Shown here in pieces: positions 1-64,000 of a stretch of 64,000 bases of DNA. Under the pieces are notes generated by a model. That model saw nothing but the letters and a program-made list of their open reading frames with translations, did no database searches and had not been told where the DNA came from. Location of the stretch: contig CANDNT010000006.1 of NCBI GenBank assembly GCA_947387485.1, positions 124,001 through 188,000 on the forward strand, read 5' to 3'. Source of the DNA: Aquimarina rhabdastrellae (GTDB taxonomy: Bacteria; Bacteroidota; Bacteroidia; Flavobacteriales; Flavobacteriaceae). Positions within the stretch are counted from its first letter, which is position 1. Every line of letters starts with the position of its first letter. The position numbers were made by a program, and so were the translations under genes.

Positions 1-2
1 AG

Positions 3-10
3 TAGCTTTG
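3..10 (+). promoter_or_regulatory. Bacteroidota -7 box for the OsmC-like gene
   Basis: TAGCTTTG matches the flavobacterial -7 consensus TAnnTTTG. It lies 30 bases before the ATG at 41. The -33 region falls outside the window, so this rests on one box and its position. Confidence 0.5.
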
Positions 11-40
11 TGGTTTATAACAAACCTTAATAAGAAAAAG

Positions 41-469
41 ATGAAAGTAGCATTAAATAGATTAAACGACGATTACCATTTTGAATTAAAAAATGAAAGA
101 GGACATATCGTTCATCTGGATAACAAAGCAGAAAATGGAGGACATGATCTAGGAGCAAGTCCGATGGAATTATTACTGATGGGAGTTGCTGGATGTAGTG
201 CCATAGATGTGATTATGATTTTGAAAAAACAAAAACAAGAAATCACATCATATAAGACAGAAGTTGATGGAGAAAGAGAGAAAATAGGAGGCGCATCACC
301 TTTTAAAAAGATTAATGTAACTATTTATTTAGAAGGAAATATATCACCAGAAAAAGCACAAAGAGCAGCAGAATTATCGTTTGAAAAATATTGCTCAGTA
401 TCAAAAACATTAGAACCTACTGCACAGGTTGCATATAAAGTTATACTCAACGGAGAGCCATGCGTATAG
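41..469 (+). CDS. OsmC family protein
   Basis: A 142-residue OsmC/Ohr-family protein. The family includes cytoplasmic thiol peroxidases that reduce organic hydroperoxides with a pair of cysteines, and relatives of unknown role. The family pattern GASPMELLLMGVAGCSAIDV lies near residues 40-60 with the first cysteine, and a second cysteine sits in FEKYCSVS, where OsmC proteins carry theirs. An earlier in-frame start at 8 lies inside the likely promoter box, so the ATG at 41 is preferred. It is followed 60 bases later by a sulfur amino acid enzyme, which may point to thiol metabolism. The fold is clear but the substrate is not. Confidence 0.85.
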   Translation: MKVALNRLNDDYHFELKNERGHIVHLDNKAENGGHDLGASPMELLLMGVAGCSAIDVIMILKKQKQEITSYKTEVDGEREKIGGASPFKKINVTIYLEGNISPEKAQRAAELSFEKYCSVSKTLEPTAQVAYKVILNGEPCV

Positions 470-529
470 CATAAGAAAACTCAAATACCAATGCTCATAA
501 CAGAGAAGAGGTATAAAATCAAAAAAATA

Positions 530-1708
530 ATGAATAAAGAACAAAAACATTTTGAAACTCAAGCGATCCGTATTCAAGCAGATCGTACTTCGTATCAAGA
601 ACACTCGGTACCTTTATACTTAACCTCTGGTTTTGTTTTTGAAGGAGCCGAAGAAATGCGTGCTTCTTTTGCCGAAGAAAAAGAAAGAAATCTTTACAGT
701 AGATTTAGCAATCCCAATACAACAGAGTTTGTTGATAAAATGTGTGCTCTAGAAGGAGCCGAAGCTGGCTATGCTTTTGCTACTGGAATGGCAGCAGTGT
801 TTTCAACTTTTGCAGCATTGCTTAATAGCGGAGATCATATTGTTTCGTCAAGATCAGTTTTTGGTTCAACACATTCATTATTTACAAAATATTTTCCTAA
901 ATGGAATATAGAGACTAGTTATTTTCAGGTAAATGACATAGAGAAAGTTGAAGATTTAATTCAGCCCAACACTAAGATTTTATATGCAGAATCTCCTACA
1001 AATCCAGGAGTAGATGTTTTGGATCTTGAAGCTTTAGGAATTATAGCAAAAAAACATAATTTACTTTTGGTTATAGATAATTGTTTTGCAACACCATATT
1101 TACAAAATCCGATTGCTTATGGAGCAGATTTAGTAATCCACTCAGCAACCAAATTGATAGATGGTCAAGGAAGAGTTTTAGGAGGTGTAACTGTAGGGAA
1201 AGCAGATCTTATTAGAGAAATTTATTTGTTTTCACGTAATACAGGTCCAGCTTTATCGCCATTTAACGCGTGGGTATTGTCCAAAAGTTTAGAAACACTA
1301 GCAATTAGAGTAGACAAGCATTGTGATAATGCAACAAAACTGGCAACATATTTAGAAAGCCATCCTAAAGTAAACTGGGTCAAGTATCCATTTTTAAAAT
1401 CACATCCACAATACGAAGTGGCTAAAAAGCAAATGCGTTTAGGAGGAAATATTGTTGCATTTGAAGTTAAAGGAGGAGTTGATGCAGGAAGATCATTTTT
1501 TGATAATATAAAAATGAGTTCACTATCAGCTAATCTAGGAGATACACGCACAATAGTTACACATCCAGCATCTACAACACATAGTAAACTTGCTCAAGAA
1601 GATAAATTAGCAGTAGGAATAACAGACGGAATGGTTAGGTGTTCTGTGGGATTAGAACATATAGATGATATTATAAAAGATATAGAACAAGCCTTAAGTT
1701 TGTTGTAA
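530..1708 (+). CDS. metZ: O-succinyl/O-acetylhomoserine sulfhydrylase (Cys/Met metabolism PLP enzyme)
   Basis: A 392-residue Cys/Met-metabolism PLP-dependent enzyme of the cystathionine gamma-synthase superfamily, cytoplasmic. It probably joins sulfide to an activated homoserine to give homocysteine. Visible are the PLP-contacting stretch YSRFSNPNT, the ATGMAA segment, the IDNCFATP segment with its PLP-ring aspartate, and the Schiff-base lysine in HSATKLIDGQGR. The start at 530 gives a normal N-terminus; the reading frame stays open upstream to an ATG at 491, which would add 13 unlike residues. The nearby cys operon and riboswitch-controlled metH support direct sulfhydrylation. Cystathionine gamma-synthase or a lyase is the alternative, since the subfamily cannot be settled by eye. 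Confidence 0.85.
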   Translation: MNKEQKHFETQAIRIQADRTSYQEHSVPLYLTSGFVFEGAEEMRASFAEEKERNLYSRFSNPNTTEFVDKMCALEGAEAGYAFATGMAAVFSTFAALLNSGDHIVSSRSVFGSTHSLFTKYFPKWNIETSYFQVNDIEKVEDLIQPNTKILYAESPTNPGVDVLDLEALGIIAKKHNLLLVIDNCFATPYLQNPIAYGADLVIHSATKLIDGQGRVLGGVTVGKADLIREIYLFSRNTGPALSPFNAWVLSKSLETLAIRVDKHCDNATKLATYLESHPKVNWVKYPFLKSHPQYEVAKKQMRLGGNIVAFEVKGGVDAGRSFFDNIKMSSLSANLGDTRTIVTHPASTTHSKLAQEDKLAVGITDGMVRCSVGLEHIDDIIKDIEQALSLL

Positions 1709-1710
1709 TA

Positions 1711-1740
1711 AAAAAGGTTGCCAAGCGGCAACCTTTTTTA
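1711..1740. terminator. Bidirectional intrinsic terminator between metZ and a lipoprotein gene
   Basis: The arms GGTTGCC and GGCAACC enclose an AAGC loop and are flanked by A and T runs. The hairpin starts 3 bases after the metZ stop and lies 36 bases beyond the stop of the reverse-strand lipoprotein gene, so it can serve both convergent genes. Confidence 0.85.
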
Positions 1741-1775
1741 ATCTTTATTTTTCTAGAAATTTGATTGATAAAGAT

Positions 1776-2327
1776 TTACTTAGTCAAAGTGATTTTGATT
1801 ACACCTGATGTAGTAACACTAAGACCTGCAAGCTCAAAAAGATCAAAATAACCAAAAGCATCAAGAGAATCTAAATCAGTTTCAAGATTCATTGTACTTT
1901 CAGTTAAGTTAGTGATTCTAAAAGTAGTTGAATCACCATCTTCAGTAATAGTCAATGTACTTCCTTCAATAAACCAACTGTCAGCATCAAAAAATCCTTC
2001 GATAGTCTCATCAGAAGGAGCACTTACCCCTGCAATTTCAAAAGCAGTTGAAAGCGTAAAACTTCCGTCAGAAGCGATCGTTTTAGGATCCTCAGAAAAA
2101 GTTACAGTCATGTCATAATCACTTCCTGTTGCTGTAATCGAAGTAGAAGAAGTTGGTAATCCTGGGAACGTGTATTCCAAAGCTCCACCTTCTGAATTAA
2201 ACGATGTTAAATTCCATTCTCCGATGGCTAATGTAGGATCAATAACTACAGAAGAGTCATCATCACTGCTACAAGAAGTTAAAAAAGTTGTGCATGCTAA
2301 AAATAAAACTAGACCTAGTTTTTTCAT
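1776..2327 (-). CDS. Lipocalin-like secreted lipoprotein of unknown function
   Basis: A 183-residue exported lipoprotein. The N-terminus has a lysine-rich start, a hydrophobic core and the lipobox LTSC at about residues 16-19. After the cysteine come Ser-Ser-Asp-Asp-Asp, which resembles the acidic surface-export signal known for Bacteroidota lipoproteins. The mature part starts with IGEWNLTSF and contains several polar beta-strand-like segments, as in the lipocalin-like proteins common in flavobacteria. No catalytic residues are recognisable. It is transcribed towards metZ and shares a terminator with it. Export and lipidation are well supported; the fold is an inference. Confidence 0.7.
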   Translation of the reverse strand: MKKLGLVLFLACTTFLTSCSSDDDSSVVIDPTLAIGEWNLTSFNSEGGALEYTFPGLPTSSTSITATGSDYDMTVTFSEDPKTIASDGSFTLSTAFEIAGVSAPSDETIEGFFDADSWFIEGSTLTITEDGDSTTFRITNLTESTMNLETDLDSLDAFGYFDLFELAGLSVTTSGVIKITLTK

Positions 2328-2358
2328 GATATATAAGTTTGATTGATAATATTTTGTG

Positions 2359-2366
2359 CAAAATTA
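2359..2366 (-). promoter_or_regulatory. -7 box for the reverse-strand lipoprotein gene
   Basis: Read on the reverse strand this is TAATTTTG, matching TAnnTTTG, 32 bases before the start codon at 2327. No good -33 box was found. Confidence 0.45.
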
Positions 2367-2521
2367 TGATTCTTTTTTCAATAGACATAATTGTTTCTTC
2401 TTTTTTAATAGATAATTACTAGGATTTATTTTTAATCAGTTGATTATCAGTGATGATTGTTTTTCGTCAATTTTTAAAAGTTAAAAAATGTAAAATTAAG
2501 GTTAAATAACTAATAGCCTAC

Positions 2522-2552
2522 TTGGTTAATAGGATATTAAAGTTTACATTTG
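2522..2552 (+). promoter_or_regulatory. Promoter of the sulfate assimilation operon
   Basis: TTG at 2522-2524, a 20-base spacer and TACATTTG at 2545-2552 fit the flavobacterial sigma-A promoter (TTG, about 19-20 bases, TAnnTTTG). Transcription would start near 2558, leaving a leader of about 65 bases before the DUF2061 gene. The interval from 2328 to 2622 holds no other gene; it carries this promoter, the reverse-strand -7 box and a possible operator at 2567-2582. Confidence 0.7.
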
Positions 2553-2566
2553 TTCAATAATCTAGT

Positions 2567-2582
2567 ATTCCGATAGGGTAAT
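2567..2582. promoter_or_regulatory. Possible operator dyad in the cys operon leader
   Basis: ATTCCGATAGGGTAAT is an imperfect dyad (ATTnC at the left, GnAAT at the right) lying about 10-25 bases after the predicted transcription start. That placement suits a repressor site. No regulator gene is visible nearby, so this is tentative. Confidence 0.3.
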
Positions 2583-2622
2583 GAGAAAATATTGCTTTTA
2601 ACGAGAGAAATAGAAGAAAAAA

Positions 2623-2895
2623 ATGATTGTACAACAGATGTTTATAGGAAATCTAGCAAAGACAAATAAAACTGATTACAAAAAGGATAAGACCTCAGAA
2701 AATCCTTTACGAAGTATAGTAAAGTCTATAAGTTGGAGAATAGTGGGGACGCTAGATACCATATTGATTGCATGGTTAGTGACAGGAGAAGTAAAAGCAG
2801 CAATATCCATAGGATCTGTAGAATTAGTAACAAAAATGGTGCTGTATTTTTTTCACGAACGTATTTGGAATACAATAAAATGGGGTAAACAATGA
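2623..2895 (+). CDS. DUF2061 small membrane protein
   Basis: A 90-residue DUF2061 protein, probably in the inner membrane. The family core runs from about residue 30: RSIVKSISWRIVGTLDT, a hydrophobic segment (ILIAWLVTG), and a second one ending in TKMVLYFFHERIWNTIKWG, which is typical of the family. The function of DUF2061 is unknown. It is the first gene of the sulfate assimilation operon, and its stop overlaps the cysH start by 4 bases (ATGA), so translation is probably coupled. The position suggests a role with sulfate or sulfite handling, but nothing in the sequence proves transport. The extra polar 25 residues at the N-terminus are longer than usual for the family. Confidence 0.8.
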   Translation: MIVQQMFIGNLAKTNKTDYKKDKTSENPLRSIVKSISWRIVGTLDTILIAWLVTGEVKAAISIGSVELVTKMVLYFFHERIWNTIKWGKQ

Positions 2896-3518
2896 GACAA
2901 TATACAGAAGCTGAAATAGCAGCATTAAATAAAGAATTAAAAGAGAAAACGCCTATTGAAATTGTGAAATGGGCGCTAAATAGCGCTAGTAACCCGGTAG
3001 TAACCACAAACTTCAGACCTTATGAAGCAGCGATTCTACATGCCTGTATCGAGGGAGCGAAAGAGATACCAGTACTTTGGTGTGATTCGGGATACAATAC
3101 CCCGAATACATATAGGCATGCAGAAGAGGTGATACAATTGTTAGGTCTGAATGTTAAACTTTATGTACCACAACAAACAGTGGCACATAGAGATGTGGTT
3201 ATGGGGCTACCGGATATTGATGATCCTAAGCATAAGGAATTCACAAGGCAAGTAAAACTTGAACCTTTTACAAGAGCGATGAAAGAACATCAACCAGATG
3301 TATGGTTTACTAATCTAAGAAAAGGACAAACAGCATTGCGAAACTCTCTTGATATATTGAGTTTGAGTAAAGATGGAGTATTAAAAGTAAGTCCGTTTTA
3401 CTATTACAGTGATGAAGATTTAGATGTGTATTTAGAAAAAAATAACCTGCCAAACGAATTTAAATATTTTGATCCTACCAAAGTGTTGGGGAATCGAGAG
3501 TGTGGATTACACGTATAA
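2892..3518 (+). CDS. cysH: Phosphoadenylyl- or adenylyl-sulfate reductase (CysH)
   Basis: A 208-residue cytoplasmic CysH that reduces activated sulfate to sulfite with thioredoxin or glutaredoxin. The nucleotide-binding start TTNFRPYEA (about residues 38-46), the CDSGYNTPNTYRH segment, VEP-like KLEPFTRAMKE, LRKGQ and the C-terminal catalytic ECGLH (Cys204) are all present. Only three cysteines exist (52, 64, 204). The CC and CxxC ligands of the 4Fe-4S APS reductases are missing, so by family rules it should be a PAPS reductase. PAPS formation needs an APS kinase, yet no cysC follows and CysN lacks a kinase domain. The true substrate is therefore open. It is slightly shorter than E. coli CysH. 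Confidence 0.9.
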   Translation: MRQYTEAEIAALNKELKEKTPIEIVKWALNSASNPVVTTNFRPYEAAILHACIEGAKEIPVLWCDSGYNTPNTYRHAEEVIQLLGLNVKLYVPQQTVAHRDVVMGLPDIDDPKHKEFTRQVKLEPFTRAMKEHQPDVWFTNLRKGQTALRNSLDILSLSKDGVLKVSPFYYYSDEDLDVYLEKNNLPNEFKYFDPTKVLGNRECGLHV

Positions 3519-3582
3519 TAAACAAACAAAAAAGCAACAAAAAACAAAATTCATCTAGAACCAAGATGTTGATAAATAAATT

Positions 3583-4482
3583 ATGAGTACACTATTGAGA
3601 AGTAACCCGTTAGAGAGTGAAGCGATATACATTATCAGAGAAGTGGCTGCACAGTTTGAGAGACCAGTGTTACTCTTTTCTGGAGGAAAAGATTCCATAA
3701 CCTTGGTGAGGTTGGCTCAAAAAGCCTTCTATCCAGCAAAAATACCTTTTCCGTTATTGCATATAGATACAGGACATAACTTTCCAGAAACAATAGAGTT
3801 TAGAGATAAACTAGTAGAAGAATTGGGGGTAGAGTTAATTGTACGTAATGTACAAGATGCTATTGATGCAGGAAAAGTAATTGAAGAAAAGGGACGATAT
3901 TCAAGTAGAAACTCACTTCAAACAACAACATTATTAGATGCACTTGAAGAATTTAAGTTTGATGCGGCTATAGGAGGTGCACGTAGAGATGAAGAAAAAG
4001 CAAGAGCCAAAGAACGTATTTTTTCTGTAAGAGATGATTTTGGACAATGGGATGAAAAAAACCAACGTCCAGAGCTTTTTGATCACCTTAACGGGAAAAT
4101 TGAATTAGGTCAAAACGTAAGAGTATTTCCGATTTCAAATTGGACAGAATTAGATGTATGGAGTTATATACAGAATGAACAAATCGAAATACCATCAATA
4201 TATTTTTCACATAAAAGAAAGACGTTTATTCGTGATGGAATGATATGGTCTGTTTCAGATTTTGTGTACAAAGAAGATGACGAAGAAGTAGAAGAAAGAG
4301 TAGTACGATTTAGAACTGTAGGAGACATGACCTGTACAGCTGCAGTTACATCTGAAGCACGAACAGTAGCTGAGGTTGTAAAAGAAATCAAAGCTTCTAC
4401 GATTTCTGAAAGAGGTGCACGAATAGATGACAAGCGTTCTGAAGCAGCGATGGAGAAAAGAAAACAACAAGGATATTTCTAA
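3583..4482 (+). CDS. cysD: Sulfate adenylyltransferase subunit 2 (ATP sulfurylase)
   Basis: A 299-residue catalytic subunit of ATP sulfurylase, which makes APS from sulfate and ATP together with the GTPase CysN. The PP-loop motif FSGGKDSI (residues 32-39) binds ATP. The downstream LLHIDTGHNFPETIEFRD, GGARRDEEKARAKER and the C-terminal EKRKQQGYF stretch are typical for CysD. The length is standard. It follows cysH by 64 bases and precedes cysN, with two small hairpins in the 127-base gap. The partner order and reading direction fit one operon. Confidence 0.96.
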   Translation: MSTLLRSNPLESEAIYIIREVAAQFERPVLLFSGGKDSITLVRLAQKAFYPAKIPFPLLHIDTGHNFPETIEFRDKLVEELGVELIVRNVQDAIDAGKVIEEKGRYSSRNSLQTTTLLDALEEFKFDAAIGGARRDEEKARAKERIFSVRDDFGQWDEKNQRPELFDHLNGKIELGQNVRVFPISNWTELDVWSYIQNEQIEIPSIYFSHKRKTFIRDGMIWSVSDFVYKEDDEEVEERVVRFRTVGDMTCTAAVTSEARTVAEVVKEIKASTISERGARIDDKRSEAAMEKRKQQGYF

Positions 4483-4522
4483 ATCAAATTCGGATATAAA
4501 CAATATAAAAAATACTTATTAA

Positions 4523-4579
4523 TAACTAGGGGTAGTTAGTTATAAGGATCCACAGTTTGCCTTTTTAGGCAAGCTGTGG
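4523..4579 (+). other. Two RNA hairpins between cysD and cysN
   Basis: The first hairpin is TAACTA, a GGGG loop, TAGTTA (4523-4538). The second is stronger: CCACAGTTTGCC, a TTTTTA loop, GGCAAGCTGTGG (4550-4579), 12 pairs with one G-U. No T run follows, so this is not a normal terminator. It ends 30 bases before the cysN start. It may shape mRNA processing, stability or the cysD:cysN ratio, which is an inference. Confidence 0.55.
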
Positions 4580-4609
4580 TAATTAAAAGCTACCAAATGA
4601 AGCAATATC

Positions 4610-5857
4610 ATGGAAGTATTAAAAATAGCAACAGCAGGGAGTGTAGATGACGGAAAAAGTACATTGATTGGACGTATATTATACGACACACAATCATTGA
4701 CTACAGATAAATTGGAAGCTATAGAAAAAAGTAGCAAACAAAAAGGATTTGATTATTTAGACTTCTCTCTCGCTACAGATGGACTAGTAGCAGAAAGAGA
4801 ACAAGGAATCACGATAGATGTAGCTCATATTTACTTTTCTACACAAAAGAAGAGTTATATCATTGCAGATACTCCTGGTCATATAGAGTATACACGAAAC
4901 ATGGTTACAGGAGCTTCTACCTCACAAGCATCAATTATATTAGTTGATGCACGTAATGGTGTTGTAGAACAAACAAATCGCCACTTTTTTATCAATAACC
5001 TATTAAGAGTTAAAGATGTAATTGTCGCGGTAAATAAGATGGATTTGGTTGATTTTTCTAAAGAAAAATTTGAAAGTATAAAGGCCGATTTCCAAGCATT
5101 AATAGAAAAGAGTAGCTATAAAGAACAAAATATAACATTTATTCCAGTAAGCGCTTTAAGTGGTGATAATGTAGTAGAGAAATCAGAGAAAACGCCATGG
5201 TATTCAGGTAAAACACTGTTGGAACATCTGGAAGAATTAAAAGGGCAAGATCTTTATGAAGAGGCTCAAGCAAGATTTCCAGTACAAACAGTAGTGAGAC
5301 CAAAACAAGCCGAGTTTCATGATTTTAGAGGGTATGCAGGAAAGCTTTACGGAGGAGATTTAGCAGTAGGAGACGAGATTACAGTATTACCATCGCTAAC
5401 AACTTCAAAAATAAAAGAAATATACTTCTTTGATCAAAAATTTGATAAAGCAGGAAGAGGTAGTTCTTGTACAATCACACTCGAAGATAATATTAATATT
5501 AGTCGAGGAGATATGATTGTAAAATCAGAAGAAAAGCCACGATTAGAAAAACAACTAACAGCAAAAGTATGCTGGATGGATAATAGAAATCTTGTGCCAG
5601 GAACAAACTATTTTGTACAAAATGGAAGCAATAGAATTTTGGCAAAAGTGAAGCAAATCCACGGTACGATAGCAACAGATTTTTCTGGAGAAGATACTTC
5701 AAAAAATACGTTAACACTTAACGAAATAGGAAAAGTACAAATACAGTTAAGTAAACCGTTAGCTTTTGATGCATATGAAAATAATAAAGCATTAGGATCA
5801 TTTATATTGATTGATGCTCAGACAAATAATACTTCAGGAGTAGGCTTTATAGAATAA
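4610..5857 (+). CDS. cysN: Sulfate adenylyltransferase subunit 1 (GTPase, CysN)
   Basis: A 415-residue EF-Tu-like GTPase that drives APS synthesis by CysD. GTP-binding motifs are clear: GSVDDGKS (residues 10-17), the switch region EREQGITIDVAH, DTPGH (87-91) and NKMD (142-145), followed by two beta-barrel domains. It ends at GVGFIE, where stand-alone CysN proteins end, so there is no fused CysC (APS kinase) domain as in CysNC proteins. It lies between cysD and the sulfite reductase gene. The missing kinase matters for understanding CysH. Confidence 0.95.
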   Translation: MEVLKIATAGSVDDGKSTLIGRILYDTQSLTTDKLEAIEKSSKQKGFDYLDFSLATDGLVAEREQGITIDVAHIYFSTQKKSYIIADTPGHIEYTRNMVTGASTSQASIILVDARNGVVEQTNRHFFINNLLRVKDVIVAVNKMDLVDFSKEKFESIKADFQALIEKSSYKEQNITFIPVSALSGDNVVEKSEKTPWYSGKTLLEHLEELKGQDLYEEAQARFPVQTVVRPKQAEFHDFRGYAGKLYGGDLAVGDEITVLPSLTTSKIKEIYFFDQKFDKAGRGSSCTITLEDNINISRGDMIVKSEEKPRLEKQLTAKVCWMDNRNLVPGTNYFVQNGSNRILAKVKQIHGTIATDFSGEDTSKNTLTLNEIGKVQIQLSKPLAFDAYENNKALGSFILIDAQTNNTSGVGFIE

Positions 5858-5952
5858 AATAATCAACAAAAAATAGAGGTCAAAATTAGTATACAAAAGT
5901 CATAGGTATGCCCTGTTGTGACTTCCTAATATTACCATATAAACACAACGAG

Positions 5953-8055
5953 ATGCAAAGTTTTAGAACAGAAATTGAAAATCCGATTGTCGAGAAAGAT
6001 ATCATAGAATTAGCAAAAAAAATTGAGCTATTCAAAGAAGGAAAAATGGATGAAGAAAAATTCCGAAGCCTAAGATTGGCACGCGGAGTTTATGGACAAA
6101 GACAACATGGAGTACAAATGATACGCATCAAGTTGCCTTATGGAAAAGTATCCGCTACTCAATTGAATAGAATAGCAGATGTTTCAGATGAATATTCTAC
6201 AGGTAGATTACATATAACAACAAGACAAGATATACAGATTCACTATGTAAGTCTAGATCGTACCCCAGAATTATGGGCAGAACTAGAAAAAAATGATGTG
6301 ACACTTAGAGAAGCTTGCGGAAATACAGTGCGTAATGTTACAGCTTCTGCCATGGCGGGAGTTGATTCAGAAGAACCTTTTGATGTAAGTCCGTATGCAC
6401 ATGCAGTATTCCAATTCTTTTTACGTAACCCTGTATGTCAAGAAATGGGAAGAAAGTTTAAAATATCATTTTCTTCTTCAGATAAAGATACAGCCCTGTC
6501 TTATATACATGATTTAGGTTTTATACCTAAATTACAAGATGGAGTGAGAGGATTTAAAATTATGTTAGGAGGAGGATTAGGATCTCAACCTAGAAAAGCA
6601 GATGTGTTTTATGATTTTGTTGCTACAGAAAGAATCGTTCCTATAATAGAAGGAGTGTTGAGAGTATTTGATCGTTATGGAGAAAGGTCAAAACGTTTAA
6701 AAGCACGAATGAAGTTTTTGATTAAAGATATAGGGTTAGATGCTTTTAGAGAATTAGTAAACCAAGAACAAAAAGCACTTTCGTATCAAAATTATCCTCT
6801 TGACGAAGAAGCGTTACAATATGAGCAAAAGCGAATTTTATCAGATGTTGTAGCTCCAGAAGTAACAATAGAAGATCAAACCGAATTTAATAATTGGAAA
6901 CGATCAAATGTGATTTCGCAAAAGCAAGAAGGATATGTAGCTATAGGAGTACGAGTTTCTTTAGGAGATTTTTATACCGATAAAGCTAGAGCTTTGGCTA
7001 ACCTTATCAATGCTTATGCAGGAGATGAATTACGTTTTACTTTAAGACAAGATATTTTAATTCCGAATATAAAAGAAGAAAATATACCATTTTTCTATCA
7101 TGAATTAAAAGCTTTAGGATTTACTCAAGCAGGATACAATACCACTATAGATATTACAGCATGTCCAGGAACAGATACCTGTAACTTGGGGATAGCAAGT
7201 AGTACAGGGATTTCAACAGAGTTAGAGCGAGTAATCGCTGCAGAATATCCAGAATACATTCATAATAAAGAAGTGACTATAAAAATAAGTGGATGTATGA
7301 ATGCTTGTGGGCAACACAATATGGCTCATATAGGATTTCAAGGAATGTCTATACGTACCCCAGATAAGTTAGTAGCTCCAGCACTTCAAGTATTGTTAGG
7401 AGGAGGGGTTTTAGGTAATGGAGATGGTCGTTTTGCAGATAAAGTAATCAAGATACCAAGTAAAAGAGGGCCAGAAGCATTGAGAAGAATCTTGAATGAT
7501 TATGAGACGCATAATGAGGAATCTGATTTCTTAGCATACTATGATAAACAAGGAGAAAAATATTTCTATAATTTACTTAAAGATTTAGCAAATGTAGAAA
7601 ACCTTACCCAAGAAGATTTTATCGATTGGGGAAATAAAGAAGAATACATAAAAGCAGTTGGAGTAGGAGAATGCGCAGGAGTTGTAATTGATTTGATTGC
7701 AACACTGTTTTTAGAAAGTGAAGAGAAATTAGCAAAAGCAAAAGAAACTTTTGAGGAAGAAAGTTATGCACATGCAATATATCATGCATATAGTGCTTTT
7801 GTAAATTCGGCTAAAGCTTTACTCCTAGCAGAAAATAAAAAGACGAATACACAAGCAAGCATTATAGAACAATTTGATAGTGAGTTTGTGACATCAGAAA
7901 AAGTAAATCTAGAAGGAAAAACTTTTGGAGAGTTGATTTATCAATTGCAAAAGAATGAACCTTCAAAAGATTTTGCAGCACAATATATAGCAGATTCTAG
8001 TCAGTTTTTACAAAAAGTACAGGCGTACAGAAAGTTGGAGGTGTTAGATGTATAA
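5953..8055 (+). CDS. Assimilatory sulfite (or nitrite) reductase with C-terminal HEPN-like domain
   Basis: A 700-residue siroheme and 4Fe-4S reductase, most likely reducing sulfite to sulfide with ferredoxin electrons. Two ferredoxin-like half domains and siroheme domains span about residues 1-560; the first has RLHITTRQDIQIHY and TASAMAGVD. Cluster cysteines follow the family rule C-x5-C (404, 410) and C-x3-C (448, 452). The last 120-odd residues are an all-helical extension with AIYHAYSAFVNSAKALLL, resembling a HEPN domain, though the RNase-type R-x4-H motif is absent. An upstream in-frame ATG at 5908 would add 15 residues; 5953 starts like relatives (MQSFRTEIENP). Context with cysHDN and siroheme genes favours sulfite over nitrite. 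The stop overlaps cobA by 8 bases. Confidence 0.88.
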   Translation: MQSFRTEIENPIVEKDIIELAKKIELFKEGKMDEEKFRSLRLARGVYGQRQHGVQMIRIKLPYGKVSATQLNRIADVSDEYSTGRLHITTRQDIQIHYVSLDRTPELWAELEKNDVTLREACGNTVRNVTASAMAGVDSEEPFDVSPYAHAVFQFFLRNPVCQEMGRKFKISFSSSDKDTALSYIHDLGFIPKLQDGVRGFKIMLGGGLGSQPRKADVFYDFVATERIVPIIEGVLRVFDRYGERSKRLKARMKFLIKDIGLDAFRELVNQEQKALSYQNYPLDEEALQYEQKRILSDVVAPEVTIEDQTEFNNWKRSNVISQKQEGYVAIGVRVSLGDFYTDKARALANLINAYAGDELRFTLRQDILIPNIKEENIPFFYHELKALGFTQAGYNTTIDITACPGTDTCNLGIASSTGISTELERVIAAEYPEYIHNKEVTIKISGCMNACGQHNMAHIGFQGMSIRTPDKLVAPALQVLLGGGVLGNGDGRFADKVIKIPSKRGPEALRRILNDYETHNEESDFLAYYDKQGEKYFYNLLKDLANVENLTQEDFIDWGNKEEYIKAVGVGECAGVVIDLIATLFLESEEKLAKAKETFEEESYAHAIYHAYSAFVNSAKALLLAENKKTNTQASIIEQFDSEFVTSEKVNLEGKTFGELIYQLQKNEPSKDFAAQYIADSSQFLQKVQAYRKLEVLDV

Positions 8056-8806
8056 TAGAGGACGATTTACAGTAGTAGGTGCAGGGCCAGGAGATCCAGA
8101 ATTAATAACACTCAAAGCTATGAATGCGTTAAAAGATGCAGATGTAGTATTGTATGATGCTTTGGTAAACAAAGAATTATTAGCATATGCAGCAGGAGCA
8201 GAACAAATTTATGTAGGGAAACGTAAAGGATGTTATGCTTATCAGCAAGAACAAATAAATGACTTAATTGTTAGTAGAGCACAAACTCACGGACATGTAG
8301 TGCGATTAAAAGGAGGAGATCCATTTATTTTTGGAAGAGGAGCAGAAGAAATAGATCATGCACAACGCTTTGGGATTTCTACAGCAATAGTTCCAGGAAT
8401 TTCCTCCTCAATTGCAGTACCAGCATATCAAGGAATTCCGTTGACAAAAAGAGGTGTTTCAGAGAGTTTTTGGGTAATAACAGGAACAACAAAAAGTCAT
8501 AAACTTTCTAATGATATTAGAGTAGCGGCAAAATCAACAGCAACTGTTGTTATTTTGATGGGAATGAGTAAGCTCAATGAAATAGTTAGTATCTTTACAG
8601 CAGAGAATAAAGAAGATATTCCCGTAGGTATTATCCAAAATGGAACAACGCGTGAAGAGAAATGTGGATTTGGGACTATTAAAACGATCTCATCGATTGT
8701 GGCAAAAAAAGAATTGTCTTCGCCAGCAATTATTGTGATAGGAGAAGTAGTGAAAAATAGATCTCGAGTAGTTTCTTTATGCAGAGAGATTAGTGAAGAA
8801 GTATGA
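8048..8806 (+). CDS. cobA: Uroporphyrinogen-III C-methyltransferase
   Basis: A 252-residue SAM-dependent enzyme that methylates uroporphyrinogen III twice to precorrin-2, the first step to siroheme for the sulfite reductase just upstream. Family signatures are VGAGPGDPELITLKA near the N-terminus, VRLKGGDPFIFGRGAEE near residue 90 and VPGISSSIAVPAYQGIPLTKRG. The length is that of a stand-alone CobA/SumT, without the CysG dehydrogenase half. It overlaps the reductase gene by 8 bases and the next siroheme gene is directly downstream, which shows a co-translated set. Confidence 0.96.
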   Translation: MYNRGRFTVVGAGPGDPELITLKAMNALKDADVVLYDALVNKELLAYAAGAEQIYVGKRKGCYAYQQEQINDLIVSRAQTHGHVVRLKGGDPFIFGRGAEEIDHAQRFGISTAIVPGISSSIAVPAYQGIPLTKRGVSESFWVITGTTKSHKLSNDIRVAAKSTATVVILMGMSKLNEIVSIFTAENKEDIPVGIIQNGTTREEKCGFGTIKTISSIVAKKELSSPAIIVIGEVVKNRSRVVSLCREISEEV

Positions 8807-8831
8807 TATAAATGAAGTAATGAGAATAAAA

Positions 8832-9416
8832 ATGGAAGAAAGAAATGATTTATATCCTATTTTCTTAAAAGTTCATAAACTTAATTTGCTCATTGTAGGT
8901 GGGGGAAACGTAGGATTAGAAAAGCTGATTTTTTTATTAAAATCAAGTCCTAATGCCAATATAGAAATGGTAGCAACCTATTTTTTGCCAGAGACAAGAA
9001 AACTAGCAGAAAAACATGGAGTAACGCTAATCCAAAAGAAATACCATAAAAGACAATTAAGAAAGAAGCATTTGGTAATAGCAGCAACAGATAGTTTTGA
9101 CGTTAATCAAAAAATCTATGAAGATGCTAGAAAACGCTTTTTATTGGCTAATATTGCAGATACACCAGAGTTATGCGATTACTATATGGGAGGAATTGTA
9201 ACCAAAGGAAATGTGAAAATAGCTATTTCTACTAATGGTAAATCTCCAACAATGGCAAAACGTTTACGTCAATTTTTTGAAGAGGTAATACCTGGAGATA
9301 TCAATAAATTGGTGCAAAATTTAAACGAATTCAGAAAAACAATAAAAGGTGATTTTGAAGAAAAGGTAGAAACCTTAAATGAAGTTACCAAAGGATTAAT
9401 AGCTAAAAATAGTTGA
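8832..9416 (+). CDS. Precorrin-2 dehydrogenase / sirohydrochlorin ferrochelatase
   Basis: A Met8/CysG-N-type protein that oxidises precorrin-2 with NAD and inserts iron to finish siroheme. The NAD-binding turn VGGGNVGLEK is near residue 20, and the conserved aspartate segment NIADTPELCDYY follows near 105. The C-terminal helices contain SPTMAKRLRQ, also typical. With cobA it splits the job of E. coli CysG over two genes. The start is uncertain: GTG at 8793 (overlapping cobA) and ATG at 8820 are in frame, but 8832 gives MEERNDLYPIF, which best fits relatives. The 194-residue length is normal. Confidence 0.9.
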   Translation: MEERNDLYPIFLKVHKLNLLIVGGGNVGLEKLIFLLKSSPNANIEMVATYFLPETRKLAEKHGVTLIQKKYHKRQLRKKHLVIAATDSFDVNQKIYEDARKRFLLANIADTPELCDYYMGGIVTKGNVKIAISTNGKSPTMAKRLRQFFEEVIPGDINKLVQNLNEFRKTIKGDFEEKVETLNEVTKGLIAKNS

Positions 9417-9419
9417 GAC

Positions 9420-10475
9420 ATGATAAAGACCGATATACTTATTATTGGCGCAGGACCAACAGGATTGTTTACCGTTTTTGAAGCGGGATTGTTAAAACTT
9501 AAATGTCACTTAATAGATGCATTGCCTCAACCAGGAGGACAATGTGCAGAAATATATCCAAAGAAACCTATCTATGATATTCCAGGATTTCCAGAAGTTT
9601 TAGCTGGAGATTTGGTAGATAACCTAATGGAACAAATCAAATCTTTTGAGCCTGGATTTACTTTAGGAGAAAGAGCAGATACAATAGAAAAGCAGGAAGA
9701 TGGAACTTTTATAGTAACTACAAATAAAGGAACAAAACACCATGCTCCAGTAGTAGCGATTGCAGGAGGTTTAGGATCTTTTGAACCACGTAAACCACCT
9801 ATTCCTAATATCGCAGATTATGAAGATAATGGAGTAGCTTATATTATACGTGATCCAGAAGTGTACAGAGATCAAAGAGTGGTAATTGCTGGAGGAGGAG
9901 ATTCTGCTTTAGATTGGACAATATTCCTAGCAGATGTTGCAAGCGAAGTAACTTTGGTTCACCGTAGAAATGAGTTTAGAGGAGCGTTAGATTCTGTAGA
10001 AAAAGTAGCCGAACTTAAGAAATTAGGAAAGGTTAACCTTATTACAGAAGCTGAGGTAAAAGGACTACATGGAGAAGGAAAAATTACTGGAGTAACCATT
10101 AAACATAAAACAGAAGGAGAAATCCTTAAAGAAACAGATCATTTTATTCCGTTATTTGGTTTATCACCAAAATTAGGACCTATTGCAAATTGGGGACTAG
10201 AAATAGAAAAAAATGCTATAAAAGTAGATAATACCTTAGATTATCAAACTAATATTCCTGGGATATATGCTATAGGAGATGTAAATACATATCCAGGAAA
10301 ATTAAAGTTGATTTTATGTGGATTCCACGAAGCAACTTTAATGTGTCAAAGTGCCTATAAACGTATTTTTCCAGATAAGAAATATGTGATGAAATATACA
10401 ACTGTTAGTGGTATAGATGGATTTGATGGTAGTAGAAAAGAAGCACAAAAAGCAGTAGTAAAATCTATTGTTTAA
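9420..10475 (+). CDS. Ferredoxin--NADP reductase (thioredoxin reductase-like flavoprotein)
   Basis: A 351-residue FAD and NAD(P)H oxidoreductase. The FAD-binding GAGPTGLF is at residues 10-17, the NAD(P)H site GGGDSALDW at about 158, and GIYAIGDV with a flavin-binding aspartate near 285. The redox CxxC of thioredoxin reductase is absent after GGGDSALDW, so the protein belongs with the YumC/FNR2 type. It starts 3 bases after the siroheme gene, and a [2Fe-2S] ferredoxin gene follows. The simplest reading is that it reduces this ferredoxin, which passes electrons to the sulfite reductase. This partnership is inferred from gene order. Confidence 0.88.
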   Translation: MIKTDILIIGAGPTGLFTVFEAGLLKLKCHLIDALPQPGGQCAEIYPKKPIYDIPGFPEVLAGDLVDNLMEQIKSFEPGFTLGERADTIEKQEDGTFIVTTNKGTKHHAPVVAIAGGLGSFEPRKPPIPNIADYEDNGVAYIIRDPEVYRDQRVVIAGGGDSALDWTIFLADVASEVTLVHRRNEFRGALDSVEKVAELKKLGKVNLITEAEVKGLHGEGKITGVTIKHKTEGEILKETDHFIPLFGLSPKLGPIANWGLEIEKNAIKVDNTLDYQTNIPGIYAIGDVNTYPGKLKLILCGFHEATLMCQSAYKRIFPDKKYVMKYTTVSGIDGFDGSRKEAQKAVVKSIV

Positions 10476-10510
10476 TACATCTTATTAAAAGTTAATTAAA
10501 GCAAAACCTT

Positions 10511-10547
10511 CCTCACAAATGATACAAAATCTAGTATATTTGTGAGG
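10511..10547. promoter_or_regulatory. Perfect inverted repeat overlapping the ferredoxin -7 box
   Basis: CCTCACAAAT (10511-10520) and ATTTGTGAGG (10538-10547) are perfect 10-base arms 17 bases apart. The right arm overlaps TATATTTG (10535-10542), a match to TAnnTTTG 20 bases before the ferredoxin ATG. It may be an operator, or a weak terminator after the reductase gene, since AATTTTAATAA follows. No -33 TTG was seen. Confidence 0.5.
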
Positions 10548-10562
10548 AATTTTAATAAAGGT

Positions 10563-10883
10563 ATGTCGGATATTACAATAAAAATAAAAGATAGAGAAGG
10601 TGAGGTTCACGAGATTCAAGCGCCTACAGATATGGCAATGAACCTTATGGAGGTATGTAAAGCATATGAGTTGCCTGTAGAAGGAACATGTGGAGGTATG
10701 GCTATGTGTGCTTCATGTCAATGTTATATCTTATCAGATCACCAATTACCAGAAATGGGAGTAGATGAAGATATGATGTTAGCCGAAGCTTTTTATGTAG
10801 AAGACAATAGTAGATTAGGGTGTCAAATACCAATTACACCAGAATTAGATGGATTGGAGATTGAGTTAGCTCCAGAGTCATAA
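10563..10883 (+). CDS. [2Fe-2S] ferredoxin, adrenodoxin type
   Basis: A 106-residue soluble electron carrier. Cluster ligands follow C-x5-C-x2-C-x34-C (Cys43, 49, 52 and 87) in GTCGGMAMCASCQC and LGCQIP, as in adrenodoxin-like ferredoxins of bacteria. The frame is open from GTG 10542, but that codon lies inside the promoter box, so the ATG at 10563 is used. The gene closes the sulfate operon region after its likely reductase, though its own -7 box suggests separate expression too. Supplying sulfite reductase is likely; iron-sulfur assembly is the other common job of this family. Confidence 0.92.
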   Translation: MSDITIKIKDREGEVHEIQAPTDMAMNLMEVCKAYELPVEGTCGGMAMCASCQCYILSDHQLPEMGVDEDMMLAEAFYVEDNSRLGCQIPITPELDGLEIELAPES

Positions 10884-10953
10884 ATAACTTAACTCAAAAT
10901 AATTATTAAATATTTGCAAAACAAAAACAGAACTGTTTTATTTGTAATGCAAT

Positions 10954-11000
10954 ACAGTTATCTTATAATAAGATAATAGCTGTTCTTATACATTTTTTTT
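10954..11000 (+). terminator. Terminator-like hairpin after the ferredoxin gene
   Basis: The palindrome TATCTTATAATAAGATA (10959-10975), extended by outer ACAG and CTGT, is followed by a T-rich tail ending in eight Ts at 10993-11000. It fits an intrinsic terminator. The T-rich end also contains TACATTTT at 10989-10996, a near -7 box placed to start transcription at the riboswitch. Confidence 0.5.
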
Positions 11001-11002
11001 GT

Positions 11003-11143
11003 TATCAAGAAAGGCAGAGGGATTAGAACCGATGAAGCCTTAGCAACCCTTTAATCTATTAAAGAAGGTGCTACATTCTACCATAGACATGGATAGATAA
11101 CACAAACGATAATCTTCACGATTACCTAATAAATTTCTTGATA
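11003..11143 (+). ncRNA. SAM-I (S-box) riboswitch
   Basis: Closing helix P1 pairs TATCAAGAAA (11003-11012) exactly with TTTCTTGATA (11134-11143). Inside it are the S-box core elements: AGAGGGA, then GATGAAGCCTTAGCAACC at 11030-11047, the short hairpin around TTTAATCTATTAAAG and the GGTGCTACATTCTACC segment. SAM-I riboswitches sense S-adenosylmethionine and shut methionine genes when SAM is plentiful. The element lies 88 bases before metH, so it likely controls both metH halves and metF. No clear downstream terminator is visible, so the switch may act on translation. Confidence 0.93.
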
Positions 11144-11231
11144 CTTCTAAAAAGCAGATTCTTAACATCTTGATGATGTAAGGATAAGATCAGTTGTGTA
11201 GTTTTTCAATTTAAAAAAGAAAAAACGATAG

Positions 11232-12236
11232 ATGAAGGATATCAAAGAAGTTTTGAAAGAACGAATCCTAGTATTAGATGGTGCTATGGGAACCATGTTA
11301 CAACGACATAAGTTTACCGAAGAGGACTTTAGAGGCGAACGCTTTAAAAACTGGTCAGTACCATTACAAGGAAACAATGATTTATTGAGTCTCACTCAAC
11401 CAGAAGCAATAAGAGAAGTACATAAATTATATTTTGAAGCAGGAGCAGATATAGTAGAAACAAATACCTTTTCTGGTACAACAATAGCGATGGCAGACTA
11501 TGAAATGGAGGAGTTGGTGTACGAACTTAATTATGAATCGGCTAAGATAGCCAAAGAAGTCGCTGATGAGTTTACCAAAAAAGATCCATCAAAACCGAGA
11601 TTTGTTGCTGGTTCTATAGGGCCTACTAATAAGACAGCAAGTATGTCTCCCGATGTTAATAACCCTGGATTTCGTGCGATTACGTTTGACGAACTTAAGA
11701 TAGCTTATAGAGAACAAGTTGAGGCATTGATAGATGGAGGAGCAGATATTCTTTTGGTCGAAACAGTATTTGATACCCTAAATGCTAAAGCAGCATTATT
11801 TGCTATTGAAGAAGTAAAGGATGAAAGAAATATTACTATACCTATCATGGTGAGTGGTACGATAACAGATGCAAGTGGGAGGACACTTTCTGGACAAACA
11901 GCCGAAGCTTTTTTGATTTCTGTGGCACATATACCTATGTTAACTGTAGGTTTTAATTGCGCATTAGGAGCAAGTCAGTTAATCCCACATTTAGAAATTC
12001 TATCACAAAAAGCTTCAATCGGAGTTTCAGCACACCCTAATGCGGGTTTACCTAATGCTTTTGGAGAGTATGACGAAACTCCAGAACAAATGGCTGAACA
12101 AATAAAAGAATATTTAGATAAAAAAATAGTCAATATTATAGGAGGATGTTGTGGTACTACACCAGAACATATAAAAGCAATAGCCCAGTTGGCATCGCAG
12201 TATGTTCCTAGAACAGTAGAAATAGCAGAAGAATAA
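11232..12236 (+). CDS. metH: Methionine synthase, homocysteine-binding half (split MetH)
   Basis: A 334-residue homocysteine S-methyltransferase domain, the N-terminal part of cobalamin-dependent methionine synthase. It starts with [15 protein letters not shown] and carries the zinc-binding cysteines Cys243 (in GFNCALGAS) and Cys306-Cys307 (in [11 protein letters not shown]), which activate homocysteine. In E. coli this domain is fused to the rest of MetH. Here it ends where the domain boundary lies, and the second gene starts on its stop codon (overlap of one base), so the two parts should be made together. A split MetH is usual in Bacteroidota. A SAM-I riboswitch precedes it. Confidence 0.95.
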
Positions 12237-14938
12237 TGGAAGCAACATCAAGAAGAGTATTAAAACTATCTGGATTAGAACCTTTGGTAGTAACCGATGA
12301 TCTTAATTTTATTAATGTAGGTGAACGAACTAATGTAGCTGGATCACGCAAATTCTTAAGATTAATAAAAGAAGAGAATTTTGAAGAAGCCTTATCCATA
12401 GCTAGACATCAAGTAGAAGGAGGAGCTCAAATTATCGATATTAATATGGATGATGGTTTGATTGATGGAAAAGAAGCTATGGTAAAGTTCTTAAATCTAA
12501 TTGTGTCAGAACCAGATATAGCAAGAGTGCCTATAATGATCGATAGTTCTAAATGGGAGATTATCGAAGCTGGTTTACAGATAGTGCAAGGTAAATGTGT
12601 TGTAAATTCTATAAGCTTAAAAGAAGGAGAAGAAATGTTTATAAATCAAGCTAAATTAATTAAGCGATATGGAGCAGCCGTTATTGTAATGGCTTTTGAT
12701 GAGGTAGGACAAGCAGATACATATGATAGACGTATAGAAATAGCAAAACGCTCATATGAAATTTTGGTAGATAAAGTAAAGTTTGCACCAGAAGACATCA
12801 TTTTTGATTTAAATATTTTTCCTGTGGCAACAGGAATGGATGAACATAAACTTAATGCAATAGACTTTATAGAAGCCACGAGATGGGTACGCACCAATTT
12901 ACCATATTGTAGTGTAAGTGGAGGAGTAAGTAATATTTCGTTTTCGTTTAGAGGGAATAATACGGTTAGAGAAGCAATGCATTCTGTGTTTTTATATCAT
13001 GCTATAGAAGCGGGAATGAATATGGGGATAGTCAACCCTACTATGTTAGAAGTCTATGATGATATCCCTAAGGATCTTCTAGAGTATGTAGAAGATGTTG
13101 TTCTTAATCGTAGAGATGATGCTACAGAACGATTACTAGATTTTGCAGAAACGGTAAAAGGTGTTAAAAAAGAAAAAGCAGTTGATCTCTCATGGAGAAA
13201 AGAACCTTTACAAGATCGTATTACAAGAGCATTAGTTAAGGGGATAGATCAATTTATAGAAGAAGATATAGAAGAAGCTAGAGTTAGTGTTAAAAAACCT
13301 ATCGAAGTTATAGAAGGACACTTAATGAGAGGGATGAATGTAGTAGGAGATTTGTTTGGATCAGGAAAGATGTTCTTACCTCAAGTAGTAAAATCAGCAC
13401 GAGTAATGAAAAAAGCGGTAGCCTATTTATTACCGTTTATAGAAGAAGATAAAAAAAATGAAGTAGGAGAACAAGCGATAAGATCTGCAGGAAAAGTTTT
13501 AATGGCTACAGTAAAAGGAGATGTGCATGATATCGGAAAAAATATAGTCTCAGTAGTTTTAGGATGTAATAACTATGAGATTATAGATTTAGGAGTAATG
13601 GTACCTCCAGAAAAAATTATTGAAACAGCGATCGAAAAAGAAGTTGATGTAATTGGGTTGAGTGGATTGATTACACCGTCTTTAGACGAAATGGTATATC
13701 TAGCCAAAGAGATGGAGCGAAAAGACTTTGATATTCCATTGTTGATAGGTGGAGCAACAACATCAAAAGCACATACTGCAGTAAAAATAGATCCACAATA
13801 TAAAAATGCAGTAGTTCATGTAAATGATGCTTCTAGGGCAGTAACTGTTGTAGGAGATTTATTGAATAAGAGAACGAAACAAAACTATATTGGAAACCTA
13901 AAATCAGATTACGAAAAGTTTAGAGAAAGTTTTTTAAGCAGAACAAAGAAAAAAGAATACTTGACTATAGCCGAATCTAGAAAGAATAAATATCAATTAG
14001 ATTGGGATAATACTATAATAACAACACCTAAAGAATTAGGGAAGAAAGTGATAAAACAGCAATCTATAGAAGAGCTTATTGACTATATAGACTGGACTCC
14101 ATTCTTTAGGTCATGGGATTTACATGGTAAATTTCCAGATATCTTAAAAGATGAAGTGGTGGGCGAAGAAGCATGTATTTTATATAAAGATGCATTAGAA
14201 TTGCTTCAAAAGATTAAAGATGAGAAATGGTTTGAAGCAAAAGCTGTATTTGGGATTTATCCTGCAAATACAATAAATACAGATGATATAGCAGTATATA
14301 AAGATGAAACACGAACAGATGTTGAGGTTACCTTTAGGACATTGCGACAACAATTGAAGAAATATAAAGGAAAACCCAATATAGCTTTGGCTGATTTTAT
14401 AGCACCAGAAACTTCGTCGAAAGCAGATTATATAGGGGCTTTTTGTGTGACTACAGGTTTTGGGGTACAAGAAAAAGCACTCGCTTTTGAGGCAGAAAAT
14501 GATGATTATAATGCTATTATGGTCAAAGCATTGGCAGATCGTTTGGCTGAAGCTTTTGCAGAGTATTTACATCAAAAAATAAGAAAAGAAGAATGGGGAT
14601 ATGCAAAAGAAGAAAAATTGACAAATGAAGAATTGATAAAAGAATCCTATAAAGGAATTCGACCAGCGCCAGGATATCCTGCTTGCCCAGATCATTTAGA
14701 GAAAAAAACTATTTGGAAATTACTTAATGTAGAAGAAGAAATAGGCGTGACGTTAACAGATAGTTTAGCTATGTGGCCAGCAGCATCTGTATCGGGATAT
14801 TATTTTGGAAATCCAGAGGCTAAATATTTTGGATTAGGAAAAATAAAAGAAGATCAAGTAGAAGATTTCGCAATACGTAAAGGCATAACGTTAGATAGTG
14901 CCCAAAAATGGTTAAATCCTAATATAATAGAAGGGTAA
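12236..14938 (+). CDS. metH: Methionine synthase, folate, cobalamin and reactivation half (split MetH)
   Basis: A 900-residue protein with the remaining MetH modules. The pterin-binding domain ([14 protein letters not shown] near residue 23) takes the methyl group from methyltetrahydrofolate. The cap and B12 domain follows, with DVHDIGKN at 429-436, where His431 should be the lower cobalt ligand, and [15 protein letters not shown]. The C-terminal activation domain has [12 protein letters not shown] from residue 809, which binds SAM for reductive reactivation. It needs the zinc domain encoded just upstream. Length and domain order match MetH without its first domain. Confidence 0.96.
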
Positions 14939-14944
14939 TATAGC

Positions 14945-15898
14945 ATGAAAGTAACAGAACATATACAAAAAGCCAAAGGAAAAACACTCTTCTCATTTGA
15001 GTTAATTCCGCCTAGAAAAGGAAAGAGTATACAAGAACTATATGATAATATTGATCCTTTAATGGAATTTAATCCACCATTTATTGATGTTACTACATCG
15101 AGAGAAGAATTTATTTATATTGATAGAGAAGGATTACTTGATAAAAAATTAACTCGTATGAGGCCAGGTACAGTAGGTATTTGTGCTTCGATAAAACATA
15201 AATATAATGTAGATACAATACCTCATGTTTTATGCGGAGGATTTACCAAAGAAGAAACAGAGTACTTATTGGTCGACTGTCATTATTTAGGAATAGATAA
15301 TGTAATGGCGCTACGAGGAGATGCGATGAAAGAAGAACAATATTTTACGCCTAGTAAAGGAGGACATCAATACGCTAATCAATTGGTTGAACAAATTGTA
15401 GCAATGAACAAAGGAAAATTTCTACATGAAGTAATAGAAACCGATAATAATTCTGATTTTTGTGTAGGGGTCGCTGCTTATCCAGAAAAGCATATAGAAG
15501 CACCTTCGTTTGATGCTGACTTAAGACGACTAAAAGAGAAAGTAGATGCAGGAGCAGACTATATAGTGACACAAATGTTTTTTGATAATCAAAAATATTT
15601 CGATTTTGTAGATCGAGCAAGAGCAGTAGGTATCAATGTACCCATCATACCAGGAATAAAACCTGTAGCAGTAAAAAGACATTTACAATTATTACCTCAG
15701 GTGTTTAAACTAGATATGCCAGACGAATTAGTAAAAGCAGTTGAGGCTTGTAAAAATAACGCACAGGTAAGAGAAGTAGGAATTGAATTTGCAATACAAC
15801 AATCCAAAGAATTAATGAAGAAAGGAGTTCCTGTATTACATTATTATTCTATGGGAAAATCTGATAATATCAAAAAAATAGCAGCGCAGGTGTTTTAA
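14945..15898 (+). CDS. metF: Methylenetetrahydrofolate reductase
   Basis: A 317-residue flavoenzyme that makes 5-methyltetrahydrofolate, the methyl donor for MetH. Typical are FSFELIPPRKGKS near the N-terminus, IDVTTSREE, the GDNVMALRGD region (here GIDNVMALRGDA) and PIIPGIKPVAVKRHL. The catalytic glutamate lies in SFELIPP. The gene follows metH by 6 bases and so is probably under the same SAM riboswitch. No regulatory C-terminal domain is present, as expected for bacterial MetF. Confidence 0.96.
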   Translation: MKVTEHIQKAKGKTLFSFELIPPRKGKSIQELYDNIDPLMEFNPPFIDVTTSREEFIYIDREGLLDKKLTRMRPGTVGICASIKHKYNVDTIPHVLCGGFTKEETEYLLVDCHYLGIDNVMALRGDAMKEEQYFTPSKGGHQYANQLVEQIVAMNKGKFLHEVIETDNNSDFCVGVAAYPEKHIEAPSFDADLRRLKEKVDAGADYIVTQMFFDNQKYFDFVDRARAVGINVPIIPGIKPVAVKRHLQLLPQVFKLDMPDELVKAVEACKNNAQVREVGIEFAIQQSKELMKKGVPVLHYYSMGKSDNIKKIAAQVF

Positions 15899-15979
15899 GT
15901 TATTTAAGAAATATTCTTTTGAATACTGATCTTATTTTATGTATACTTGAATGGTTTCTTTGATAAAAGAACAATAATT

Positions 15980-17302
15980 ATGAAAGATGTATTCAAGAAA
16001 AAAGAAATATTTTTTTTAATCATTATTCACAGTGTATTCTTTTTAATAACACTATATAATGGCAACTATTTTTTAGATGATTCTTATGAGTATTTTATAG
16101 AAGCAAAAAATATAATTAGTGATTTTGAATTTTATTGTAATGATTTAACACAAGCAATAGATAACCGATATTATACAAAACGACCACCATTATATTCATT
16201 GTTTATTATACTAACATCTTTATTCTTAAAATGGAAGGTAGGGATATTATTAGTACAAAATATAGTATCAATAGTTAGTATTTTATTGGTGATTAAAATA
16301 GTGAGAGAATTAGGATATACATTGAATAATAAAATATTCTTGTTCTTTATTACATTAGGGATTAGTCAGTTTATTTATGCTAATTTATTGATGAGTGAAA
16401 TACTTTTTCAATTTTTGATTATAGTATTATGTTACCAGTTTATAAAACTATTAAAAATAAAAAGTTGGAAAGAAATAGTGATATTTCAACTAGTAATAGT
16501 TTTATTATTCTATACAAAACCAGTTTTTTATCTTTTTGTGATACCTAACTTAATAGGGAGCTTTTTCTTGATAAAGAAAATAAAGATGCTTTGGATTGGA
16601 GCTTTGATACCTGTAATGGCTTTAACAGGTTTTTCATATTGGAATTATCAAAGAACAGGAAGTTATGAGATTTCTAGTATTCAAAATATCAATCTTAAAG
16701 ATTATAATCTAAAATACTTTCATATTAATAAATATGGAGAAGAGTATGCTCTACAAGTGAATGATGAGATTACAACAACAATTAAAGAGATAAAAGATTA
16801 TAAAGAAAGAGAAGCAAAAACAAAAACATTAGTAATATCATATTTAAAACAAGATTTTATTTCATATGTATATTTTCATTTAAAAGGTAGTGTGCGTATG
16901 TTTTTGGATCCCGGTAGATTTGATATGTATAACTTCTTTACAAAAGAGAAATCAAATGCGGTAGGTTTTTTGAGTATTTTAAATAAAGGAAGTATACAAG
17001 AATTAATTAAATATATAAAAACACAACCAATAATAATTGTTATAATGATACCATTGTTATTGTTAATTAATGGTATAAAATTATTTGGCTTTTGTTTTTT
17101 CTTGATTAAAAATATTAAGAAAATAACGTTACCAGTAGGGTTTGTGTTGTTTATAATATGTTATATAATAGGAATAACAGGACCTCTAGGAGCATCGAGA
17201 TTTATGGTTCCTATATTACCTTTGTATACAGTAGTCGCAGTATTAGGATTAGAAGTATTTATGAAAACTTATTTAAAGAAATTGTATTTAAAAATGCAAT
17301 AG
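15980..17302 (+). CDS. GT-C-like integral membrane glycosyltransferase (candidate)
   Basis: A 440-residue polytopic membrane protein with about nine to ten hydrophobic segments. After the first one comes an acidic loop, [16 protein letters not shown] (near residues 28-43), and then [12 protein letters not shown]. These resemble the GT-C fold of ArnT/PMT-like enzymes, which use a lipid-phosphate sugar donor and an Asp-Asp pair in the first outer loop. A DPM1-like GT2 gene, which could make such a donor, lies tail to tail and overlaps the last 34 bases. The start at 15980 gives the sequence [12 protein letters not shown]; an upstream in-frame start at 15947 is less likely. Acceptor and sugar are unknown. 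Confidence 0.65.
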
Positions 17303-17985
17303 ATAGCATGTACTCCATCTTTCCAATTTATCTTTTTTCCTTCTTCATAAGTTCTTCCATAATAAGAAATACCTACTTCATAAATTCTTATTTTAGGGAT
17401 TTTTGCAATTTTTGCAGTTACTTCTGGTTCAAAACCAAAACGTTTTTCTTTAAGATGAATAGATTTTAATATAGAAGCATCAAATAATTTATAGCATGTT
17501 TCCATATCTGTTAAGTTTAGATTAGAAAACATATTTGATAAAAAGGTTAAAAACTTATTACCTATAGTATGCCAGAAAAAAAGAATTCGGTGGGGATTCT
17601 TTCCCATGAATCTCGAACCGTAAACGACATCTGCATGACCGTTAAGAATAGGATTTAATAAATCATTATATTCATGTGGATCATATTCTAAGTCAGCATC
17701 TTGAATGATGATATAATCTCCAGTAGCATTTTGAATGGCTGTATGTAATGCAGCGCCCTTTCCTTTATTAACAGGATGTTTAAAATACTTTAGATCAAAA
17801 CTTAAATTCTTTTCCTTTTGATAAGAGCGGATTTTTTCTTCGGTATTATCTGTAGAACAATCATTAACGATAATGATTTCTTTTTTAAGATCACGCTGTA
17901 GTATCACAGCATCTATCTTATCTAAAATATGGTGAATAGTAAATTCTTCGTTATATACGGGGATAGCAATAGATAATGTTTTCAT
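17269..17985 (-). CDS. GT2 glycosyltransferase, polyprenyl-phosphate sugar synthase type
   Basis: A 238-residue GT-A family 2 enzyme, cytoplasmic face. It has the start [30 protein letters not shown] and the metal-binding Asp-x-Asp of [11 protein letters not shown] (Asp96, Asp98), followed by DVVYGSRF. This series is typical of dolichol/polyprenyl-phosphate mannose synthase-like enzymes. No C-terminal membrane segment is present. The start at 17985 ([14 protein letters not shown]) is chosen over an in-frame upstream start at 18012. Its 3' end overlaps the convergent GT-C-like gene by 34 bases. The two may act in sequence, donor then transferase, but the sugar cannot be read from the sequence. 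Confidence 0.88.
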
Positions 17986-18143
17986 TATAGGGCAAGAAAA
18001 TAATAGGTACAATTATACAAAAAGATACTATATATCTATAGGTGTGAATAGAATTTATAAATAAAATTCACGTTCAAAAACAACGAATAAAAAAAATGAA
18101 AGTAAACTTTAGTTATTGAAGTTTAATAACCTGAAAAATACTG

Positions 18144-18151
18144 TACTTTTG
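18144..18151 (+). promoter_or_regulatory. -7 box for the PagL-like gene
   Basis: TACTTTTG matches TAnnTTTG and ends only 5 bases before the ATG at 18157, so the transcript would be leaderless or nearly so, if this box is used. Confidence 0.45.
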
Positions 18152-18156
18152 CGGCT

Positions 18157-19263
18157 ATGAAAAAACGAATTAGTGTAGTACTGTTAGTATTAATAAATGT
18201 TATATTATATGCTCAAGAAGAGTCGGATAAACGATATTCTTTTGACGTAAACAACTTTTATGGAACAGTGTTGAAACACAATCCAGATATCTCACATTTA
18301 ATTACAGGACATCCATCAGGAGTTATTATTTCTGTTAATAAAAAGACTTTTGGTAAAAAAGAATGGGAACGTTTGTATAACTATCCAGAATATGGAGTTT
18401 CATTTCTATATCAAGAGATGGATAACGGGATTTTGGGAGAACATTACGGACTTTATGGGCATTATAGTTTTTATTTCTTGAAAAGAAATTTAATGTTTAG
18501 AATAGGAACTGGGATTTCATATAATACAAATCCTTATGACGAAGATGACAACTTTAGAAACGTAGCCTATGGTTCACATTTGTTAAGTGGTACTTTCTTA
18601 ATGCTTAATTACAAAAAAGAAAATATTATAGGAGGACTAGGATTACAGGCTGGAATAAGTTTGGTTCATTATTCTAATGGAAATAGTAAATCTCCTAATA
18701 CAAGTACCAATACTATGGCAGTTAACGTTGGAGTGAATTATCAATTAAATCCTAATAAAAATGATCCAGAATATATCACAAAAGAAGAAGGCCTAGTTAA
18801 AGCAAAAGAACCTTTTGGTTTTGGATTATATTTAAGAAGTGGTGTTAATCAAAATGGATTGATAGGATCTGGACAATATCCCTTTTTAACAGTAGGAGCT
18901 TTTGTAGATAAGAGGCTAAACAAAAAAAGTGCATTGCAATTAGGAACAGAATTGTTCTTGTCGAGAGCGCTTGAGCGATATATTGATTATCGAGCTGTAG
19001 GAGGATTTAATGATGGGACAACAGGAGACGAAGATGCAAAAAGAGTAGGAGTTTATGTTGGGCATGAATTGCGTATCAATAAAGTTGCAATTATTGTTCA
19101 GGTTGGAATGTATGTATATTATCCATATGATTTTGAAGGCAGATTGTATGACCGATTAGGATTACAATACTATTTTAATAAAAACATATTTGGAGGCATA
19201 TCTGTTAAAGCACATGCAGCCAAAGCAGAAAATGCAGAGTTTACTTTAGGGTATAGATTTTAA
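18157..19263 (+). CDS. PagL-like acyloxyacyl hydrolase (lipid A deacylase)
   Basis: A 368-residue outer membrane protein with a signal peptide ending at about ILYAQ (residue 20). The mature part has repeated amphipathic strands with aromatic ends and finishes in a phenylalanine (LGYRF), as outer membrane barrels do. The PagL active-site pattern H-x-S-N-x5-P-N appears as HYSNGNSKSPN, with His171 and Ser173 as catalytic candidates. Known PagL proteins remove the 3-O acyl chain of lipid A. It is longer than Pseudomonas PagL, as is common in Bacteroidota, so extra strands or domains exist. Activity is predicted from the motif only. Confidence 0.8.
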   Translation: MKKRISVVLLVLINVILYAQEESDKRYSFDVNNFYGTVLKHNPDISHLITGHPSGVIISVNKKTFGKKEWERLYNYPEYGVSFLYQEMDNGILGEHYGLYGHYSFYFLKRNLMFRIGTGISYNTNPYDEDDNFRNVAYGSHLLSGTFLMLNYKKENIIGGLGLQAGISLVHYSNGNSKSPNTSTNTMAVNVGVNYQLNPNKNDPEYITKEEGLVKAKEPFGFGLYLRSGVNQNGLIGSGQYPFLTVGAFVDKRLNKKSALQLGTELFLSRALERYIDYRAVGGFNDGTTGDEDAKRVGVYVGHELRINKVAIIVQVGMYVYYPYDFEGRLYDRLGLQYYFNKNIFGGISVKAHAAKAENAEFTLGYRF

Positions 19264-19275
19264 AAAAATAAAGAG

Positions 19276-20028
19276 GTGAAACTAATAAAAATATTTACAT
19301 ATATATGTATAGGAATTCTTGCAGGATGTGATTCTGTAGATAGTCCTGATTGTTTTCAACGAACAGGAGATTTGATAACCAAAGAAGTTGAAGTAACAGC
19401 TTTCGAAAAAATCTTGGTGAATCCTAATGTAGAAATGATACTTAAAGAAGGAGAAAATTTTGAAGTAACAATAGAAACAGGTGAAAATTTAATTGATGAG
19501 GTTACAGCAGAAGTTGTAGATGAAAGGTTGATTTTAACAGATACAAACGAATGTAATTTTGTAAGAAGTTTTAACCAAACAAAGATATATGTTACAGCGC
19601 CAAATATTAACGAAATAAGAAGTGCAACACAATTTGATATTAGATCAAATGGAGTTTTAACATATCCATCACTAAGGCTGTTATCTGAAGATTTTGGAGA
19701 AAGTACAGGATCAACTAATGGAACCTTTCATTTAGCAATTGATAATGAACAGTTACAAGTTGTAGGAAATAATATAACTTCCTTTTTCTTAACAGGAGAA
19801 ACTGAAAAGTTAAAAGTAACATTGGCCTCAGGGCCAGGACGATTTGAAAGTGGGGAGCTAATAGCAAAAGAAGTTACTGTAACACATAGAGGATCGAATA
19901 AAATAATAGTAAATCCTCAAGAAATATTAAGAGGAGAATTGCGTAGTACAGGAGATTTGATAGTGGTTAATCGTCCAGAAACAGTTGAGGTGACGCGCTT
20001 TTTTACAGGACAATTGATTTTTTTATAA
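19276..20028 (+). CDS. DUF2807 (GIN domain) lipoprotein
   Basis: A 250-residue exported lipoprotein with lipobox ILAGC at about residues 14-18. The rest is a repetitive beta-helix-like protein: F-E-K-I-L-V-N-P-N near the start, VYVTAPNINEIRSA-like text (KIYVTAPNINEIRSATQF) and alternating short polar strands, as in DUF2807, the putative autotransporter head GIN domain. The function is unknown. The start is GTG, preceded by AAAGAG, with no in-frame ATG nearby before the signal sequence. It follows the PagL-like gene by 12 bases, so the two are probably co-transcribed and may both concern the outer membrane. Confidence 0.8.
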   Translation: MKLIKIFTYICIGILAGCDSVDSPDCFQRTGDLITKEVEVTAFEKILVNPNVEMILKEGENFEVTIETGENLIDEVTAEVVDERLILTDTNECNFVRSFNQTKIYVTAPNINEIRSATQFDIRSNGVLTYPSLRLLSEDFGESTGSTNGTFHLAIDNEQLQVVGNNITSFFLTGETEKLKVTLASGPGRFESGELIAKEVTVTHRGSNKIIVNPQEILRGELRSTGDLIVVNRPETVEVTRFFTGQLIFL

Positions 20029-20151
20029 CATTAAGATAATTTTTGATAAAGGGATTATACAGTTTATAGATAAAATCCCAAAAAACTGAAAATACACTAG
20101 CTAGATAATTAGGATAGTATAAAAATAAACAGTTTTCAATAATAATTTTCT

Positions 20152-20159
20152 TACATTTG
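20152..20159 (+). promoter_or_regulatory. -7 box for ruvA
   Basis: TACATTTG matches the flavobacterial -7 consensus and lies 23 bases before the ruvA start at 20183. A convincing -33 TTG was not found. Confidence 0.5.
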
Positions 20160-20182
20160 GATGCTTAAGATCAAGCGACTAG

Positions 20183-20764
20183 ATGATTACATTTATAAAA
20201 GGAAAACTCGTAGAAAAAAATCCTACCGAAGTAGTGATAGACTGCAATGGGATAGGATATTTCGTGCACATATCATTGCACACATATTCGTTAATTCCAG
20301 ATCAAGAAGCAATACAATTATATACACACCTACAAGTCAAAGAAGACTCTCATACACTTTTTGGTTTTGTAGAAAAGTCAGAAAGAGATATATTTAGGCT
20401 TTTAATTTCTGTTTCAGGAGTTGGTGCTAGTACAGCGAGAACGATGCTATCCTCATTACAACCTACCCAAATCAAAGAAGCCATAGCATCAAATGACGTA
20501 GCAACTATACAGTCTGTAAAAGGTATTGGTGCAAAAACAGCACAACGAGTCATACTAGATCTTAAGGATAAAATTCTTAAAATTTATGATATTGATGAAG
20601 TTTCTGTTGTCCAAAGCAATACGAATAAGGATGAAGCGTTATCAGCTTTAGAGACCTTAGGATTTAACAGGAAGTTAGCAGAAAAAGTAGTAGACAAAAT
20701 ACTAAGAGAGACACCTGCAGAAACCGTTGAGAATATTATAAAATTAGCCTTAAAAAAATTATAG
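20183..20764 (+). CDS. ruvA: Holliday junction branch migration protein RuvA
   Basis: A 193-residue DNA-binding subunit of RuvAB, which moves Holliday junctions during recombinational repair. It starts MITFIKGKLVEKNPTEVVIDCNGIGYFV, shown here in part as MITFIKGKLVEK, an N-terminus typical for RuvA. Two helix-hairpin-helix stretches follow (VSGVGASTARTML and VKGIGAKTAQRVILDLKDK). The C-terminal domain that contacts RuvB contains EALSALETLGFNRKLAEKVV. The length is normal. sprA begins 5 bases after its stop, so the two genes are probably co-transcribed. Confidence 0.97.
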   Translation: MITFIKGKLVEKNPTEVVIDCNGIGYFVHISLHTYSLIPDQEAIQLYTHLQVKEDSHTLFGFVEKSERDIFRLLISVSGVGASTARTMLSSLQPTQIKEAIASNDVATIQSVKGIGAKTAQRVILDLKDKILKIYDIDEVSVVQSNTNKDEALSALETLGFNRKLAEKVVDKILRETPAETVENIIKLALKKL

Positions 20765-20769
20765 AAGCA

Positions 20770-23700
20770 TTGAGTACGTCAAATTATCTACGTTATAATT
20801 TTATCAAAAAACTAGTATGCGTTTTAATTTTGTGTTTCAGCTTTAATGCGATAGCACAAGAAACCAAAACGGTTAGAGATTCAACCAGTACAACACATTC
20901 ATTAGGAGAGATTAAATTACCTGACCCTAATAGTATTGTGACCAAATATGAATATGACCCTATTACCAATCGTTATATTTATAGAGAAACTCTAGGTAAA
21001 TTTGATATCTCATATCCACTATTTCTTACGCCAAAAGAATTTGAGCGTATGGTAGAATTAGAGGAAAGAAAAAATTACTTTAAAGAAAAGATTGAAGCAT
21101 TTAGTGGTAAAAAGGATGGAAGTGAAGAAAAACGAAAGAATATCTTACCAATACTTTATGTAAACTCTCAGTTTTTTGAATCTATTTTTGGAGGTAACGA
21201 AATTGAAGTTACGCCTCAAGGATCTGTAGAGATGGATTTAGGAATGTTATTTACTAAACAAGACAATCCAGCATTCTCACCACAAAACAGAAGCAACTTT
21301 ACATTTGATTTTGATCAACGTATCAGTTTAAGTTTATTAGGTAAAGTAGGAAAACGTCTTCAGGTAACTGCAAACTACGATACAGAATCTACTTTTGATT
21401 TTCAAAATCAAGTAAAATTAGAATACACACCTACAGAAGATGATATTATAAGAAGTATAGAAGTAGGTAATGTAAGTATGCCGTTAAACAGTTCTTTGAT
21501 ACAAGGAGCGCAAAGTTTATTTGGAGTAAAAATGGGCTTACAATTTGGAAAAACAACAATTACAGGGGTTTTCTCAGAGCAAAGATCCGAAACACGATCA
21601 GTAAATATCCAAGGAGGAGGAACAATAGAAGACTTTGAATTATTCGCTTTGGATTATGACGAAGATAGACACTTTTTCTTAGCACATTATTTTAGGGATA
21701 ATTACGATAGAACATTACAAAATTATCCATTCATCAATAGTGATATTCAGATTACAAGGCTAGAAGTTTGGGTAACCAATAGATCAAATAATGCGCAATC
21801 TATTAGTAATGCACGTAATATTGTAGCATTACAAGACTTAGGAGAAGCTAATGTAGCAGGAAACATAGGACTTTCTGTAACTCCAGGCTTTTTTACCTCT
21901 AATGGTAACCAGGGATTACCAAGTAATGATAATAACCATTTAAATCCATTAGAATTAGGACAAGGAGCAAATGTTTTAAGAGAAAGTATAAGACAAATAT
22001 CAACAGTAGCTAATGGTTTTGTTACAGGAACTTCTATAACAGGGCAAATAAATGAAGGAACAGATTATTCTGTGATAGAAAATGCACGTCAACTTAGAGA
22101 GAATGAATATACCTTAAATAAACAGCTAGGATATATCTCGTTAAATCAGAGGTTGAGTAATGATGAGGTATTAGCAGTAGCGTTTCAATATACTAAAGGT
22201 GGACAGGTATTTCAAGTAGGGGAATTTGCTAATGGAGGTGTTGATGCAACGGTAGGAGATGATGGAACGAATACAGGAGGAGGAACAGATCCTAATAATC
22301 CGCCAGTAGGTTCAAGTCAAAACTTGGTGGTAAAAATGTTAAAGAGTTCTATTACCAGTGTAACAGAACCAAGATGGGATTTAATGATGAAGAATATATA
22401 TAATCTTGGAGCGTATCGATTAGAGCGTGATGGATTTATATTTAATATCTTATATACAAGTCCTTCACCAGTAAACTTTATCTCTGGAGTAGAAGGAGGT
22501 GATCCTTTGCCAGATGATGTAGAGCAAACAACATTATTAAAAGTATTCAATATGGATAAATTGAATACTAATAATGACCCAGTTGTAGGGGGAGATGGAT
22601 TCTTTGATTATGTACCAGGATTGACAGTTGATACAGAAAACGGACGTATTATTTTTACAACAATAGAGCCTTTTGGAGAACACTTATTTAATAAGTTAGA
22701 TACCAATAATGCGACATATGAAATGCCTACTACATATAATGCAAATCAGACGCAATATGTATTTAGAGAAATGTATACCACTACAAAAGTGGCAGCAGGT
22801 CAAGAAGGAGCATCAAAGAATTACTTTCAGTTAAAGGGTAGATATAAATCATCTGGACAAGACGGAATTCCTATTGGAGCATTTAATGTTCCGCAAGGAT
22901 CAGTAACTGTAACAGCAGGAGGTCGTACGCTACAAGAAGGAGTAGATTACACAGTAAATTATCAGTTAGGTCGAGTTAATATTTTGGATGAAGCATTATT
23001 AGCATCAAATACACCAATACAAGTATCGACAGAGAATAATGCAGTATTTGGACAACAAACCAAGCGTTACTCAGGACTTAATGTAGAGCATAAATTTAAT
23101 GATGACTTTATTATAGGAGGAACTTTTGTAAACTTAAGTGAAAGGCCCATAACGCAAAAATCAAATTTTGGATACGAACCTATTAATAATACAATTTTAG
23201 GGTTTAATGGAACGTATTCTACAGAAGTACCTTTCTTAACACGATTAGTAAATAAATTACCTAATATTGATACAGATGTACCGTCTAGAGTATCGGTAAG
23301 AGCAGAGGTTGCTAAGCTATTTGTAGGAGCACCAAAAGGAGCTGACTTTGATGGTAAAGTAACAAGTTATATTGATGATTTTGAAGGAGCTCAAACAGCT
23401 ATCGATATTAGTTCTCCATTGTCGTGGGAATTATCGAGTGTTCCTGTAGGATTTGGAGCAAATCAACAAGGTGTAGCAAGTGGATATCAGAGGGCAAAAT
23501 TATCATGGTATTCAATTGACCCGGTTTTTTATAGTAGGCAAAGACCTTCAGGAGTTTCAGATGAAGATTTGTCAAGCTTTGCGACACGTAGAGTATTCAA
23601 TGATGAGATCTTTCCAGAAACTACTTTAGCACAAGGACAGACTAGAGCGATTTTTACATTAGATTTAAATTATGATCCTACAGCTAGAGGAGAATATAAC

Positions 23701-26700
23701 TATAGTGAGGATGCAGAAGATGGAGTTTTGACTACTCCTAGAGAGAAATTTGGAGGAATTACAAGACAACTAACTTCAACTAACTTTGAGCAATCAAATG
23801 TTGAGTTTATAGAGTTTTGGGTAATGGATCCATTTATTTATGATCCTACAAACACAGGAGGAAAATTAGTTTTTAACTTAGGTAATATTAGTGAAGATGT
23901 CTTAAAAGATGGTCGTAAACAATACGAAAATGGATTACCAGAAATGGGAGGTCAGCCTTTACCAGCCTTAGACGCGAATAATACTTACGGTGCTAGAGTA
24001 CCTTCAAATCAATCCTTAATTTATGCTTTTGATACCGAAGGAGAAGCAAGAGTAAATCAGGATACTGGATATGATGGATTAAATGATGATGATGAAAGAA
24101 GACGGTTTCCAGAATTTAGTACATTAGATGATCCCGCTGGAGATAACTATACTTTTTACCTACAAGGAGATGGAGGGATTCTAGAGCGTTATAGAAATTA
24201 TAATGGGACACAAGGAAATTCACCAACATCTGTAGGAAATACAGATAGAGGTAACACTACATTACCTACTGTAGAAGATGTGAACAGGGATAATACCATG
24301 AATACTATTAATAGTTACCATGAGTATGAAATCGAGTTAAGACCTCAAATGTCACCAGATAATAACCCATATATTAGTGATGTTAGAGACATCACAACTG
24401 AGTTAGCAAACGGACAACAATTAAATACAAGATGGGTACGATTTAAAGTACCTATTTATGAACCTACAGGAGGACAAGGAGGAATTGACCCTACAGACTT
24501 TAGGTCTATACGTTTTATTCGTATGTTCATGACTGATTTTAGTCAACCTACCTTATTACGTTTTGGTACATTAGATCTAGTTAGGGGAGATTATAGAAGA
24601 TATATTCAAACAGGAGACCGTACAGAAGGTATCAATGTAAATCCTAATGCTGGAGAATTTTTAGTGTCAGCAGTAAGTACAGAAGAAACTGTAGGTTATG
24701 TGTCACCTCCTGGAGTAAGAAGAGAAGAACTAATTAATAATAATACAACAATTCAAGATGACGAAAAATCATTATCATTAACAGTAGATAATATTGATGG
24801 AGGAGATGCAAGAGCGGTATATAAAAACTTTAATGTGGATATGCGTCAATATGAAAATCTTGAAATGTTTATTCATGCAGAACCGTATTTAAATGACCCA
24901 GTAAATGATGATGAGTTGGTAGCATTTATTCGTATGGGTAATGATTTTACAGATAACTTCTATCAAATAGAGATACCCTTACAAGTGCAAAGTACTCAAT
25001 CTACTAATCCAGACGATGTATGGCCAGAAGCAAATAGAGTAAATCTTAAATTAGAACTGCTTCAAAAGATTAAATCTAAAGTTCTAGGGGATGATAGTTT
25101 AAATCCACTTGAATTAGAATTTTTTGACGAAAACGGAGATAATGTATCAGTCAATACTCAGGCTCGTCGTATAGGAATAAAAGGTAATCCTAATTATGGG
25201 AATATTCGAGTGATGATGTTAGGGGTTAAGAATACCGCTACAGGACAAAGATCAGGGACGGTTTGGTTTAATGAATTACGTATGAGTGATCTTAAAAATG
25301 GAGGTGGATGGGCAGCTACCGGAGCTTTAGATGCAAATCTAGCTGATTTTGCAACAGTAAGTGCCTCTGGACGTATTACCACAATAGGTTTTGGAGGAAT
25401 AGAACAGGGGCCTAGTGAGCGTAGTCAAGAAGATTTACAAGAATACGATCTTACAACAAACCTTAATTTAGGACAACTATTACCAAAAAAATGGGGAATT
25501 CAGATACCATTTAATTATAGTCGTGGAGAAAAATTGATCACACCACAATACGATCCAGAATTTTTGGATATCGAATTGCAAGATCGATTAGATCAAGAAA
25601 CAGATCCAGAACGTAAAGAACAAGTGCGTAAACAATCTGTAGATTATACAAGAAGACAGAGTTTTAATTTGATTGGATTACGTAAAGAACGTACAGGTGA
25701 TAGTAAGCCACAGCCATATGATGTAGAAAATTTTTCTTTTTCAACAACATATAATCAAACAGATCACCATGATTTCGAAATTGAAAATTCGGTAGATCAA
25801 ACAGTAAGAGTTGGAGGTACATATGACTTTAGTTTCCAGCCAGCTCCGATCGAACCTTTCAAAAAAGTTAAATTCTTTGATAAGAGTAAATATTTTGATG
25901 CTATAAAAGATTTTAATGTTAATCTATTACCAACTAGTGTAAATGTAAGTTCTAATATAAATAGACAGTATAACGAGCAGGTATTTAGAGATATCACATT
26001 AGAGCCAGGAAGTATTGGATTAGATCCTTTATATCAACGCAATTTCTTATTTGATTGGCAATATGGTTTAACTTATAATTTGACTAAATCATTAAACTTT
26101 ACATATACAACTACAAGTAATAGAGTCGTAAAGAATTTTATAGACGAAAATAATGTTGTAGATAATAGTGTAGGAGTATGGACAGGTTTCTTTGATGTAG
26201 GAGATGCTAACTTATTAGATCAAAAACTACAATTAAATTATGAGATTCCGTTTAATAAGATTCCAGTACTTAAGTTCTTAAGAAGTACCTATTCTTATAC
26301 ATCTAACTTTCAATGGCAAAAAGGTAGTGAAACATTAAGTAATATTACCGACGAAAATGGAGTGTCTTTTGATTTAGGAAATACAGTTCAAAATTCTAAT
26401 ACGCATAGTCTGAACGGATCTATGGATATGAATGCGTTATACAAATACGTAGGATTAACTAAGAAGCGAACAAATTTCAAGAAGAAAAAGAAGAAGAAAG
26501 ATGCAAAAGGAGAAGAGAAAAAGGGAAAGGTTGCTTCAAAAACAAGAACACAAAGAACAAGAACTTCAGGTAGAAATAAAAAACTGAATTTTGTTACCAA
26601 GGCATATAATACTATGGTAGGCTTAGTTACAGCTGTTAAAAAAGTAAATGTTAATTATCAAGAAAATAATGGGACGTTCTTACCAGGATATTTACGTGAT

Positions 26701-27939
26701 CCAGGATTTGCAGGAACGCTTAAACCTACGGCAGGATTTACTTTTGGTAGTCAAGCAGATGTAAGACACTTAGCAGCGAGAAATGGATGGTTAACAATTT
26801 ATCCTGAGTTTAACCAGCAATTCTCACAAGTAACAGGAGATCAATTAAATATTCAAGCCTCAATAGGGTTGTTGAAAGATTTAAAGATTGATTTGAGTGC
26901 AACCAGAAATACTTCAGAAACTACCAACGAAAACTTTAATGTAATTGATGGAGAATACAATTCGTTAATCACAAATACATTAGGGAATTTTAAAATATCA
27001 ACAGTATTGATAAAAACTGCTTTCTCTAAAAGTGATGCAACAAACTCGGCAACTTTTGATAAGTTTAGAGAAAATCGTTTAATTATAGCTAGACGTCTGG
27101 CGGCAGAAAGAGGAGTTACGACAGATAGTGATGGAGATGGTTATCCAGATGGATATGGAAGAACAAATCAAGCAGTATTGTTACCAGCATTTTTATCTGC
27201 ATATACAGGAACAGATGCAAATAAAGTAAGTACAGGAGCATTTAGAGATGTACCGATCCCTAATTGGGATGTAAAGTACACAGGATTGATGAAATTAAAA
27301 TGGTTTAAAAAACGATTTAAACGTTTTTCTCTTGCACATGGATATAGATCAACGTATACGATAAACCAATATCAAACAAATCTTGATTTTGATGAAAATG
27401 ATGTCGATGCATTAGATCAAGGAGATAATTTTAAAAATAGATTATTGTTTTCTAATGTAAACTTAATCGAACAGTTTAGTCCATTGATGAAGATCGATTT
27501 TGAAATGAAGAATTCGGTTAAGATTTTGGCAGAATGGAAAAAAGATAGAGCATTATCCTTAAGTTTTGATAATAACTTATTGACAGAAATTGCAGGAAAT
27601 GAATATATATTGGGATTAGGATATAGAGTAAAAGATTTACGAATCCCAATGCGTATAGGAGGCAAAAAACAAATACTTAAAAGTGATCTTAATTTTAGAG
27701 CAGATTTCTCTTTAAGACAAAACGAAACAGTAATTAGATACTTAGATGTTGATAACTCTGAAGTAACAGCAGGACAAGATATATTTGGTTTTAAATTTAC
27801 GACAGATTATGCACTAAATAAGAATCTTACGGCCTTATTCTTTTATGACCATACATTCTCGCAATATTCAATTTCTACAGCGTTTCCACAGACAACAATT
27901 AGAGCAGGTTTTACACTGCGATATAACTTTGGAAATTAA
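20770..27939 (+). CDS. sprA: SprA, type IX secretion outer membrane translocon
   Basis: A 2389-residue protein, the size expected for SprA, the very large outer membrane barrel through which type IX secretion cargo leaves the cell and on which gliding depends. A signal peptide ends at about residue 30 (FNAIAQ). Typical SprA text includes LPILYVNSQFFESIFGG, PQGSVEMDLGMLFTKQDNP, SYIDDFEGAQTAID and a C-terminus ending FTLRYNFGN. Strongly basic residues (about 1898-1935) form a polylysine-rich stretch, probably a loop. The start appears to be TTG at 20770: no in-frame ATG occurs before the signal peptide. ruvA ends just upstream. Confidence 0.95.
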   Translation: MSTSNYLRYNFIKKLVCVLILCFSFNAIAQETKTVRDSTSTTHSLGEIKLPDPNSIVTKYEYDPITNRYIYRETLGKFDISYPLFLTPKEFERMVELEERKNYFKEKIEAFSGKKDGSEEKRKNILPILYVNSQFFESIFGGNEIEVTPQGSVEMDLGMLFTKQDNPAFSPQNRSNFTFDFDQRISLSLLGKVGKRLQVTANYDTESTFDFQNQVKLEYTPTEDDIIRSIEVGNVSMPLNSSLIQGAQSLFGVKMGLQFGKTTITGVFSEQRSETRSVNIQGGGTIEDFELFALDYDEDRHFFLAHYFRDNYDRTLQNYPFINSDIQITRLEVWVTNRSNNAQSISNARNIVALQDLGEANVAGNIGLSVTPGFFTSNGNQGLPSNDNNHLNPLELGQGANVLRESIRQISTVANGFVTGTSITGQINEGTDYSVIENARQLRENEYTLNKQLGYISLNQRLSNDEVLAVAFQYTKGGQVFQVGEFANGGVDATVGDDGTNTGGGTDPNNPPVGSSQNLVVKMLKSSITSVTEPRWDLMMKNIYNLGAYRLERDGFIFNILYTSPSPVNFISGVEGGDPLPDDVEQTTLLKVFNMDKLNTNNDPVVGGDGFFDYVPGLTVDTENGRIIFTTIEPFGEHLFNKLDTNNATYEMPTTYNANQTQYVFREMYTTTKVAAGQEGASKNYFQLKGRYKSSGQDGIPIGAFNVPQGSVTVTAGGRTLQEGVDYTVNYQLGRVNILDEALLASNTPIQVSTENNAVFGQQTKRYSGLNVEHKFNDDFIIGGTFVNLSERPITQKSNFGYEPINNTILGFNGTYSTEVPFLTRLVNKLPNIDTDVPSRVSVRAEVAKLFVGAPKGADFDGKVTSYIDDFEGAQTAIDISSPLSWELSSVPVGFGANQQGVASGYQRAKLSWYSIDPVFYSRQRPSGVSDEDLSSFATRRVFNDEIFPETTLAQGQTRAIFTLDLNYDPTARGEYNYSEDAEDGVLTTPREKFGGITRQLTSTNFEQSNVEFIEFWVMDPFIYDPTNTGGKLVFNLGNISEDVLKDGRKQYENGLPEMGGQPLPALDANNTYGARVPSNQSLIYAFDTEGEARVNQDTGYDGLNDDDERRRFPEFSTLDDPAGDNYTFYLQGDGGILERYRNYNGTQGNSPTSVGNTDRGNTTLPTVEDVNRDNTMNTINSYHEYEIELRPQMSPDNNPYISDVRDITTELANGQQLNTRWVRFKVPIYEPTGGQGGIDPTDFRSIRFIRMFMTDFSQPTLLRFGTLDLVRGDYRRYIQTGDRTEGINVNPNAGEFLVSAVSTEETVGYVSPPGVRREELINNNTTIQDDEKSLSLTVDNIDGGDARAVYKNFNVDMRQYENLEMFIHAEPYLNDPVNDDELVAFIRMGNDFTDNFYQIEIPLQVQSTQSTNPDDVWPEANRVNLKLELLQKIKSKVLGDDSLNPLELEFFDENGDNVSVNTQARRIGIKGNPNYGNIRVMMLGVKNTATGQRSGTVWFNELRMSDLKNGGGWAATGALDANLADFATVSASGRITTIGFGGIEQGPSERSQEDLQEYDLTTNLNLGQLLPKKWGIQIPFNYSRGEKLITPQYDPEFLDIELQDRLDQETDPERKEQVRKQSVDYTRRQSFNLIGLRKERTGDSKPQPYDVENFSFSTTYNQTDHHDFEIENSVDQTVRVGGTYDFSFQPAPIEPFKKVKFFDKSKYFDAIKDFNVNLLPTSVNVSSNINRQYNEQVFRDITLEPGSIGLDPLYQRNFLFDWQYGLTYNLTKSLNFTYTTTSNRVVKNFIDENNVVDNSVGVWTGFFDVGDANLLDQKLQLNYEIPFNKIPVLKFLRSTYSYTSNFQWQKGSETLSNITDENGVSFDLGNTVQNSNTHSLNGSMDMNALYKYVGLTKKRTNFKKKKKKKDAKGEEKKGKVASKTRTQRTRTSGRNKKLNFVTKAYNTMVGLVTAVKKVNVNYQENNGTFLPGYLRDPGFAGTLKPTAGFTFGSQADVRHLAARNGWLTIYPEFNQQFSQVTGDQLNIQASIGLLKDLKIDLSATRNTSETTNENFNVIDGEYNSLITNTLGNFKISTVLIKTAFSKSDATNSATFDKFRENRLIIARRLAAERGVTTDSDGDGYPDGYGRTNQAVLLPAFLSAYTGTDANKVSTGAFRDVPIPNWDVKYTGLMKLKWFKKRFKRFSLAHGYRSTYTINQYQTNLDFDENDVDALDQGDNFKNRLLFSNVNLIEQFSPLMKIDFEMKNSVKILAEWKKDRALSLSFDNNLLTEIAGNEYILGLGYRVKDLRIPMRIGGKKQILKSDLNFRADFSLRQNETVIRYLDVDNSEVTAGQDIFGFKFTTDYALNKNLTALFFYDHTFSQYSISTAFPQTTIRAGFTLRYNFGN

Positions 27940-27951
27940 CAGTTGTATAAC

Positions 27952-27981
27952 TTGACCATTATTGCGGAAATTATATATTTG
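27952..27981 (+). promoter_or_regulatory. Promoter of gcvH
   Basis: TTG at 27952-27954, 19 bases, then TATATTTG at 27974-27981 give a full flavobacterial promoter 38 bases before the gcvH start. It lies in the 80-base gap after sprA. Confidence 0.72.
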
Positions 27982-28019
27982 TGAAGCTAAATAATAAGAA
28001 CTTATAAAAAGAAAAATAA

Positions 28020-28400
28020 ATGAATATTCCTTCAGAATTAAAGTATACCAAAGATCACGAATGGGTGAAAATAGAGGGTAATATAGCAACAATTGGAATT
28101 ACTGCTTTTGCACAAAGCGAATTAGGAGATATTGTATATGTTGAAGTAGAAACTGTAGACGAAACTTTGGATCAAGAAGAAGTATTTGGTACAGTTGAAG
28201 CTGTAAAGACAGTTTCTGATTTATTTTTACCATTATCTGGAACTATAACCGAGTTTAACGAAACTCTAGAAGGAGAGCCAGAATTAGTAAATAAAGATCC
28301 TTATGGAGATGGATGGATGATTAAATTAGAATTATCAGATGAATCTCAAGTTGAAGGATTAATGTCTGCAGATGATTATAAAGCGCTTATTGGTGCATAG
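28020..28400 (+). CDS. gcvH: Glycine cleavage system H protein
   Basis: A 126-residue lipoyl carrier that shuttles the methylamine group between the P and T proteins of glycine cleavage. It begins [20 protein letters not shown] and contains the lipoylation segment [12 protein letters not shown] with Lys63 as the attachment site, then [11 protein letters not shown]. The length is normal. The partner genes gcvP and gcvT are not in this window. It has its own promoter and overlaps the following VanZ-like frame. Confidence 0.96.
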
Positions 28401-28794
28401 AATACTGCTTATTGTAGCACTATTGTATACGGGAGTTTTGACAACTTTATCCTTAATAAAGTTGATGATACCTGTTAATGCACAAATACAACATACAGAT
28501 AAAATAGGTCATTTATTGGCCTATTTTCTTTTTACAGTAATTTGGTTTGCATATGCACTCTTTAGAAGTGTAGACAAAACATATATGTATAAGCTAAAAA
28601 TCATAGCCGTAATTGCTTTTATTTATGGAACATTAATGGAAGCTTGTCAAATGGCCTTAACAACTAATAGACAAGGTGATTTATATGATGTGATAGCAAA
28701 TACAACTGGTATAGTTTTTGCTGTTATTTTATTGTTATTACTAAAAAAAAGTATTAAATCTTTGAAAAAAAGAATTCTAAGTATAAATATTTAA
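28372..28794 (+). CDS. VanZ-like family membrane protein
   Basis: A small membrane protein of up to 140 residues with four hydrophobic segments. The stretch [19 protein letters not shown] and the later [30 protein letters not shown] match the VanZ-like family (D-K-x-x-H and E-x-x-Q plus D-x-x-A-N signatures). The function of these chromosomal relatives is unknown. The start is uncertain: the ATG at 28372 overlaps gcvH by 29 bases, while a GTG at 28393 overlaps by 8 bases and still keeps the first membrane helix. Co-transcription with gcvH is likely. Confidence 0.8.
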
Positions 28795-28937
28795 TTCATT
28801 GAAGAAGATAGAGTTGAAATAAGATCAGTTAACAAAATAAACGTTAAAACTTATTTTTTTTAGCTACATTTTAATCTTTAGTTGGTAATTACAAAAGAAT
28901 TTAGCTATTTTAGCGAACCTATTAATAAAATCGTAAT

Positions 28938-29663
28938 ATGGAACCTAAGAAAAATCCGAAAGCAGACTTATCTAGAATGAGCACCTTTTTCTTGCAATTT
29001 GGTCTGATTTTAGTTCTTTTGATAACGTGGTATGGTATTGAACACAAGACCTATGATAGATCAGCAGTTGATATTGGTCAAGTTGATCTTGATGAATTAG
29101 AAGAAGAAGATGTGCCAATTACTCAAGATTTGAGTACACCACCACCTCCACCACCTCCACCACCAGCTCCAGAAATTATTGATGTAGTTGAAGATGAAGA
29201 GGAAGTAGAAGAAACAGTTATTGAATCTACAGAAACTAGCCAAGACGAAGAAATCGTTGAAGTGGAAGAAGTAGAAGACGTAGAAGAAGAAGAAGAGATA
29301 GCAGACGTTCCATTTGCAGTTATTGAAGACGTACCAGTATTCCCTGGATGTGAAAATGCTGGAGGAAATAATGCAAAGAAGAAATGTATGAGTGATAAGG
29401 TTAAGAAGTTTGTTAACCGTAAATTTAATACAGAACTTGGAAGCGAATTAGGATTATCTGGAATAAACAGAATATATGTTCGTTTTAAAATTGACAAAAA
29501 CGGAAATATCGTAGGAGTTCAAGCTCGTGGACCTCACCCAAGATTAGAAAAAGAGGCGCAAAGAGTAGTAAAACTTTTACCTAAGATGAAACCAGGTAGG
29601 CAGCGTGGTAAAAGCGTAGGGGTATTATATTCTCTACCAATTGTATTCCAAGTACAAGACTAG
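28938..29663 (+). CDS. TonB-like energy transducer, first copy
   Basis: A 241-residue protein that should carry proton-motive energy from ExbBD to outer membrane receptors. It has an N-terminal membrane anchor (about residues 16-33), a linker with nine prolines at 68-76 followed by a very acidic run of Glu, Asp and Val, and a C-terminal TonB domain with IYVRFKIDKNGNIVGVQARGPHPRLEKEA and the YSLPIVFQ end. Two cysteines 12 residues apart (PGCE and KKKC) begin the C-terminal domain and are kept in the next gene. ExbB and ExbD are not in the window. Confidence 0.9.
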   Translation: MEPKKNPKADLSRMSTFFLQFGLILVLLITWYGIEHKTYDRSAVDIGQVDLDELEEEDVPITQDLSTPPPPPPPPPAPEIIDVVEDEEEVEETVIESTETSQDEEIVEVEEVEDVEEEEEIADVPFAVIEDVPVFPGCENAGGNNAKKKCMSDKVKKFVNRKFNTELGSELGLSGINRIYVRFKIDKNGNIVGVQARGPHPRLEKEAQRVVKLLPKMKPGRQRGKSVGVLYSLPIVFQVQD

Positions 29664-29688
29664 TAAAAAATATTACGTAATAATATCA

Positions 29689-29722
29689 AAATCCCACCTT
29701 TTAAAGGTGGGATTTCTTTTTT
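29689..29722 (+). terminator. Intrinsic terminator after the first TonB-like gene
   Basis: AAATCCCACCTT, a short loop, AAGGTGGGATTT and then CTTTTTTT. A strong GC stem followed by a T run 25 bases after the stop, so the second TonB-like gene probably has its own promoter. Confidence 0.88.
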
Positions 29723-29771
29723 TGGTATGCTTGTTGTTTTGTTTTAGTTGTAACGTTAAAACAATTTTATT

Positions 29772-30515
29772 ATGAGTAACAAGCACGAAGCTAATGTACG
29801 AAAAAGTCCTATGATAAACTTTCAGATAGGGCTTATTGCAAGTTTATTGTTTACATATGTAATGTTCGAAGTATGGACTTCAGAACCTATAAGAGTGAAT
29901 GAGAAAGCACTTCAAGAAGATATATTTGAAGATGAATTTCCAATGTCAGTTTTTAGAATTGAGCCAGAACTAAAGCCTGTAGCTGTTGTAAAACCTAAAC
30001 CAAAACCTGTACCGAGTTTTGTTGAACCCAAGATTGTTGAGGATGATACTGTAATTGACAATCCAAAAGATGAATTTAAAAATGAGGTTCCAGATGAATT
30101 ACCGATTGAGCCTACTGATATTATAGATGGACCAATAGATGAAGGTTTTCCTGAAGAGGTTCCATTTATTGCAGTAGAATTTGTTCCAATATATCCAGGT
30201 TGTGAAGGGTTGGCCTCTAATAAAGAAAGAGCTACTTGCTTTTCAGATAAAATTAAACGAATGGTAAGTAAGAAGTTTAATGGTGATCTAGGAGCAGATT
30301 TAGGATTAAGTGGATTACAACGTATTTATGTACAATTTGATGTAGAATCAGATGGAACTATTCAAAACGTAAAAGCTAGAGGGCCTCATAAAGCACTTGA
30401 AAAAGAAGCGATAAGAGTGGTGAAGATGCTGCCAACAATGACTCCTGGTAAGCAAAGAGATACTCCAGTAAGAGTAAAATACAGTTTGCCAATAGCCTTT
30501 ACAATATTAGATTAA
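29772..30515 (+). CDS. TonB-like energy transducer, second copy
   Basis: A 247-residue paralog of the gene upstream, with a membrane anchor at about residues 14-30, a linker with alternating Lys-Pro (KPKPKPVPSF) and acidic residues in place of the polyproline run, and the same C-terminal domain (IYVQFDVESDGTIQNVKARGPHKALEKEA). The paired cysteines (YPGCE and RATC) also keep their 11-residue gap. The stem of the terminator between the copies shows they are separate transcription units. A tandem duplication with diverged linkers suggests different receptors or spacing across the periplasm. Confidence 0.88.
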   Translation: MSNKHEANVRKSPMINFQIGLIASLLFTYVMFEVWTSEPIRVNEKALQEDIFEDEFPMSVFRIEPELKPVAVVKPKPKPVPSFVEPKIVEDDTVIDNPKDEFKNEVPDELPIEPTDIIDGPIDEGFPEEVPFIAVEFVPIYPGCEGLASNKERATCFSDKIKRMVSKKFNGDLGADLGLSGLQRIYVQFDVESDGTIQNVKARGPHKALEKEAIRVVKMLPTMTPGKQRDTPVRVKYSLPIAFTILD

Positions 30516-30540
30516 TGAAATAAAAATACGATTAAATAAA

Positions 30541-30566
30541 AAACGCCTTAATTTTTTAAGGCGTTT
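30541..30566. terminator. Bidirectional terminator between TonB-like and metallo-hydrolase genes
   Basis: AAACGCCTTA and TAAGGCGTTT pair around an ATTTTT loop. On the reverse strand a run of six Ts follows, which suits the metallo-hydrolase gene ending at 30596; the forward side serves the TonB-like gene. Confidence 0.8.
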
Positions 30567-30595
30567 AAACTTTTATATAAAACTATATTTGATAA

Positions 30596-31471
30596 TTATT
30601 TTTTTGAAGTCAAGCTAGCATAAATGGTTTTTCTAAAGCGCTCGCTAGAAATAAAACCATCACCATATCCTTTTTTATCATAAACTTCGGTTAACTTGGT
30701 ATTATTGATAATATCCTGTTCAGATGATCCTTTTGTTATTTCTTTTTGGACATTTTCTGTAATGGTTTTTAGCATAGAAAGAAAAGTTTGTAGATCTTTC
30801 TTTGAAGCTAATTTACCGTGACCAGGAATGATTTTTGTTTCATCATCAATGAGTACTAGCGCTTTTTCTGAAGCTTTGATGTATCCTAAAATGCTTCCGC
30901 CCGATCTTAAATCTACATAAGGATATCGACCATTAAAGAAGGTATCTCCCATATGTAAAACATTTCCTTGAGCAAAATAAACAAGAGCATCTCCATCTGT
31001 ATGTGCATTATGTACATGTGTAACAACTATATTTTCATTTTCAAAATATAGATCCAATCCTTCTTCAAAAGTAATTACGGGTAATGAACTCTTATTAATT
31101 TGTCCTTTTTGTTTTTGATTATTCAGCATGCGCTTACGCACATTTTTTTGTGCAAAAATTGTAGCACCTTGTTTAGACATATTTTCATTACCTCCGGTGT
31201 GATCTCCGTGAAAATGCGTGTTAACAACCATAGTTACAGGTTGATCACTAATAGGTTTTAGTTTTGTTAGAATTTTTGATGAGAGTCTAGCAAATTGATC
31301 ATCGATAATAAATAACCCCTTTTCATTCTTAAAAACACCAATATTACCTCCTTGTCCGGTAAGCATTTGTATATCTGGAGTTAATTCTTGTAAGGTAATG
31401 ACAACTTCTTTTTGTTGCGCTTGAAGTGCAAAAGTTGAAAATAAAGACAAAGCAACTATTATTTTTTTCAT
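30596..31471 (-). CDS. Secreted MBL-fold metallo-hydrolase
   Basis: A 291-residue exported metallo-beta-lactamase-fold hydrolase. The signal peptide ends near residue 19 (FALQAQ). Zinc ligands follow the family set: T-H-F-H-G-D-H (His86, His88, Asp90, His91), HVHNAHTDGD (His157), GDTFF (Asp176) and PGHG (His218). The spacing resembles class B1-like or SoxH/quinoprotein-relay metallo-hydrolases rather than glyoxalase II. The substrate cannot be told from sequence. It is alone on the reverse strand between two forward operons. Confidence 0.87.
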   Translation of the reverse strand: MKKIIVALSLFSTFALQAQQKEVVITLQELTPDIQMLTGQGGNIGVFKNEKGLFIIDDQFARLSSKILTKLKPISDQPVTMVVNTHFHGDHTGGNENMSKQGATIFAQKNVRKRMLNNQKQKGQINKSSLPVITFEEGLDLYFENENIVVTHVHNAHTDGDALVYFAQGNVLHMGDTFFNGRYPYVDLRSGGSILGYIKASEKALVLIDDETKIIPGHGKLASKKDLQTFLSMLKTITENVQKEITKGSSEQDIINNTKLTEVYDKKGYGDGFISSERFRKTIYASLTSKK

Positions 31472-31614
31472 AATAAAGAATGGTATTGGTGATAATTAAA
31501 TTAAGTCGACACGTTTTGATACAAATTACAGGTAGCTATATTAATGTCATGTTAAAATTTAACTTAAAAACGATAGAGGTTTAATAGGAAAAACCTAAAT
31601 GTAAAGCCTTATTA

Positions 31615-31645
31615 TTGTACGGAATGTATTTAAGATATATCTTTG
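31615..31645 (+). promoter_or_regulatory. Promoter of the cytochrome oxidase biogenesis cluster
   Basis: TTG at 31615-31617, 20 bases and TATCTTTG at 31638-31645 match the flavobacterial promoter. Transcription would start near 31651, about 54 bases before the ctaB start chosen here. Confidence 0.72.
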
Positions 31646-31704
31646 CACCACTTTTTAAAAATAATATTGATTAAATAAGGAATTGAGATTTGAGTGAGGT
31701 GCAG

Positions 31705-32586
31705 ATGAATACAGTAAAAGTTTCTGCTTTGCAAGATTTTAAAGAAATTACAAAGATGCGTTTGGCATTGAGTGTAGTTTTTTCTTCTATAGCAGGATAC
31801 TTATTAGGCGTTGAAGTAGTCTCGATAAAGACACTTCTTTTATTAGCTTTGGGAGGATATTTAATGGTAGGAGCATCAAATGCTTTTAATCAGATTATAG
31901 AAAGAGATTTAGATGCTTTGATGGATCGTACTAAAAACAGACCGATACCATCTGGTAGAATGACTGTGCAAACAGCGTTTATCATTGCATCCTTATTCAC
32001 TATTATAGGAATTACAGTATTATATATTATCAATCCACAAACAGCAATGTTTGGAGCGATTTCGATTTTTATGTATGTGAGTTTATATACCCCATTAAAA
32101 ACAAAAACACCTTTAGCAGTTTTTGTAGGAGCTTTTCCAGGAGCAATACCTTTTATGTTAGGATGGGTTGCAGCGGCAGGTAGTTTTGGGATAGAACCAG
32201 GAACATTGTTTATGGTTCAGTTTTTTTGGCAGTTTCCACATTTTTGGGCTATAGGATGGTTTTTATATGATGATTATAAAAAAGGAGGATTCTTTATGTT
32301 GCCTACAGGGAAAAGAGATAAAGGAACGGCTAACCAAGTAATCATTTATACAATATGGACAATAATCACTTCATTGATACCAGTGTTTCATGTTACAGGT
32401 GATTTATATATAACCCCTATTTCTGCAGTTATAATTTTGATATTAGGTATCTTTACAATGTTGAAATATGCAATCCAACTTCGTAAGAAGAAAGATGCAA
32501 CATCAGCAAGAAAGTTGATGTTGATGAGCGTATTGTACATTACTTTACTTCAAATTATTTATGTAGCAGATAAATTTATACGTTAA
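31705..32586 (+). CDS. ctaB: Protoheme IX farnesyltransferase (heme O synthase)
   Basis: A 293-residue UbiA-family membrane prenyltransferase that makes heme O from heme B and farnesyl diphosphate, for heme-copper oxidases. The catalytic stretch NQIIERDLDALMDRTKNRP holds the Asp-rich N-x-x-x-D-x-x-x-D motif; a second, YDDYKKGGFFML, is also typical. About eight or nine membrane helices are visible. The ATG at 31705 is preceded by GAGG; a TTG at 31690 is in frame and would add five residues. It is the first gene of a cytochrome oxidase cluster and its stop overlaps the next start by one base. Confidence 0.94.
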   Translation: MNTVKVSALQDFKEITKMRLALSVVFSSIAGYLLGVEVVSIKTLLLLALGGYLMVGASNAFNQIIERDLDALMDRTKNRPIPSGRMTVQTAFIIASLFTIIGITVLYIINPQTAMFGAISIFMYVSLYTPLKTKTPLAVFVGAFPGAIPFMLGWVAAAGSFGIEPGTLFMVQFFWQFPHFWAIGWFLYDDYKKGGFFMLPTGKRDKGTANQVIIYTIWTIITSLIPVFHVTGDLYITPISAVIILILGIFTMLKYAIQLRKKKDATSARKLMLMSVLYITLLQIIYVADKFIR

Positions 32587-33200
32587 TGGACATAGTACAA
32601 GAACAAAGAGAAGAACAAAAATATACTGTTCATAGAGAGAATAAAGAAAAGTTACGCAAAGCAAAAAAATCGATGATGTGGTTTGCTATGGTAAGTATGT
32701 CAATGACTTTTGCTGGATTGACAAGTGCTTATGTAGTAAGTAAGAGTAGAGCAGATTGGTTGCAAGATTTTGAGTTTCCTATGGCATTTATTTTAAGTAG
32801 TCTGGTGATTATAGGAAGTAGTATAACTTTTCATATAGCAAAAAAAGCAGTAAAAAATAATAACAATAAACTTACTATGTTAATGTTATTATTAACTTTA
32901 GCATTAGGAATTGTATTTATAAGCCTGCAATTTTCTGGATTTAGCGATATCATTAATCAAGGATATTTCTTTACAGGAAGTGAATCAAATGTAACAACAT
33001 CATTTATTTATATCGTTGTAGTTGCACATATGGCTCACCTAATTGGCGGACTTATAGTACTTTTAGTAGTAATTTATAATCATTATAAACAAAAGTATCA
33101 GGCGGGACAAACCCTTGGTTTAGAACTAGGTGCTATGTATTGGCATTTTGTCGACTTTTTGTGGCTTTATCTCTTTTTCTTTTTCTATTTCTTTAGATAA
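32586..33200 (+). CDS. Cytochrome c oxidase subunit III-like protein, first copy
   Basis: A 204-residue membrane protein of the heme-copper oxidase subunit III family with five hydrophobic segments. It has the ending LGAMYWHFVDFLWLYLFFFFYF, and AHMAHLIGG in the fourth helix, as in family members. Subunit III stabilises the oxidase core and proton uptake path. The subunit I and II genes are not in the window. The gene starts on the ctaB stop codon (overlap of one base) and a longer subunit III gene follows, so the two are a tandem pair. Confidence 0.9.
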   Translation: MDIVQEQREEQKYTVHRENKEKLRKAKKSMMWFAMVSMSMTFAGLTSAYVVSKSRADWLQDFEFPMAFILSSLVIIGSSITFHIAKKAVKNNNNKLTMLMLLLTLALGIVFISLQFSGFSDIINQGYFFTGSESNVTTSFIYIVVVAHMAHLIGGLIVLLVVIYNHYKQKYQAGQTLGLELGAMYWHFVDFLWLYLFFFFYFFR

Positions 33201-33210
33201 GAAAATTGAT

Positions 33211-33218
33211 TACTTTTG
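33211..33218 (+). promoter_or_regulatory. Possible internal -7 box before the second subunit III gene
   Basis: TACTTTTG matches TAnnTTTG in the 48-base gap between the two subunit III genes, 31 bases before the start at 33249. No TTG at the right distance was found, so it may add to, rather than replace, the upstream promoter. Confidence 0.35.
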
Positions 33219-33248
33219 TGGAAAATTTAACAATACCAAATTCTTTTT

Positions 33249-34232
33249 ATGGAAACAGCTGTTACTAAAACAGGTACCGAAGGTAAGACTTGGGGCGGAG
33301 GAAATCAACCGCTTAAAGCTAGTTATGGAAAGATGATGATGTGGTTTTTCATCTTGTCAGATGCACTCACATTTTCTGGTTTTCTTGCAGCCTATGGATT
33401 CTCGAGATTTAAATTTATAGATTCATGGCCAATTGCAGATGAAGTGTTTAATCACTTTCCGTTTTTACACGGAGTAGATGCACCAATGTACTATGTGGCA
33501 TTGATGACATTTATCTTAATTTTCTCTTCTGTGACTATGGTTCTTGCAGTAGATGCAGGGCACCATTTAAAAAAGAATAAAGTAATCCTTTATATGTTCT
33601 TAACGATTGTAGGAGGATTGATATTCGTAGGTTCTCAAGCATGGGAGTGGAAAAACTTTATTAAAGGAGAGTTTGGTGCAGTAGAAACTAGAGGAGGGAA
33701 CATTCTTCAGTTTGTAGATGCAGATGGACACAGAGTTGCTCTTAAAGATATAGCAATTTTTGACCATCATAATGATAGAGCTCAACATGAGAGAAAAAAC
33801 GGATTATGGTTTGTTAAAGAATCTCCACTACCTACTTATACCGTAGAGGAAATTAAAAAAGGATTTGCAGCTAAGCCTAATCTTTTAATTCGTACACAAA
33901 AATTAGACGAAAAAGGACATAAAACTATTTTATCTAGAGAAGAGTCTTTGGCTAAATTAAATAAAGAAGTTGTTGGTGTTGTAGAAGGAGCAAACCTTCA
34001 TCATAACGAATATGGAAGTCCATTATTTGCAGATTTCTTCTTCTTTATTACTGGATTCCACGGATTCCACGTATTCTCTGGAGTTGTAATTAACATCATT
34101 ATCTTCTTCAATGTTCTTTTAGGAACTTATGAGAGAAGAAAGAGTTATGAAATGGTTGAAAAAGTTGGATTATACTGGCACTTTGTAGATTTAGTATGGG
34201 TGTTTGTATTTACATTCTTCTACTTAGTTTAA
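33249..34232 (+). CDS. Cytochrome c oxidase subunit III-like protein, second copy with large insertion
   Basis: A 327-residue subunit III protein. Membrane helices flank residues 30-135 and 258-327, with family text KMMMWFFILSDALTF, FFITGFHGFHVFSG and VGLYWHFVDLVWVFVF. Between them, at about residues 139-258, lies a soluble insertion of roughly 120 residues that ordinary subunit III proteins lack. It is polar and contains FDHHNDRAQHE and GANLHHNEYG, both rich in histidine. Such an insertion may contact another subunit or a metal. Placement on the periplasmic side is an inference from the helix order. A subunit IV-like gene follows. Confidence 0.9.
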   Translation: METAVTKTGTEGKTWGGGNQPLKASYGKMMMWFFILSDALTFSGFLAAYGFSRFKFIDSWPIADEVFNHFPFLHGVDAPMYYVALMTFILIFSSVTMVLAVDAGHHLKKNKVILYMFLTIVGGLIFVGSQAWEWKNFIKGEFGAVETRGGNILQFVDADGHRVALKDIAIFDHHNDRAQHERKNGLWFVKESPLPTYTVEEIKKGFAAKPNLLIRTQKLDEKGHKTILSREESLAKLNKEVVGVVEGANLHHNEYGSPLFADFFFFITGFHGFHVFSGVVINIIIFFNVLLGTYERRKSYEMVEKVGLYWHFVDLVWVFVFTFFYLV

Positions 34233-34255
34233 TTTTATAGAAAAGATTAGAAAAA

Positions 34256-34612
34256 ATGGGACACGATACAGCACACGAATCGAATACTAAAAGAATATGG
34301 AATGTATTTTATATACTTTCTATAGTAACGATTGTAGAAGTTATATTAGGTATTATTAAACCAGAATTTATGATGACTACATACATTGTTAGTATGAAGT
34401 TATTAAACTGGATTTTTATTATCCTTACAATATATAAAGCATATCTAATTACTTGGGCATTCATGCACATGGAAGGTGAGACAAAAGGATTACGTCGCTC
34501 AGTAGTTTGGACAGCTATATTCCTTATCTGTTATTTAGTTTTTATACTTTTAACAGAAGGAGATTATGTTTATGAAGTATTTAAAGGAGGTTATAAAAGT
34601 TGGGATTTCTAA
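34256..34612 (+). CDS. Cytochrome c oxidase subunit IV-like protein
   Basis: A 118-residue membrane protein with three hydrophobic segments. WNVFYILSIVTIVEVILGI opens the first helix, and TWAFMHMEGETKGLR follows the second, as in the bacterial cytochrome oxidase subunit IV (CyoD/COX4-like) family of Bacteroidota. It lies 23 bases after subunit III and precedes a strong terminator, so it ends the first part of the cluster. Confidence 0.87.
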   Translation: MGHDTAHESNTKRIWNVFYILSIVTIVEVILGIIKPEFMMTTYIVSMKLLNWIFIILTIYKAYLITWAFMHMEGETKGLRRSVVWTAIFLICYLVFILLTEGDYVYEVFKGGYKSWDF

Positions 34613-34642
34613 ATCTTACTTTTTAACATACTAAAAGCATAT

Positions 34643-34680
34643 AAAAAAGACGGTTCTTATACCGTCTTTTTTTATTTTTG
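34643..34680 (+). terminator. Terminator with an overlapping -7 box
   Basis: AAAAGACGGT and ACCGTCTTTT form a ten-pair stem with a TCTTAT loop, followed by TTTATTTTTG. The last bases, TATTTTTG at 34673-34680, match TAnnTTTG and lie 18 bases before the next start. The end of one transcript and the start of another are thus packed in 38 bases. Confidence 0.75.
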
Positions 34681-34698
34681 TAGCATAAAAATCAATAG

Positions 34699-35355
34699 AT
34701 GAAAAAGTTTTTAATTTTAGGAATTCTATTTGCCCTACCCCTTGTTGCATATCTTTTCTTTGCCTCTGGTGTACATAATTTTGCAAAGCTACCAGTATTA
34801 CATACAGAAATTGGAAATCTAAATAAGTTTACTTCTCTAAAAGGAGAAAAATTACAGCTAAAAGATAAGATTACGATATTAGGATTTTTAGGAGATGATA
34901 TAGATGCTGTAGAAGGAAATGCATTTAACCTAAACCAAAAGATTTATAAAAAAAATCATACGTTTAAAGATTTTCAATTGGTAACGATATCTCCTTATGG
35001 AACAGAAGAGCGAACTAAACAATTACTTAAAGAATTAGGTGTGATTACAGATATGTCTAACTGGCATTTTTTATTTGGTGAACCAGAAGATATAAAAGCA
35101 TTATTTGAAACTTTAAAAGTTCCTCATAACCTGAATAATGATTTGGCTACACCTTATGTTTATATCATAGATAAAAATGCAAGTAGAAGAGGAAGAGATG
35201 ATGATCCAGCAAAAAATGAAGTTAAAGTAGACGGATATAATACGAGTTCTGTTGCTGATTTAAGTAATGTGATGGTAGATGATGTTAAAGTGATTCTGGC
35301 GGAGTACAGACTAGAATTAAAAAAGTACAAAAGAGAACAACAAAGAAAGAAATAA
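34699..35355 (+). CDS. SCO-like membrane-anchored protein without copper cysteines
   Basis: A 218-residue protein with an N-terminal membrane helix (about residues 3-22) and a thioredoxin-like part: KITILGFLGD, FQLVTISPYGTEERTKQLL, then TPYVYIIDKN, which fit the strand order of SCO-like proteins such as its neighbour. It contains no cysteine at all, so the CxxxC copper site of SCO1 is missing. The C-terminus is highly basic. It sits directly before SCO1 in the oxidase cluster. A structural or scaffold role is possible; catalysis or copper binding by the usual site is not. Confidence 0.65.
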   Translation: MKKFLILGILFALPLVAYLFFASGVHNFAKLPVLHTEIGNLNKFTSLKGEKLQLKDKITILGFLGDDIDAVEGNAFNLNQKIYKKNHTFKDFQLVTISPYGTEERTKQLLKELGVITDMSNWHFLFGEPEDIKALFETLKVPHNLNNDLATPYVYIIDKNASRRGRDDDPAKNEVKVDGYNTSSVADLSNVMVDDVKVILAEYRLELKKYKREQQRKK

Positions 35356-35385
35356 AGTTTAGAGCTTAACGATAAATATAGTTAG

Positions 35386-36120
35386 ATGAAGAAATATTCA
35401 TATGTAAGTATTTCGTTTATAATATTAGTGTTCGGGATCATATTTGTTCCGCGAATCATAGATAGAATCAGTAATACAGATATTACAAAACAAGATAGAA
35501 TGAGTGGTGCTAATCCATTAACAAATCAAAAATTAGCCTACTTAAAAATTAATGGAGAAACCAAAAGAGTACCAGATTTTGCTTTTATTAATCAAGATAG
35601 TTTACCTATTACCAATCACGATTATAAAGGTAAAGTTTATATAGCAGAATTTTTCTTTACAAGTTGCCCTACTATATGTCCTAAGATGACCAAAAACTTA
35701 GTGTATTTACAGAAGCAACTTAAAGATGAAAAAGATTTTGGGATCGTATCTTTTACCATTACACCAGATCGTGATACTCCAACCGTATTGAAACAATATG
35801 CAGAACATTATAATGTGACTAATCCTGATTGGAATTTTTTAACAGGAGATAGGAATCAAGTATATGATTTAGCCAATAAAGGATTCAATTTATACGCAGC
35901 AGAAAATCCTGATGCACCAGGTGGATTTGAACATAATGGACACTTTGCATTGATCGATAAAGAAGGTTTTATAAGATCTAGATATGATCAATATGGTAAT
36001 CCTATTATCTTTTATAGAGGGACAGTAAGTGTAGAGGATAAAATGGATGAAAATGGAGAAGAAGAACAAATAACAATTTTATTAGAAGACATTAAAAAAT
36101 TACTGAAGGAAGATGAGTAA
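35386..36120 (+). CDS. SCO1/SenC copper chaperone
   Basis: A 244-residue membrane-anchored thioredoxin-fold protein that helps load copper into the CuA site of subunit II. It has an N-terminal helix (residues 4-24), then FFFTSCPTICPKM with Cys94 and Cys98 as CxxxC copper ligands, FTITPDRDTP and the third-ligand region FEHNGHFALID (His183 or His186). It faces the periplasm. It lies 30 bases after the cysteine-free SCO-like gene and overlaps the DUF420 gene by 8 bases, so these are co-expressed. Confidence 0.93.
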   Translation: MKKYSYVSISFIILVFGIIFVPRIIDRISNTDITKQDRMSGANPLTNQKLAYLKINGETKRVPDFAFINQDSLPITNHDYKGKVYIAEFFFTSCPTICPKMTKNLVYLQKQLKDEKDFGIVSFTITPDRDTPTVLKQYAEHYNVTNPDWNFLTGDRNQVYDLANKGFNLYAAENPDAPGGFEHNGHFALIDKEGFIRSRYDQYGNPIIFYRGTVSVEDKMDENGEEEQITILLEDIKKLLKEDE

Positions 36121-36688
36121 AGAAGTAGCAGAATTGAATAAAAAATATAATAAGTGGGTAATAGCATTATCTATTATAATCCCTGTAGCAGTAGCGGCAT
36201 TATTTGGTATTAGAATTCCTAATGTAGAACGATTAGGGTTTTTGCCTCCCATTTATGCAACGATAAATGGATTAACGGCAGTGGTATTAGTTTGGGCTGT
36301 TGTTATGATAAAAAATGGAAATAGAGTAGCACATGAAAGATTAATGAAAGTTGCAATTTTATTTTCGGTATTGTTTTTACTAATGTATATCGCATATCAC
36401 GCAACATCTGATGCTACAAAATTTGGTGATAGTAATCACGATGGAATATTATCTGATATTGAAGCTGCAAATGTAGCGGGGACAGCAATGATATATTATT
36501 TTATATTGATCTCTCATATTATTTTATCGATAGCCGTAATTCCTTTTGTATTGATAGCATATGTAAGAACATTATCAGAACAATTTGACAAACATAAAAA
36601 AGTTGCAAAAATAGCATTCCCGATATGGTTATATGTAGCCGTTACAGGAGTAATTGTATACTTAATGATATCACCATATTATCCATAA
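36113..36688 (+). CDS. DUF420 membrane protein, oxidase assembly
   Basis: A 191-residue inner membrane protein with five hydrophobic segments. The family text includes LPPIYATINGLTAVVLVWAV and HERLMKVAILFSVLFLLMYIAYHATS, with histidines inside or near membrane helices as in DUF420/CtaM-type proteins. CtaM is known to help maturation of heme-copper oxidases in Gram-positive bacteria. Here the gene overlaps SCO1 by 8 bases, which supports the same job. Between helices it has an acidic loop, GDSNHDGILSD, that resembles a calcium-binding loop. Confidence 0.87.
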   Translation: MSKEVAELNKKYNKWVIALSIIIPVAVAALFGIRIPNVERLGFLPPIYATINGLTAVVLVWAVVMIKNGNRVAHERLMKVAILFSVLFLLMYIAYHATSDATKFGDSNHDGILSDIEAANVAGTAMIYYFILISHIILSIAVIPFVLIAYVRTLSEQFDKHKKVAKIAFPIWLYVAVTGVIVYLMISPYYP

Positions 36689-36699
36689 AACAATAAGAG

Positions 36700-36924
36700 A
36701 TGAATAAGAAAATTTGGATAACCACATTACTCCTTTTTTTATGGGGTATAATTCCTCTAGAAGCACAATGTTCTATGTGTAGAGCCGTGTTAGAAAGTGA
36801 AGAAGGTCAAAATGCAGCACGGGGGATTAATAATGGAATTTTATACCTTATGATTATTCCTTATGTATTGATAGGAGGAGTAGGATATTTTATTTATAAG
36901 AGTAAGAAAAAGAATAAAGCCTAG
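36700..36924 (+). CDS. Small CxxC membrane protein at the end of the oxidase cluster
   Basis: A 74-residue protein with a signal-like hydrophobic start ending at about EAQ (residue 23), then the motif Cys24-Ser-Met-Cys27 in QCSMCRAVLESEEGQNA, and a single membrane helix near residues 46-66 with a basic tail. The Cys pair with a methionine between would face the periplasm. The family is not one I can name. Its place 11 bases after the DUF420 gene in a copper-enzyme assembly set makes thiol or copper handling plausible. The stop codon lies inside the stem of the following terminator. Confidence 0.7.
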   Translation: MNKKIWITTLLLFLWGIIPLEAQCSMCRAVLESEEGQNAARGINNGILYLMIIPYVLIGGVGYFIYKSKKKNKA

Positions 36925-36946
36925 AAGTTATCTTCTAGGTTTTTTT
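36920..36946 (+). terminator. Terminator overlapping the stop codon of the CxxC protein gene
   Basis: CCTAGAAG (36920-36927) and CTTCTAGG (36932-36939) pair around TTAT and are followed by seven Ts. The TAG stop at 36922-36924 is part of the left arm. Confidence 0.85.
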
Positions 36947-36963
36947 ATGCCTTAAAATGATAT

Positions 36964-37097
36964 AGCTAATTAGCTCATAAAAGTATTTAACATATTTATA
37001 ACATTAAGGCTGTAACAAAATCGTAAGATGAGTAGTCTTATTATGATAAGATTGTTTCAATTGGAATAAAGAATGACGGAATAATCTTTGTTACAGC
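36964..37097. promoter_or_regulatory. Palindrome-rich control region of the efflux operon
   Basis: Within the gap from 36947 to 37130 are AGCTAATTAGCT (36964-36975), TCTTAT-TATG-ATAAGA (37036-37051) and a perfect 11-base inverted repeat, GCTGTAACAAA (37009-37019) with TTTGTTACAGC (37087-37097). A TTG at 37061 and AATCTTTG at 37083-37090, one base off the -7 consensus, form a weak promoter overlapping the right arm. The arms look like regulator sites, but no regulator gene lies nearby. Confidence 0.45.
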
Positions 37098-37130
37098 ATA
37101 AAAATAACTAACTAATAATAGGGAAAGAGG

Positions 37131-37832
37131 ATGATTGAAATTAAGAATCTGCATAAATCATACAAGATGGGGAGTAATGCTCTTCATGTACTAAAAGGAA
37201 TTGATTTTAGCGTAAGCGAAGGCGAATTAGTTTCGATAATGGGATCGTCAGGATCAGGAAAATCTACCTTATTAAATATATTAGGAATGCTTGACGAAGC
37301 AGATCAAGGTTCATATATGTTGGATAATGTTCAAATAAAGAATCTTAATGAAAAAATTGCTGCACGATATCGCAATCAATTTTTGGGATTTATTTTTCAA
37401 TCATTTAATTTGATTACCTATAAAAATGCTCTCGATAATGTTGCATTGCCATTATATTATCAAGGAGTGAAACGCAAGGTTAGAGAAGAAAAAGCATTAC
37501 ACTATTTAGAAAAAGTAGGATTAGCAGATTGGGCAGAACATTTACCTAATGAATTATCTGGAGGGCAAAAACAACGTGTAGCTATCGCTAGAGCACTGGC
37601 ATCAGACCCTAAGGTTTTATTAGCAGATGAGCCTACAGGAGCTTTGGATACCAAAACATCATATGAGGTAATGGAATTAATTCAGGGAATCAATGATGAG
37701 GGAAAAACAATATTAATTGTAACTCACGAACCAGATATTGCTCAAATGACAAAACGTATTGTTAATCTCAAAGATGGGCTTATCACAGATGATTCAATGG
37801 TTAACCAAGTAAGAGCTTCAGCACATGTTTAG
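37131..37832 (+). CDS. ABC transporter ATPase, MacB/LolD type
   Basis: A 233-residue ATPase for the permeases encoded next. Walker A GSSGSGKST is at residues 38-46, the signature LSGGQKQR at 142-149, Walker B VLLADEPTG at 162-170 and the H-loop VTHEPD near 199. Early text IKNLHKSYKMG and LKGIDFSV is typical of the MacB/LolD group that powers mechanotransmission rather than solute channels. The stop overlaps the first permease by 8 bases. It is a separate protein, unlike E. coli MacB where ATPase and permease are fused. Confidence 0.95.
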   Translation: MIEIKNLHKSYKMGSNALHVLKGIDFSVSEGELVSIMGSSGSGKSTLLNILGMLDEADQGSYMLDNVQIKNLNEKIAARYRNQFLGFIFQSFNLITYKNALDNVALPLYYQGVKRKVREEKALHYLEKVGLADWAEHLPNELSGGQKQRVAIARALASDPKVLLADEPTGALDTKTSYEVMELIQGINDEGKTILIVTHEPDIAQMTKRIVNLKDGLITDDSMVNQVRASAHV

Positions 37833-39072
37833 TTTAGAGCGTTGGCAAGAAATTTTCGAAACGATTCGTAAAAATAAATTACGAACATTGTTAACCGGAA
37901 TTTCGGTTGCTTCAGGTATATTTATTTTAGTAATCCTTTTGGGAGTAGGACAAGGGATGCAAAATGGTATTTCAAAAGAATTTGAGCAAGATGCATCAAA
38001 TAGAATATCAATATGGTCAAATGTAACTTCAAAAAGTCATAAAGGATTAAATCCAGGAAGATATATCCAAATGACAAATGAGGATTTTGATTTCCTAAAA
38101 TTAAAACACGAAGACGAATTAGAATATAAATCCTCTGTCAATAGAATTTGGGGAGGTCTAGTGAATTATAAAAAAGAATCAGGAACCTATAGAGTAGAAG
38201 GTGTAGCACCAGATTACCAATTTCTAGAAAATGCAAAAATGGTTGCCGGTCGTTTTTTAAACGAAGACGATAATAAAGGTGTAGAAAAATACGCTGTAAT
38301 AGGAAATAAGGTATATACAGATTTGTTTAAATCTGGAGAAGAAGCAATAGGGGAATACATTCAAATACGAGGGATTAATTTTAAAGTAATCGGTGTTTTT
38401 TCTGATCCAGGAGGAGAACGAGAAGAAACACGCATATTCTTACCACTATTTACACATCAACGCGTATTTAATCAAGCAGATAAAATTAGAAGTATGGCTT
38501 TTACTTTAAAGCCAGAGGCTACTTTTGAAGAAGCTGTTGCTGCTTCAAAGCAATTCACAGCAGATTTAGAAAACTATTTAAAAGCAAAACACATTATAGC
38601 ACCAGATGATGAAAGTGCTATAGGGATAAACAATAGCCTTGAAAATGCTAAACGATTTTATCAACTCATTTTTATGATCAAATCATTTTTTTGGTGGGTT
38701 GGTATTTGCACGATCATAGCAGGAGTAGTTGGTGTAAGTAACATCATGTTAATTATTGTAAAAGAAAGAACAAAAGAGATAGGTATACGAAAAGCACTGG
38801 GAGCAATGCCAGGGGCTATTATCGGAATGATTTTACAAGAAGCTATTTTTGTAACCGCAATGGCTGGATTTGCAGGACTAATAGGAGGATTACTATTATT
38901 AGAATTTGTAGCACCTATGGTACAAACAGATTTTATACAGAATCCATCTGTGAATTTTAATGTAGCTATTACTACCGTAATCATACTTATTGTGGCAGGA
39001 GCTTTAGCTGGATTTATACCAGCATGGAGAGCTGCTAGAATTAAACCAATTGTTGCACTAAGAGACGAATAA
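37825..39072 (+). CDS. MacB-like ABC permease, first
   Basis: A 415-residue FtsX/MacB-type permease. One membrane helix near residues 20-42 (FLT-like TLLTGISVASGIFILVILL) is followed by a large periplasmic domain (about 45-280) and three further helices towards the C-terminus. NIMLIIVKERTKEIGIRKALGA, before the third helix, is the family signature, and FIPAWRAARIKPIVALRDE ends the protein. MacB-type pairs act as mechanical pumps for peptides, toxins or lipoproteins with an adaptor and TolC. A similar but different permease follows after 2 bases, which suggests a heterodimer. Confidence 0.93.
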   Translation: MFSLERWQEIFETIRKNKLRTLLTGISVASGIFILVILLGVGQGMQNGISKEFEQDASNRISIWSNVTSKSHKGLNPGRYIQMTNEDFDFLKLKHEDELEYKSSVNRIWGGLVNYKKESGTYRVEGVAPDYQFLENAKMVAGRFLNEDDNKGVEKYAVIGNKVYTDLFKSGEEAIGEYIQIRGINFKVIGVFSDPGGEREETRIFLPLFTHQRVFNQADKIRSMAFTLKPEATFEEAVAASKQFTADLENYLKAKHIIAPDDESAIGINNSLENAKRFYQLIFMIKSFFWWVGICTIIAGVVGVSNIMLIIVKERTKEIGIRKALGAMPGAIIGMILQEAIFVTAMAGFAGLIGGLLLLEFVAPMVQTDFIQNPSVNFNVAITTVIILIVAGALAGFIPAWRAARIKPIVALRDE

Positions 39073-39074
39073 TT

Positions 39075-40340
39075 ATGTTTAGTAGAGATCGATGGAACGA
39101 AATTATAGAAGCGCTTACGGCAAATTGGTTTAGAACCTTAATGACTGCCTTTGGTGTATTTTGGGGAATCTTTATTCTGGTGATTTTATTGGCAGCAGGT
39201 AAAGGATTAGAAAACGGTGTTAAGAGAGGTTTTGGTGATATCGCAACCAATACCATGTTTATGTGGACACAAACGATATCTAAACCGTATAAAGGGTTAC
39301 CAAAAGGTAGACGCTATAATTATAGAATAGGTGACGTAGCAGCTATTAAAGAGCAAGTACCTGGATTATTATATGTATCTCCTCGTAATCAATTAGGTGG
39401 TTTTGGAGGAAGTAATAATGTGGTAAGAGGACTTAAAACAGGAGCTTTTAATGTATACGGAGATTATCCGGAAATTATTAAGCAAGATCCTATACAAATT
39501 ACTTCGGGACGTTTTATTAACTATGGAGATATAGATTATAAACGTAAAGTAGCCATTATAGGAGAAGGTGTTAAAAAAGAATTGTTTGAACCAGGAGAAA
39601 CGGTAGAAGGAAAGTACATCAAAATTAATGGTGTAAACTTTATGGTGATAGGGACCTATAAAAAGAAATCAAATAATGGTGATGGAGAAGAAGCTCAAAA
39701 AGAAATCTATGTGCCATTTACAACTTTTGGACAGGCATTTAATCGCGGAGATCGAGTAGGATGGATGGCGATAACAGCTCAAGATGGAACTTCAATCACA
39801 TCACTTAAACAAGATATATTTAAAGTTATAAAGAATAGACATAGTATTCATCCAGATGATAATCGTGCAATAGGAAACTTTGATCTCTATCAAGAGTTCA
39901 GTAAAATCAATAAGTTGTTTATTGCATTGAGAGGAGTAGCTTATTTTGTGGGAATATTGGTATTAGTTTCTGGAATTATAGGTATTAGTAATATTATGTT
40001 GATTGTGGTAAAAGAGCGTACCAAAGAGATAGGTATTAGAAGAGCTTTAGGAGCGACACCTTGGTCAATACGAGGACAAATTCTTTTAGAATCCATTTTC
40101 TTAACGATTATTTCTGGTATGGCAGGAATAGCTGTATCAACGGGAGTGATTTTTGGTGTAAATAAAATACTAGATCAAATGCCAACAGCAGAAGATACCA
40201 TGTTTGCTAATCCAAGTGTAAACTTAGTAGTGATAGCTGTAGCATTAATCATATTGATAGTAAGCGGATTACTGGCTGGATTGATTCCAGCACAAACAGC
40301 AATTAGAGTTAAACCTATTGATGCTTTAAGAACAGAATAA
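39075..40340 (+). CDS. MacB-like ABC permease, second
   Basis: A 421-residue paralog of the gene just upstream with the same layout: one helix near residue 20 (TLMTAFGVFWGIFILVILL), a periplasmic domain, then three helices with NIMLIVVKERTKEIGIRRALGA and the end IPAQTAIRVKPIDALRTE. The two proteins share the MacB signature but differ in the periplasmic part. With one ATPase gene for two permeases, a heterodimeric transporter is the simplest model. An adaptor gene follows after 62 bases. Confidence 0.93.
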   Translation: MFSRDRWNEIIEALTANWFRTLMTAFGVFWGIFILVILLAAGKGLENGVKRGFGDIATNTMFMWTQTISKPYKGLPKGRRYNYRIGDVAAIKEQVPGLLYVSPRNQLGGFGGSNNVVRGLKTGAFNVYGDYPEIIKQDPIQITSGRFINYGDIDYKRKVAIIGEGVKKELFEPGETVEGKYIKINGVNFMVIGTYKKKSNNGDGEEAQKEIYVPFTTFGQAFNRGDRVGWMAITAQDGTSITSLKQDIFKVIKNRHSIHPDDNRAIGNFDLYQEFSKINKLFIALRGVAYFVGILVLVSGIIGISNIMLIVVKERTKEIGIRRALGATPWSIRGQILLESIFLTIISGMAGIAVSTGVIFGVNKILDQMPTAEDTMFANPSVNLVVIAVALIILIVSGLLAGLIPAQTAIRVKPIDALRTE

Positions 40341-40402
40341 AAACAAAACAATTATAACCAACCGAGAATAATTTTTAAAACGGTCAAATAAATATTTATA
40401 AA

Positions 40403-41509
40403 ATGAAGAAGACAATCACTATTATCATCTTACTACTAATTGTAGTGGTTTTTGTAGGTGCATTATATTGGTTATTTCAAAAGAATCAAGAAGATCCAAT
40501 TGTATATCAAACAGAACAAGCTTCTACAGAAACTATTATAAAGAAAACTGTAGCGACCGGAAGTATTGTTCCTAAAGAAGAAGTATTAATTAAACCTAAT
40601 ATTTCAGGTATAATACAAGAAATCTACATAGAAGCTGGAGACCAAATAAAAGCTGGAGATTTAATTGCAAAAATTAGAGTAATTCCTAACGTATCTTCTT
40701 TACAGAGTAGTAAAAACTCTGTTTCTACAGCAAAGATAGCTTTAGACAATCAAGAGAAAATCTATAAAAGACAAAAAGACTTGTTTGATAAAGGAGTTAT
40801 TTCTGCAAATGAATTTGATAATATCGAAGTATCATATCAACAAGCTAAACAAAGTTATGCATCTGCATTACAAAACTATGATATCGTACGTACGGGTACT
40901 ACAAATGGATTAGGAAATGTAGCAAATACGTTGATAAAATCTACAGTAACAGGAATGATTCTAGAAGTACCAGTTAAAGAAGGAAATCAAGTAATAGAGA
41001 GTAATAACTTTAATGACGGAACAACTATCGCAACTGTAGCAGATGTGAACAAGATGATTTTTGAAGGAAAAGTTGACGAAAGTGAAGTAGGAAGAATTAA
41101 AGAAAGCTTACCATTAGAAATTACAGTAGGAGCTATCGAAAACAAGAAATTTGATGCAGTATTAGATTATATAGCACCTAAAGGGAAAAGTGAAAATGGA
41201 GCGATTCAATTTGAAATAAAAGGAACCTTAACAAAAAAGGATACTACTTTTATTAGAGCAGGACTTAGTGCCAATGCATCTATCATTCTAGATAAAGTAG
41301 AAGATGTAATTGCTTTAAAAGAAGCCTTAGTACAATATGATCCAAAAACACAAAAACCATTTGTCGAAATCGAAGTAGGAGAACAAAAATTTGAGCACAG
41401 AGATATTGAACTAGGGATTAGTGATGGAATACATGTAGAAATTAAAGATGGAATCACTACTGATGATAAAATTAAAGTTTGGAATCAGATTAAAGTGACA
41501 AAATTTTAA
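40403..41509 (+). CDS. Periplasmic adaptor (HlyD/RND type), first
   Basis: A 368-residue membrane fusion protein. After one N-terminal helix (about 5-25) comes a lipoyl-like beta domain (ATGSIVPKEEVLIKPNISGIIQEIYIEAGDQIKAGD), a helical hairpin (about 95-160) with KRQKDLFDKGVISANEFDN, then the second lipoyl half and beta-barrel domains. Such proteins join an inner membrane pump to TolC. It lies downstream of the MacB-like permeases and upstream of tolC. A second, different adaptor is encoded after tolC. Confidence 0.92.
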   Translation: MKKTITIIILLLIVVVFVGALYWLFQKNQEDPIVYQTEQASTETIIKKTVATGSIVPKEEVLIKPNISGIIQEIYIEAGDQIKAGDLIAKIRVIPNVSSLQSSKNSVSTAKIALDNQEKIYKRQKDLFDKGVISANEFDNIEVSYQQAKQSYASALQNYDIVRTGTTNGLGNVANTLIKSTVTGMILEVPVKEGNQVIESNNFNDGTTIATVADVNKMIFEGKVDESEVGRIKESLPLEITVGAIENKKFDAVLDYIAPKGKSENGAIQFEIKGTLTKKDTTFIRAGLSANASIILDKVEDVIALKEALVQYDPKTQKPFVEIEVGEQKFEHRDIELGISDGIHVEIKDGITTDDKIKVWNQIKVTKF

Positions 41510-41617
41510 AAAATAATTAAGGAATGTGTAACAACATTAAACTTTTGTATACCAATAGTAACGTTAATGGTTTTAAAGTTTAGTGGAACAAGGAAGCCTT
41601 AAAAAGCAAAAGTATTT

Positions 41618-41645
41618 AAACGTTTGAAGATTACAGAAAACGTTT
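41618..41645. promoter_or_regulatory. Two AAACGTTT palindromes 20 bases apart
   Basis: AAACGTTT occurs at 41618-41625 and 41638-41645, centre to centre 20 bases, thus on about the same DNA face, in the 162-base gap before the TolC-like gene. The gap holds no other gene. It may be a regulator site, but AT-rich DNA can give such sequences by chance. Confidence 0.3.
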
Positions 41646-41671
41646 TTAGCAGATCATAAAAAACTATATTC

Positions 41672-43117
41672 ATGAAAATTAAAATAGCAATTGTTGTTGC
41701 AGTTCTTTTGGGAGTTAATGTCCAAGCACAATCAAAAAGATGGACATTGAAAGAATGTATTGAATATGCCTTAGAAAACAATATTACCATTAAACAATCA
41801 GAGTTAAATGTAGAAGAGGCAGAAATAGGAAAATTAGATGCAATAGGAGGAGTATTACCTTCATTAAATTTATCAGGATCTAATTCATGGAGTTCTGGTT
41901 TGAGTCAAAACCCAGTAACGAATACTAATGAAACTTTGACGTTTAGAAACTCATCATATCAAGCAAATATAGGACTGACAATATTTGATGGACTTAGAAA
42001 TATAAGAAGAATACAAAGAGCAAAGATTAATCAGCTTTTGAGTCAGTATAACTTAGGAAAAAGTAAAGATGATATTGCTTTAAATGTTGCTAATGCATAC
42101 TTACAAGTTTTAGTAAATAAAGAGTCTTTAAAAGTAGTTGAAGCACAGCATGAGATTACAGAAAAGCAATTAAAACGTACTCAAGACTTAGTAGAAGCAG
42201 GAGTATTACCACAGGGAGATGTATTAGAGATCAAAGCAACATCTGCAGACGAAATAACAAGAATTGTAAGAGCAGAAAACGCAATACAAATTGCTAGAAT
42301 TAATTTGGCTCAAATGTTATTAATCAAAGATTACGAAAGCTTTGATATTGAAGAAAGAGAATACATAGTACCTGTAGCTACAATATTAGAAACTCCAGTA
42401 GAGCGTATTATTGCTCAGGCAAGAGAGGCGAGATATGAAGTACAAATTGCAGAGCAAAATCAACAGATAGCAGAAAAGGATTTAGAGATAGCAAGAGGTG
42501 CTTATTACCCAACACTATCTGCTTTTGTAAACTACAATACAAGAGAATTAGGAAACAATACTTTTGAAAGTTTTGTGGATCCAGATAATCCTTTTGTTAA
42601 TGAGCAAATAGGTGTTGTAGAAAGCACAGGAGAATCTGTAATAAGAACGGTGCCTAACGTTTTAGCAAGAGAAGTAGGACCAACTCCATTTTTTGAACAG
42701 TTATATCAAAATGATGGTTTATCTTATGGATTCTCATTAAATATCCCAGTGTTTAATGGTTTCTCTACACGAAACAATGTAAAACGTAGTAAAGTACAAA
42801 TCAAAAGAACAGAATACCAATTAGAGCAAGCAAAATTAAACTTAGATAGTAATGTATATCAAGCCTATCTAGATGCAAAAGGATCTGCAGAAGCATATCA
42901 AGCAGCAGAAGTTGCAGTAGAAGCTCAAGAACAAGCTTATGCTTATGCAAAAGATCGTTATGATATAGGTATGACTAATGCATTTGATTTTAGCCAATCG
43001 AAGTTTAGATTAGAAAATGCACAGAGTACAGCTGTACAAGCTAAGTTTGATTATATATTTAAACTAAAAGTATTAGAGTTATATTTTGGAATAAAAGTAG
43101 CTGATATTAAACTATAA
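41672..43117 (+). CDS. TolC-like outer membrane efflux channel
   Basis: A 481-residue outer membrane factor with a signal peptide ending near NVQAQ (residue 20). Paired helical repeats are visible: the first repeat contains NITIKQSELNVEEAE and the LNVANAYLQVLVNKE stretch, and the second FSTRNNVKRSKVQIKRTE and YDIGMTNAFDFSQSKFRLENAQ. These are typical of TolC/OprM proteins, which form a trimeric tunnel from the periplasm to outside. It sits between two adaptor genes, downstream of the MacB-like pump, so it is their likely exit duct. Confidence 0.93.
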   Translation: MKIKIAIVVAVLLGVNVQAQSKRWTLKECIEYALENNITIKQSELNVEEAEIGKLDAIGGVLPSLNLSGSNSWSSGLSQNPVTNTNETLTFRNSSYQANIGLTIFDGLRNIRRIQRAKINQLLSQYNLGKSKDDIALNVANAYLQVLVNKESLKVVEAQHEITEKQLKRTQDLVEAGVLPQGDVLEIKATSADEITRIVRAENAIQIARINLAQMLLIKDYESFDIEEREYIVPVATILETPVERIIAQAREARYEVQIAEQNQQIAEKDLEIARGAYYPTLSAFVNYNTRELGNNTFESFVDPDNPFVNEQIGVVESTGESVIRTVPNVLAREVGPTPFFEQLYQNDGLSYGFSLNIPVFNGFSTRNNVKRSKVQIKRTEYQLEQAKLNLDSNVYQAYLDAKGSAEAYQAAEVAVEAQEQAYAYAKDRYDIGMTNAFDFSQSKFRLENAQSTAVQAKFDYIFKLKVLELYFGIKVADIKL

Positions 43118-43183
43118 GCACAAAGACTTAAGCTCCAAAACAACATATCAAATTGACCAAAAAAATAATATACTAAGTACGCC

Positions 43184-44458
43184 ATGAATAAAAAAAGACT
43201 GTTTACTATTTTAGCTTTAGTTCTAGTAGTCATTATTATCTTGATTATAGGTAAAAAACAAGGCTGGTTTGGAGAGAAAGGAAACTTTAAAATAATTGAA
43301 ACGACCAAAATTGAAAAAATCAATATAGTAGAAACTGTAGCTGCAACAGGTAAAATACAACCAGAAGTTGAAGTGAAGCTTTCTTCAGAGGTTTCGGGAG
43401 AGATTATTGAGTTACCTATAGTAGAAGGACAACAAGTTAAAAAAGGAGATTTATTAGTAAGTATCAATCCAGATATTTATAAATCAGTGTTACAACGTTC
43501 ACAAGCAAGTCTTCAAAATGTTAAAGCAAATCTTAGTCAATCTGAAGCTAGTTTAAAAGAGGCATTAGCTAATTATGAAAGAAATAAAGGTCTTTTTGAT
43601 AAAGGAGTAATTTCTAAAGCAGAATGGGATCGTATCGTTTCTGCTTATGAAGTAGCAAAAGCATCTAAACAATCTGCATATTATAATGTACAAAGTGCAT
43701 CTGCATCTGTATCTGAAGCTAAAGATAATTTAGGAAGAACAAATATCTATGCACCTATGAGTGGTACTATTTCTGCTTTAAAAGCAGAATTAGGAGAGCG
43801 AGTAGTAGGAACACAACAAATGGCAGGTACAGAAATTATGAGAGTTGCCAATCTTAAAAATATGGAGGTTATTGTCGATGTTAATGAAAATGATATCGTA
43901 AAAGTAGCTGTAGGCGATTCAACAATAGTAGAAGTAGATGCTTATTTAAAGAAAGAGTTTAAAGGACTGGTAACAGAAATAGCAAACTCGGCAGAAAATA
44001 CATTAAGTACAGATCAAGTAACTAACTTTAAAGTAAAAGTTAGAATCCTAGAAGAGTCTTATAAAGATTTATTAGAAGGAAAGCCAGAGTCATATTCCCC
44101 ATTTAGACCAGGAATGACTGCAACTGTAGATATTATTACAAATAAGAAAACTGATATTATAGGAGTACCTATTAGTGCAGTAGTAATCAAAAATGATACT
44201 ACAGGAAAACGTACAACAAGTAGAGATAAACTGAAAGGTGATCAAGAACAGTTTGAATGTGTTTTTGTAAAAGATGGCGATAAGGCAAAACTGCGAGTGA
44301 TCAAAACAGGAATCCAAGACGATTCAAATATCGAAATTACCGAAGGATTAAAAGAAGGAGATCAAGTGATTGTAGGACCGTATAATATGGTAACTAAATC
44401 CTTAAAAACAGGTGATGCGGTAAGAGATAGTAAAGAGTCAAAAGCCGAAGAAAAATAA
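43184..44458 (+). CDS. Periplasmic adaptor (HlyD/RND type), second
   Basis: A 424-residue membrane fusion protein with an N-terminal helix (about 5-22), lipoyl halves (VAATGKIQPEVEVKLSSEVSG and GRTNIYAPMSGTISAL), a coiled-coil hairpin containing YERNKGLFDKGVISKAEWD, and a long C-terminal barrel and membrane-proximal part. It is longer than the first adaptor and carries an insertion near residues 335-360 (a Thr/Lys-rich stretch). In this operon, having two adaptors for one ATPase is unusual; they may form mixed rings or serve different states. Confidence 0.9.
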   Translation: MNKKRLFTILALVLVVIIILIIGKKQGWFGEKGNFKIIETTKIEKINIVETVAATGKIQPEVEVKLSSEVSGEIIELPIVEGQQVKKGDLLVSINPDIYKSVLQRSQASLQNVKANLSQSEASLKEALANYERNKGLFDKGVISKAEWDRIVSAYEVAKASKQSAYYNVQSASASVSEAKDNLGRTNIYAPMSGTISALKAELGERVVGTQQMAGTEIMRVANLKNMEVIVDVNENDIVKVAVGDSTIVEVDAYLKKEFKGLVTEIANSAENTLSTDQVTNFKVKVRILEESYKDLLEGKPESYSPFRPGMTATVDIITNKKTDIIGVPISAVVIKNDTTGKRTTSRDKLKGDQEQFECVFVKDGDKAKLRVIKTGIQDDSNIEITEGLKEGDQVIVGPYNMVTKSLKTGDAVRDSKESKAEEK

Positions 44459-44473
44459 CATTAGTGAATTCGG

Positions 44474-44506
44474 TTTTGTAAAGAAAACGCTTTGTAGTTA
44501 TCTTTG
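44474..44506 (+). promoter_or_regulatory. Promoter of tsaB
   Basis: TTTTG at 44474-44478, 20 bases and TATCTTTG at 44499-44506 form a full flavobacterial promoter. The transcript would start near the ATG at 44522. Confidence 0.75.
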
Positions 44507-44521
44507 CAGCAAAAAAATAAA

Positions 44522-45187
44522 ATGGCATACATCCTTTGTATTGAAACTGCAACAACAAATTGTTCTGTAGCTATAGCTAAAGATGGAGTATTAATTACTG
44601 TAATCGAAGATTATGATAATAAATATTCTCATGCAGAAAAGCTTCATAATTATATTACAAAAGCAATAAATGAAGCAAAAATAACATTACAAGATATAGA
44701 TGCAATAGCCATAAGTAAAGGGCCAGGTTCTTATACTGGTTTAAGAATAGGAGTATCTAGTGCAAAGGGATTATGCTATGCACTAGATATTCCTTTAATA
44801 TCTATTCCTACATTAACATCATTAGTACAACAAGCTGAAGTAGAAAACGTATCTGGAATAAGAATACCAATGCTAGATGCGCGACGTATGGAGGTGTATA
44901 CTGCAGTTTTTTCAGATATTGATACTCAGATAGAAGATACTACAGCAAAAATACTTGACGAAACATCTTTTAAATCATATCTAGATGAATCAAAAGTATA
45001 TTTTATAGGTGATGGGACAGAAAAATTTGCTAAGATCTGTACTCACGAGAATGCAGTTTTTATACATGACAAATTACCATCTGCAAAAAATATGGCAATG
45101 TTGAGTTATAAGAAATTTGTAGCAAGACAATTTGAAGATGTTACTTACTTTGAACCATACTACTTAAAAGATTTTGTGGTTGGATAG
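44522..45187 (+). CDS. tsaB: tRNA threonylcarbamoyladenosine biosynthesis protein TsaB
   Basis: A 221-residue actin-like ATPase-fold protein that pairs with TsaD in making the t6A base of tRNAs reading ANN codons. It starts AYILCIETATTNCSVAI and has ISKGPGSYTGLRIG and ARRMEVYTAVF, both TsaB signatures, and ends with YFEPYYLKDF. An upstream in-frame start at 44504 lies in the -7 box, so ATG 44522 is used. Its last 47 bases overlap the 3' end of a reverse-strand gene. Confidence 0.94.
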   Translation: MAYILCIETATTNCSVAIAKDGVLITVIEDYDNKYSHAEKLHNYITKAINEAKITLQDIDAIAISKGPGSYTGLRIGVSSAKGLCYALDIPLISIPTLTSLVQQAEVENVSGIRIPMLDARRMEVYTAVFSDIDTQIEDTTAKILDETSFKSYLDESKVYFIGDGTEKFAKICTHENAVFIHDKLPSAKNMAMLSYKKFVARQFEDVTYFEPYYLKDFVVG

Positions 45188-45827
45188 AACTAAAATATGA
45201 AAGGATTTTGATAAGATGTTCTTCCTTTTTTAGTTTTAGTTTTTCTTGTTTCATATACTCTTTAACTTCCTTTTTATGTTTATCAAATAAGGAGAGAAGT
45301 TTTTTTGAACTTTTAGGTAATTCAATAATAACATTATTTTCTTCAAGAAAATAAGAAGTGGTTAATTTAAGTTTACCAGAGTTGAGCGTTTCAGATTTTA
45401 TTAGAGTTTTTTCAGGTTCTAGGATTTTTAAAATATATTTTTTGAATATACGATATCGAGTGTTTTTTTCTAACAAAACATAATATCCTGCTTTATTGAG
45501 GTGATAATAATCTTTGAATTTATGATACGTGAATTTTTTATTATCCATTTCAATTTGAATTGAAGGATTTTTAAGAATACCATAAGTTCTTTTGGCGTTT
45601 TTATATTCAAAAGTATCTGTATGTAGATTATAATGTAGATCGGCTTCTAATGACTCACTATACGTTTTTGTAACACTAGATGGAGATGCTTTTTTGGTAA
45701 GATACATCGAGCCTTGATAGTGCTCCATAGAAGAAGCATTGTTTATTGATCTTAGATATTCTTGAGGTAACTGTCCGAAAACAAAAAATGGGAGAACGAT
45801 AAAAATTAGGGGTAATATTTTTTTCAC
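45141..45827 (-). CDS. Secreted protein of unknown function
   Basis: A 228-residue protein with a signal peptide KKILPLIFIVLPFFVFGQ just after a GTG start at 45827. An upstream in-frame start at 45905 would put 26 residues before the signal, which is unlikely. The mature part is polar and lysine-rich with short beta-like strands (YEADLHYNL-like text appears as SLEADLHYNLHTDTFEYKNAKR), and ends in a lysine-rich helix. I do not recognise a family. The 3' end overlaps tsaB by 47 bases. Similar small secreted proteins of unknown function are frequent in flavobacteria. Confidence 0.7.
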   Translation of the reverse strand: MKKILPLIFIVLPFFVFGQLPQEYLRSINNASSMEHYQGSMYLTKKASPSSVTKTYSESLEADLHYNLHTDTFEYKNAKRTYGILKNPSIQIEMDNKKFTYHKFKDYYHLNKAGYYVLLEKNTRYRIFKKYILKILEPEKTLIKSETLNSGKLKLTTSYFLEENNVIIELPKSSKKLLSLFDKHKKEVKEYMKQEKLKLKKEEHLIKILSYFSSIQPQNLLSSMVQSK

Positions 45828-45943
45828 GAGTATAGTATTAGTTGTACTAAATCTAGATAAATTAAATAAAATAAGCAAATACTTGTGAATTTGATAAAAT
45901 ATCATCCAGCTTTTTGGGTAATGTTTAAAAACAAGTTTTAAAG

Positions 45944-48061
45944 TTAATTAAGATTGTTTTTAGTAATGTCTTTTATGGCTTCGTTTACATTTTCAACAGG
46001 ATATTTACAAGCGTTATTTACGCAGGTGTAGATTAAAGTTTCGTTGTGAGAATACCTTAACTTTAATAAAGGCATCTCAGAATTATGAAGGCTACCAGCA
46101 ACTAACTTATTAGGAATATAATGGTTTTGTAATTCTTTTGTTTTTTCAAAAGCATCTTTTCCTACGATAACAATTTCATAGAAATCATCACTAAGTGTAA
46201 GCATAAGGTCTAACCAATTTGAATATCCCATAGGATAGTCATTAATATGCGGTTTTATAGTATGTAACATGGCCTTGCTAATATCTTTAAACTGTGTATT
46301 GTCAAAATAATGTGATAGTAGAAATAAGTTTTTTGCCATAATAGAATTTGATGCTGGAATTACATTATCGCTGTATTCTATAGCTCTAGTAATGAGTTTT
46401 GGATCTAAATCTGAAGTAAAATAGAATAACTGTTTTTGAGTATCGTAAAAATGAGCTAAAGCGTATGTTGTTAGTGAGTTAGAAATATCGAGCCATTGAG
46501 GATCAAAAGTGTTTTGATATAATGCAATAAAACTATCAATTACAGTAGCATAATCCTCTAGATAACCATTAATAGCACTTTTTCCATTTTTATAAGTATG
46601 TAATAAACGACTATCATTTTGTAGTTGCTTTTCTTTAATGAAATTAGCATTTTTAATGGCTATATCAAGAAACTCAACATCTCCAAAAACACGATAAGCA
46701 TCAAGATAGCCTTTAAGCATTAGAGCATTCCATGAAGTTAGGGATTTATCATCTAATCTAGGAGGATTCCTTTTAGACCTATACTCAAGTAAGAGTGTTT
46801 TCCACTGTGATAATTTCTGTAAAAGAGTGGTCATCTCTATCTGGTGAGCTTGAGCAAAATCGATGTTGGATTGATTACGTATTAAAACATAGTTTTCTTT
46901 TTCCCATAATCCATAAGAATTGATATTATAATAAGCAGCAAATAATTCAAAATCCTTACCTAATAGACTCTTTAACTCAGGTGTAGTCCATATATAAAAA
47001 ACACCTTCTTCAAGATCACCTTCTGGAGTAAGACTATCTGCATCTAGAGAAGAATAAAAAATACCATCTTCTGTAGTTAATTCTCTTTTTACAAAACTTA
47101 GAGTCTCATATACCACAGTTTTATACCATTCATCTTTTGTAGCCAAATATGCATCTGCATATAAGCTTACCAATTGTGCATTGTCATAAAGCATTTTTTC
47201 AAAATGAGGAACATGCCATTTTGTATCGGTAGCATATCTTGCAAAACCACCACCTACGTGATCATAAACACCACCATAAGACATTTGATTTAAAGTAGTC
47301 TTTACATAAGATAATAAACTATCATTTTGACTTTGATAAGCATAGCGCAAAAGAAAGTGATAGTTATTAGGCATCATAAATTTAGGAGCAGTACGAGTAC
47401 CTCCCTTTTTGTGATCAAAATTTGTACTCCACTTATCAATTTGAGTGTTGATAAACTGTTTTTCAAATTCCATTTTTTCCTCATTAGGAAGAATAGTTTC
47501 TGAAGCTTGAATACCTTGTTCAAGGTTTGTTGCAAATTCAACGAGCTTTTCAGGTTGTTCTTTATGCAAACGAGCAATTTGCTGTAATGATTCTATCCAA
47601 TGCTCTTTTCTATAATAAGTTCCACCCCAGATAGGTCTTCCGTCAGGTAAAGCTACTACGTTAAGTGGCCAACCACCTCTACCAGTCATTAATTGTACCG
47701 CAGTCATATAAACTTGATCGATGTCTGGACGTTCCTCTCGATCGATTTTAATACTAATATAATCGTCATTCATCACTTTTGCTACGGCAAGATCTTCAAA
47801 ACTTTCATGTTCCATTACATGACACCAATGACAAGCAGCATAACCTACACTGATAATAATAAGCTTATTTTCTTTTTTAGCCTGTTGTAAAACATCTTGA
47901 TTCCAGGGTTTCCAATCTACAGGATTATGAGCATGTTGTAACAGATAAGGACTAGTTTCGTGAATAAGATCATTGGTGAATTGGTGTTCCATAACATCAG
48001 TATTTTGGCTATTGCAAGCAAAAGTAATAACAACAGAGAGAAGAAAAAGTATAGATTTCAT
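45944..48061 (-). CDS. DUF255/YyaL-type thioredoxin-domain lipoprotein
   Basis: A 705-residue protein with an N-terminal lipobox (FAC, Cys16) and then the DUF255 start [22 protein letters not shown], a thioredoxin-like domain with the redox pair CHWC (Cys77, Cys80), MEHESFED and [22 protein letters not shown]. The remaining 500 residues form an alpha-alpha barrel like that of N-acylglucosamine 2-epimerase-type proteins; [17 protein letters not shown] is one such helix. This matches the SSP411/YyaL family, whose role is poorly known. The lipoprotein form in the periplasm suggests a secreted thiol function. Confidence 0.88.
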
Positions 48062-48148
48062 AAAGTTATATGCGAAATGTTAAATAACAAAAATGATAGA
48101 GACAATACAAGAATACAATATTAAAATCCTGAAATGAGCTACAAAAAA

Positions 48149-48190
48149 AGCGTCTCTTTCTTATTTAAGAAACGCTATGTTTTTTTATTA
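48149..48190 (-). terminator. Intrinsic terminator for dodecin gene
   Basis: On the forward strand AGCG, a TCTC bulge, TTTCTTA, TT, TAAGAAA, CGCT. On the reverse strand it ends with CGCTTTTTTTGTAG, a proper T run after the dodecin gene that ends at 48228. Confidence 0.75.
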
Positions 48191-48227
48191 TGTCGGAAAT
48201 TACTTTTTGTAATTTCAAAAAAGAATG

Positions 48228-48428
48228 TTAATCAATTTCAAAAGTGATTCTCAGATTTACTCTAAACTCTGTGATGTCGTTATCTTTTACAGCAGCACTT
48301 TGCTCAGCAACATAAACAGATCTAATGTTTTTAACAGATTTTGCAGCTTGTTTTACTGCATTGCGAGTAGCATCTTCCCAACTTTTTTCAGAATTCGCTA
48401 AAACTTCAATAACTTTTAAGATTGCCAT
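48228..48428 (-). CDS. Dodecin (flavin-binding protein)
   Basis: A 66-residue dodecin, a 12-subunit flavin storage and buffer protein. The flavin-stacking tryptophan lies in SWEDATRNAVKQAAKSVKNIRSV, given here as SEKSWEDATRNAV, and the C-terminus ends with FRVNLRITFEID. The length is normal. It is transcribed alone with its own terminator. The 180-base gap on its upstream side holds no clear promoter box. Confidence 0.95.
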   Translation of the reverse strand: MAILKVIEVLANSEKSWEDATRNAVKQAAKSVKNIRSVYVAEQSAAVKDNDITEFRVNLRITFEID

Positions 48429-48608
48429 AGTTTGATTTTTATATTAATAATCTTTGTTATTATCTAATATACAGTAATATAGTGATTTTTTGAAATAATT
48501 TTTGAAGAATATTTCGCATAGTTTTTAATGTTTTCATAACATTGCAATATCGCTTTTTTCAGATATTTAAAAGATTTTTGCGATTTGTAATAAATTAGTT
48601 AGTTTTTA

Positions 48609-50870
48609 ATGGAACAAATTTACATTATTATGCTAGTGGCATTGTTTGCCTTAGCTATTACAGATTTGGTAGTTGGGGTTAGTAATGATGCCGTGAATTT
48701 CTTAAATTCAGCTATTGGATCTAAAGCAATTTCTATGCGCACAATTATGATTGTTGCTAGTGTAGGTATTGCTATGGGAGCTATCTTTTCAAGTGGACTT
48801 ATGGAAGTTGCTAGAAAAGGGATTTTTCTACCTGATCAATACAGTTATGATGAGATTATGACCATTTTTATGGCCGTCATGATAACCGATGTACTACTGC
48901 TGGATTTCTTTAATTCAATAGGGTTACCTACTTCGACGACGGTGTCTATTGTATTTGAATTATTAGGAGCAGCAGTGAGTGTTGCCATAATTAAACTGTA
49001 TAATACAACAGGAAATTACGCAGAATTAGCAACTTATATAAATGGAGATAAAGCAACAGAAATTATTATAGGGATACTGCTCTCGGTCGTTATCGCTTTT
49101 AGTATAGGAGCTATAGTACAATATATCTCCAGGTTGGTATTTTCTTTTCAGTTTGAAAAGAGAATTAAATATGCAGGAGCAATTTTTGGAGGGTTAGCAA
49201 TTGCAGCTATTACATATTTTATATTGATAAAAGGATTAAAAAGTATTTCTTTTATTGACGGTGATGCTAAGACTTACATAAAAGAAAATACATTTATTAT
49301 CATATTTGGGAGTTTTATATTCTGGACGATAGTATCTCAACTTATCATGTCTGTATTTAAAGCAAACATTCTTAAGTTGATTATTGTAATAGGTACTTTT
49401 GCATTAGCATTGGCATTCTCAGGTAATGATTTAGTAAACTTTATTGGGGTTCCTATAGCAGCATTACAATCTTATGGATTATGGTTTGATGCAAATCAAG
49501 CTACAGGAGTGTTACCATCTGAGTTTATGATGTCTGGATTATCTGGTAAAGTTGAGACACCAGAATTCTTATTAATCATTGCAGGAATCATTATGGTAGT
49601 AACCTTGTGGTTCTCTAGTAAAGCACGATCTGTTGTAGAAACAGGAGTTAACTTATCTAGACAAGGAGATGGAGATGAAAAATTTCAGCCAAACTTCTTA
49701 TCAAGAACAATAGTTCGTTATTCTGTATCGATTAGTAATGCAATTAGTTTTATCATTCCTAAAGAAGTACAAAAGAAAATAGATGCACAGTTTCAAAAGC
49801 CAGATGAAGCAACAACTAAACGTATAGACGCTCCTGCCTTTGATATGGTTAGAGCTTCTGTAAACTTAATGGTAGCAAGTATTTTAATTAGTATAGGTAC
49901 GAATCTTAAATTACCATTATCAACGACATATGTAACGTTTATGGTTGCAATGGGATCATCTTTGGCAGATAGAGCTTGGGATAGAGAAAGTGCTGTGTAT
50001 CGTGTAGCAGGAGTAGTGAATGTTGTAGGAGGATGGTTTGTAACTGCACTGGTAGCATTTACTGCAGCAGCAATATTTGCAGCAATTATTTCTTTTGGAG
50101 GAATCATTGCTATTGCCATCTTATTCTTGACAGCAACGGTATTAATTATACGTAGTGCTATTATACATTCTAGAAAACTTAAAGAAGAAAAAAGCAATAA
50201 GAAGTATAATAGAAATGATATTATTACTATTCATGAGATTACTAGTGAAAGTTCAGAGAATATTTCTAGAGTAATAGGTGGAGTAAATAAAATATTTACC
50301 AATACAGTAGATAATCTAGGGTTACAAGATTTAAGTAAGCTTAAAAAGAATAAGAAGAACTTAAAGAAATTAGAGTCAGAGATCGATGAATTAAAAAGTA
50401 ATATTTATTACTTCATTAAATCATTAGATGAAGATTCGGTTGAAGCAAGTAACTTCTATATTCTTACGCTGGATCATTTACAAGATATGGTTCAGTCGAT
50501 AGGATTCATTGCTAGAAATAGTTATGAGCACGTAAACAATAATCATAAAAACCTTAAATTTAATCAGATTAGAGATTTAAAAGGTGTAGATCAATTGATA
50601 CAACAAATCTTTGATCAAATGAAAGAAACTTTTGATAATTATTCTTTTGAGACTATTGATAGTTTAATAGCAGATAATAGAGAATTATTAGATAAAGTAT
50701 CTGGATTGATTCAAAAGCAAATCACTAGAATCAGAACTTCTGAAACGAGTCCGAAAAACACAAAACTATATTTTGGGTTATTGTTAGAAACAAAAGATTT
50801 AGTGACTTCTGTAATGAGTCTATTAGAATTATTCCAGAATTATCATAAAGAAGCAAAGAGAGAGTTCTAA
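48609..50870 (+). CDS. PiT family phosphate transporter with PhoU-like C-terminal region
   Basis: A 753-residue inner membrane transporter with about ten membrane helices. Two inverted repeat signatures are present: VVGVSNDAVNFLNSAIGSKA near residue 20 and FSGNDLVNFIGVPIAALQS near 275, both with the Asn-Asp core of PiT proteins. After about residue 530 comes a soluble coiled-coil part of roughly 215 residues (LKKLESEIDELKSNIYYFIKSL and HLQDMVQSIGFIARNSYEHV) that resembles a PhoU-like regulatory domain. Phosphate is the likely substrate; sulfate transport is known for some distant PiT relatives. Confidence 0.9.
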   Translation: MEQIYIIMLVALFALAITDLVVGVSNDAVNFLNSAIGSKAISMRTIMIVASVGIAMGAIFSSGLMEVARKGIFLPDQYSYDEIMTIFMAVMITDVLLLDFFNSIGLPTSTTVSIVFELLGAAVSVAIIKLYNTTGNYAELATYINGDKATEIIIGILLSVVIAFSIGAIVQYISRLVFSFQFEKRIKYAGAIFGGLAIAAITYFILIKGLKSISFIDGDAKTYIKENTFIIIFGSFIFWTIVSQLIMSVFKANILKLIIVIGTFALALAFSGNDLVNFIGVPIAALQSYGLWFDANQATGVLPSEFMMSGLSGKVETPEFLLIIAGIIMVVTLWFSSKARSVVETGVNLSRQGDGDEKFQPNFLSRTIVRYSVSISNAISFIIPKEVQKKIDAQFQKPDEATTKRIDAPAFDMVRASVNLMVASILISIGTNLKLPLSTTYVTFMVAMGSSLADRAWDRESAVYRVAGVVNVVGGWFVTALVAFTAAAIFAAIISFGGIIAIAILFLTATVLIIRSAIIHSRKLKEEKSNKKYNRNDIITIHEITSESSENISRVIGGVNKIFTNTVDNLGLQDLSKLKKNKKNLKKLESEIDELKSNIYYFIKSLDEDSVEASNFYILTLDHLQDMVQSIGFIARNSYEHVNNNHKNLKFNQIRDLKGVDQLIQQIFDQMKETFDNYSFETIDSLIADNRELLDKVSGLIQKQITRIRTSETSPKNTKLYFGLLLETKDLVTSVMSLLELFQNYHKEAKREF

Positions 50871-50887
50871 AAGAGCTTATAAACTAT

Positions 50888-50926
50888 AAAAAAAGCCTCG
50901 GTTGAATTACAACCGAGGCTTTTTTA
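50888..50926. terminator. Bidirectional terminator between PiT and NifU genes
   Basis: AAAAAGCCTCGGTTG and CAACCGAGGCTTTTT pair around a five-base AATTA loop. It serves the forward PiT gene ending at 50870 and the reverse gene ending at 50945. Confidence 0.9.
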
Positions 50927-50944
50927 TGAAATTGAAGAAATGTT

Positions 50945-51847
50945 TTAGCCGTTAATAGCTTCAACAGTTGAAACCTGACCTTTAAGCATTTCTTTAAGCA
51001 TATTTTCAATACCATTCTTTAATGTAAATGTTGATGATGGACATCCACTACAAGCACCTTGTAAAATTACTTTTACAACTTTACTTTGTGGATCATAAGA
51101 GTCAAACATAATATTACCACCATCGCTAGCTACAGCAGGTTTGATATATTCTTCTATAATGTTTACGATTTCTTTAGAAGTATTATCTAATTGTTCAAAT
51201 TGTTGTTCTGCTTCTTGCTGGATTTGCTGCTTATCCAAATTAATATTAGGAGAAAGAATTTCTTTACCAGAAGCAATATAAGTTCTTAATAACTCACGAA
51301 CCTCCATAGTAATATCATTCCAGTCTGCTACATCAAACTTGGTAATAGAGATATAATTCTCATCGATATAAACTTCTTTAACAAAAGGGAAATGAAATAA
51401 CTGTTGGATTAGTGGAGCATCCTTAGTCTCATCGATGTTTTTAAATTCATAACCTTTAAGTACTAATTTTTTATTAGCTACAAATTTAAGAACAGATGGA
51501 TTAGGAGTACTTTCTGCATAGATAGTTACAGGAACTTGCTTTGCTGTTGTAGTTGGGGTGATAACAGGTTTTCCTTCGTTAAGGTAAGCTTGTATTTGAG
51601 TAGCCACTTCTTCTTGTACATCTTCCCATTCAACAATATTGTATTTTTCAATAGCAACAAAGTTTTGTGAGATATAAACTTTTTTTACAAAAGGAAGGTA
51701 GAATAATTGTTGTGCAAGAGGAGATTCTTTTGCATGATCAATATTTTCAAACTCGTAACTCGTATGTTGAGTTAAGAATTCATTGGCTTCAAACTTAACA
51801 ATGTTTTTGTTTGAAGTTGTTTCTATTTTAATTGTGAATTTTTCCAT
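50945..51847 (-). CDS. Nfu-type iron-sulfur scaffold with two N-terminal domains
   Basis: A 300-residue scaffold that hands Fe-S clusters to target proteins. Two related Nfu-N domains are in tandem: the first (about 1-95) with LFYLPFVKKVYISQNFVAIEK, given in part as FVKKVYISQNFVAI, and the second (about 108-200) with FHFPFVKEVYIDENYISI. The C-terminal NifU domain holds GACSGCPSS with Cys266 and Cys269 as cluster ligands. Most Nfu proteins carry one such N domain. It is divergent from the PorP/SprF gene across a long gene-free region. Confidence 0.9.
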   Translation of the reverse strand: MEKFTIKIETTSNKNIVKFEANEFLTQHTSYEFENIDHAKESPLAQQLFYLPFVKKVYISQNFVAIEKYNIVEWEDVQEEVATQIQAYLNEGKPVITPTTTAKQVPVTIYAESTPNPSVLKFVANKKLVLKGYEFKNIDETKDAPLIQQLFHFPFVKEVYIDENYISITKFDVADWNDITMEVRELLRTYIASGKEILSPNINLDKQQIQQEAEQQFEQLDNTSKEIVNIIEEYIKPAVASDGGNIMFDSYDPQSKVVKVILQGACSGCPSSTFTLKNGIENMLKEMLKGQVSTVEAING

Positions 51848-51929
51848 AAGGCATAGTGTATTCCAACACTTTATTAATAATTAATAACTTAAAAAAGCTA
51901 TTTATAACATAGCGAATTTTTAATTGGTG

Positions 51930-51937
51930 CAAATTTA
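51930..51937 (-). promoter_or_regulatory. -7 box for the Nfu gene
   Basis: Reverse strand TAAATTTG, a match to TAnnTTTG, 83 bases before the start codon at 51847. A TTTG on the reverse strand at 51954-51957 gives a 16-base spacer, shorter than usual. Confidence 0.45.
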
Positions 51938-52314
51938 CTAAAAATTGAGAGTTCAAATAAAATGTAATTGATGTTTTGTAGATAGTGAGCTTATCATTTT
52001 ATATACATTTTAGTAAGCTGAATAATAGAAAACTAGCAAAGATTTGATATAATAAGATAAAAATCATATCGATAGATTTTAGATTCACATTAAAACCCAA
52101 CTTTAATTCAAAGAATGATGTAATAAATTATGATGAAATATTATTCTATTTTGATACATAATTAACTATTGTATAGTCTTTTTTTGATATTTATAAGGTT
52201 GTTAATTAATAATATGTAAAAAAAGTAATAGTATTTTTATGTGATTAAAAACCATAATGTTAATAAGGGAAAATAAAATGAAATACCTTGATTTTACTGA
52301 GGTTTAAAGGTTTT

Positions 52315-52332
52315 TTTTAGATGAATCTAAAA
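52315..52332. promoter_or_regulatory. 18-base palindrome upstream of porP/sprF
   Basis: TTTTAGATGAATCTAAAA: perfect 8-base arms around GA, about 195 bases before the PorP/SprF start. A candidate binding site for a dimeric regulator. Confidence 0.35.
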
Positions 52333-52526
52333 GAATATCGATTAACATTTGATAGCGATGGTGGGCATTCTTTAAATAAAATGCAGCTTAAAAGTTATAT
52401 ATTTAACTAGAATCTAAACACGTATAAGGCTTATAATACCTAAGTTAGGAATAAAATAAGTTGAAAAAATTACTGTTTATTTAATTACACAATGACTCAA
52501 TTATTTCTGTAAAGAACTAAACTAAC

Positions 52527-53546
52527 ATGACCGTAAAAAACTACTTATGGGGGGTAATCACTTTGGTGATGATCACTTTTTCTAATGCTCAAGAAGGAGT
52601 TCCTATTTATACAGATTATTTATCGGATAATTTATATTTAATTCATCCGTCAATGGCTGGAGCAGCAAATGCTAATAAATTGAGATTAACAGCTCGACAA
52701 CAATGGTTTGATGTTGATGATGCGCCTAATTTACAAACTTTAAATCTTAGTTCTAGAATAGGAGATAAAGTAGGGATAGGAGGAATAATATATAATGATG
52801 AAAATGCAAATTTTGTTCAGACAGGAGCATATTTGACATTTGCGTATCATTTATTGTTTTCTAGAGATAAAACAGATTTAAATCAATTATCTTTTGGTTT
52901 AAGTACAGCATTCATTCAGGCTAAATTAGACGAAACTAATTTAGATCCTATTAATAATCCGGATCCTGTAGTAGCAGGAATAGTACAAAAAGATTCATAC
53001 TTTAATGTAGATGTGGGGATTTCATATAATTTTCTTGAGTTCTATTCACATTTTACAATTAAAAACATATTACCCACGACAAGAGATATCTTTGACAATG
53101 GCACACCTATACGAGAATCTAATAATCAGAGACGTTATATTGCTTCTTTAGGGTATGTATATGCTTTAGGAGATGATACATGGAGCATCGAACCTTCTGT
53201 ATTATTTCAGGCTACAGATCAGACCAAAGAAAGTACTATAGATGTTAATGCAAAAGTGTATAAAGAGCTTGACTTTGGTAAATTTTGGGGAGGGATATCT
53301 TATAGAAGAAGTCTTGATGGTGCCGAGTTCACTTCTGATGGATCTTCTATAGAAAGTCAAAACCTACAATATATAACACCGTTTTTGGGAGTTAACTATA
53401 AGAACTTTGTATTTGGGTATACCTACAGTTATCAATCAAATTCTGTAGTATTAAGTGATGGAGGTTTTCATCAATTAACAATAGGATATGATTTTGGTAA
53501 GCGTAAAGAACATTATTCATGTAAATGCCCTGCCGTAAATTATTAA
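52527..53546 (+). CDS. PorP/SprF family type IX secretion membrane protein
   Basis: A 339-residue outer membrane protein with a signal peptide ending at FSNAQ (about residue 21). The family start YTDYLSDNLYLIHPSMAGAANANKLRLTARQQW, quoted here as LYLIHPSMAGAA, is plain, followed by a barrel (SLGYVYALGDD and TIGYDFGKR). PorP/SprF proteins help export or surface attachment of type IX secreted adhesins, each often next to one large cargo gene. No cargo gene lies in the window beside this copy. The C-terminus, EHYSCKCPAVNY, extends a little past the last strand. Confidence 0.9.
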   Translation: MTVKNYLWGVITLVMITFSNAQEGVPIYTDYLSDNLYLIHPSMAGAANANKLRLTARQQWFDVDDAPNLQTLNLSSRIGDKVGIGGIIYNDENANFVQTGAYLTFAYHLLFSRDKTDLNQLSFGLSTAFIQAKLDETNLDPINNPDPVVAGIVQKDSYFNVDVGISYNFLEFYSHFTIKNILPTTRDIFDNGTPIRESNNQRRYIASLGYVYALGDDTWSIEPSVLFQATDQTKESTIDVNAKVYKELDFGKFWGGISYRRSLDGAEFTSDGSSIESQNLQYITPFLGVNYKNFVFGYTYSYQSNSVVLSDGGFHQLTIGYDFGKRKEHYSCKCPAVNY

Positions 53547-53550
53547 TTGA

Positions 53551-53593
53551 TAAAAAAAGAGGATTCAAAATCAATTTGAATCCTCTTTTTTTA
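53551..53593. terminator. Bidirectional terminator after porP/sprF
   Basis: AAAGAGGATTCAAA and TTTGAATCCTCTTT pair around a five-base loop with A and T runs on both sides. It ends the forward PorP/SprF gene at 53546 and the reverse VWA gene at 53598. Confidence 0.9.
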
Positions 53594-53597
53594 TATA

Positions 53598-54758
53598 CTA
53601 TTTCCAAGTAAATGATTTAGCTTTTCCTTGTTTTTTAATAGCGTTTATCAAAGCATCTTCTAAATTGTTTTTATCAGTTTTTTTTTGATTTTTGATATAG
53701 TCTTTTCTTTTTGTGTTTAACAATTGAATTTGCTGTTGAATGTCTTTTCTTTCAGCACTTTTTTCAAGAATATATTGCTTGATTTCTTTTTGAGATTTGC
53801 CTTTTAATGAAGTTGGCAAAGCATTCTTTTTAATAGTTGTAATGACTTCTTTGTTTGTGGTGTAAGCATCTACTAAGTCCCAAGAGCTATTAGTATAAAA
53901 CTTAGAACTCTTACTTACAGCTCTACTTACACCATTAGCAGGACTATAAGCTTTGGCATTGTCATCTTGTATCTCTTGAAGTTCTAATTTTTCTTCGCCT
54001 TCTTGACCATAATGAACATAAGTATTATTAAGTCTATGATTTAAATCCATGATTTCGGTATCATATGGAGTGGCAACATAAACAGTTTTTTGGTTATGAT
54101 CTATAGCAGTGTATTCGCCATCGGTTAATAAAGCTCCATCTTTCCATTTAGACTGAATACCTTGCGCATAATTACCACAAAATATAGTATTAATAGTGAT
54201 GTCTTTTTCATTTGCATCAAGAGCTGCATCTTTATAAAATATAGGACCTTGAGTAAAAGGTTCATTACCCGCAATGAAAACTAGTTTTAGATGCTCATTG
54301 CTCTTTTTCCAGTCTAATGTGGTAATAGCATTAGAGATAGCTTGACCACAATATTCACTTCCTCCATTTGTAGTTAAAGCGAAAAGTTCTTTTGATATAA
54401 GATCTAAATCTTCAGAAAAACTAAGAACTTGCCTTATATAGCCATCATTTTTCTCAAGATCATCATTACCATATTCATATAATGCAATCTGTAATTTTAT
54501 ACTGTGATCACCACATTCTGCATAGGATAACTCATTAATAATATCCCATAATTGAGCTTTGGCTTGATCAATAAGACCATCCATACTATTGCTTGTATCT
54601 AGTAGTAAGGCTACTTGAATGTTTCGTAGATCAGGATCAACCTTTGTGGTAAGTAAAGTGCGATAAGTATCATCTACAGTTGGATACGTTGCGTTACCTC
54701 TACAAGACATATGTATACCACATATCAGTAGTAAGTTTATAAAAAGAATTCTTCCCAT
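53598..54758 (-). CDS. VWA-domain secreted (probably lipo-) protein
   Basis: A 386-residue protein with a von Willebrand factor A domain that would bind a metal through the MIDAS sequence DTSNS (residues 54-58, Asp-x-Ser-x-Ser) after a hydrophobic start. Cys19 could be a lipidation site in IHMSC, but the lipobox is weak. VWA text such as LLLDTSNSM, GGSEYCGQAISNAI and LKLVFIAGNEPFTQG is clear. The C-terminal 100 residues are charged and coiled-coil-like. An upstream in-frame start at 54923 gives no extra sense; ATG 54758 begins the signal. Ligand unknown. Confidence 0.82.
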   Translation of the reverse strand: MGRILFINLLLICGIHMSCRGNATYPTVDDTYRTLLTTKVDPDLRNIQVALLLDTSNSMDGLIDQAKAQLWDIINELSYAECGDHSIKLQIALYEYGNDDLEKNDGYIRQVLSFSEDLDLISKELFALTTNGGSEYCGQAISNAITTLDWKKSNEHLKLVFIAGNEPFTQGPIFYKDAALDANEKDITINTIFCGNYAQGIQSKWKDGALLTDGEYTAIDHNQKTVYVATPYDTEIMDLNHRLNNTYVHYGQEGEEKLELQEIQDDNAKAYSPANGVSRAVSKSSKFYTNSSWDLVDAYTTNKEVITTIKKNALPTSLKGKSQKEIKQYILEKSAERKDIQQQIQLLNTKRKDYIKNQKKTDKNNLEDALINAIKKQGKAKSFTWK

Positions 54759-54904
54759 TTTGATAAATTTTAAACTGTTGATTTTTTGTTTACATAAAGA
54801 TAAGAGCAACAAAAATGCCAAAATATTCAAAATGAGTATAGTGTTATGTTCAATGAGTAAAAGTAGAGTTTTAACGAGGTAAGTTAGACAATGTAATTGC
54901 AAAA

Positions 54905-54919
54905 AGTGTTGAAAACACT
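54905..54919. promoter_or_regulatory. Inverted repeat between divergent VWA and sensor kinase genes
   Basis: AGTGTT, GAA, AACACT. It lies in the 237-base space between two divergent starts, flanked by GCAAAA on both sides. A possible regulator site, not supported by anything else. The gap holds no other gene that I can see. Confidence 0.3.
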
Positions 54920-54995
54920 GCAAAACATCGGATACGAATTTTATTATCCCAAAGAAAACATCTAAGTTTAAGGTTTAGAAATTGGGTTTTGATTA

Positions 54996-57185
54996 ATGAA
55001 ATATAGAGAAAGAATTATTTTTTTGGTGTTATTAATGGTTTCGTTTATAGGGTGGAATCAATCCAATGAATATATCACAGTAAAAGGACTTGTAAAAGAA
55101 AAAAGATCGCATAGACCTCTAGCTGGAGTGCATATAGAAGTTGTAGGAGATGCTTTTACAATTACAAATCAATTGGGAGAATTTAGTATAAAAGCAAAAA
55201 TAGGAGATAAGCTAATTATAAGAGATGATAAATTTGAAACAGTAAGATATACTGTAATAGATGATCAACCTCTAGAAATATTAGTAAAGGAGCATCCTAG
55301 AGAAGTAGAAGCTCAAATGCGAGATGACATTTTCCATAAAGAAAAAGTTAGACTAGCAAAAGTAACACTGAAAAATGATGCTGTAATAAGTATAGAACAT
55401 GTTGCAGAAGCATTAGAAGTTATAAAAGAAGATGACCCTAAACATTTAGAGAAAAGAGCTGAGTTATTTGAGCTATTGGGAGATATTAATATGCATTGGA
55501 AACAACCTGATCTTGCTGAAAGTAACTACAGAAAAAGTCTAGAAAACGTAAATGCCATAAAGGTCAAAATTAAATTGGGAAAAGCATTAAATGATGAAGG
55601 AAAATATGATGGAGGAATTGAATTACTAGATGAGATGCTTCAAATGAAGCGAAAAATTAGCCCAATAGAACGTATAATAGATATTAATGAAACAATTGGT
55701 GATGGATATGCAGGAAAAGATGATCATAAAACTGCAATCATATATTATAAAGAAGCACTTACATTAAGTGAAAGACAAAAACTAAATAGTAGAATAATAG
55801 GGTTAAATGCAAAACTAGCAGAGTGTTTTCAGAAACAAGGTTTGTTAAATAATGCAATAGGATATTATGATAATTCTATTAGACTAGCCAATAAAGTAGG
55901 GAGAAAAAGTTCGTTAAGACAAAAAATAAAAGCTGCAGATTTCTATAATAGAAATAGTTTTTATGATAAAGAAATCGAATTAAGAAAAGAGATTCTTGAT
56001 GATGTCGAAGAGATTACTACAGCAAAAGATTCTATAGGTATTTTGATGGATGGACAGATTACTGCTGGAGTTCAGAACTATAAAATAGCATCGGCACATG
56101 TCGCAAAAGATGAAGACGAAGAGGCTATTCCATACCTAAAAGAAAGTATTAAAGAAGCCGAGTCCAAAAATGATTTAGTTGTACAGAAAGACGCTACGCG
56201 TAAATTGGGAGAACTATATAGAGAACGAGGAGAATTAAGTAAAGCTTCAGATGCATTTGAAGAATATGAGGTACTTGTTGATAAACTATATATTCAAAAA
56301 GAACAAGAAATATCTCAAGCGGCTCGTTTTTCTAGAGAATTAAATGCAAAGCAAAATAGAATAGCTACACTTGAAAAAGATAGAGAATTAAACGAAAATA
56401 AATACAAACTAGCATTTACTTCTCGCGAATTATCAGAACAACGTACTTCTAGGCAATTAGTGATTATTTATGCTTTGATAGGGGTAACTACATTATTATT
56501 ATTAGTAGCATATTTAATGTCTAGAAATATCAAGCAACAACGCTATGCAAATAATTTATTAGCATTAAAATCCTTGCGATCACAAATGAATCCGCATTTT
56601 ATTTTTAATGCATTAAACTCTGTTAATACATTTATTGCTATTAGTGATGAATTAACAGCAAATAGATATTTGACAGATTTCTCTTTATTGATGCGAGCAG
56701 TATTGGAGAATAGTGAAGAGGATTTTATCCCGTTATCTAAAGAAATTGAATTACTTTCTTTATACGTAAAATTAGAACATTTTAGATTTCAGGATAAATT
56801 TGAATATACAATTGATATAGACCCTACTCTGGACGTTAAACAATATCAAATTCCACCGATGTTGCTACAACCTTATGTAGAAAATGCTGTTTGGCATGGG
56901 TTGCGTTATAAAGAAGAAAAAGGGAAATTAACCATTAGTTTTAGAGAAACCTCAAAAAACGCTTTAGAAATTTTAGTTGTTGATGATGGTATAGGTAGAG
57001 AGAAATCAAAAGTTTTGAAAACTACACATCAAAAGAAACAACGTTCAAAAGGTATGGATAATATCAAGAAAAGAATACAAATATTAAATACAATGTACAG
57101 TGATAAAGTAAATGTTTATATCACTGACTTATTCGATAATCAAGAAGGAACAAAAGTGAAACTAACGCTAAAAAAAGATATATGA
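54996..57185 (+). CDS. LytS-like sensor histidine kinase with carboxypeptidase-regulatory-like and TPR domains
   Basis: A 729-residue membrane sensor. A signal peptide is followed by a carboxypeptidase regulatory-like beta domain (about residues 25-90: VKGLVKEKRSHRPLAGVHIEV), then tetratricopeptide-type helices (about 110-430), one membrane helix (about 488-508) and the kinase core. The phosphorylated histidine is His534 in SQMNPHFIFNALNSV, and the ATP-binding N box is PPMLLQPYVENAVWHGL near 628. Repeats and beta domain would face the periplasm. It overlaps its response regulator by 4 bases. The input signal is unknown. Confidence 0.92.
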   Translation: MKYRERIIFLVLLMVSFIGWNQSNEYITVKGLVKEKRSHRPLAGVHIEVVGDAFTITNQLGEFSIKAKIGDKLIIRDDKFETVRYTVIDDQPLEILVKEHPREVEAQMRDDIFHKEKVRLAKVTLKNDAVISIEHVAEALEVIKEDDPKHLEKRAELFELLGDINMHWKQPDLAESNYRKSLENVNAIKVKIKLGKALNDEGKYDGGIELLDEMLQMKRKISPIERIIDINETIGDGYAGKDDHKTAIIYYKEALTLSERQKLNSRIIGLNAKLAECFQKQGLLNNAIGYYDNSIRLANKVGRKSSLRQKIKAADFYNRNSFYDKEIELRKEILDDVEEITTAKDSIGILMDGQITAGVQNYKIASAHVAKDEDEEAIPYLKESIKEAESKNDLVVQKDATRKLGELYRERGELSKASDAFEEYEVLVDKLYIQKEQEISQAARFSRELNAKQNRIATLEKDRELNENKYKLAFTSRELSEQRTSRQLVIIYALIGVTTLLLLVAYLMSRNIKQQRYANNLLALKSLRSQMNPHFIFNALNSVNTFIAISDELTANRYLTDFSLLMRAVLENSEEDFIPLSKEIELLSLYVKLEHFRFQDKFEYTIDIDPTLDVKQYQIPPMLLQPYVENAVWHGLRYKEEKGKLTISFRETSKNALEILVVDDGIGREKSKVLKTTHQKKQRSKGMDNIKKRIQILNTMYSDKVNVYITDLFDNQEGTKVKLTLKKDI

Positions 57186-57913
57186 AGTTAACTGCAATCA
57201 TAGTAGATGATGAGGCTAATAGCCGAATGATAATAAGAAATTATATTACAAAATACTGTCCAGACGTAGTGATTATAGGAGAAGCATCTGGAATTGATGA
57301 AACTATGAGCTTATTGCAAAAGCAAGAACCAGATATTTTATTCCTGGATGTAGAAATGCCTTATGGAAATGCTTTTGACTTATTAGAAAAAGTCCCAGAG
57401 AGAACCTTTGAAACTATTTTTGTTACAGCATATGATCATTATGCGATTGATGCGCTAAATGCTCAAGCTACATATTATTTATTAAAGCCAATAGCTATTG
57501 ATGATTTGATCAAAGCAGTAAATCATATAGTAGATATTAAAAATAGAGAAGAGGAATTACACAATGCCATTTTAGTACCCAAAAGAAATGGTATTACAGG
57601 CAAAATAACGATTCCGCTACAAGATGGGTTTGAAGTATTAGTGATCGCGGATATTTTATATTGTCAAGCCGATGATAATTATACCAAGATATATTTAAAT
57701 GATGGAAATAAATTGGTAAGTAAAACCCTTAAGTATTTTGAAGAACTACTATTAGATCATGATTTTGTACGTATACACAAAAGCTATTTAGTAAATATTA
57801 ATGCCATTACACGATACAAAAAAGGTAGAGGAGGGAGTATTACACTTATTAATGAAAAAGAACTTATGGTATCGGCATCTAGAAAAGGAGAGCTGTTAGC
57901 GTATTTCAAATAG
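57182..57913 (+). CDS. LytTR-family response regulator
   Basis: A 243-residue regulator. The receiver domain (about 1-120) has the acidic pair DDE at residues 9-11 and the phosphorylation site Asp56 in DILFLDVEMP. The C-terminal LytTR DNA-binding domain (about 140-240) contains VLVIADILYCQADDNYTKIYL and the RIHKSYLVNINAI stretch. It partners with the kinase whose gene overlaps by 4 bases. The targets are not evident; the neighbouring VWA or PorP/SprF genes are candidates. It ends one base before the reverse-strand murI gene. Confidence 0.94.
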   Translation: MKLTAIIVDDEANSRMIIRNYITKYCPDVVIIGEASGIDETMSLLQKQEPDILFLDVEMPYGNAFDLLEKVPERTFETIFVTAYDHYAIDALNAQATYYLLKPIAIDDLIKAVNHIVDIKNREEELHNAILVPKRNGITGKITIPLQDGFEVLVIADILYCQADDNYTKIYLNDGNKLVSKTLKYFEELLLDHDFVRIHKSYLVNINAITRYKKGRGGSITLINEKELMVSASRKGELLAYFK

Positions 57914-57914
57914 C

Positions 57915-58709
57915 TTAAAAATCAAGAAAAGAAACTTGATAAGGAATATTTGTAGCACTATCTTTTAAAATAGTATCAAGTATAACAGGATCGTGATTAG
58001 AATATAATAAATGCGTGCCAGTTAAAGTAGTTGTTTGACTCAATTGATGAGATTCGAGAACGTGTTGGGTTTGTTTCGCAACAGCCAATCCAGAATCTAT
58101 AATGTAGATTTGAGGTGGTAAAATCTGCTTTAAAATAGATGTTAAGTAAGGATAGTGTGTACATCCTAATACGAGATAATCAATACCTTTATCAATTAAT
58201 GGTTGAATATAGGATGATAACAAAGAGTACATTTCTTTGCTATCAATCTTATTCGCTTCAATTAAGTCAACGAGACCACTACCAATAACTTCTAATATTT
58301 CGATATCATTAGTATATAAATCAGATGTTTTTGCAAATAGCTCACTACTAAGAGTTCCTTTTGTAGCAAGTACTCCTATTCTTTTTGTTTGAGAGTATAA
58401 AGCAGCAGGTTTTATGGCAGGTTCAATACCTATAAACGGAATATCAAAAGTAGTTCTTAGAATTTTTATCGCATTAGTAGTGGCAGTATTACAAGCGACA
58501 ACTATAATTTTGCAATCATAAGCTAAAAGACGCTCGACATTTTTTATACTCAGTTTAACAATATCATCTTTATTTTTTGTACCGTATGGAGCATTTTTAT
58601 TATCAGCAAGATAAATAGTATTCTCATAAGGAAGAAGAGTAGCAATCTCTTTCCATATAGAAGTTCCTCCAATTCCAGAATCAAAAATACCTATGGGTTG
58701 TGATGACAT
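57915..58709 (-). CDS. murI: Glutamate racemase
   Basis: A 264-residue cofactor-free racemase that makes D-glutamate for peptidoglycan. The catalytic residues are plain: Asp10 in IGIFDSGIGG, Cys73 in VACNTATTNA and Cys183 in LGCTHYPYL. An upstream in-frame start at 58760 lies in the terminator of the next gene, so the ATG at 58709 is chosen. It is tail to tail with the LytTR regulator with one base between the stops. Confidence 0.95.
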   Translation of the reverse strand: MSSQPIGIFDSGIGGTSIWKEIATLLPYENTIYLADNKNAPYGTKNKDDIVKLSIKNVERLLAYDCKIIVVACNTATTNAIKILRTTFDIPFIGIEPAIKPAALYSQTKRIGVLATKGTLSSELFAKTSDLYTNDIEILEVIGSGLVDLIEANKIDSKEMYSLLSSYIQPLIDKGIDYLVLGCTHYPYLTSILKQILPPQIYIIDSGLAVAKQTQHVLESHQLSQTTTLTGTHLLYSNHDPVILDTILKDSATNIPYQVSFLDF

Positions 58710-58749
58710 TATCGTGTGAATGTGTTTTATGATGGGCGTAAAAATAAAA

Positions 58750-58777
58750 AAAAGCAACAAAAAACTTTGTTGCTTTT
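58750..58777 (-). terminator. Terminator after the first OmpH-like gene
   Basis: AAAAGCAACAAA and TTTGTTGCTTTT pair around AAAC. Read on the reverse strand it ends with TTTTTTTT. It lies between the OmpH-like gene (end 58805) and murI, so murI probably needs its own promoter. Confidence 0.8.
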
Positions 58778-58804
58778 ATATCTGTTTTGAAAAGATAAGT
58801 TTTC

Positions 58805-59314
58805 TTAGATACCTAAATCTTTCTTTACGTCAGCCATTAAATCATAACCATCAGCCATGATGATTCCTGTACCAGTAGTAGAATCAAGAACATATTGGTA
58901 TCCTTTTGCTCTAGCAACTTTTTGTACAGAAGTACGAGCTTTTTCATAAATAGGCTTTAATAACTCAACTTTTTTCTTGTCGATATCTTTTAATGCATTA
59001 GCACGGTAATCTCCGATACTTTTTTCTGTAGCTTGAAGCTCTTGCATTCTTTTTGCGTTCTCTTCGTCAGTTTTAGTTTCAGCTTCTTGGCGGTATTTGT
59101 TAGTTGTATTTTGAAACTCTAAAATCATATTTCTGATCTCACCATCATAAGTCTTCTCTAATTTTTCTAACTCGCTAATAGCAGCTTTATAAGCAGGCAT
59201 AGCTTCGATAAGTTCTTGAGATGCAATATGAGCTACTTTTGATTGTGCGTTCACAAAACTTGTTGCTCCCAATACCAATGCACAAGCTACTAATAGTGTT
59301 TTAAATTGTTTCAT
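58805..59314 (-). CDS. OmpH/Skp-like periplasmic chaperone, first
   Basis: A 169-residue Skp-family chaperone with a signal peptide ending near SFVNAQ (residue 24). The mature start SKVAHIASQELIEAMP and the long alpha-helical middle (about 40-130) rich in Glu and Lys, with LKDIDKKKVELLKPIYEKARTSVQKVA and YQYVLDSTTG at the end, match OmpH. Skp holds unfolded outer membrane proteins on their way to BamA. The bamA gene is two genes upstream in the same direction, and a longer OmpH-like gene lies between. Confidence 0.93.
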   Translation of the reverse strand: MKQFKTLLVACALVLGATSFVNAQSKVAHIASQELIEAMPAYKAAISELEKLEKTYDGEIRNMILEFQNTTNKYRQEAETKTDEENAKRMQELQATEKSIGDYRANALKDIDKKKVELLKPIYEKARTSVQKVARAKGYQYVLDSTTGTGIIMADGYDLMADVKKDLGI

Positions 59315-59358
59315 TTTTAGTAATATTAAGTGTTATAAATTTTATAATTGTGTTTAAT

Positions 59359-60189
59359 TTAATTATCGCTTTTTTCTTCTTGCTCTTTTAGCTTTTGTGC
59401 TTTTAGAGCAGCAATAGAATCTTTCTTTCTTTTACGTTCTGCTAGAAGTTTTGCACGGCGTTCTTCATATTCTTTCTTTTTAGCAGCTCTTGCTTTTTCT
59501 CTAGCAGCTTTACGTTCTTCTAGTAATTTTTCACGTTCAGTAATCTTAGCTTGTTGTGCTTTTTCACGTTCGGTTACTTCTTTTTCTTGCTCAACATTTC
59601 TAGATTCACCTTGTTCAATTTGTTTACGCTCCTTTTTGTTTTTAGCTTGTTTTCTTTTTGATGCACGATTAATTCTTAAAAGTACTTGATCGCTTACGTC
59701 ATATTTATCTGCAGAATACAACATCACAACATCAGCTGATTTATCAAAGATAAAATCATATCTTTTGCTTTTTGCTATTTCTTGTACCGCAGTGAAAACT
59801 TGATCTTGTACAGGTTGAATTAATCTCTTTTTTTGAAGAAAAAGATCTCCGTTAGGCCCAAATCTTTTTTGTTGGTAATCTAAGATTTCTTTCTCTTTAA
59901 AATTAATATCTTCTTCACGTTCTTCAATAAGTTCTTTTGTTAATAACACACGTTCATTATTAAGATCTTTTCTCATTTGTTCAACTTCCTTAAGAACAAC
60001 TTCGACTTCAGTTTTCCATTTCTGAACTTTAGTTTCTAATTGTGCAGAAGCTTCACCGTATTCAGGAACGTTTTCTAAGATATAATCCATATCGATATAT
60101 CCTATACGTATTCCTCTTTGCGCAAAAATAGAAGCAGAAAAAGAAAGCCAACAAATAGTTGTTAATAAGAAAAGAACTCTTGTTTTCAT
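59359..60189 (-). CDS. OmpH/Skp-like periplasmic chaperone, second, with basic-acidic tail
   Basis: A 276-residue Skp-family protein with a signal peptide ending at IFAQ (about residue 24). The family part RIGYIDMDYILENVPEY and IFDKSADVVMLYSADKYDVSDQVL lies in residues 25-180. After it comes about 90 residues of Lys, Arg, Glu and Ala (REKARAAKKKEYEERRAK for part), a highly charged helix absent from ordinary Skp. The start at 60189 is preferred over the in-frame 60261. It is between bamA and the shorter OmpH-like gene, which suggests two chaperones for one barrel machine. Confidence 0.9.
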   Translation of the reverse strand: MKTRVLFLLTTICWLSFSASIFAQRGIRIGYIDMDYILENVPEYGEASAQLETKVQKWKTEVEVVLKEVEQMRKDLNNERVLLTKELIEEREEDINFKEKEILDYQQKRFGPNGDLFLQKKRLIQPVQDQVFTAVQEIAKSKRYDFIFDKSADVVMLYSADKYDVSDQVLLRINRASKRKQAKNKKERKQIEQGESRNVEQEKEVTEREKAQQAKITEREKLLEERKAAREKARAAKKKEYEERRAKLLAERKRKKDSIAALKAQKLKEQEEKSDN

Positions 60190-60224
60190 AATGTTATTTT
60201 GTTTATTGAAATAATCATGCCAAA

Positions 60225-62813
60225 TTAAAATTGCTGCCCTATGATAAAGTGAGTTTCCCAACCATTTGCTCCAGTACCTAATCCTGGTACAGGGTCAAAT
60301 CCATAACCAAAGTCAATACCTAATAAACCAAAGGCAGGCATAAAGATACGTAGTCCAGCTCCGGCAGATCGACTAAGTTCAAATGGGTTAAACCTTTTAA
60401 AACTGTCATAAGAGGCACCTCCTTCTATAAAACCAAGCATATAAATAGATGCTTGAGGCTTTAAAGTAATAGGGTAGCGTAACTCTAACGAGTATTTGTT
60501 ATAAATTGTTGCCCCATCATTAGAACTATCTACATCTGTAGATCTACTTAAAGGGATAAGTGATTGATTAGGATATCCTCTTAACGCTACAACTTCTCTA
60601 CCATCAAGACTTCTTGCTCCTAAACCATCTCCTCCTACAAAGAAACGCTCAAAAGGAATATTACCTCTATCATTGTTATATGCTCCTAAGAATCCATATT
60701 CTGCTCTTGTTCTTAAAACTAATTTTTGATAAAGAGTAGTATACCATGTAGCATCAAACTTAATTTTATAGAATTCTAACCAATCAAAACGTTCTTGATC
60801 AATTTCAGATATTCTTGCACGATCATCTGCATCAGCAGGATCTAAACCATCTCTTTCTTCTCTTAATGCTTTATAGTCAACTCCATCAAATAATGAATAT
60901 GGTAATGTAAGTTTAGCAACTAAATTAAATTCAGAACCACTTGTAGGAAATATAGGATTAGAAAACGTATTGTTTCGGTTTATCCCTATCGTATATGATA
61001 AGTTGTTAGAATAACCATCACCAAACGTAAATAAGTTAGTGTTATAATTCTTTAAATTATAATGTTGGAAACTCACGGCTTGAGATAAAGTAAAATAGTT
61101 ATCAGGCCAGTTTAAACGTTTTGCAATACCTAAAGAACCTCCTGTAATTAAAAACTTACTATTTCTATCAACATCACGAGTTCTGTTGTTGAATAAATAT
61201 TGAATAGTATGAGAGAACGAAGATGATAATTGATAAGGCTTTTTACCACCTAACCATGGCTCAATAAAAGATAAGCTGTAAGTTTGGTATAAACGACTTG
61301 CTTGAGCTCTTACACGCAGCGTCTGTCCGTCTCCCATTGGTAATGGTTGATAAGCTTCTTTATTAAAAATATTTCTAATAGAGAAGTTATTAAATGCAAG
61401 ACCTAAAGTCCCTACAAAACCACCACCACCAAAACCTCCTTGAAGCTCGATTTGGCTAGATCCTTTTTCTACAAGAGGGTAATTGATATCAACAGTACCA
61501 GCATTAGGATCTAAGTTTTGAAATTTAGGTTCTAACTGTTCTGGATCAAAGAAACCTAATTGACCTAATTCACGTACAGTACGAATAACTAAATCTTTAC
61601 TATAGCGCTCACCAGGCTTTGTTTTTAATTCTCTATAGATTACATGATCATTTGTTTTATCATTTCCAGATACAGTAATTTTATTAAAATGAGCTAATTT
61701 TCCTTCACGAATACGAATTTCAAAATCAATAGTATCGTTCTTAATTGTAGTTTCTACAGGATTAATACTAGAGAATAAGTAACCATTATTTTGATATAGG
61801 TTTGTTAAATCATCTGCATCAGGTTTAGTATTATCAGAAATTTGTTTTTCTAATAAAACACCATTGTAAACATCTCCTTTTTTGATAACTAATTGACGAG
61901 CTAATTGTCTATCTGTATAAACACTATTTCCTAAGAAAGTGATATTACCAAAATAATATTTATTACCTTCTTCTACATTCATATTAATGGTAACAGTCTC
62001 CTTATTGTTAGATAAAACTGTATCCATCACGATTCTAGCATCACGAAATCCTTTTTCTTTATATTTCTGAACGATATTAGATTTATCCTCTTCATAGTCA
62101 GCTTTAATATATTTAGATCGTTTCCAAAACCTCCAGAAGCGTTTACGTTTAGTATTTTTCATGGTTGAACGAATCTTACTATTAGAAAGTTCGCTATTTC
62201 CATTAATAACTATATTTTTTACTTTAACACGATCACCTTTGTCAATACGAATAACCATCTTAACCTTGTTACTATTTTCAATAGTATCTTTAACAGGTAT
62301 AGTGTTAATGGCTACCTTAGTATTTAAGTATCCATCTTTTCTATATTTATTAGTAATATAGTTACGAGTAGTAGTTAAAAGGTTTTCTGTAACCTTTGCA
62401 CCTTTACGCAATTGATTATCTTTTATGAGATCTTCACGTTTACGTTTTTTAATACCATCAATTCTTACTTCAGTAAGTTCAGGAACTTCTTGAATATTAA
62501 TTTCGATATCGGCAATATCACCTTTTACATTAGTAAGATAAAAATTGATATCACTAAATAATTCTAAGTCCCATAACTTTTTTATGATGCCACTAATTTT
62601 ATCACCAGGTAGAAATATACGTTCGCCACTTCTTAAACCTGTAAAGGCAATGATGGTATTTTCATTATAGCTTACAGAACCTGTTACTTTTATTTCACCT
62701 AAAGTGTACTCTTTTCCATTAGAAATAGGGATACTACCTTGAGCTGAAAGTGGAGTTGACTGTAATAGAAATATACAAGACAATAAGATTGCTACAAATA
62801 TTCGTTTATGCAT
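60225..62813 (-). CDS. bamA: Outer membrane protein assembly factor BamA
   Basis: An 862-residue Omp85 protein, the central outer membrane barrel insertase. A signal peptide ends near LSAQ (residue 25). Five POTRA domains are visible as repeats (for example GEIKVTGSVSYNENTII, VKNIVINGNSELS and YFGNITFLGNSVYTD), then a C-terminal 16-strand barrel with FFVGGDGLGARSLDGREV and IDFGYGFDPV near the end. ATG 62813 follows the uppS stop after one base, while an upstream start at 62843 lies inside uppS. The neighbouring OmpH genes are its likely chaperones. Confidence 0.95.
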   Translation of the reverse strand: MHKRIFVAILLSCIFLLQSTPLSAQGSIPISNGKEYTLGEIKVTGSVSYNENTIIAFTGLRSGERIFLPGDKISGIIKKLWDLELFSDINFYLTNVKGDIADIEINIQEVPELTEVRIDGIKKRKREDLIKDNQLRKGAKVTENLLTTTRNYITNKYRKDGYLNTKVAINTIPVKDTIENSNKVKMVIRIDKGDRVKVKNIVINGNSELSNSKIRSTMKNTKRKRFWRFWKRSKYIKADYEEDKSNIVQKYKEKGFRDARIVMDTVLSNNKETVTINMNVEEGNKYYFGNITFLGNSVYTDRQLARQLVIKKGDVYNGVLLEKQISDNTKPDADDLTNLYQNNGYLFSSINPVETTIKNDTIDFEIRIREGKLAHFNKITVSGNDKTNDHVIYRELKTKPGERYSKDLVIRTVRELGQLGFFDPEQLEPKFQNLDPNAGTVDINYPLVEKGSSQIELQGGFGGGGFVGTLGLAFNNFSIRNIFNKEAYQPLPMGDGQTLRVRAQASRLYQTYSLSFIEPWLGGKKPYQLSSSFSHTIQYLFNNRTRDVDRNSKFLITGGSLGIAKRLNWPDNYFTLSQAVSFQHYNLKNYNTNLFTFGDGYSNNLSYTIGINRNNTFSNPIFPTSGSEFNLVAKLTLPYSLFDGVDYKALREERDGLDPADADDRARISEIDQERFDWLEFYKIKFDATWYTTLYQKLVLRTRAEYGFLGAYNNDRGNIPFERFFVGGDGLGARSLDGREVVALRGYPNQSLIPLSRSTDVDSSNDGATIYNKYSLELRYPITLKPQASIYMLGFIEGGASYDSFKRFNPFELSRSAGAGLRIFMPAFGLLGIDFGYGFDPVPGLGTGANGWETHFIIGQQF

Positions 62814-62814
62814 A

Positions 62815-63552
62815 TTAGCTAAGTTGTTCACTCGTTTTTCCAAATCTTCTTTCTCTTTGTTGATAATTTAATACGGCCTCAAATAAATCAGTTTTCCTAA
62901 AATCTGGCCAAAGTATTTTAGTAAAATATAATTCTGCATATGCAATTTGCCATAATAAGAAATTACTAATACGTTGTTCACCACTTGTACGTATTAATAA
63001 ATCCACATCTGGCAGGTTTTTGGTGTACAGATGCTCACTAATGACTGTTTCATTTATGAGATGTGGCGAAATTAAATTATTTTTTACTTTAATACTTATA
63101 TCTTTTACAGTTTTTATCAGTTCTTCTCGACTACCATAGCTAAGAGCGAGTGTAACGGTAATTTGTGTATTATCTTTTGTTTGATCAATAACATACAGTA
63201 ATTCATTCTTTACCTTTTCTGGTAAAGCATCTAAATTTCCTATAGCGTTAAGCTTGATATTGTTTTTTTGAAGAGAGGCAACTTCTTTCTTTAAAGAATT
63301 GACAAGGAGCTTCATTAAAGCATCAACTTCTCGTTTTGGACGATTCCAGTTTTCTGTAGAAAAAGCATAAAGCGTTAAATATTTAACGCCAATTTCTGTA
63401 CATGCTTCTACAGCCTCTTGTACTCCTTTTGCTCCGTTTTCATGCCCAATAGCCCTTAGGAGACCTTTCTTTTTTGCCCATCTCCCATTACCATCCATAA
63501 TAATGGCAATATGATGTGGAATATTTGAATTAAGTTGTTCTTTTTGAGTCAT
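62815..63552 (-). CDS. uppS: Isoprenyl transferase (undecaprenyl diphosphate synthase)
   Basis: A 245-residue cis-prenyltransferase that makes undecaprenyl diphosphate, the lipid carrier for peptidoglycan and surface glycans. The catalytic Asp20 is in IAIIMDGNGRWA, followed by GHENGAKGV, TLYAFSTENWNRP, ALSYGSREEL and the end IRTSGEQRISNFLLWQIAYAE, given here as IRTSGEQRISNF. An upstream in-frame start at 63576 adds nothing like the family. It ends one base before the bamA start, so both are in one operon. Confidence 0.96.
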   Translation of the reverse strand: MTQKEQLNSNIPHHIAIIMDGNGRWAKKKGLLRAIGHENGAKGVQEAVEACTEIGVKYLTLYAFSTENWNRPKREVDALMKLLVNSLKKEVASLQKNNIKLNAIGNLDALPEKVKNELLYVIDQTKDNTQITVTLALSYGSREELIKTVKDISIKVKNNLISPHLINETVISEHLYTKNLPDVDLLIRTSGEQRISNFLLWQIAYAELYFTKILWPDFRKTDLFEAVLNYQQRERRFGKTSEQLS

Positions 63553-63557
63553 TTTTT

Positions 63558-64000
63558 TTAAAAAACACAATAACACGGTATCCTACCCCAGGTATATGTT
63601 AAAGTTATACCTGTAAAAAAGTACCAGTCATTATTGTTTGTGTTACCAAATTTCAAAACATTATTTCCAGAAATGGATCTGCTAGGATCACTACCATCTA
63701 GATTATCTGTAAAGGTGTATCTCGCTCCAATTTCGGCACCGATTATCCAGTGTGTTCCAATTGTTTTTTTAACACCTACAACCATAGGTATAGCCATACT
63801 CCATTCATCTCTAAAAGGGATAATATCATTATCTACATTACGAGCCATTTGATCATAATTAAATACTGTAATCCCTGTATATAAGTATGGAGTGAATTGA
63901 GGATCACCATCGTATAAATACCAATCCCAGAAATTAAATTCCATACCCAAAGAGACTTCTTTTACAGAGTTTTTAAACTCAAAACCTCTTTCTTGACGGC
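63558..64000 (-). CDS. DUF6089-like outer membrane protein, C-terminal part (cut by window edge)
   Basis: At least 146 codons of a frame that stays open to the window edge; the start is outside. The visible text, QERGFEFKNSVKEVSLGMEFNFWDW in part (KEVSLGMEFNFWDW), TPYLYTGITVFNYDQMA, GAEIGARYTFTDNLDG and WYFFTGITLTYTWG, fits a small beta-barrel protein like those of DUF6089, which in Bacteroidota sit next to uppS and bamA. It ends with CYCVF after the last strand. The function is unknown. Confidence 0.72.
   Translation of the reverse strand, partial: RQERGFEFKNSVKEVSLGMEFNFWDWYLYDGDPQFTPYLYTGITVFNYDQMARNVDNDIIPFRDEWSMAIPMVVGVKKTIGTHWIIGAEIGARYTFTDNLDGSDPSRSISGNNVLKFGNTNNNDWYFFTGITLTYTWGRIPCYCVF

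Follow-up and report, generated by a model that had tools for sequence, protein, structure and literature searches.

Textbooks and annotation practice read the substrate of a CysH reductase from its cysteines: enzymes with an iron-sulfur cluster are taken to reduce APS, and those without one PAPS. What, then, does a CysH reduce when it lacks cluster ligands and lies in an operon that offers no APS kinase? The question is raised by the window analyzed here, a stretch of 64,000 nucleotides of Aquimarina rhabdastrellae (Flavobacteriaceae; contig CANDNT010000006.1, positions 124,001 to 188,000). The first-pass annotation of this DNA left two alternatives, a kinase encoded elsewhere in the genome or a cluster-free APS reductase. 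The genome content, the operon slot and the P-loop together indicate that the enzyme is very probably an APS reductase of the thioredoxin type that carries no iron-sulfur cluster.

A compact CysH without cluster ligands

The translation has exactly three cysteines (52, 64 and 204) and no CC or CxxC pair, which confirms the initial description. A PAPS_reduct domain (Pfam PF01507, 70.9 bits against a cut-off of 22.5) and the catalytic ECG(L/I)H are both present; the available text of PMC2275785 states the catalytic role of ECGLH for the CysH family. Six NCBIfam models match the protein, all under their cut-offs (best 109 of 154 bits). The AlphaFold model has a mean pLDDT of 91.7, and its nearest solved folds are CysH enzymes (Foldseek). 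E203, C204, G205 and H207 are invariant in an alignment of relatives, and ECGxH was seen in 139 of the 140 CysH loci listed in the census below, the exception (L084) being an incomplete alignment end whose full gene carries ECGLH. Chance is excluded as the source of the cysteine pattern because CC and CxxC are absent from all 140 listed loci. Signatures of non-cluster PAPS reductases are given in the Fig. 4 legend of PMC2275785, as available to us, as Y/FxxxxK and GDxxxT/S; the window CysH has F117xxxxK122, and the segment expected to carry GDxxxT is missing.

Operon context and the missing kinase

Table 1. Coordinates of the operon genes and of two motifs within cysH
Feature	Position in window	Strand	Evidence or remark
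DUF2061 small membrane protein gene	2623..2895	+	PF09834 85.5 bits
cysH, compact cluster-free sulfonucleotide reductase, proposed APS reductase	2892..3518	+	PF01507; 208 aa
P-loop T38-E45 (TTNFRPYE), proposed specificity switch	3003..3026	+	R42 = 3015-3017, E45 = 3024-3026
Catalytic ECGLH (E203-H207, nucleophile C204)	3498..3512	+	conserved motif
cysD, ATP sulfurylase catalytic subunit (makes APS)	3583..4482	+	TIGR02039 423 bits, cut-off 396.6
cysN, ATP sulfurylase GTPase subunit	4610..5857	+	TIGR02034 509 bits, cut-off 336
Sulfite reductase hemoprotein + C-terminal HEPN domain	5908..8055	+	PF01077, PF03460, PF05168
SUMT/CobA-type methylase (siroheme for sulfite reductase)	8048..8806	+	PF00590
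Siroheme synthase N-terminal type (precorrin-2 dehydrogenase)	8793..9416	+	PF13241, PF14824
Ferredoxin-NADP reductase-like / thioredoxin reductase-fold oxidoreductase	9420..10475	+	PF07992
2Fe-2S ferredoxin	10542..10883	+	PF00111

The DUF2061 gene overlaps the start of cysH by ATGA (2892-2895). From its operon context, the hemoprotein would act on sulfite rather than nitrite, and the ferredoxin is its probable electron donor; the oxidoreductase scores 149.7 bits with TIGR01292, under the cut-off of 343. Rfam models placed no RNA element at cysH when window positions 1-16000 were searched, and a 200-base piece from upstream had no plasmid match by megablast.

As the first-pass annotation stated, the open reading frames of the operon include no cysC. 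A CysN-CysC fusion is ruled out: CysN stops at residue 415, and profile searches find no APS kinase domain in its 415 amino acids. The alternative of a kinase elsewhere fared no better. Across the whole genome (completeness 99.39%), PF01583 gave no match at E ≤ 1e-3; scoring covered 49 of 49 first-look candidates, and an identical search was positive in 11 of 14 control genomes. The genome also has no match to the CysQ-like PAP phosphatase profile TIGR01331 or to Sulfotransfer_1 (PF00685), both at E ≤ 1e-3, nor to Sulfotransfer_3 (PF13469) at E ≤ 1e-8.

An unusual P-loop

By alignment, the P-loop of the window CysH differs from those of PAPS types at three residues (40, 42 and 45). The PAPS reductases 2o8v, 6vpu, 2oq2 and 7rge have Gly42 and a small residue at 45 (Ala or Gly in PAPS reductases), whereas the window CysH has R42 and E45. 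The latter aligns with an Asp of the APS reductases 2goy and 7lhr and of a plasmid-borne Sinorhizobium CysH. Four flavobacterial cluster-bearing proteins (L117-L120) have Ser here, so an acidic residue is not universal among cluster-bearing CysH; a plasmid-borne Planctomyces example has Thr at 45 with an adjacent Asp, in an ungapped reading by eye. Querying the PDB with a short P-loop segment produced no matches.

Distribution of the two P-loop types

The census drew on a family sample of 199 genomes, in which 140 compact cluster-free CysH loci were classified; they come from 139 genomes, two of them being in G123. It consists of rows listed at no less than 43% identity, so that further second copies of weaker similarity are possible; one genome with two copies (L017) was entered as one row. 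PF01583 matched 96 genomes at E ≤ 1e-5, of which 88 were taken as CysC-positive and eight whose matches reached no more than 26-64 bits as negative (G010, G058, G068, G138, G145, G158, G180 and G196), with at most 18 first-look candidates scored per genome. TIGR01331 likewise matched 100 genomes at E ≤ 1e-5, 92 of them (at least 225 bits) being taken as CysQ-positive and eight with 40-122 bits as negative (G014, G041, G116, G138, G153, G177, G185 and G195). A split of the relatives by identity only (upper group at least 59%, lower 43-55%) was replaced by one based on residues because it misfiled L116, L154 and L257.

R42 and E45 occur together (TNFRPYE) in 106 of the 140 listed loci, including 105 of the 107 at 59% identity or above; the remaining 34 carry FGxxS/A. 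Judged by sequence, the R42/E45 type is thus the commoner compact CysH of the family sample, and the earlier view of cluster-free APS reductases as known in very few organisms calls for revision. Among the listed genomes, CysC was scored in 33 of the 34 with FGxxS/A, and CysQ also in 33. The 106 with R42/E45 include 32 with CysC and 74 without a strong match to it, 33 with CysQ, and 70 with neither, a number that drops to 59 if any match at E ≤ 1e-5 is counted. cysD lies directly downstream of cysH in 91 of the 106 R42/E45 loci and in none of the 34 others. Fisher tests comparing the two types, uncorrected for phylogeny, put p at 6.9e-13 (CysC) and 4e-21 (cysD); because the R42/E45 type is one clade, these co-occurrences are not independent events. 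Sulfotransfer_3 (E ≤ 1e-8) was found in none of the 74 listed R42/E45 genomes without CysC, in 19 of the 32 with it and in 27 of the 34 of the other type; CysC therefore tracks sulfation.

DUF2061 precedes cysH in 95 of the 106 listed R42/E45 loci, and at L121-L123 it sits between cysQ and cysC. The PAPS-type order is cysQ-DUF2061-cysC-cysD-cysN and that of the window DUF2061-cysH-cysD-cysN; cysH therefore occupies the slot of the kinase gene. The divergent L116 (50% identity) has NFRPYE, the order DUF2061-cysH-cysD-cysN, and neither CysC nor CysQ. L154 and L257 (about 60% identity) have FGPYA/FGPFS P-loops in genomes with both CysC and CysQ. One genome (G075) combines FGIYS with no CysC; this draft assembly is 94% complete and split into about 220 contigs. 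Ten of the 32 CysC-bearing R42/E45 genomes have no cysD downstream of cysH and may use PAPS.

A second set of 80 named close-relative loci, picked by similarity and not by motif, has R42 and E45 throughout. Of its 38 profile-searched genomes, all have CysD; PF01583 is present in nine and absent from 29, including all four Marinifilum genomes searched, which represent four of the six Marinifilum loci. A Halomonas record with an R42/E45 CysH shows no CysD, but holds part of a genome only. A survey of 392 genomes of the phylum found 14, including that of the window, with a CysH of at least 65% identity, all in one family; with at most nine candidates scored per genome and P-loops read in part, the result is limited to showing that close relatives are restricted.

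A proposed route and its rivals

We propose that CysD-CysN would convert sulfate and ATP to APS, which CysH would bind directly; attack of C204 on the sulfur would release AMP, a thiol donor, presumably thioredoxin, would then free sulfite from CysH, and the sulfite reductase encoded next in the operon would reduce it to sulfide. E45, in place of Ser, Ala or Gly, may contact the ribose side and repel a 3'-phosphate, while R42 may reshape the loop, effects from which APS would follow as the substrate. With neither PAPS nor PAP made, CysC and CysQ would be unneeded. Of the two original alternatives, it is thus the cluster-free APS reductase that residue, operon and co-occurrence evidence favors.

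An ordinary PAPS reductase might instead be served by an unrecognised, non-homologous APS kinase, so that cysC is only apparently missing. The lack of a cluster is the usual mark of PAPS enzymes, the nearest solved relatives are PAPS reductases, and 32 of the 106 listed R42/E45 genomes do have CysC; this reading is nonetheless very improbable given a genome without CysQ and Sulfotransfer_1/3 matches, a P-loop unlike PAPS types at all three differing residues, and PAPS-type relatives in the family that keep an ordinary CysC in 33 of 34 listed cases. The mixed state of the type, with ten of its 32 CysC-bearing genomes lacking cysD after cysH, could also be read as dual specificity, both nucleotides being accepted and APS used where CysC is missing; the CysH of Bacillus subtilis is described as bifunctional in such text as was available. 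Against this, the retention of R42/E45 in every one of the 80 named rows and in 105 of 107 listed loci at 59% identity or more suggests selection for APS over tolerance, and both exceptions (L154 and L257) carry CysC and CysQ, making dual specificity very improbable.

The operon might also not assimilate sulfate at all, CysH being a relic or acting on another compound. A 2016 paper on Lacinutrix, in its available part, met a PAPS reductase without an APS kinase and held assimilation to be perhaps impossible (PMC4755562). Yet the frames are open, ECGxH is conserved, cysH is linked to ATP sulfurylase and sulfite reductase in many genera, and CysD accompanies it in all 38 named genomes searched; we find this reading scarcely credible.

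Origin and relation to known enzymes

The R42/E45 type forms one clade (support 89/91) within a grade of PAPS types, with the possible intermediates NFGPYS and NFGPFS branching immediately below it, and it probably arose once, out of a compact cluster-free PAPS reductase. We consider it likely that one bacterial lineage independently turned a PAPS into an APS reductase through the P-loop changes G42R and S45E, that the gene moved into the operon place of the APS kinase beside ATP sulfurylase, and that CysC and CysQ were then lost in most genera. The result would be a PAPS-free, cluster-free assimilatory route that is common in marine Flavobacteriaceae and present in Marinifilum, with a related gene in the Halomonas record.

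The PAPS-type compact CysH of the family (e.g. L098 and L102) are of similar length, lack the same C-terminal segment, are 43-61% identical, and adjoin sulfite reductase in 20 of 34 listed loci; they differ in having FGxxS/A rather than FRPYE, in the absence of cysD after cysH, and in the CysC and CysQ of 33 of 34 listed genomes. By both sequence and fold, the closest solved structures are the PAPS reductases 6vpu (Vibrio) and 2o8v (E. coli), not APS reductases. The E. coli and Vibrio enzymes share the cluster-free state, ECGLH and fold with the window CysH, but have the P-loop SSFGIQA and chains of 252 and 261 residues; their canonical route employs CysC and CysQ. The APS reductases of Pseudomonas (2goy) and Mycobacterium (7lhr) have the Asp at the E45 position and the substrate proposed here, but also CC and CxxC ligands, a longer C-terminal region and only about 20-24% identity.

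Our literature search found no bacterial cluster-free APS reductase; the kind is known from moss, where APR-B of Physcomitrella patens, according to the accessible text of PMC2275785, lacks the Cys pairs and reduces APS. Its structure (4bwv) has the same fold (Foldseek TMq 0.72), but scores under PAPS reductases by sequence and by fold; its identity in the fold alignment is about 22%, where the Vibrio PAPS reductase reaches about 31%, and its chain has 283 residues against 208. Sequence gives no sign of a specific relationship, and the two therefore probably originated independently.

If the proposed substrate is correct, the cysteine-based rule fails for a large bacterial group, and pathway tools would score R42/E45 bacteria as incapable of sulfate assimilation, nearly the conclusion drawn for Lacinutrix in the part of PMC4755562 available. 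A metal-free enzyme of unusually small size would appear to take sulfate in its first activated form, omitting the kinase step, in a marine bacterium and many relatives. Near relatives with and without R42/E45, possible intermediates among them, would then offer a natural experiment on the contributions of cluster and P-loop. A scan of viral_contigs found no relative; the phages collection yielded one Salmonella record of 691 kb.

The compact CysH of the window

The CysH encoded in the window is predicted, with good support from sequence comparison, to be an APS reductase that lacks an iron-sulfur cluster. This alternative had been raised in the first-pass annotation, where a CysH without cluster cysteines was seen in the absence of an APS kinase gene nearby, and both parts of that observation are real. 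The only cysteines are at positions 52, 64 and 204, and a search for cysC extended to the whole genome (59 contigs, 4,995,868 bases, completeness 99.39%) gave no APS kinase match. The same genome gave no match to CysQ, the PAP phosphatase, or to Sulfotransfer_1 and Sulfotransfer_3, the two sulfotransferase families searched, and thus the maker, the recycler and the usual users of PAPS were all not found.

The protein is a PAPS_reduct member but reaches the cut-off in none of the six NCBIfam models that it matched. Its nearest named relatives are from Aquimarina, and the genome is taken on this basis to be one of the Flavobacteriaceae. Its AlphaFold model is confident (mean pLDDT 91.7), with a weak stretch at residues 198-201. 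The best fold matches are the PAPS reductases of Vibrio and E. coli, followed by those of Candida and yeast, the APS reductases of mycobacteria and Pseudomonas, and moss APR-B.

In PMC2275785, moss APR-B is described as an APS reductase without an iron-sulfur cluster, and a missing cluster is held to be no proof of PAPS use; Bacteroidetes are named nowhere in that paper (0 occurrences). Archaeal variants are the subject of PMC10322725 and PMC6286981. No claim of a bacterial cluster-free APS reductase was found in the titles and abstract openings listed by literature searches. The window CysH type is predicted to be a new bacterial form of a kind of enzyme already known from moss and algae.

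Two types of compact CysH

Among the 199 genomes of the family sample, a CysH match was present in 156, an APS kinase (CysC) match in 96 and a CysQ-family match in 100 at E<=1e-5; the counts below use strong matches (88 of the 96 and 92 of the 100), weaker ones being recoded as absent. The census comprises 140 compact CysH genes from 139 genomes, among the matches listed, and the CC and CxxC motifs are missing from all 140. Two P-loop types were distinguished, one with Arg-42 and Glu-45 (R42/E45, as in the TTNFRPYE loop of the window protein; 106/140) and the PAPS type with Gly-42 and Ser or Ala at 45 (34/140). Judged by its P-loop, the R42/E45 CysH is common in its family.

The genomes and loci of the two types differ. 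CysC occurs in 32 and CysQ in 33 of the 106 R42/E45 genomes, with neither in 70 (59 if weak matches at E<=1e-5 are also scored as present); each occurs in 33 of the 34 of the Gly-42 type, the sole exception being a draft genome, G075, that is 94% complete. cysD lies directly 3' of cysH in 91 of the 106 R42/E45 loci and DUF2061 directly 5' in 95, compared with 0/34 and 3/34 for the Gly-42 type. Fisher p values between the types are 6.9e-13 for CysC and 4e-21 for cysD, treating as independent genomes that are not. When alignment columns of 80 named relatives were compared with those of 33 lower-identity sequences, residues 40, 42 and 45 differed, and 206 did so mildly (Leu/Ile); R42 and E45 are present in 80/80 named relatives.

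PAPS-making loci have the order cysQ-DUF2061-cysC-cysD-cysN (L121, L122 and L123, with a gap before cysD in L122), an order found also at CysC loci elsewhere (e.g. L129, L132, L136, L137 and L141). The order in most R42/E45 genomes is DUF2061-cysH-cysD-cysN, so that the reductase sits in the place of the kinase. This arrangement, with an NFRPYE loop, is seen also at L116, a locus whose CysH is 50% identical and whose genome lacks CysC and CysQ. The gene immediately 3' of PAPS-type cysH encodes sulfite reductase in 20/34 loci. In Aquimarina longa (L017), DUF2061-cysH-cysD-cysN occurs twice in tandem, with gene starts at 1855-4012 and 7712-9759.

Genomes that carry both R42/E45 CysH and CysC

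The 32 R42/E45 genomes with CysC might be taken to indicate that their CysH uses PAPS. Among 20 CysC loci, 19 of which belong to R42/E45 genomes, none showed a cysH adjoining CysC, whereas 17 had CysQ nearby and 11 a CysD. Sulfotransfer_3 was matched in 19 of the 32 genomes versus 0/74 of the R42/E45 genomes without CysC. Three named genomes (G584, G608 and G611) each have two CysD, one 83-87% identical to that of the window and the other, at 60-62%, directly adjoining CysC. The simplest reading is that, in genomes with both genes, reduction draws on APS while sulfation forms a separate branch that draws on PAPS. cysD does not follow cysH in 10 of the 32 genomes, and the CysH of these may use PAPS.

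P-loop residue 45 and ancestry

Glu-45 aligns with Ala of the E. coli and Vibrio PAPS reductases, and the column holds Gly in the yeast and Candida enzymes. Chained through the E. coli alignment, it corresponds to Asp in the APS reductases of Pseudomonas (2goy) and Mycobacterium (7lhr) and in a Sinorhizobium CysH. The Pseudomonas Asp presumably contacts the ribose, and Glu-45 would disfavor a 3'-phosphate. Against a simple rule of an acidic residue at 45 stand the cluster-bearing CysH of the same family (L117-L120), which have Ser, and a Planctomyces CysH, where Asp falls one residue earlier (read by eye without its gap). The P-loop of L117-L120, which have CC and CxxC, is SSFAATS, with Ser where the APS reductases of Pseudomonas and Mycobacterium have Asp.

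All R42/E45 sequences fall into a single group in a 145-row tree (support 89/91, in 91% of bootstrap trees), nested within PAPS types if three cluster-bearing CysH serve as outgroup. Just below it branch PAPS-type L084 (NFGPYS) and L257 (NFGPFS), whose loops are intermediate; the direction and order of change are tentative, because the bootstrap is unsettled and the root is a midpoint. An R42/E45 cysH also occurs in Marinifilum (family Marinifilaceae), where CysC is absent and CysD present in 4/4 genomes searched and none of the flavobacterial neighbor genes searched for was found at the cysH loci. A record of Halomonas sp. PA16-9 (L264, 8001-8605) encodes a compact CysH, 51% identical, with a TTNFRPFE loop and a frame that is broken in this record; the adjoining ORF resembles, by eye, a LysR-type regulator, and no CysD was found in that record, which is part of a genome.

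Other features of the locus

The DUF2061 gene overlaps cysH by ATGA, and its product may have a link to the sulfurylase or to the uptake of sulfate. Genes for cysD, cysN, a sulfite/nitrite-type reductase, two siroheme proteins, a flavin oxidoreductase and a 2Fe-2S ferredoxin follow cysH in that order. The presumed operon also contains a hairpin in the gap from cysD to cysN, which may serve in processing or attenuation.

Features in and near the cysH operon (window positions)
Feature	Position	Remarks
DUF2061 membrane protein gene	2623-2895	adjoins sulfate activation genes in APS-type and PAPS-type (L121-L123) operons
cysH	2892-3518	208 residues
Hairpin	4550-4579	strong; -22.7 kcal/mol, z -4.4
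Sulfite reductase hemoprotein	5908-8055	fusion; C-terminal HEPN domain match, residues 601-664
SAM (S box) riboswitch	10999-11103	75.1 bits; upstream of methionine synthase genes
Methionine synthase, ORF 1	11232-12236	methyltransferase
Methionine synthase, ORF 2	12236-14938	pterin/B12/activation domains
MTHFR gene	from 14945	after split methionine synthase
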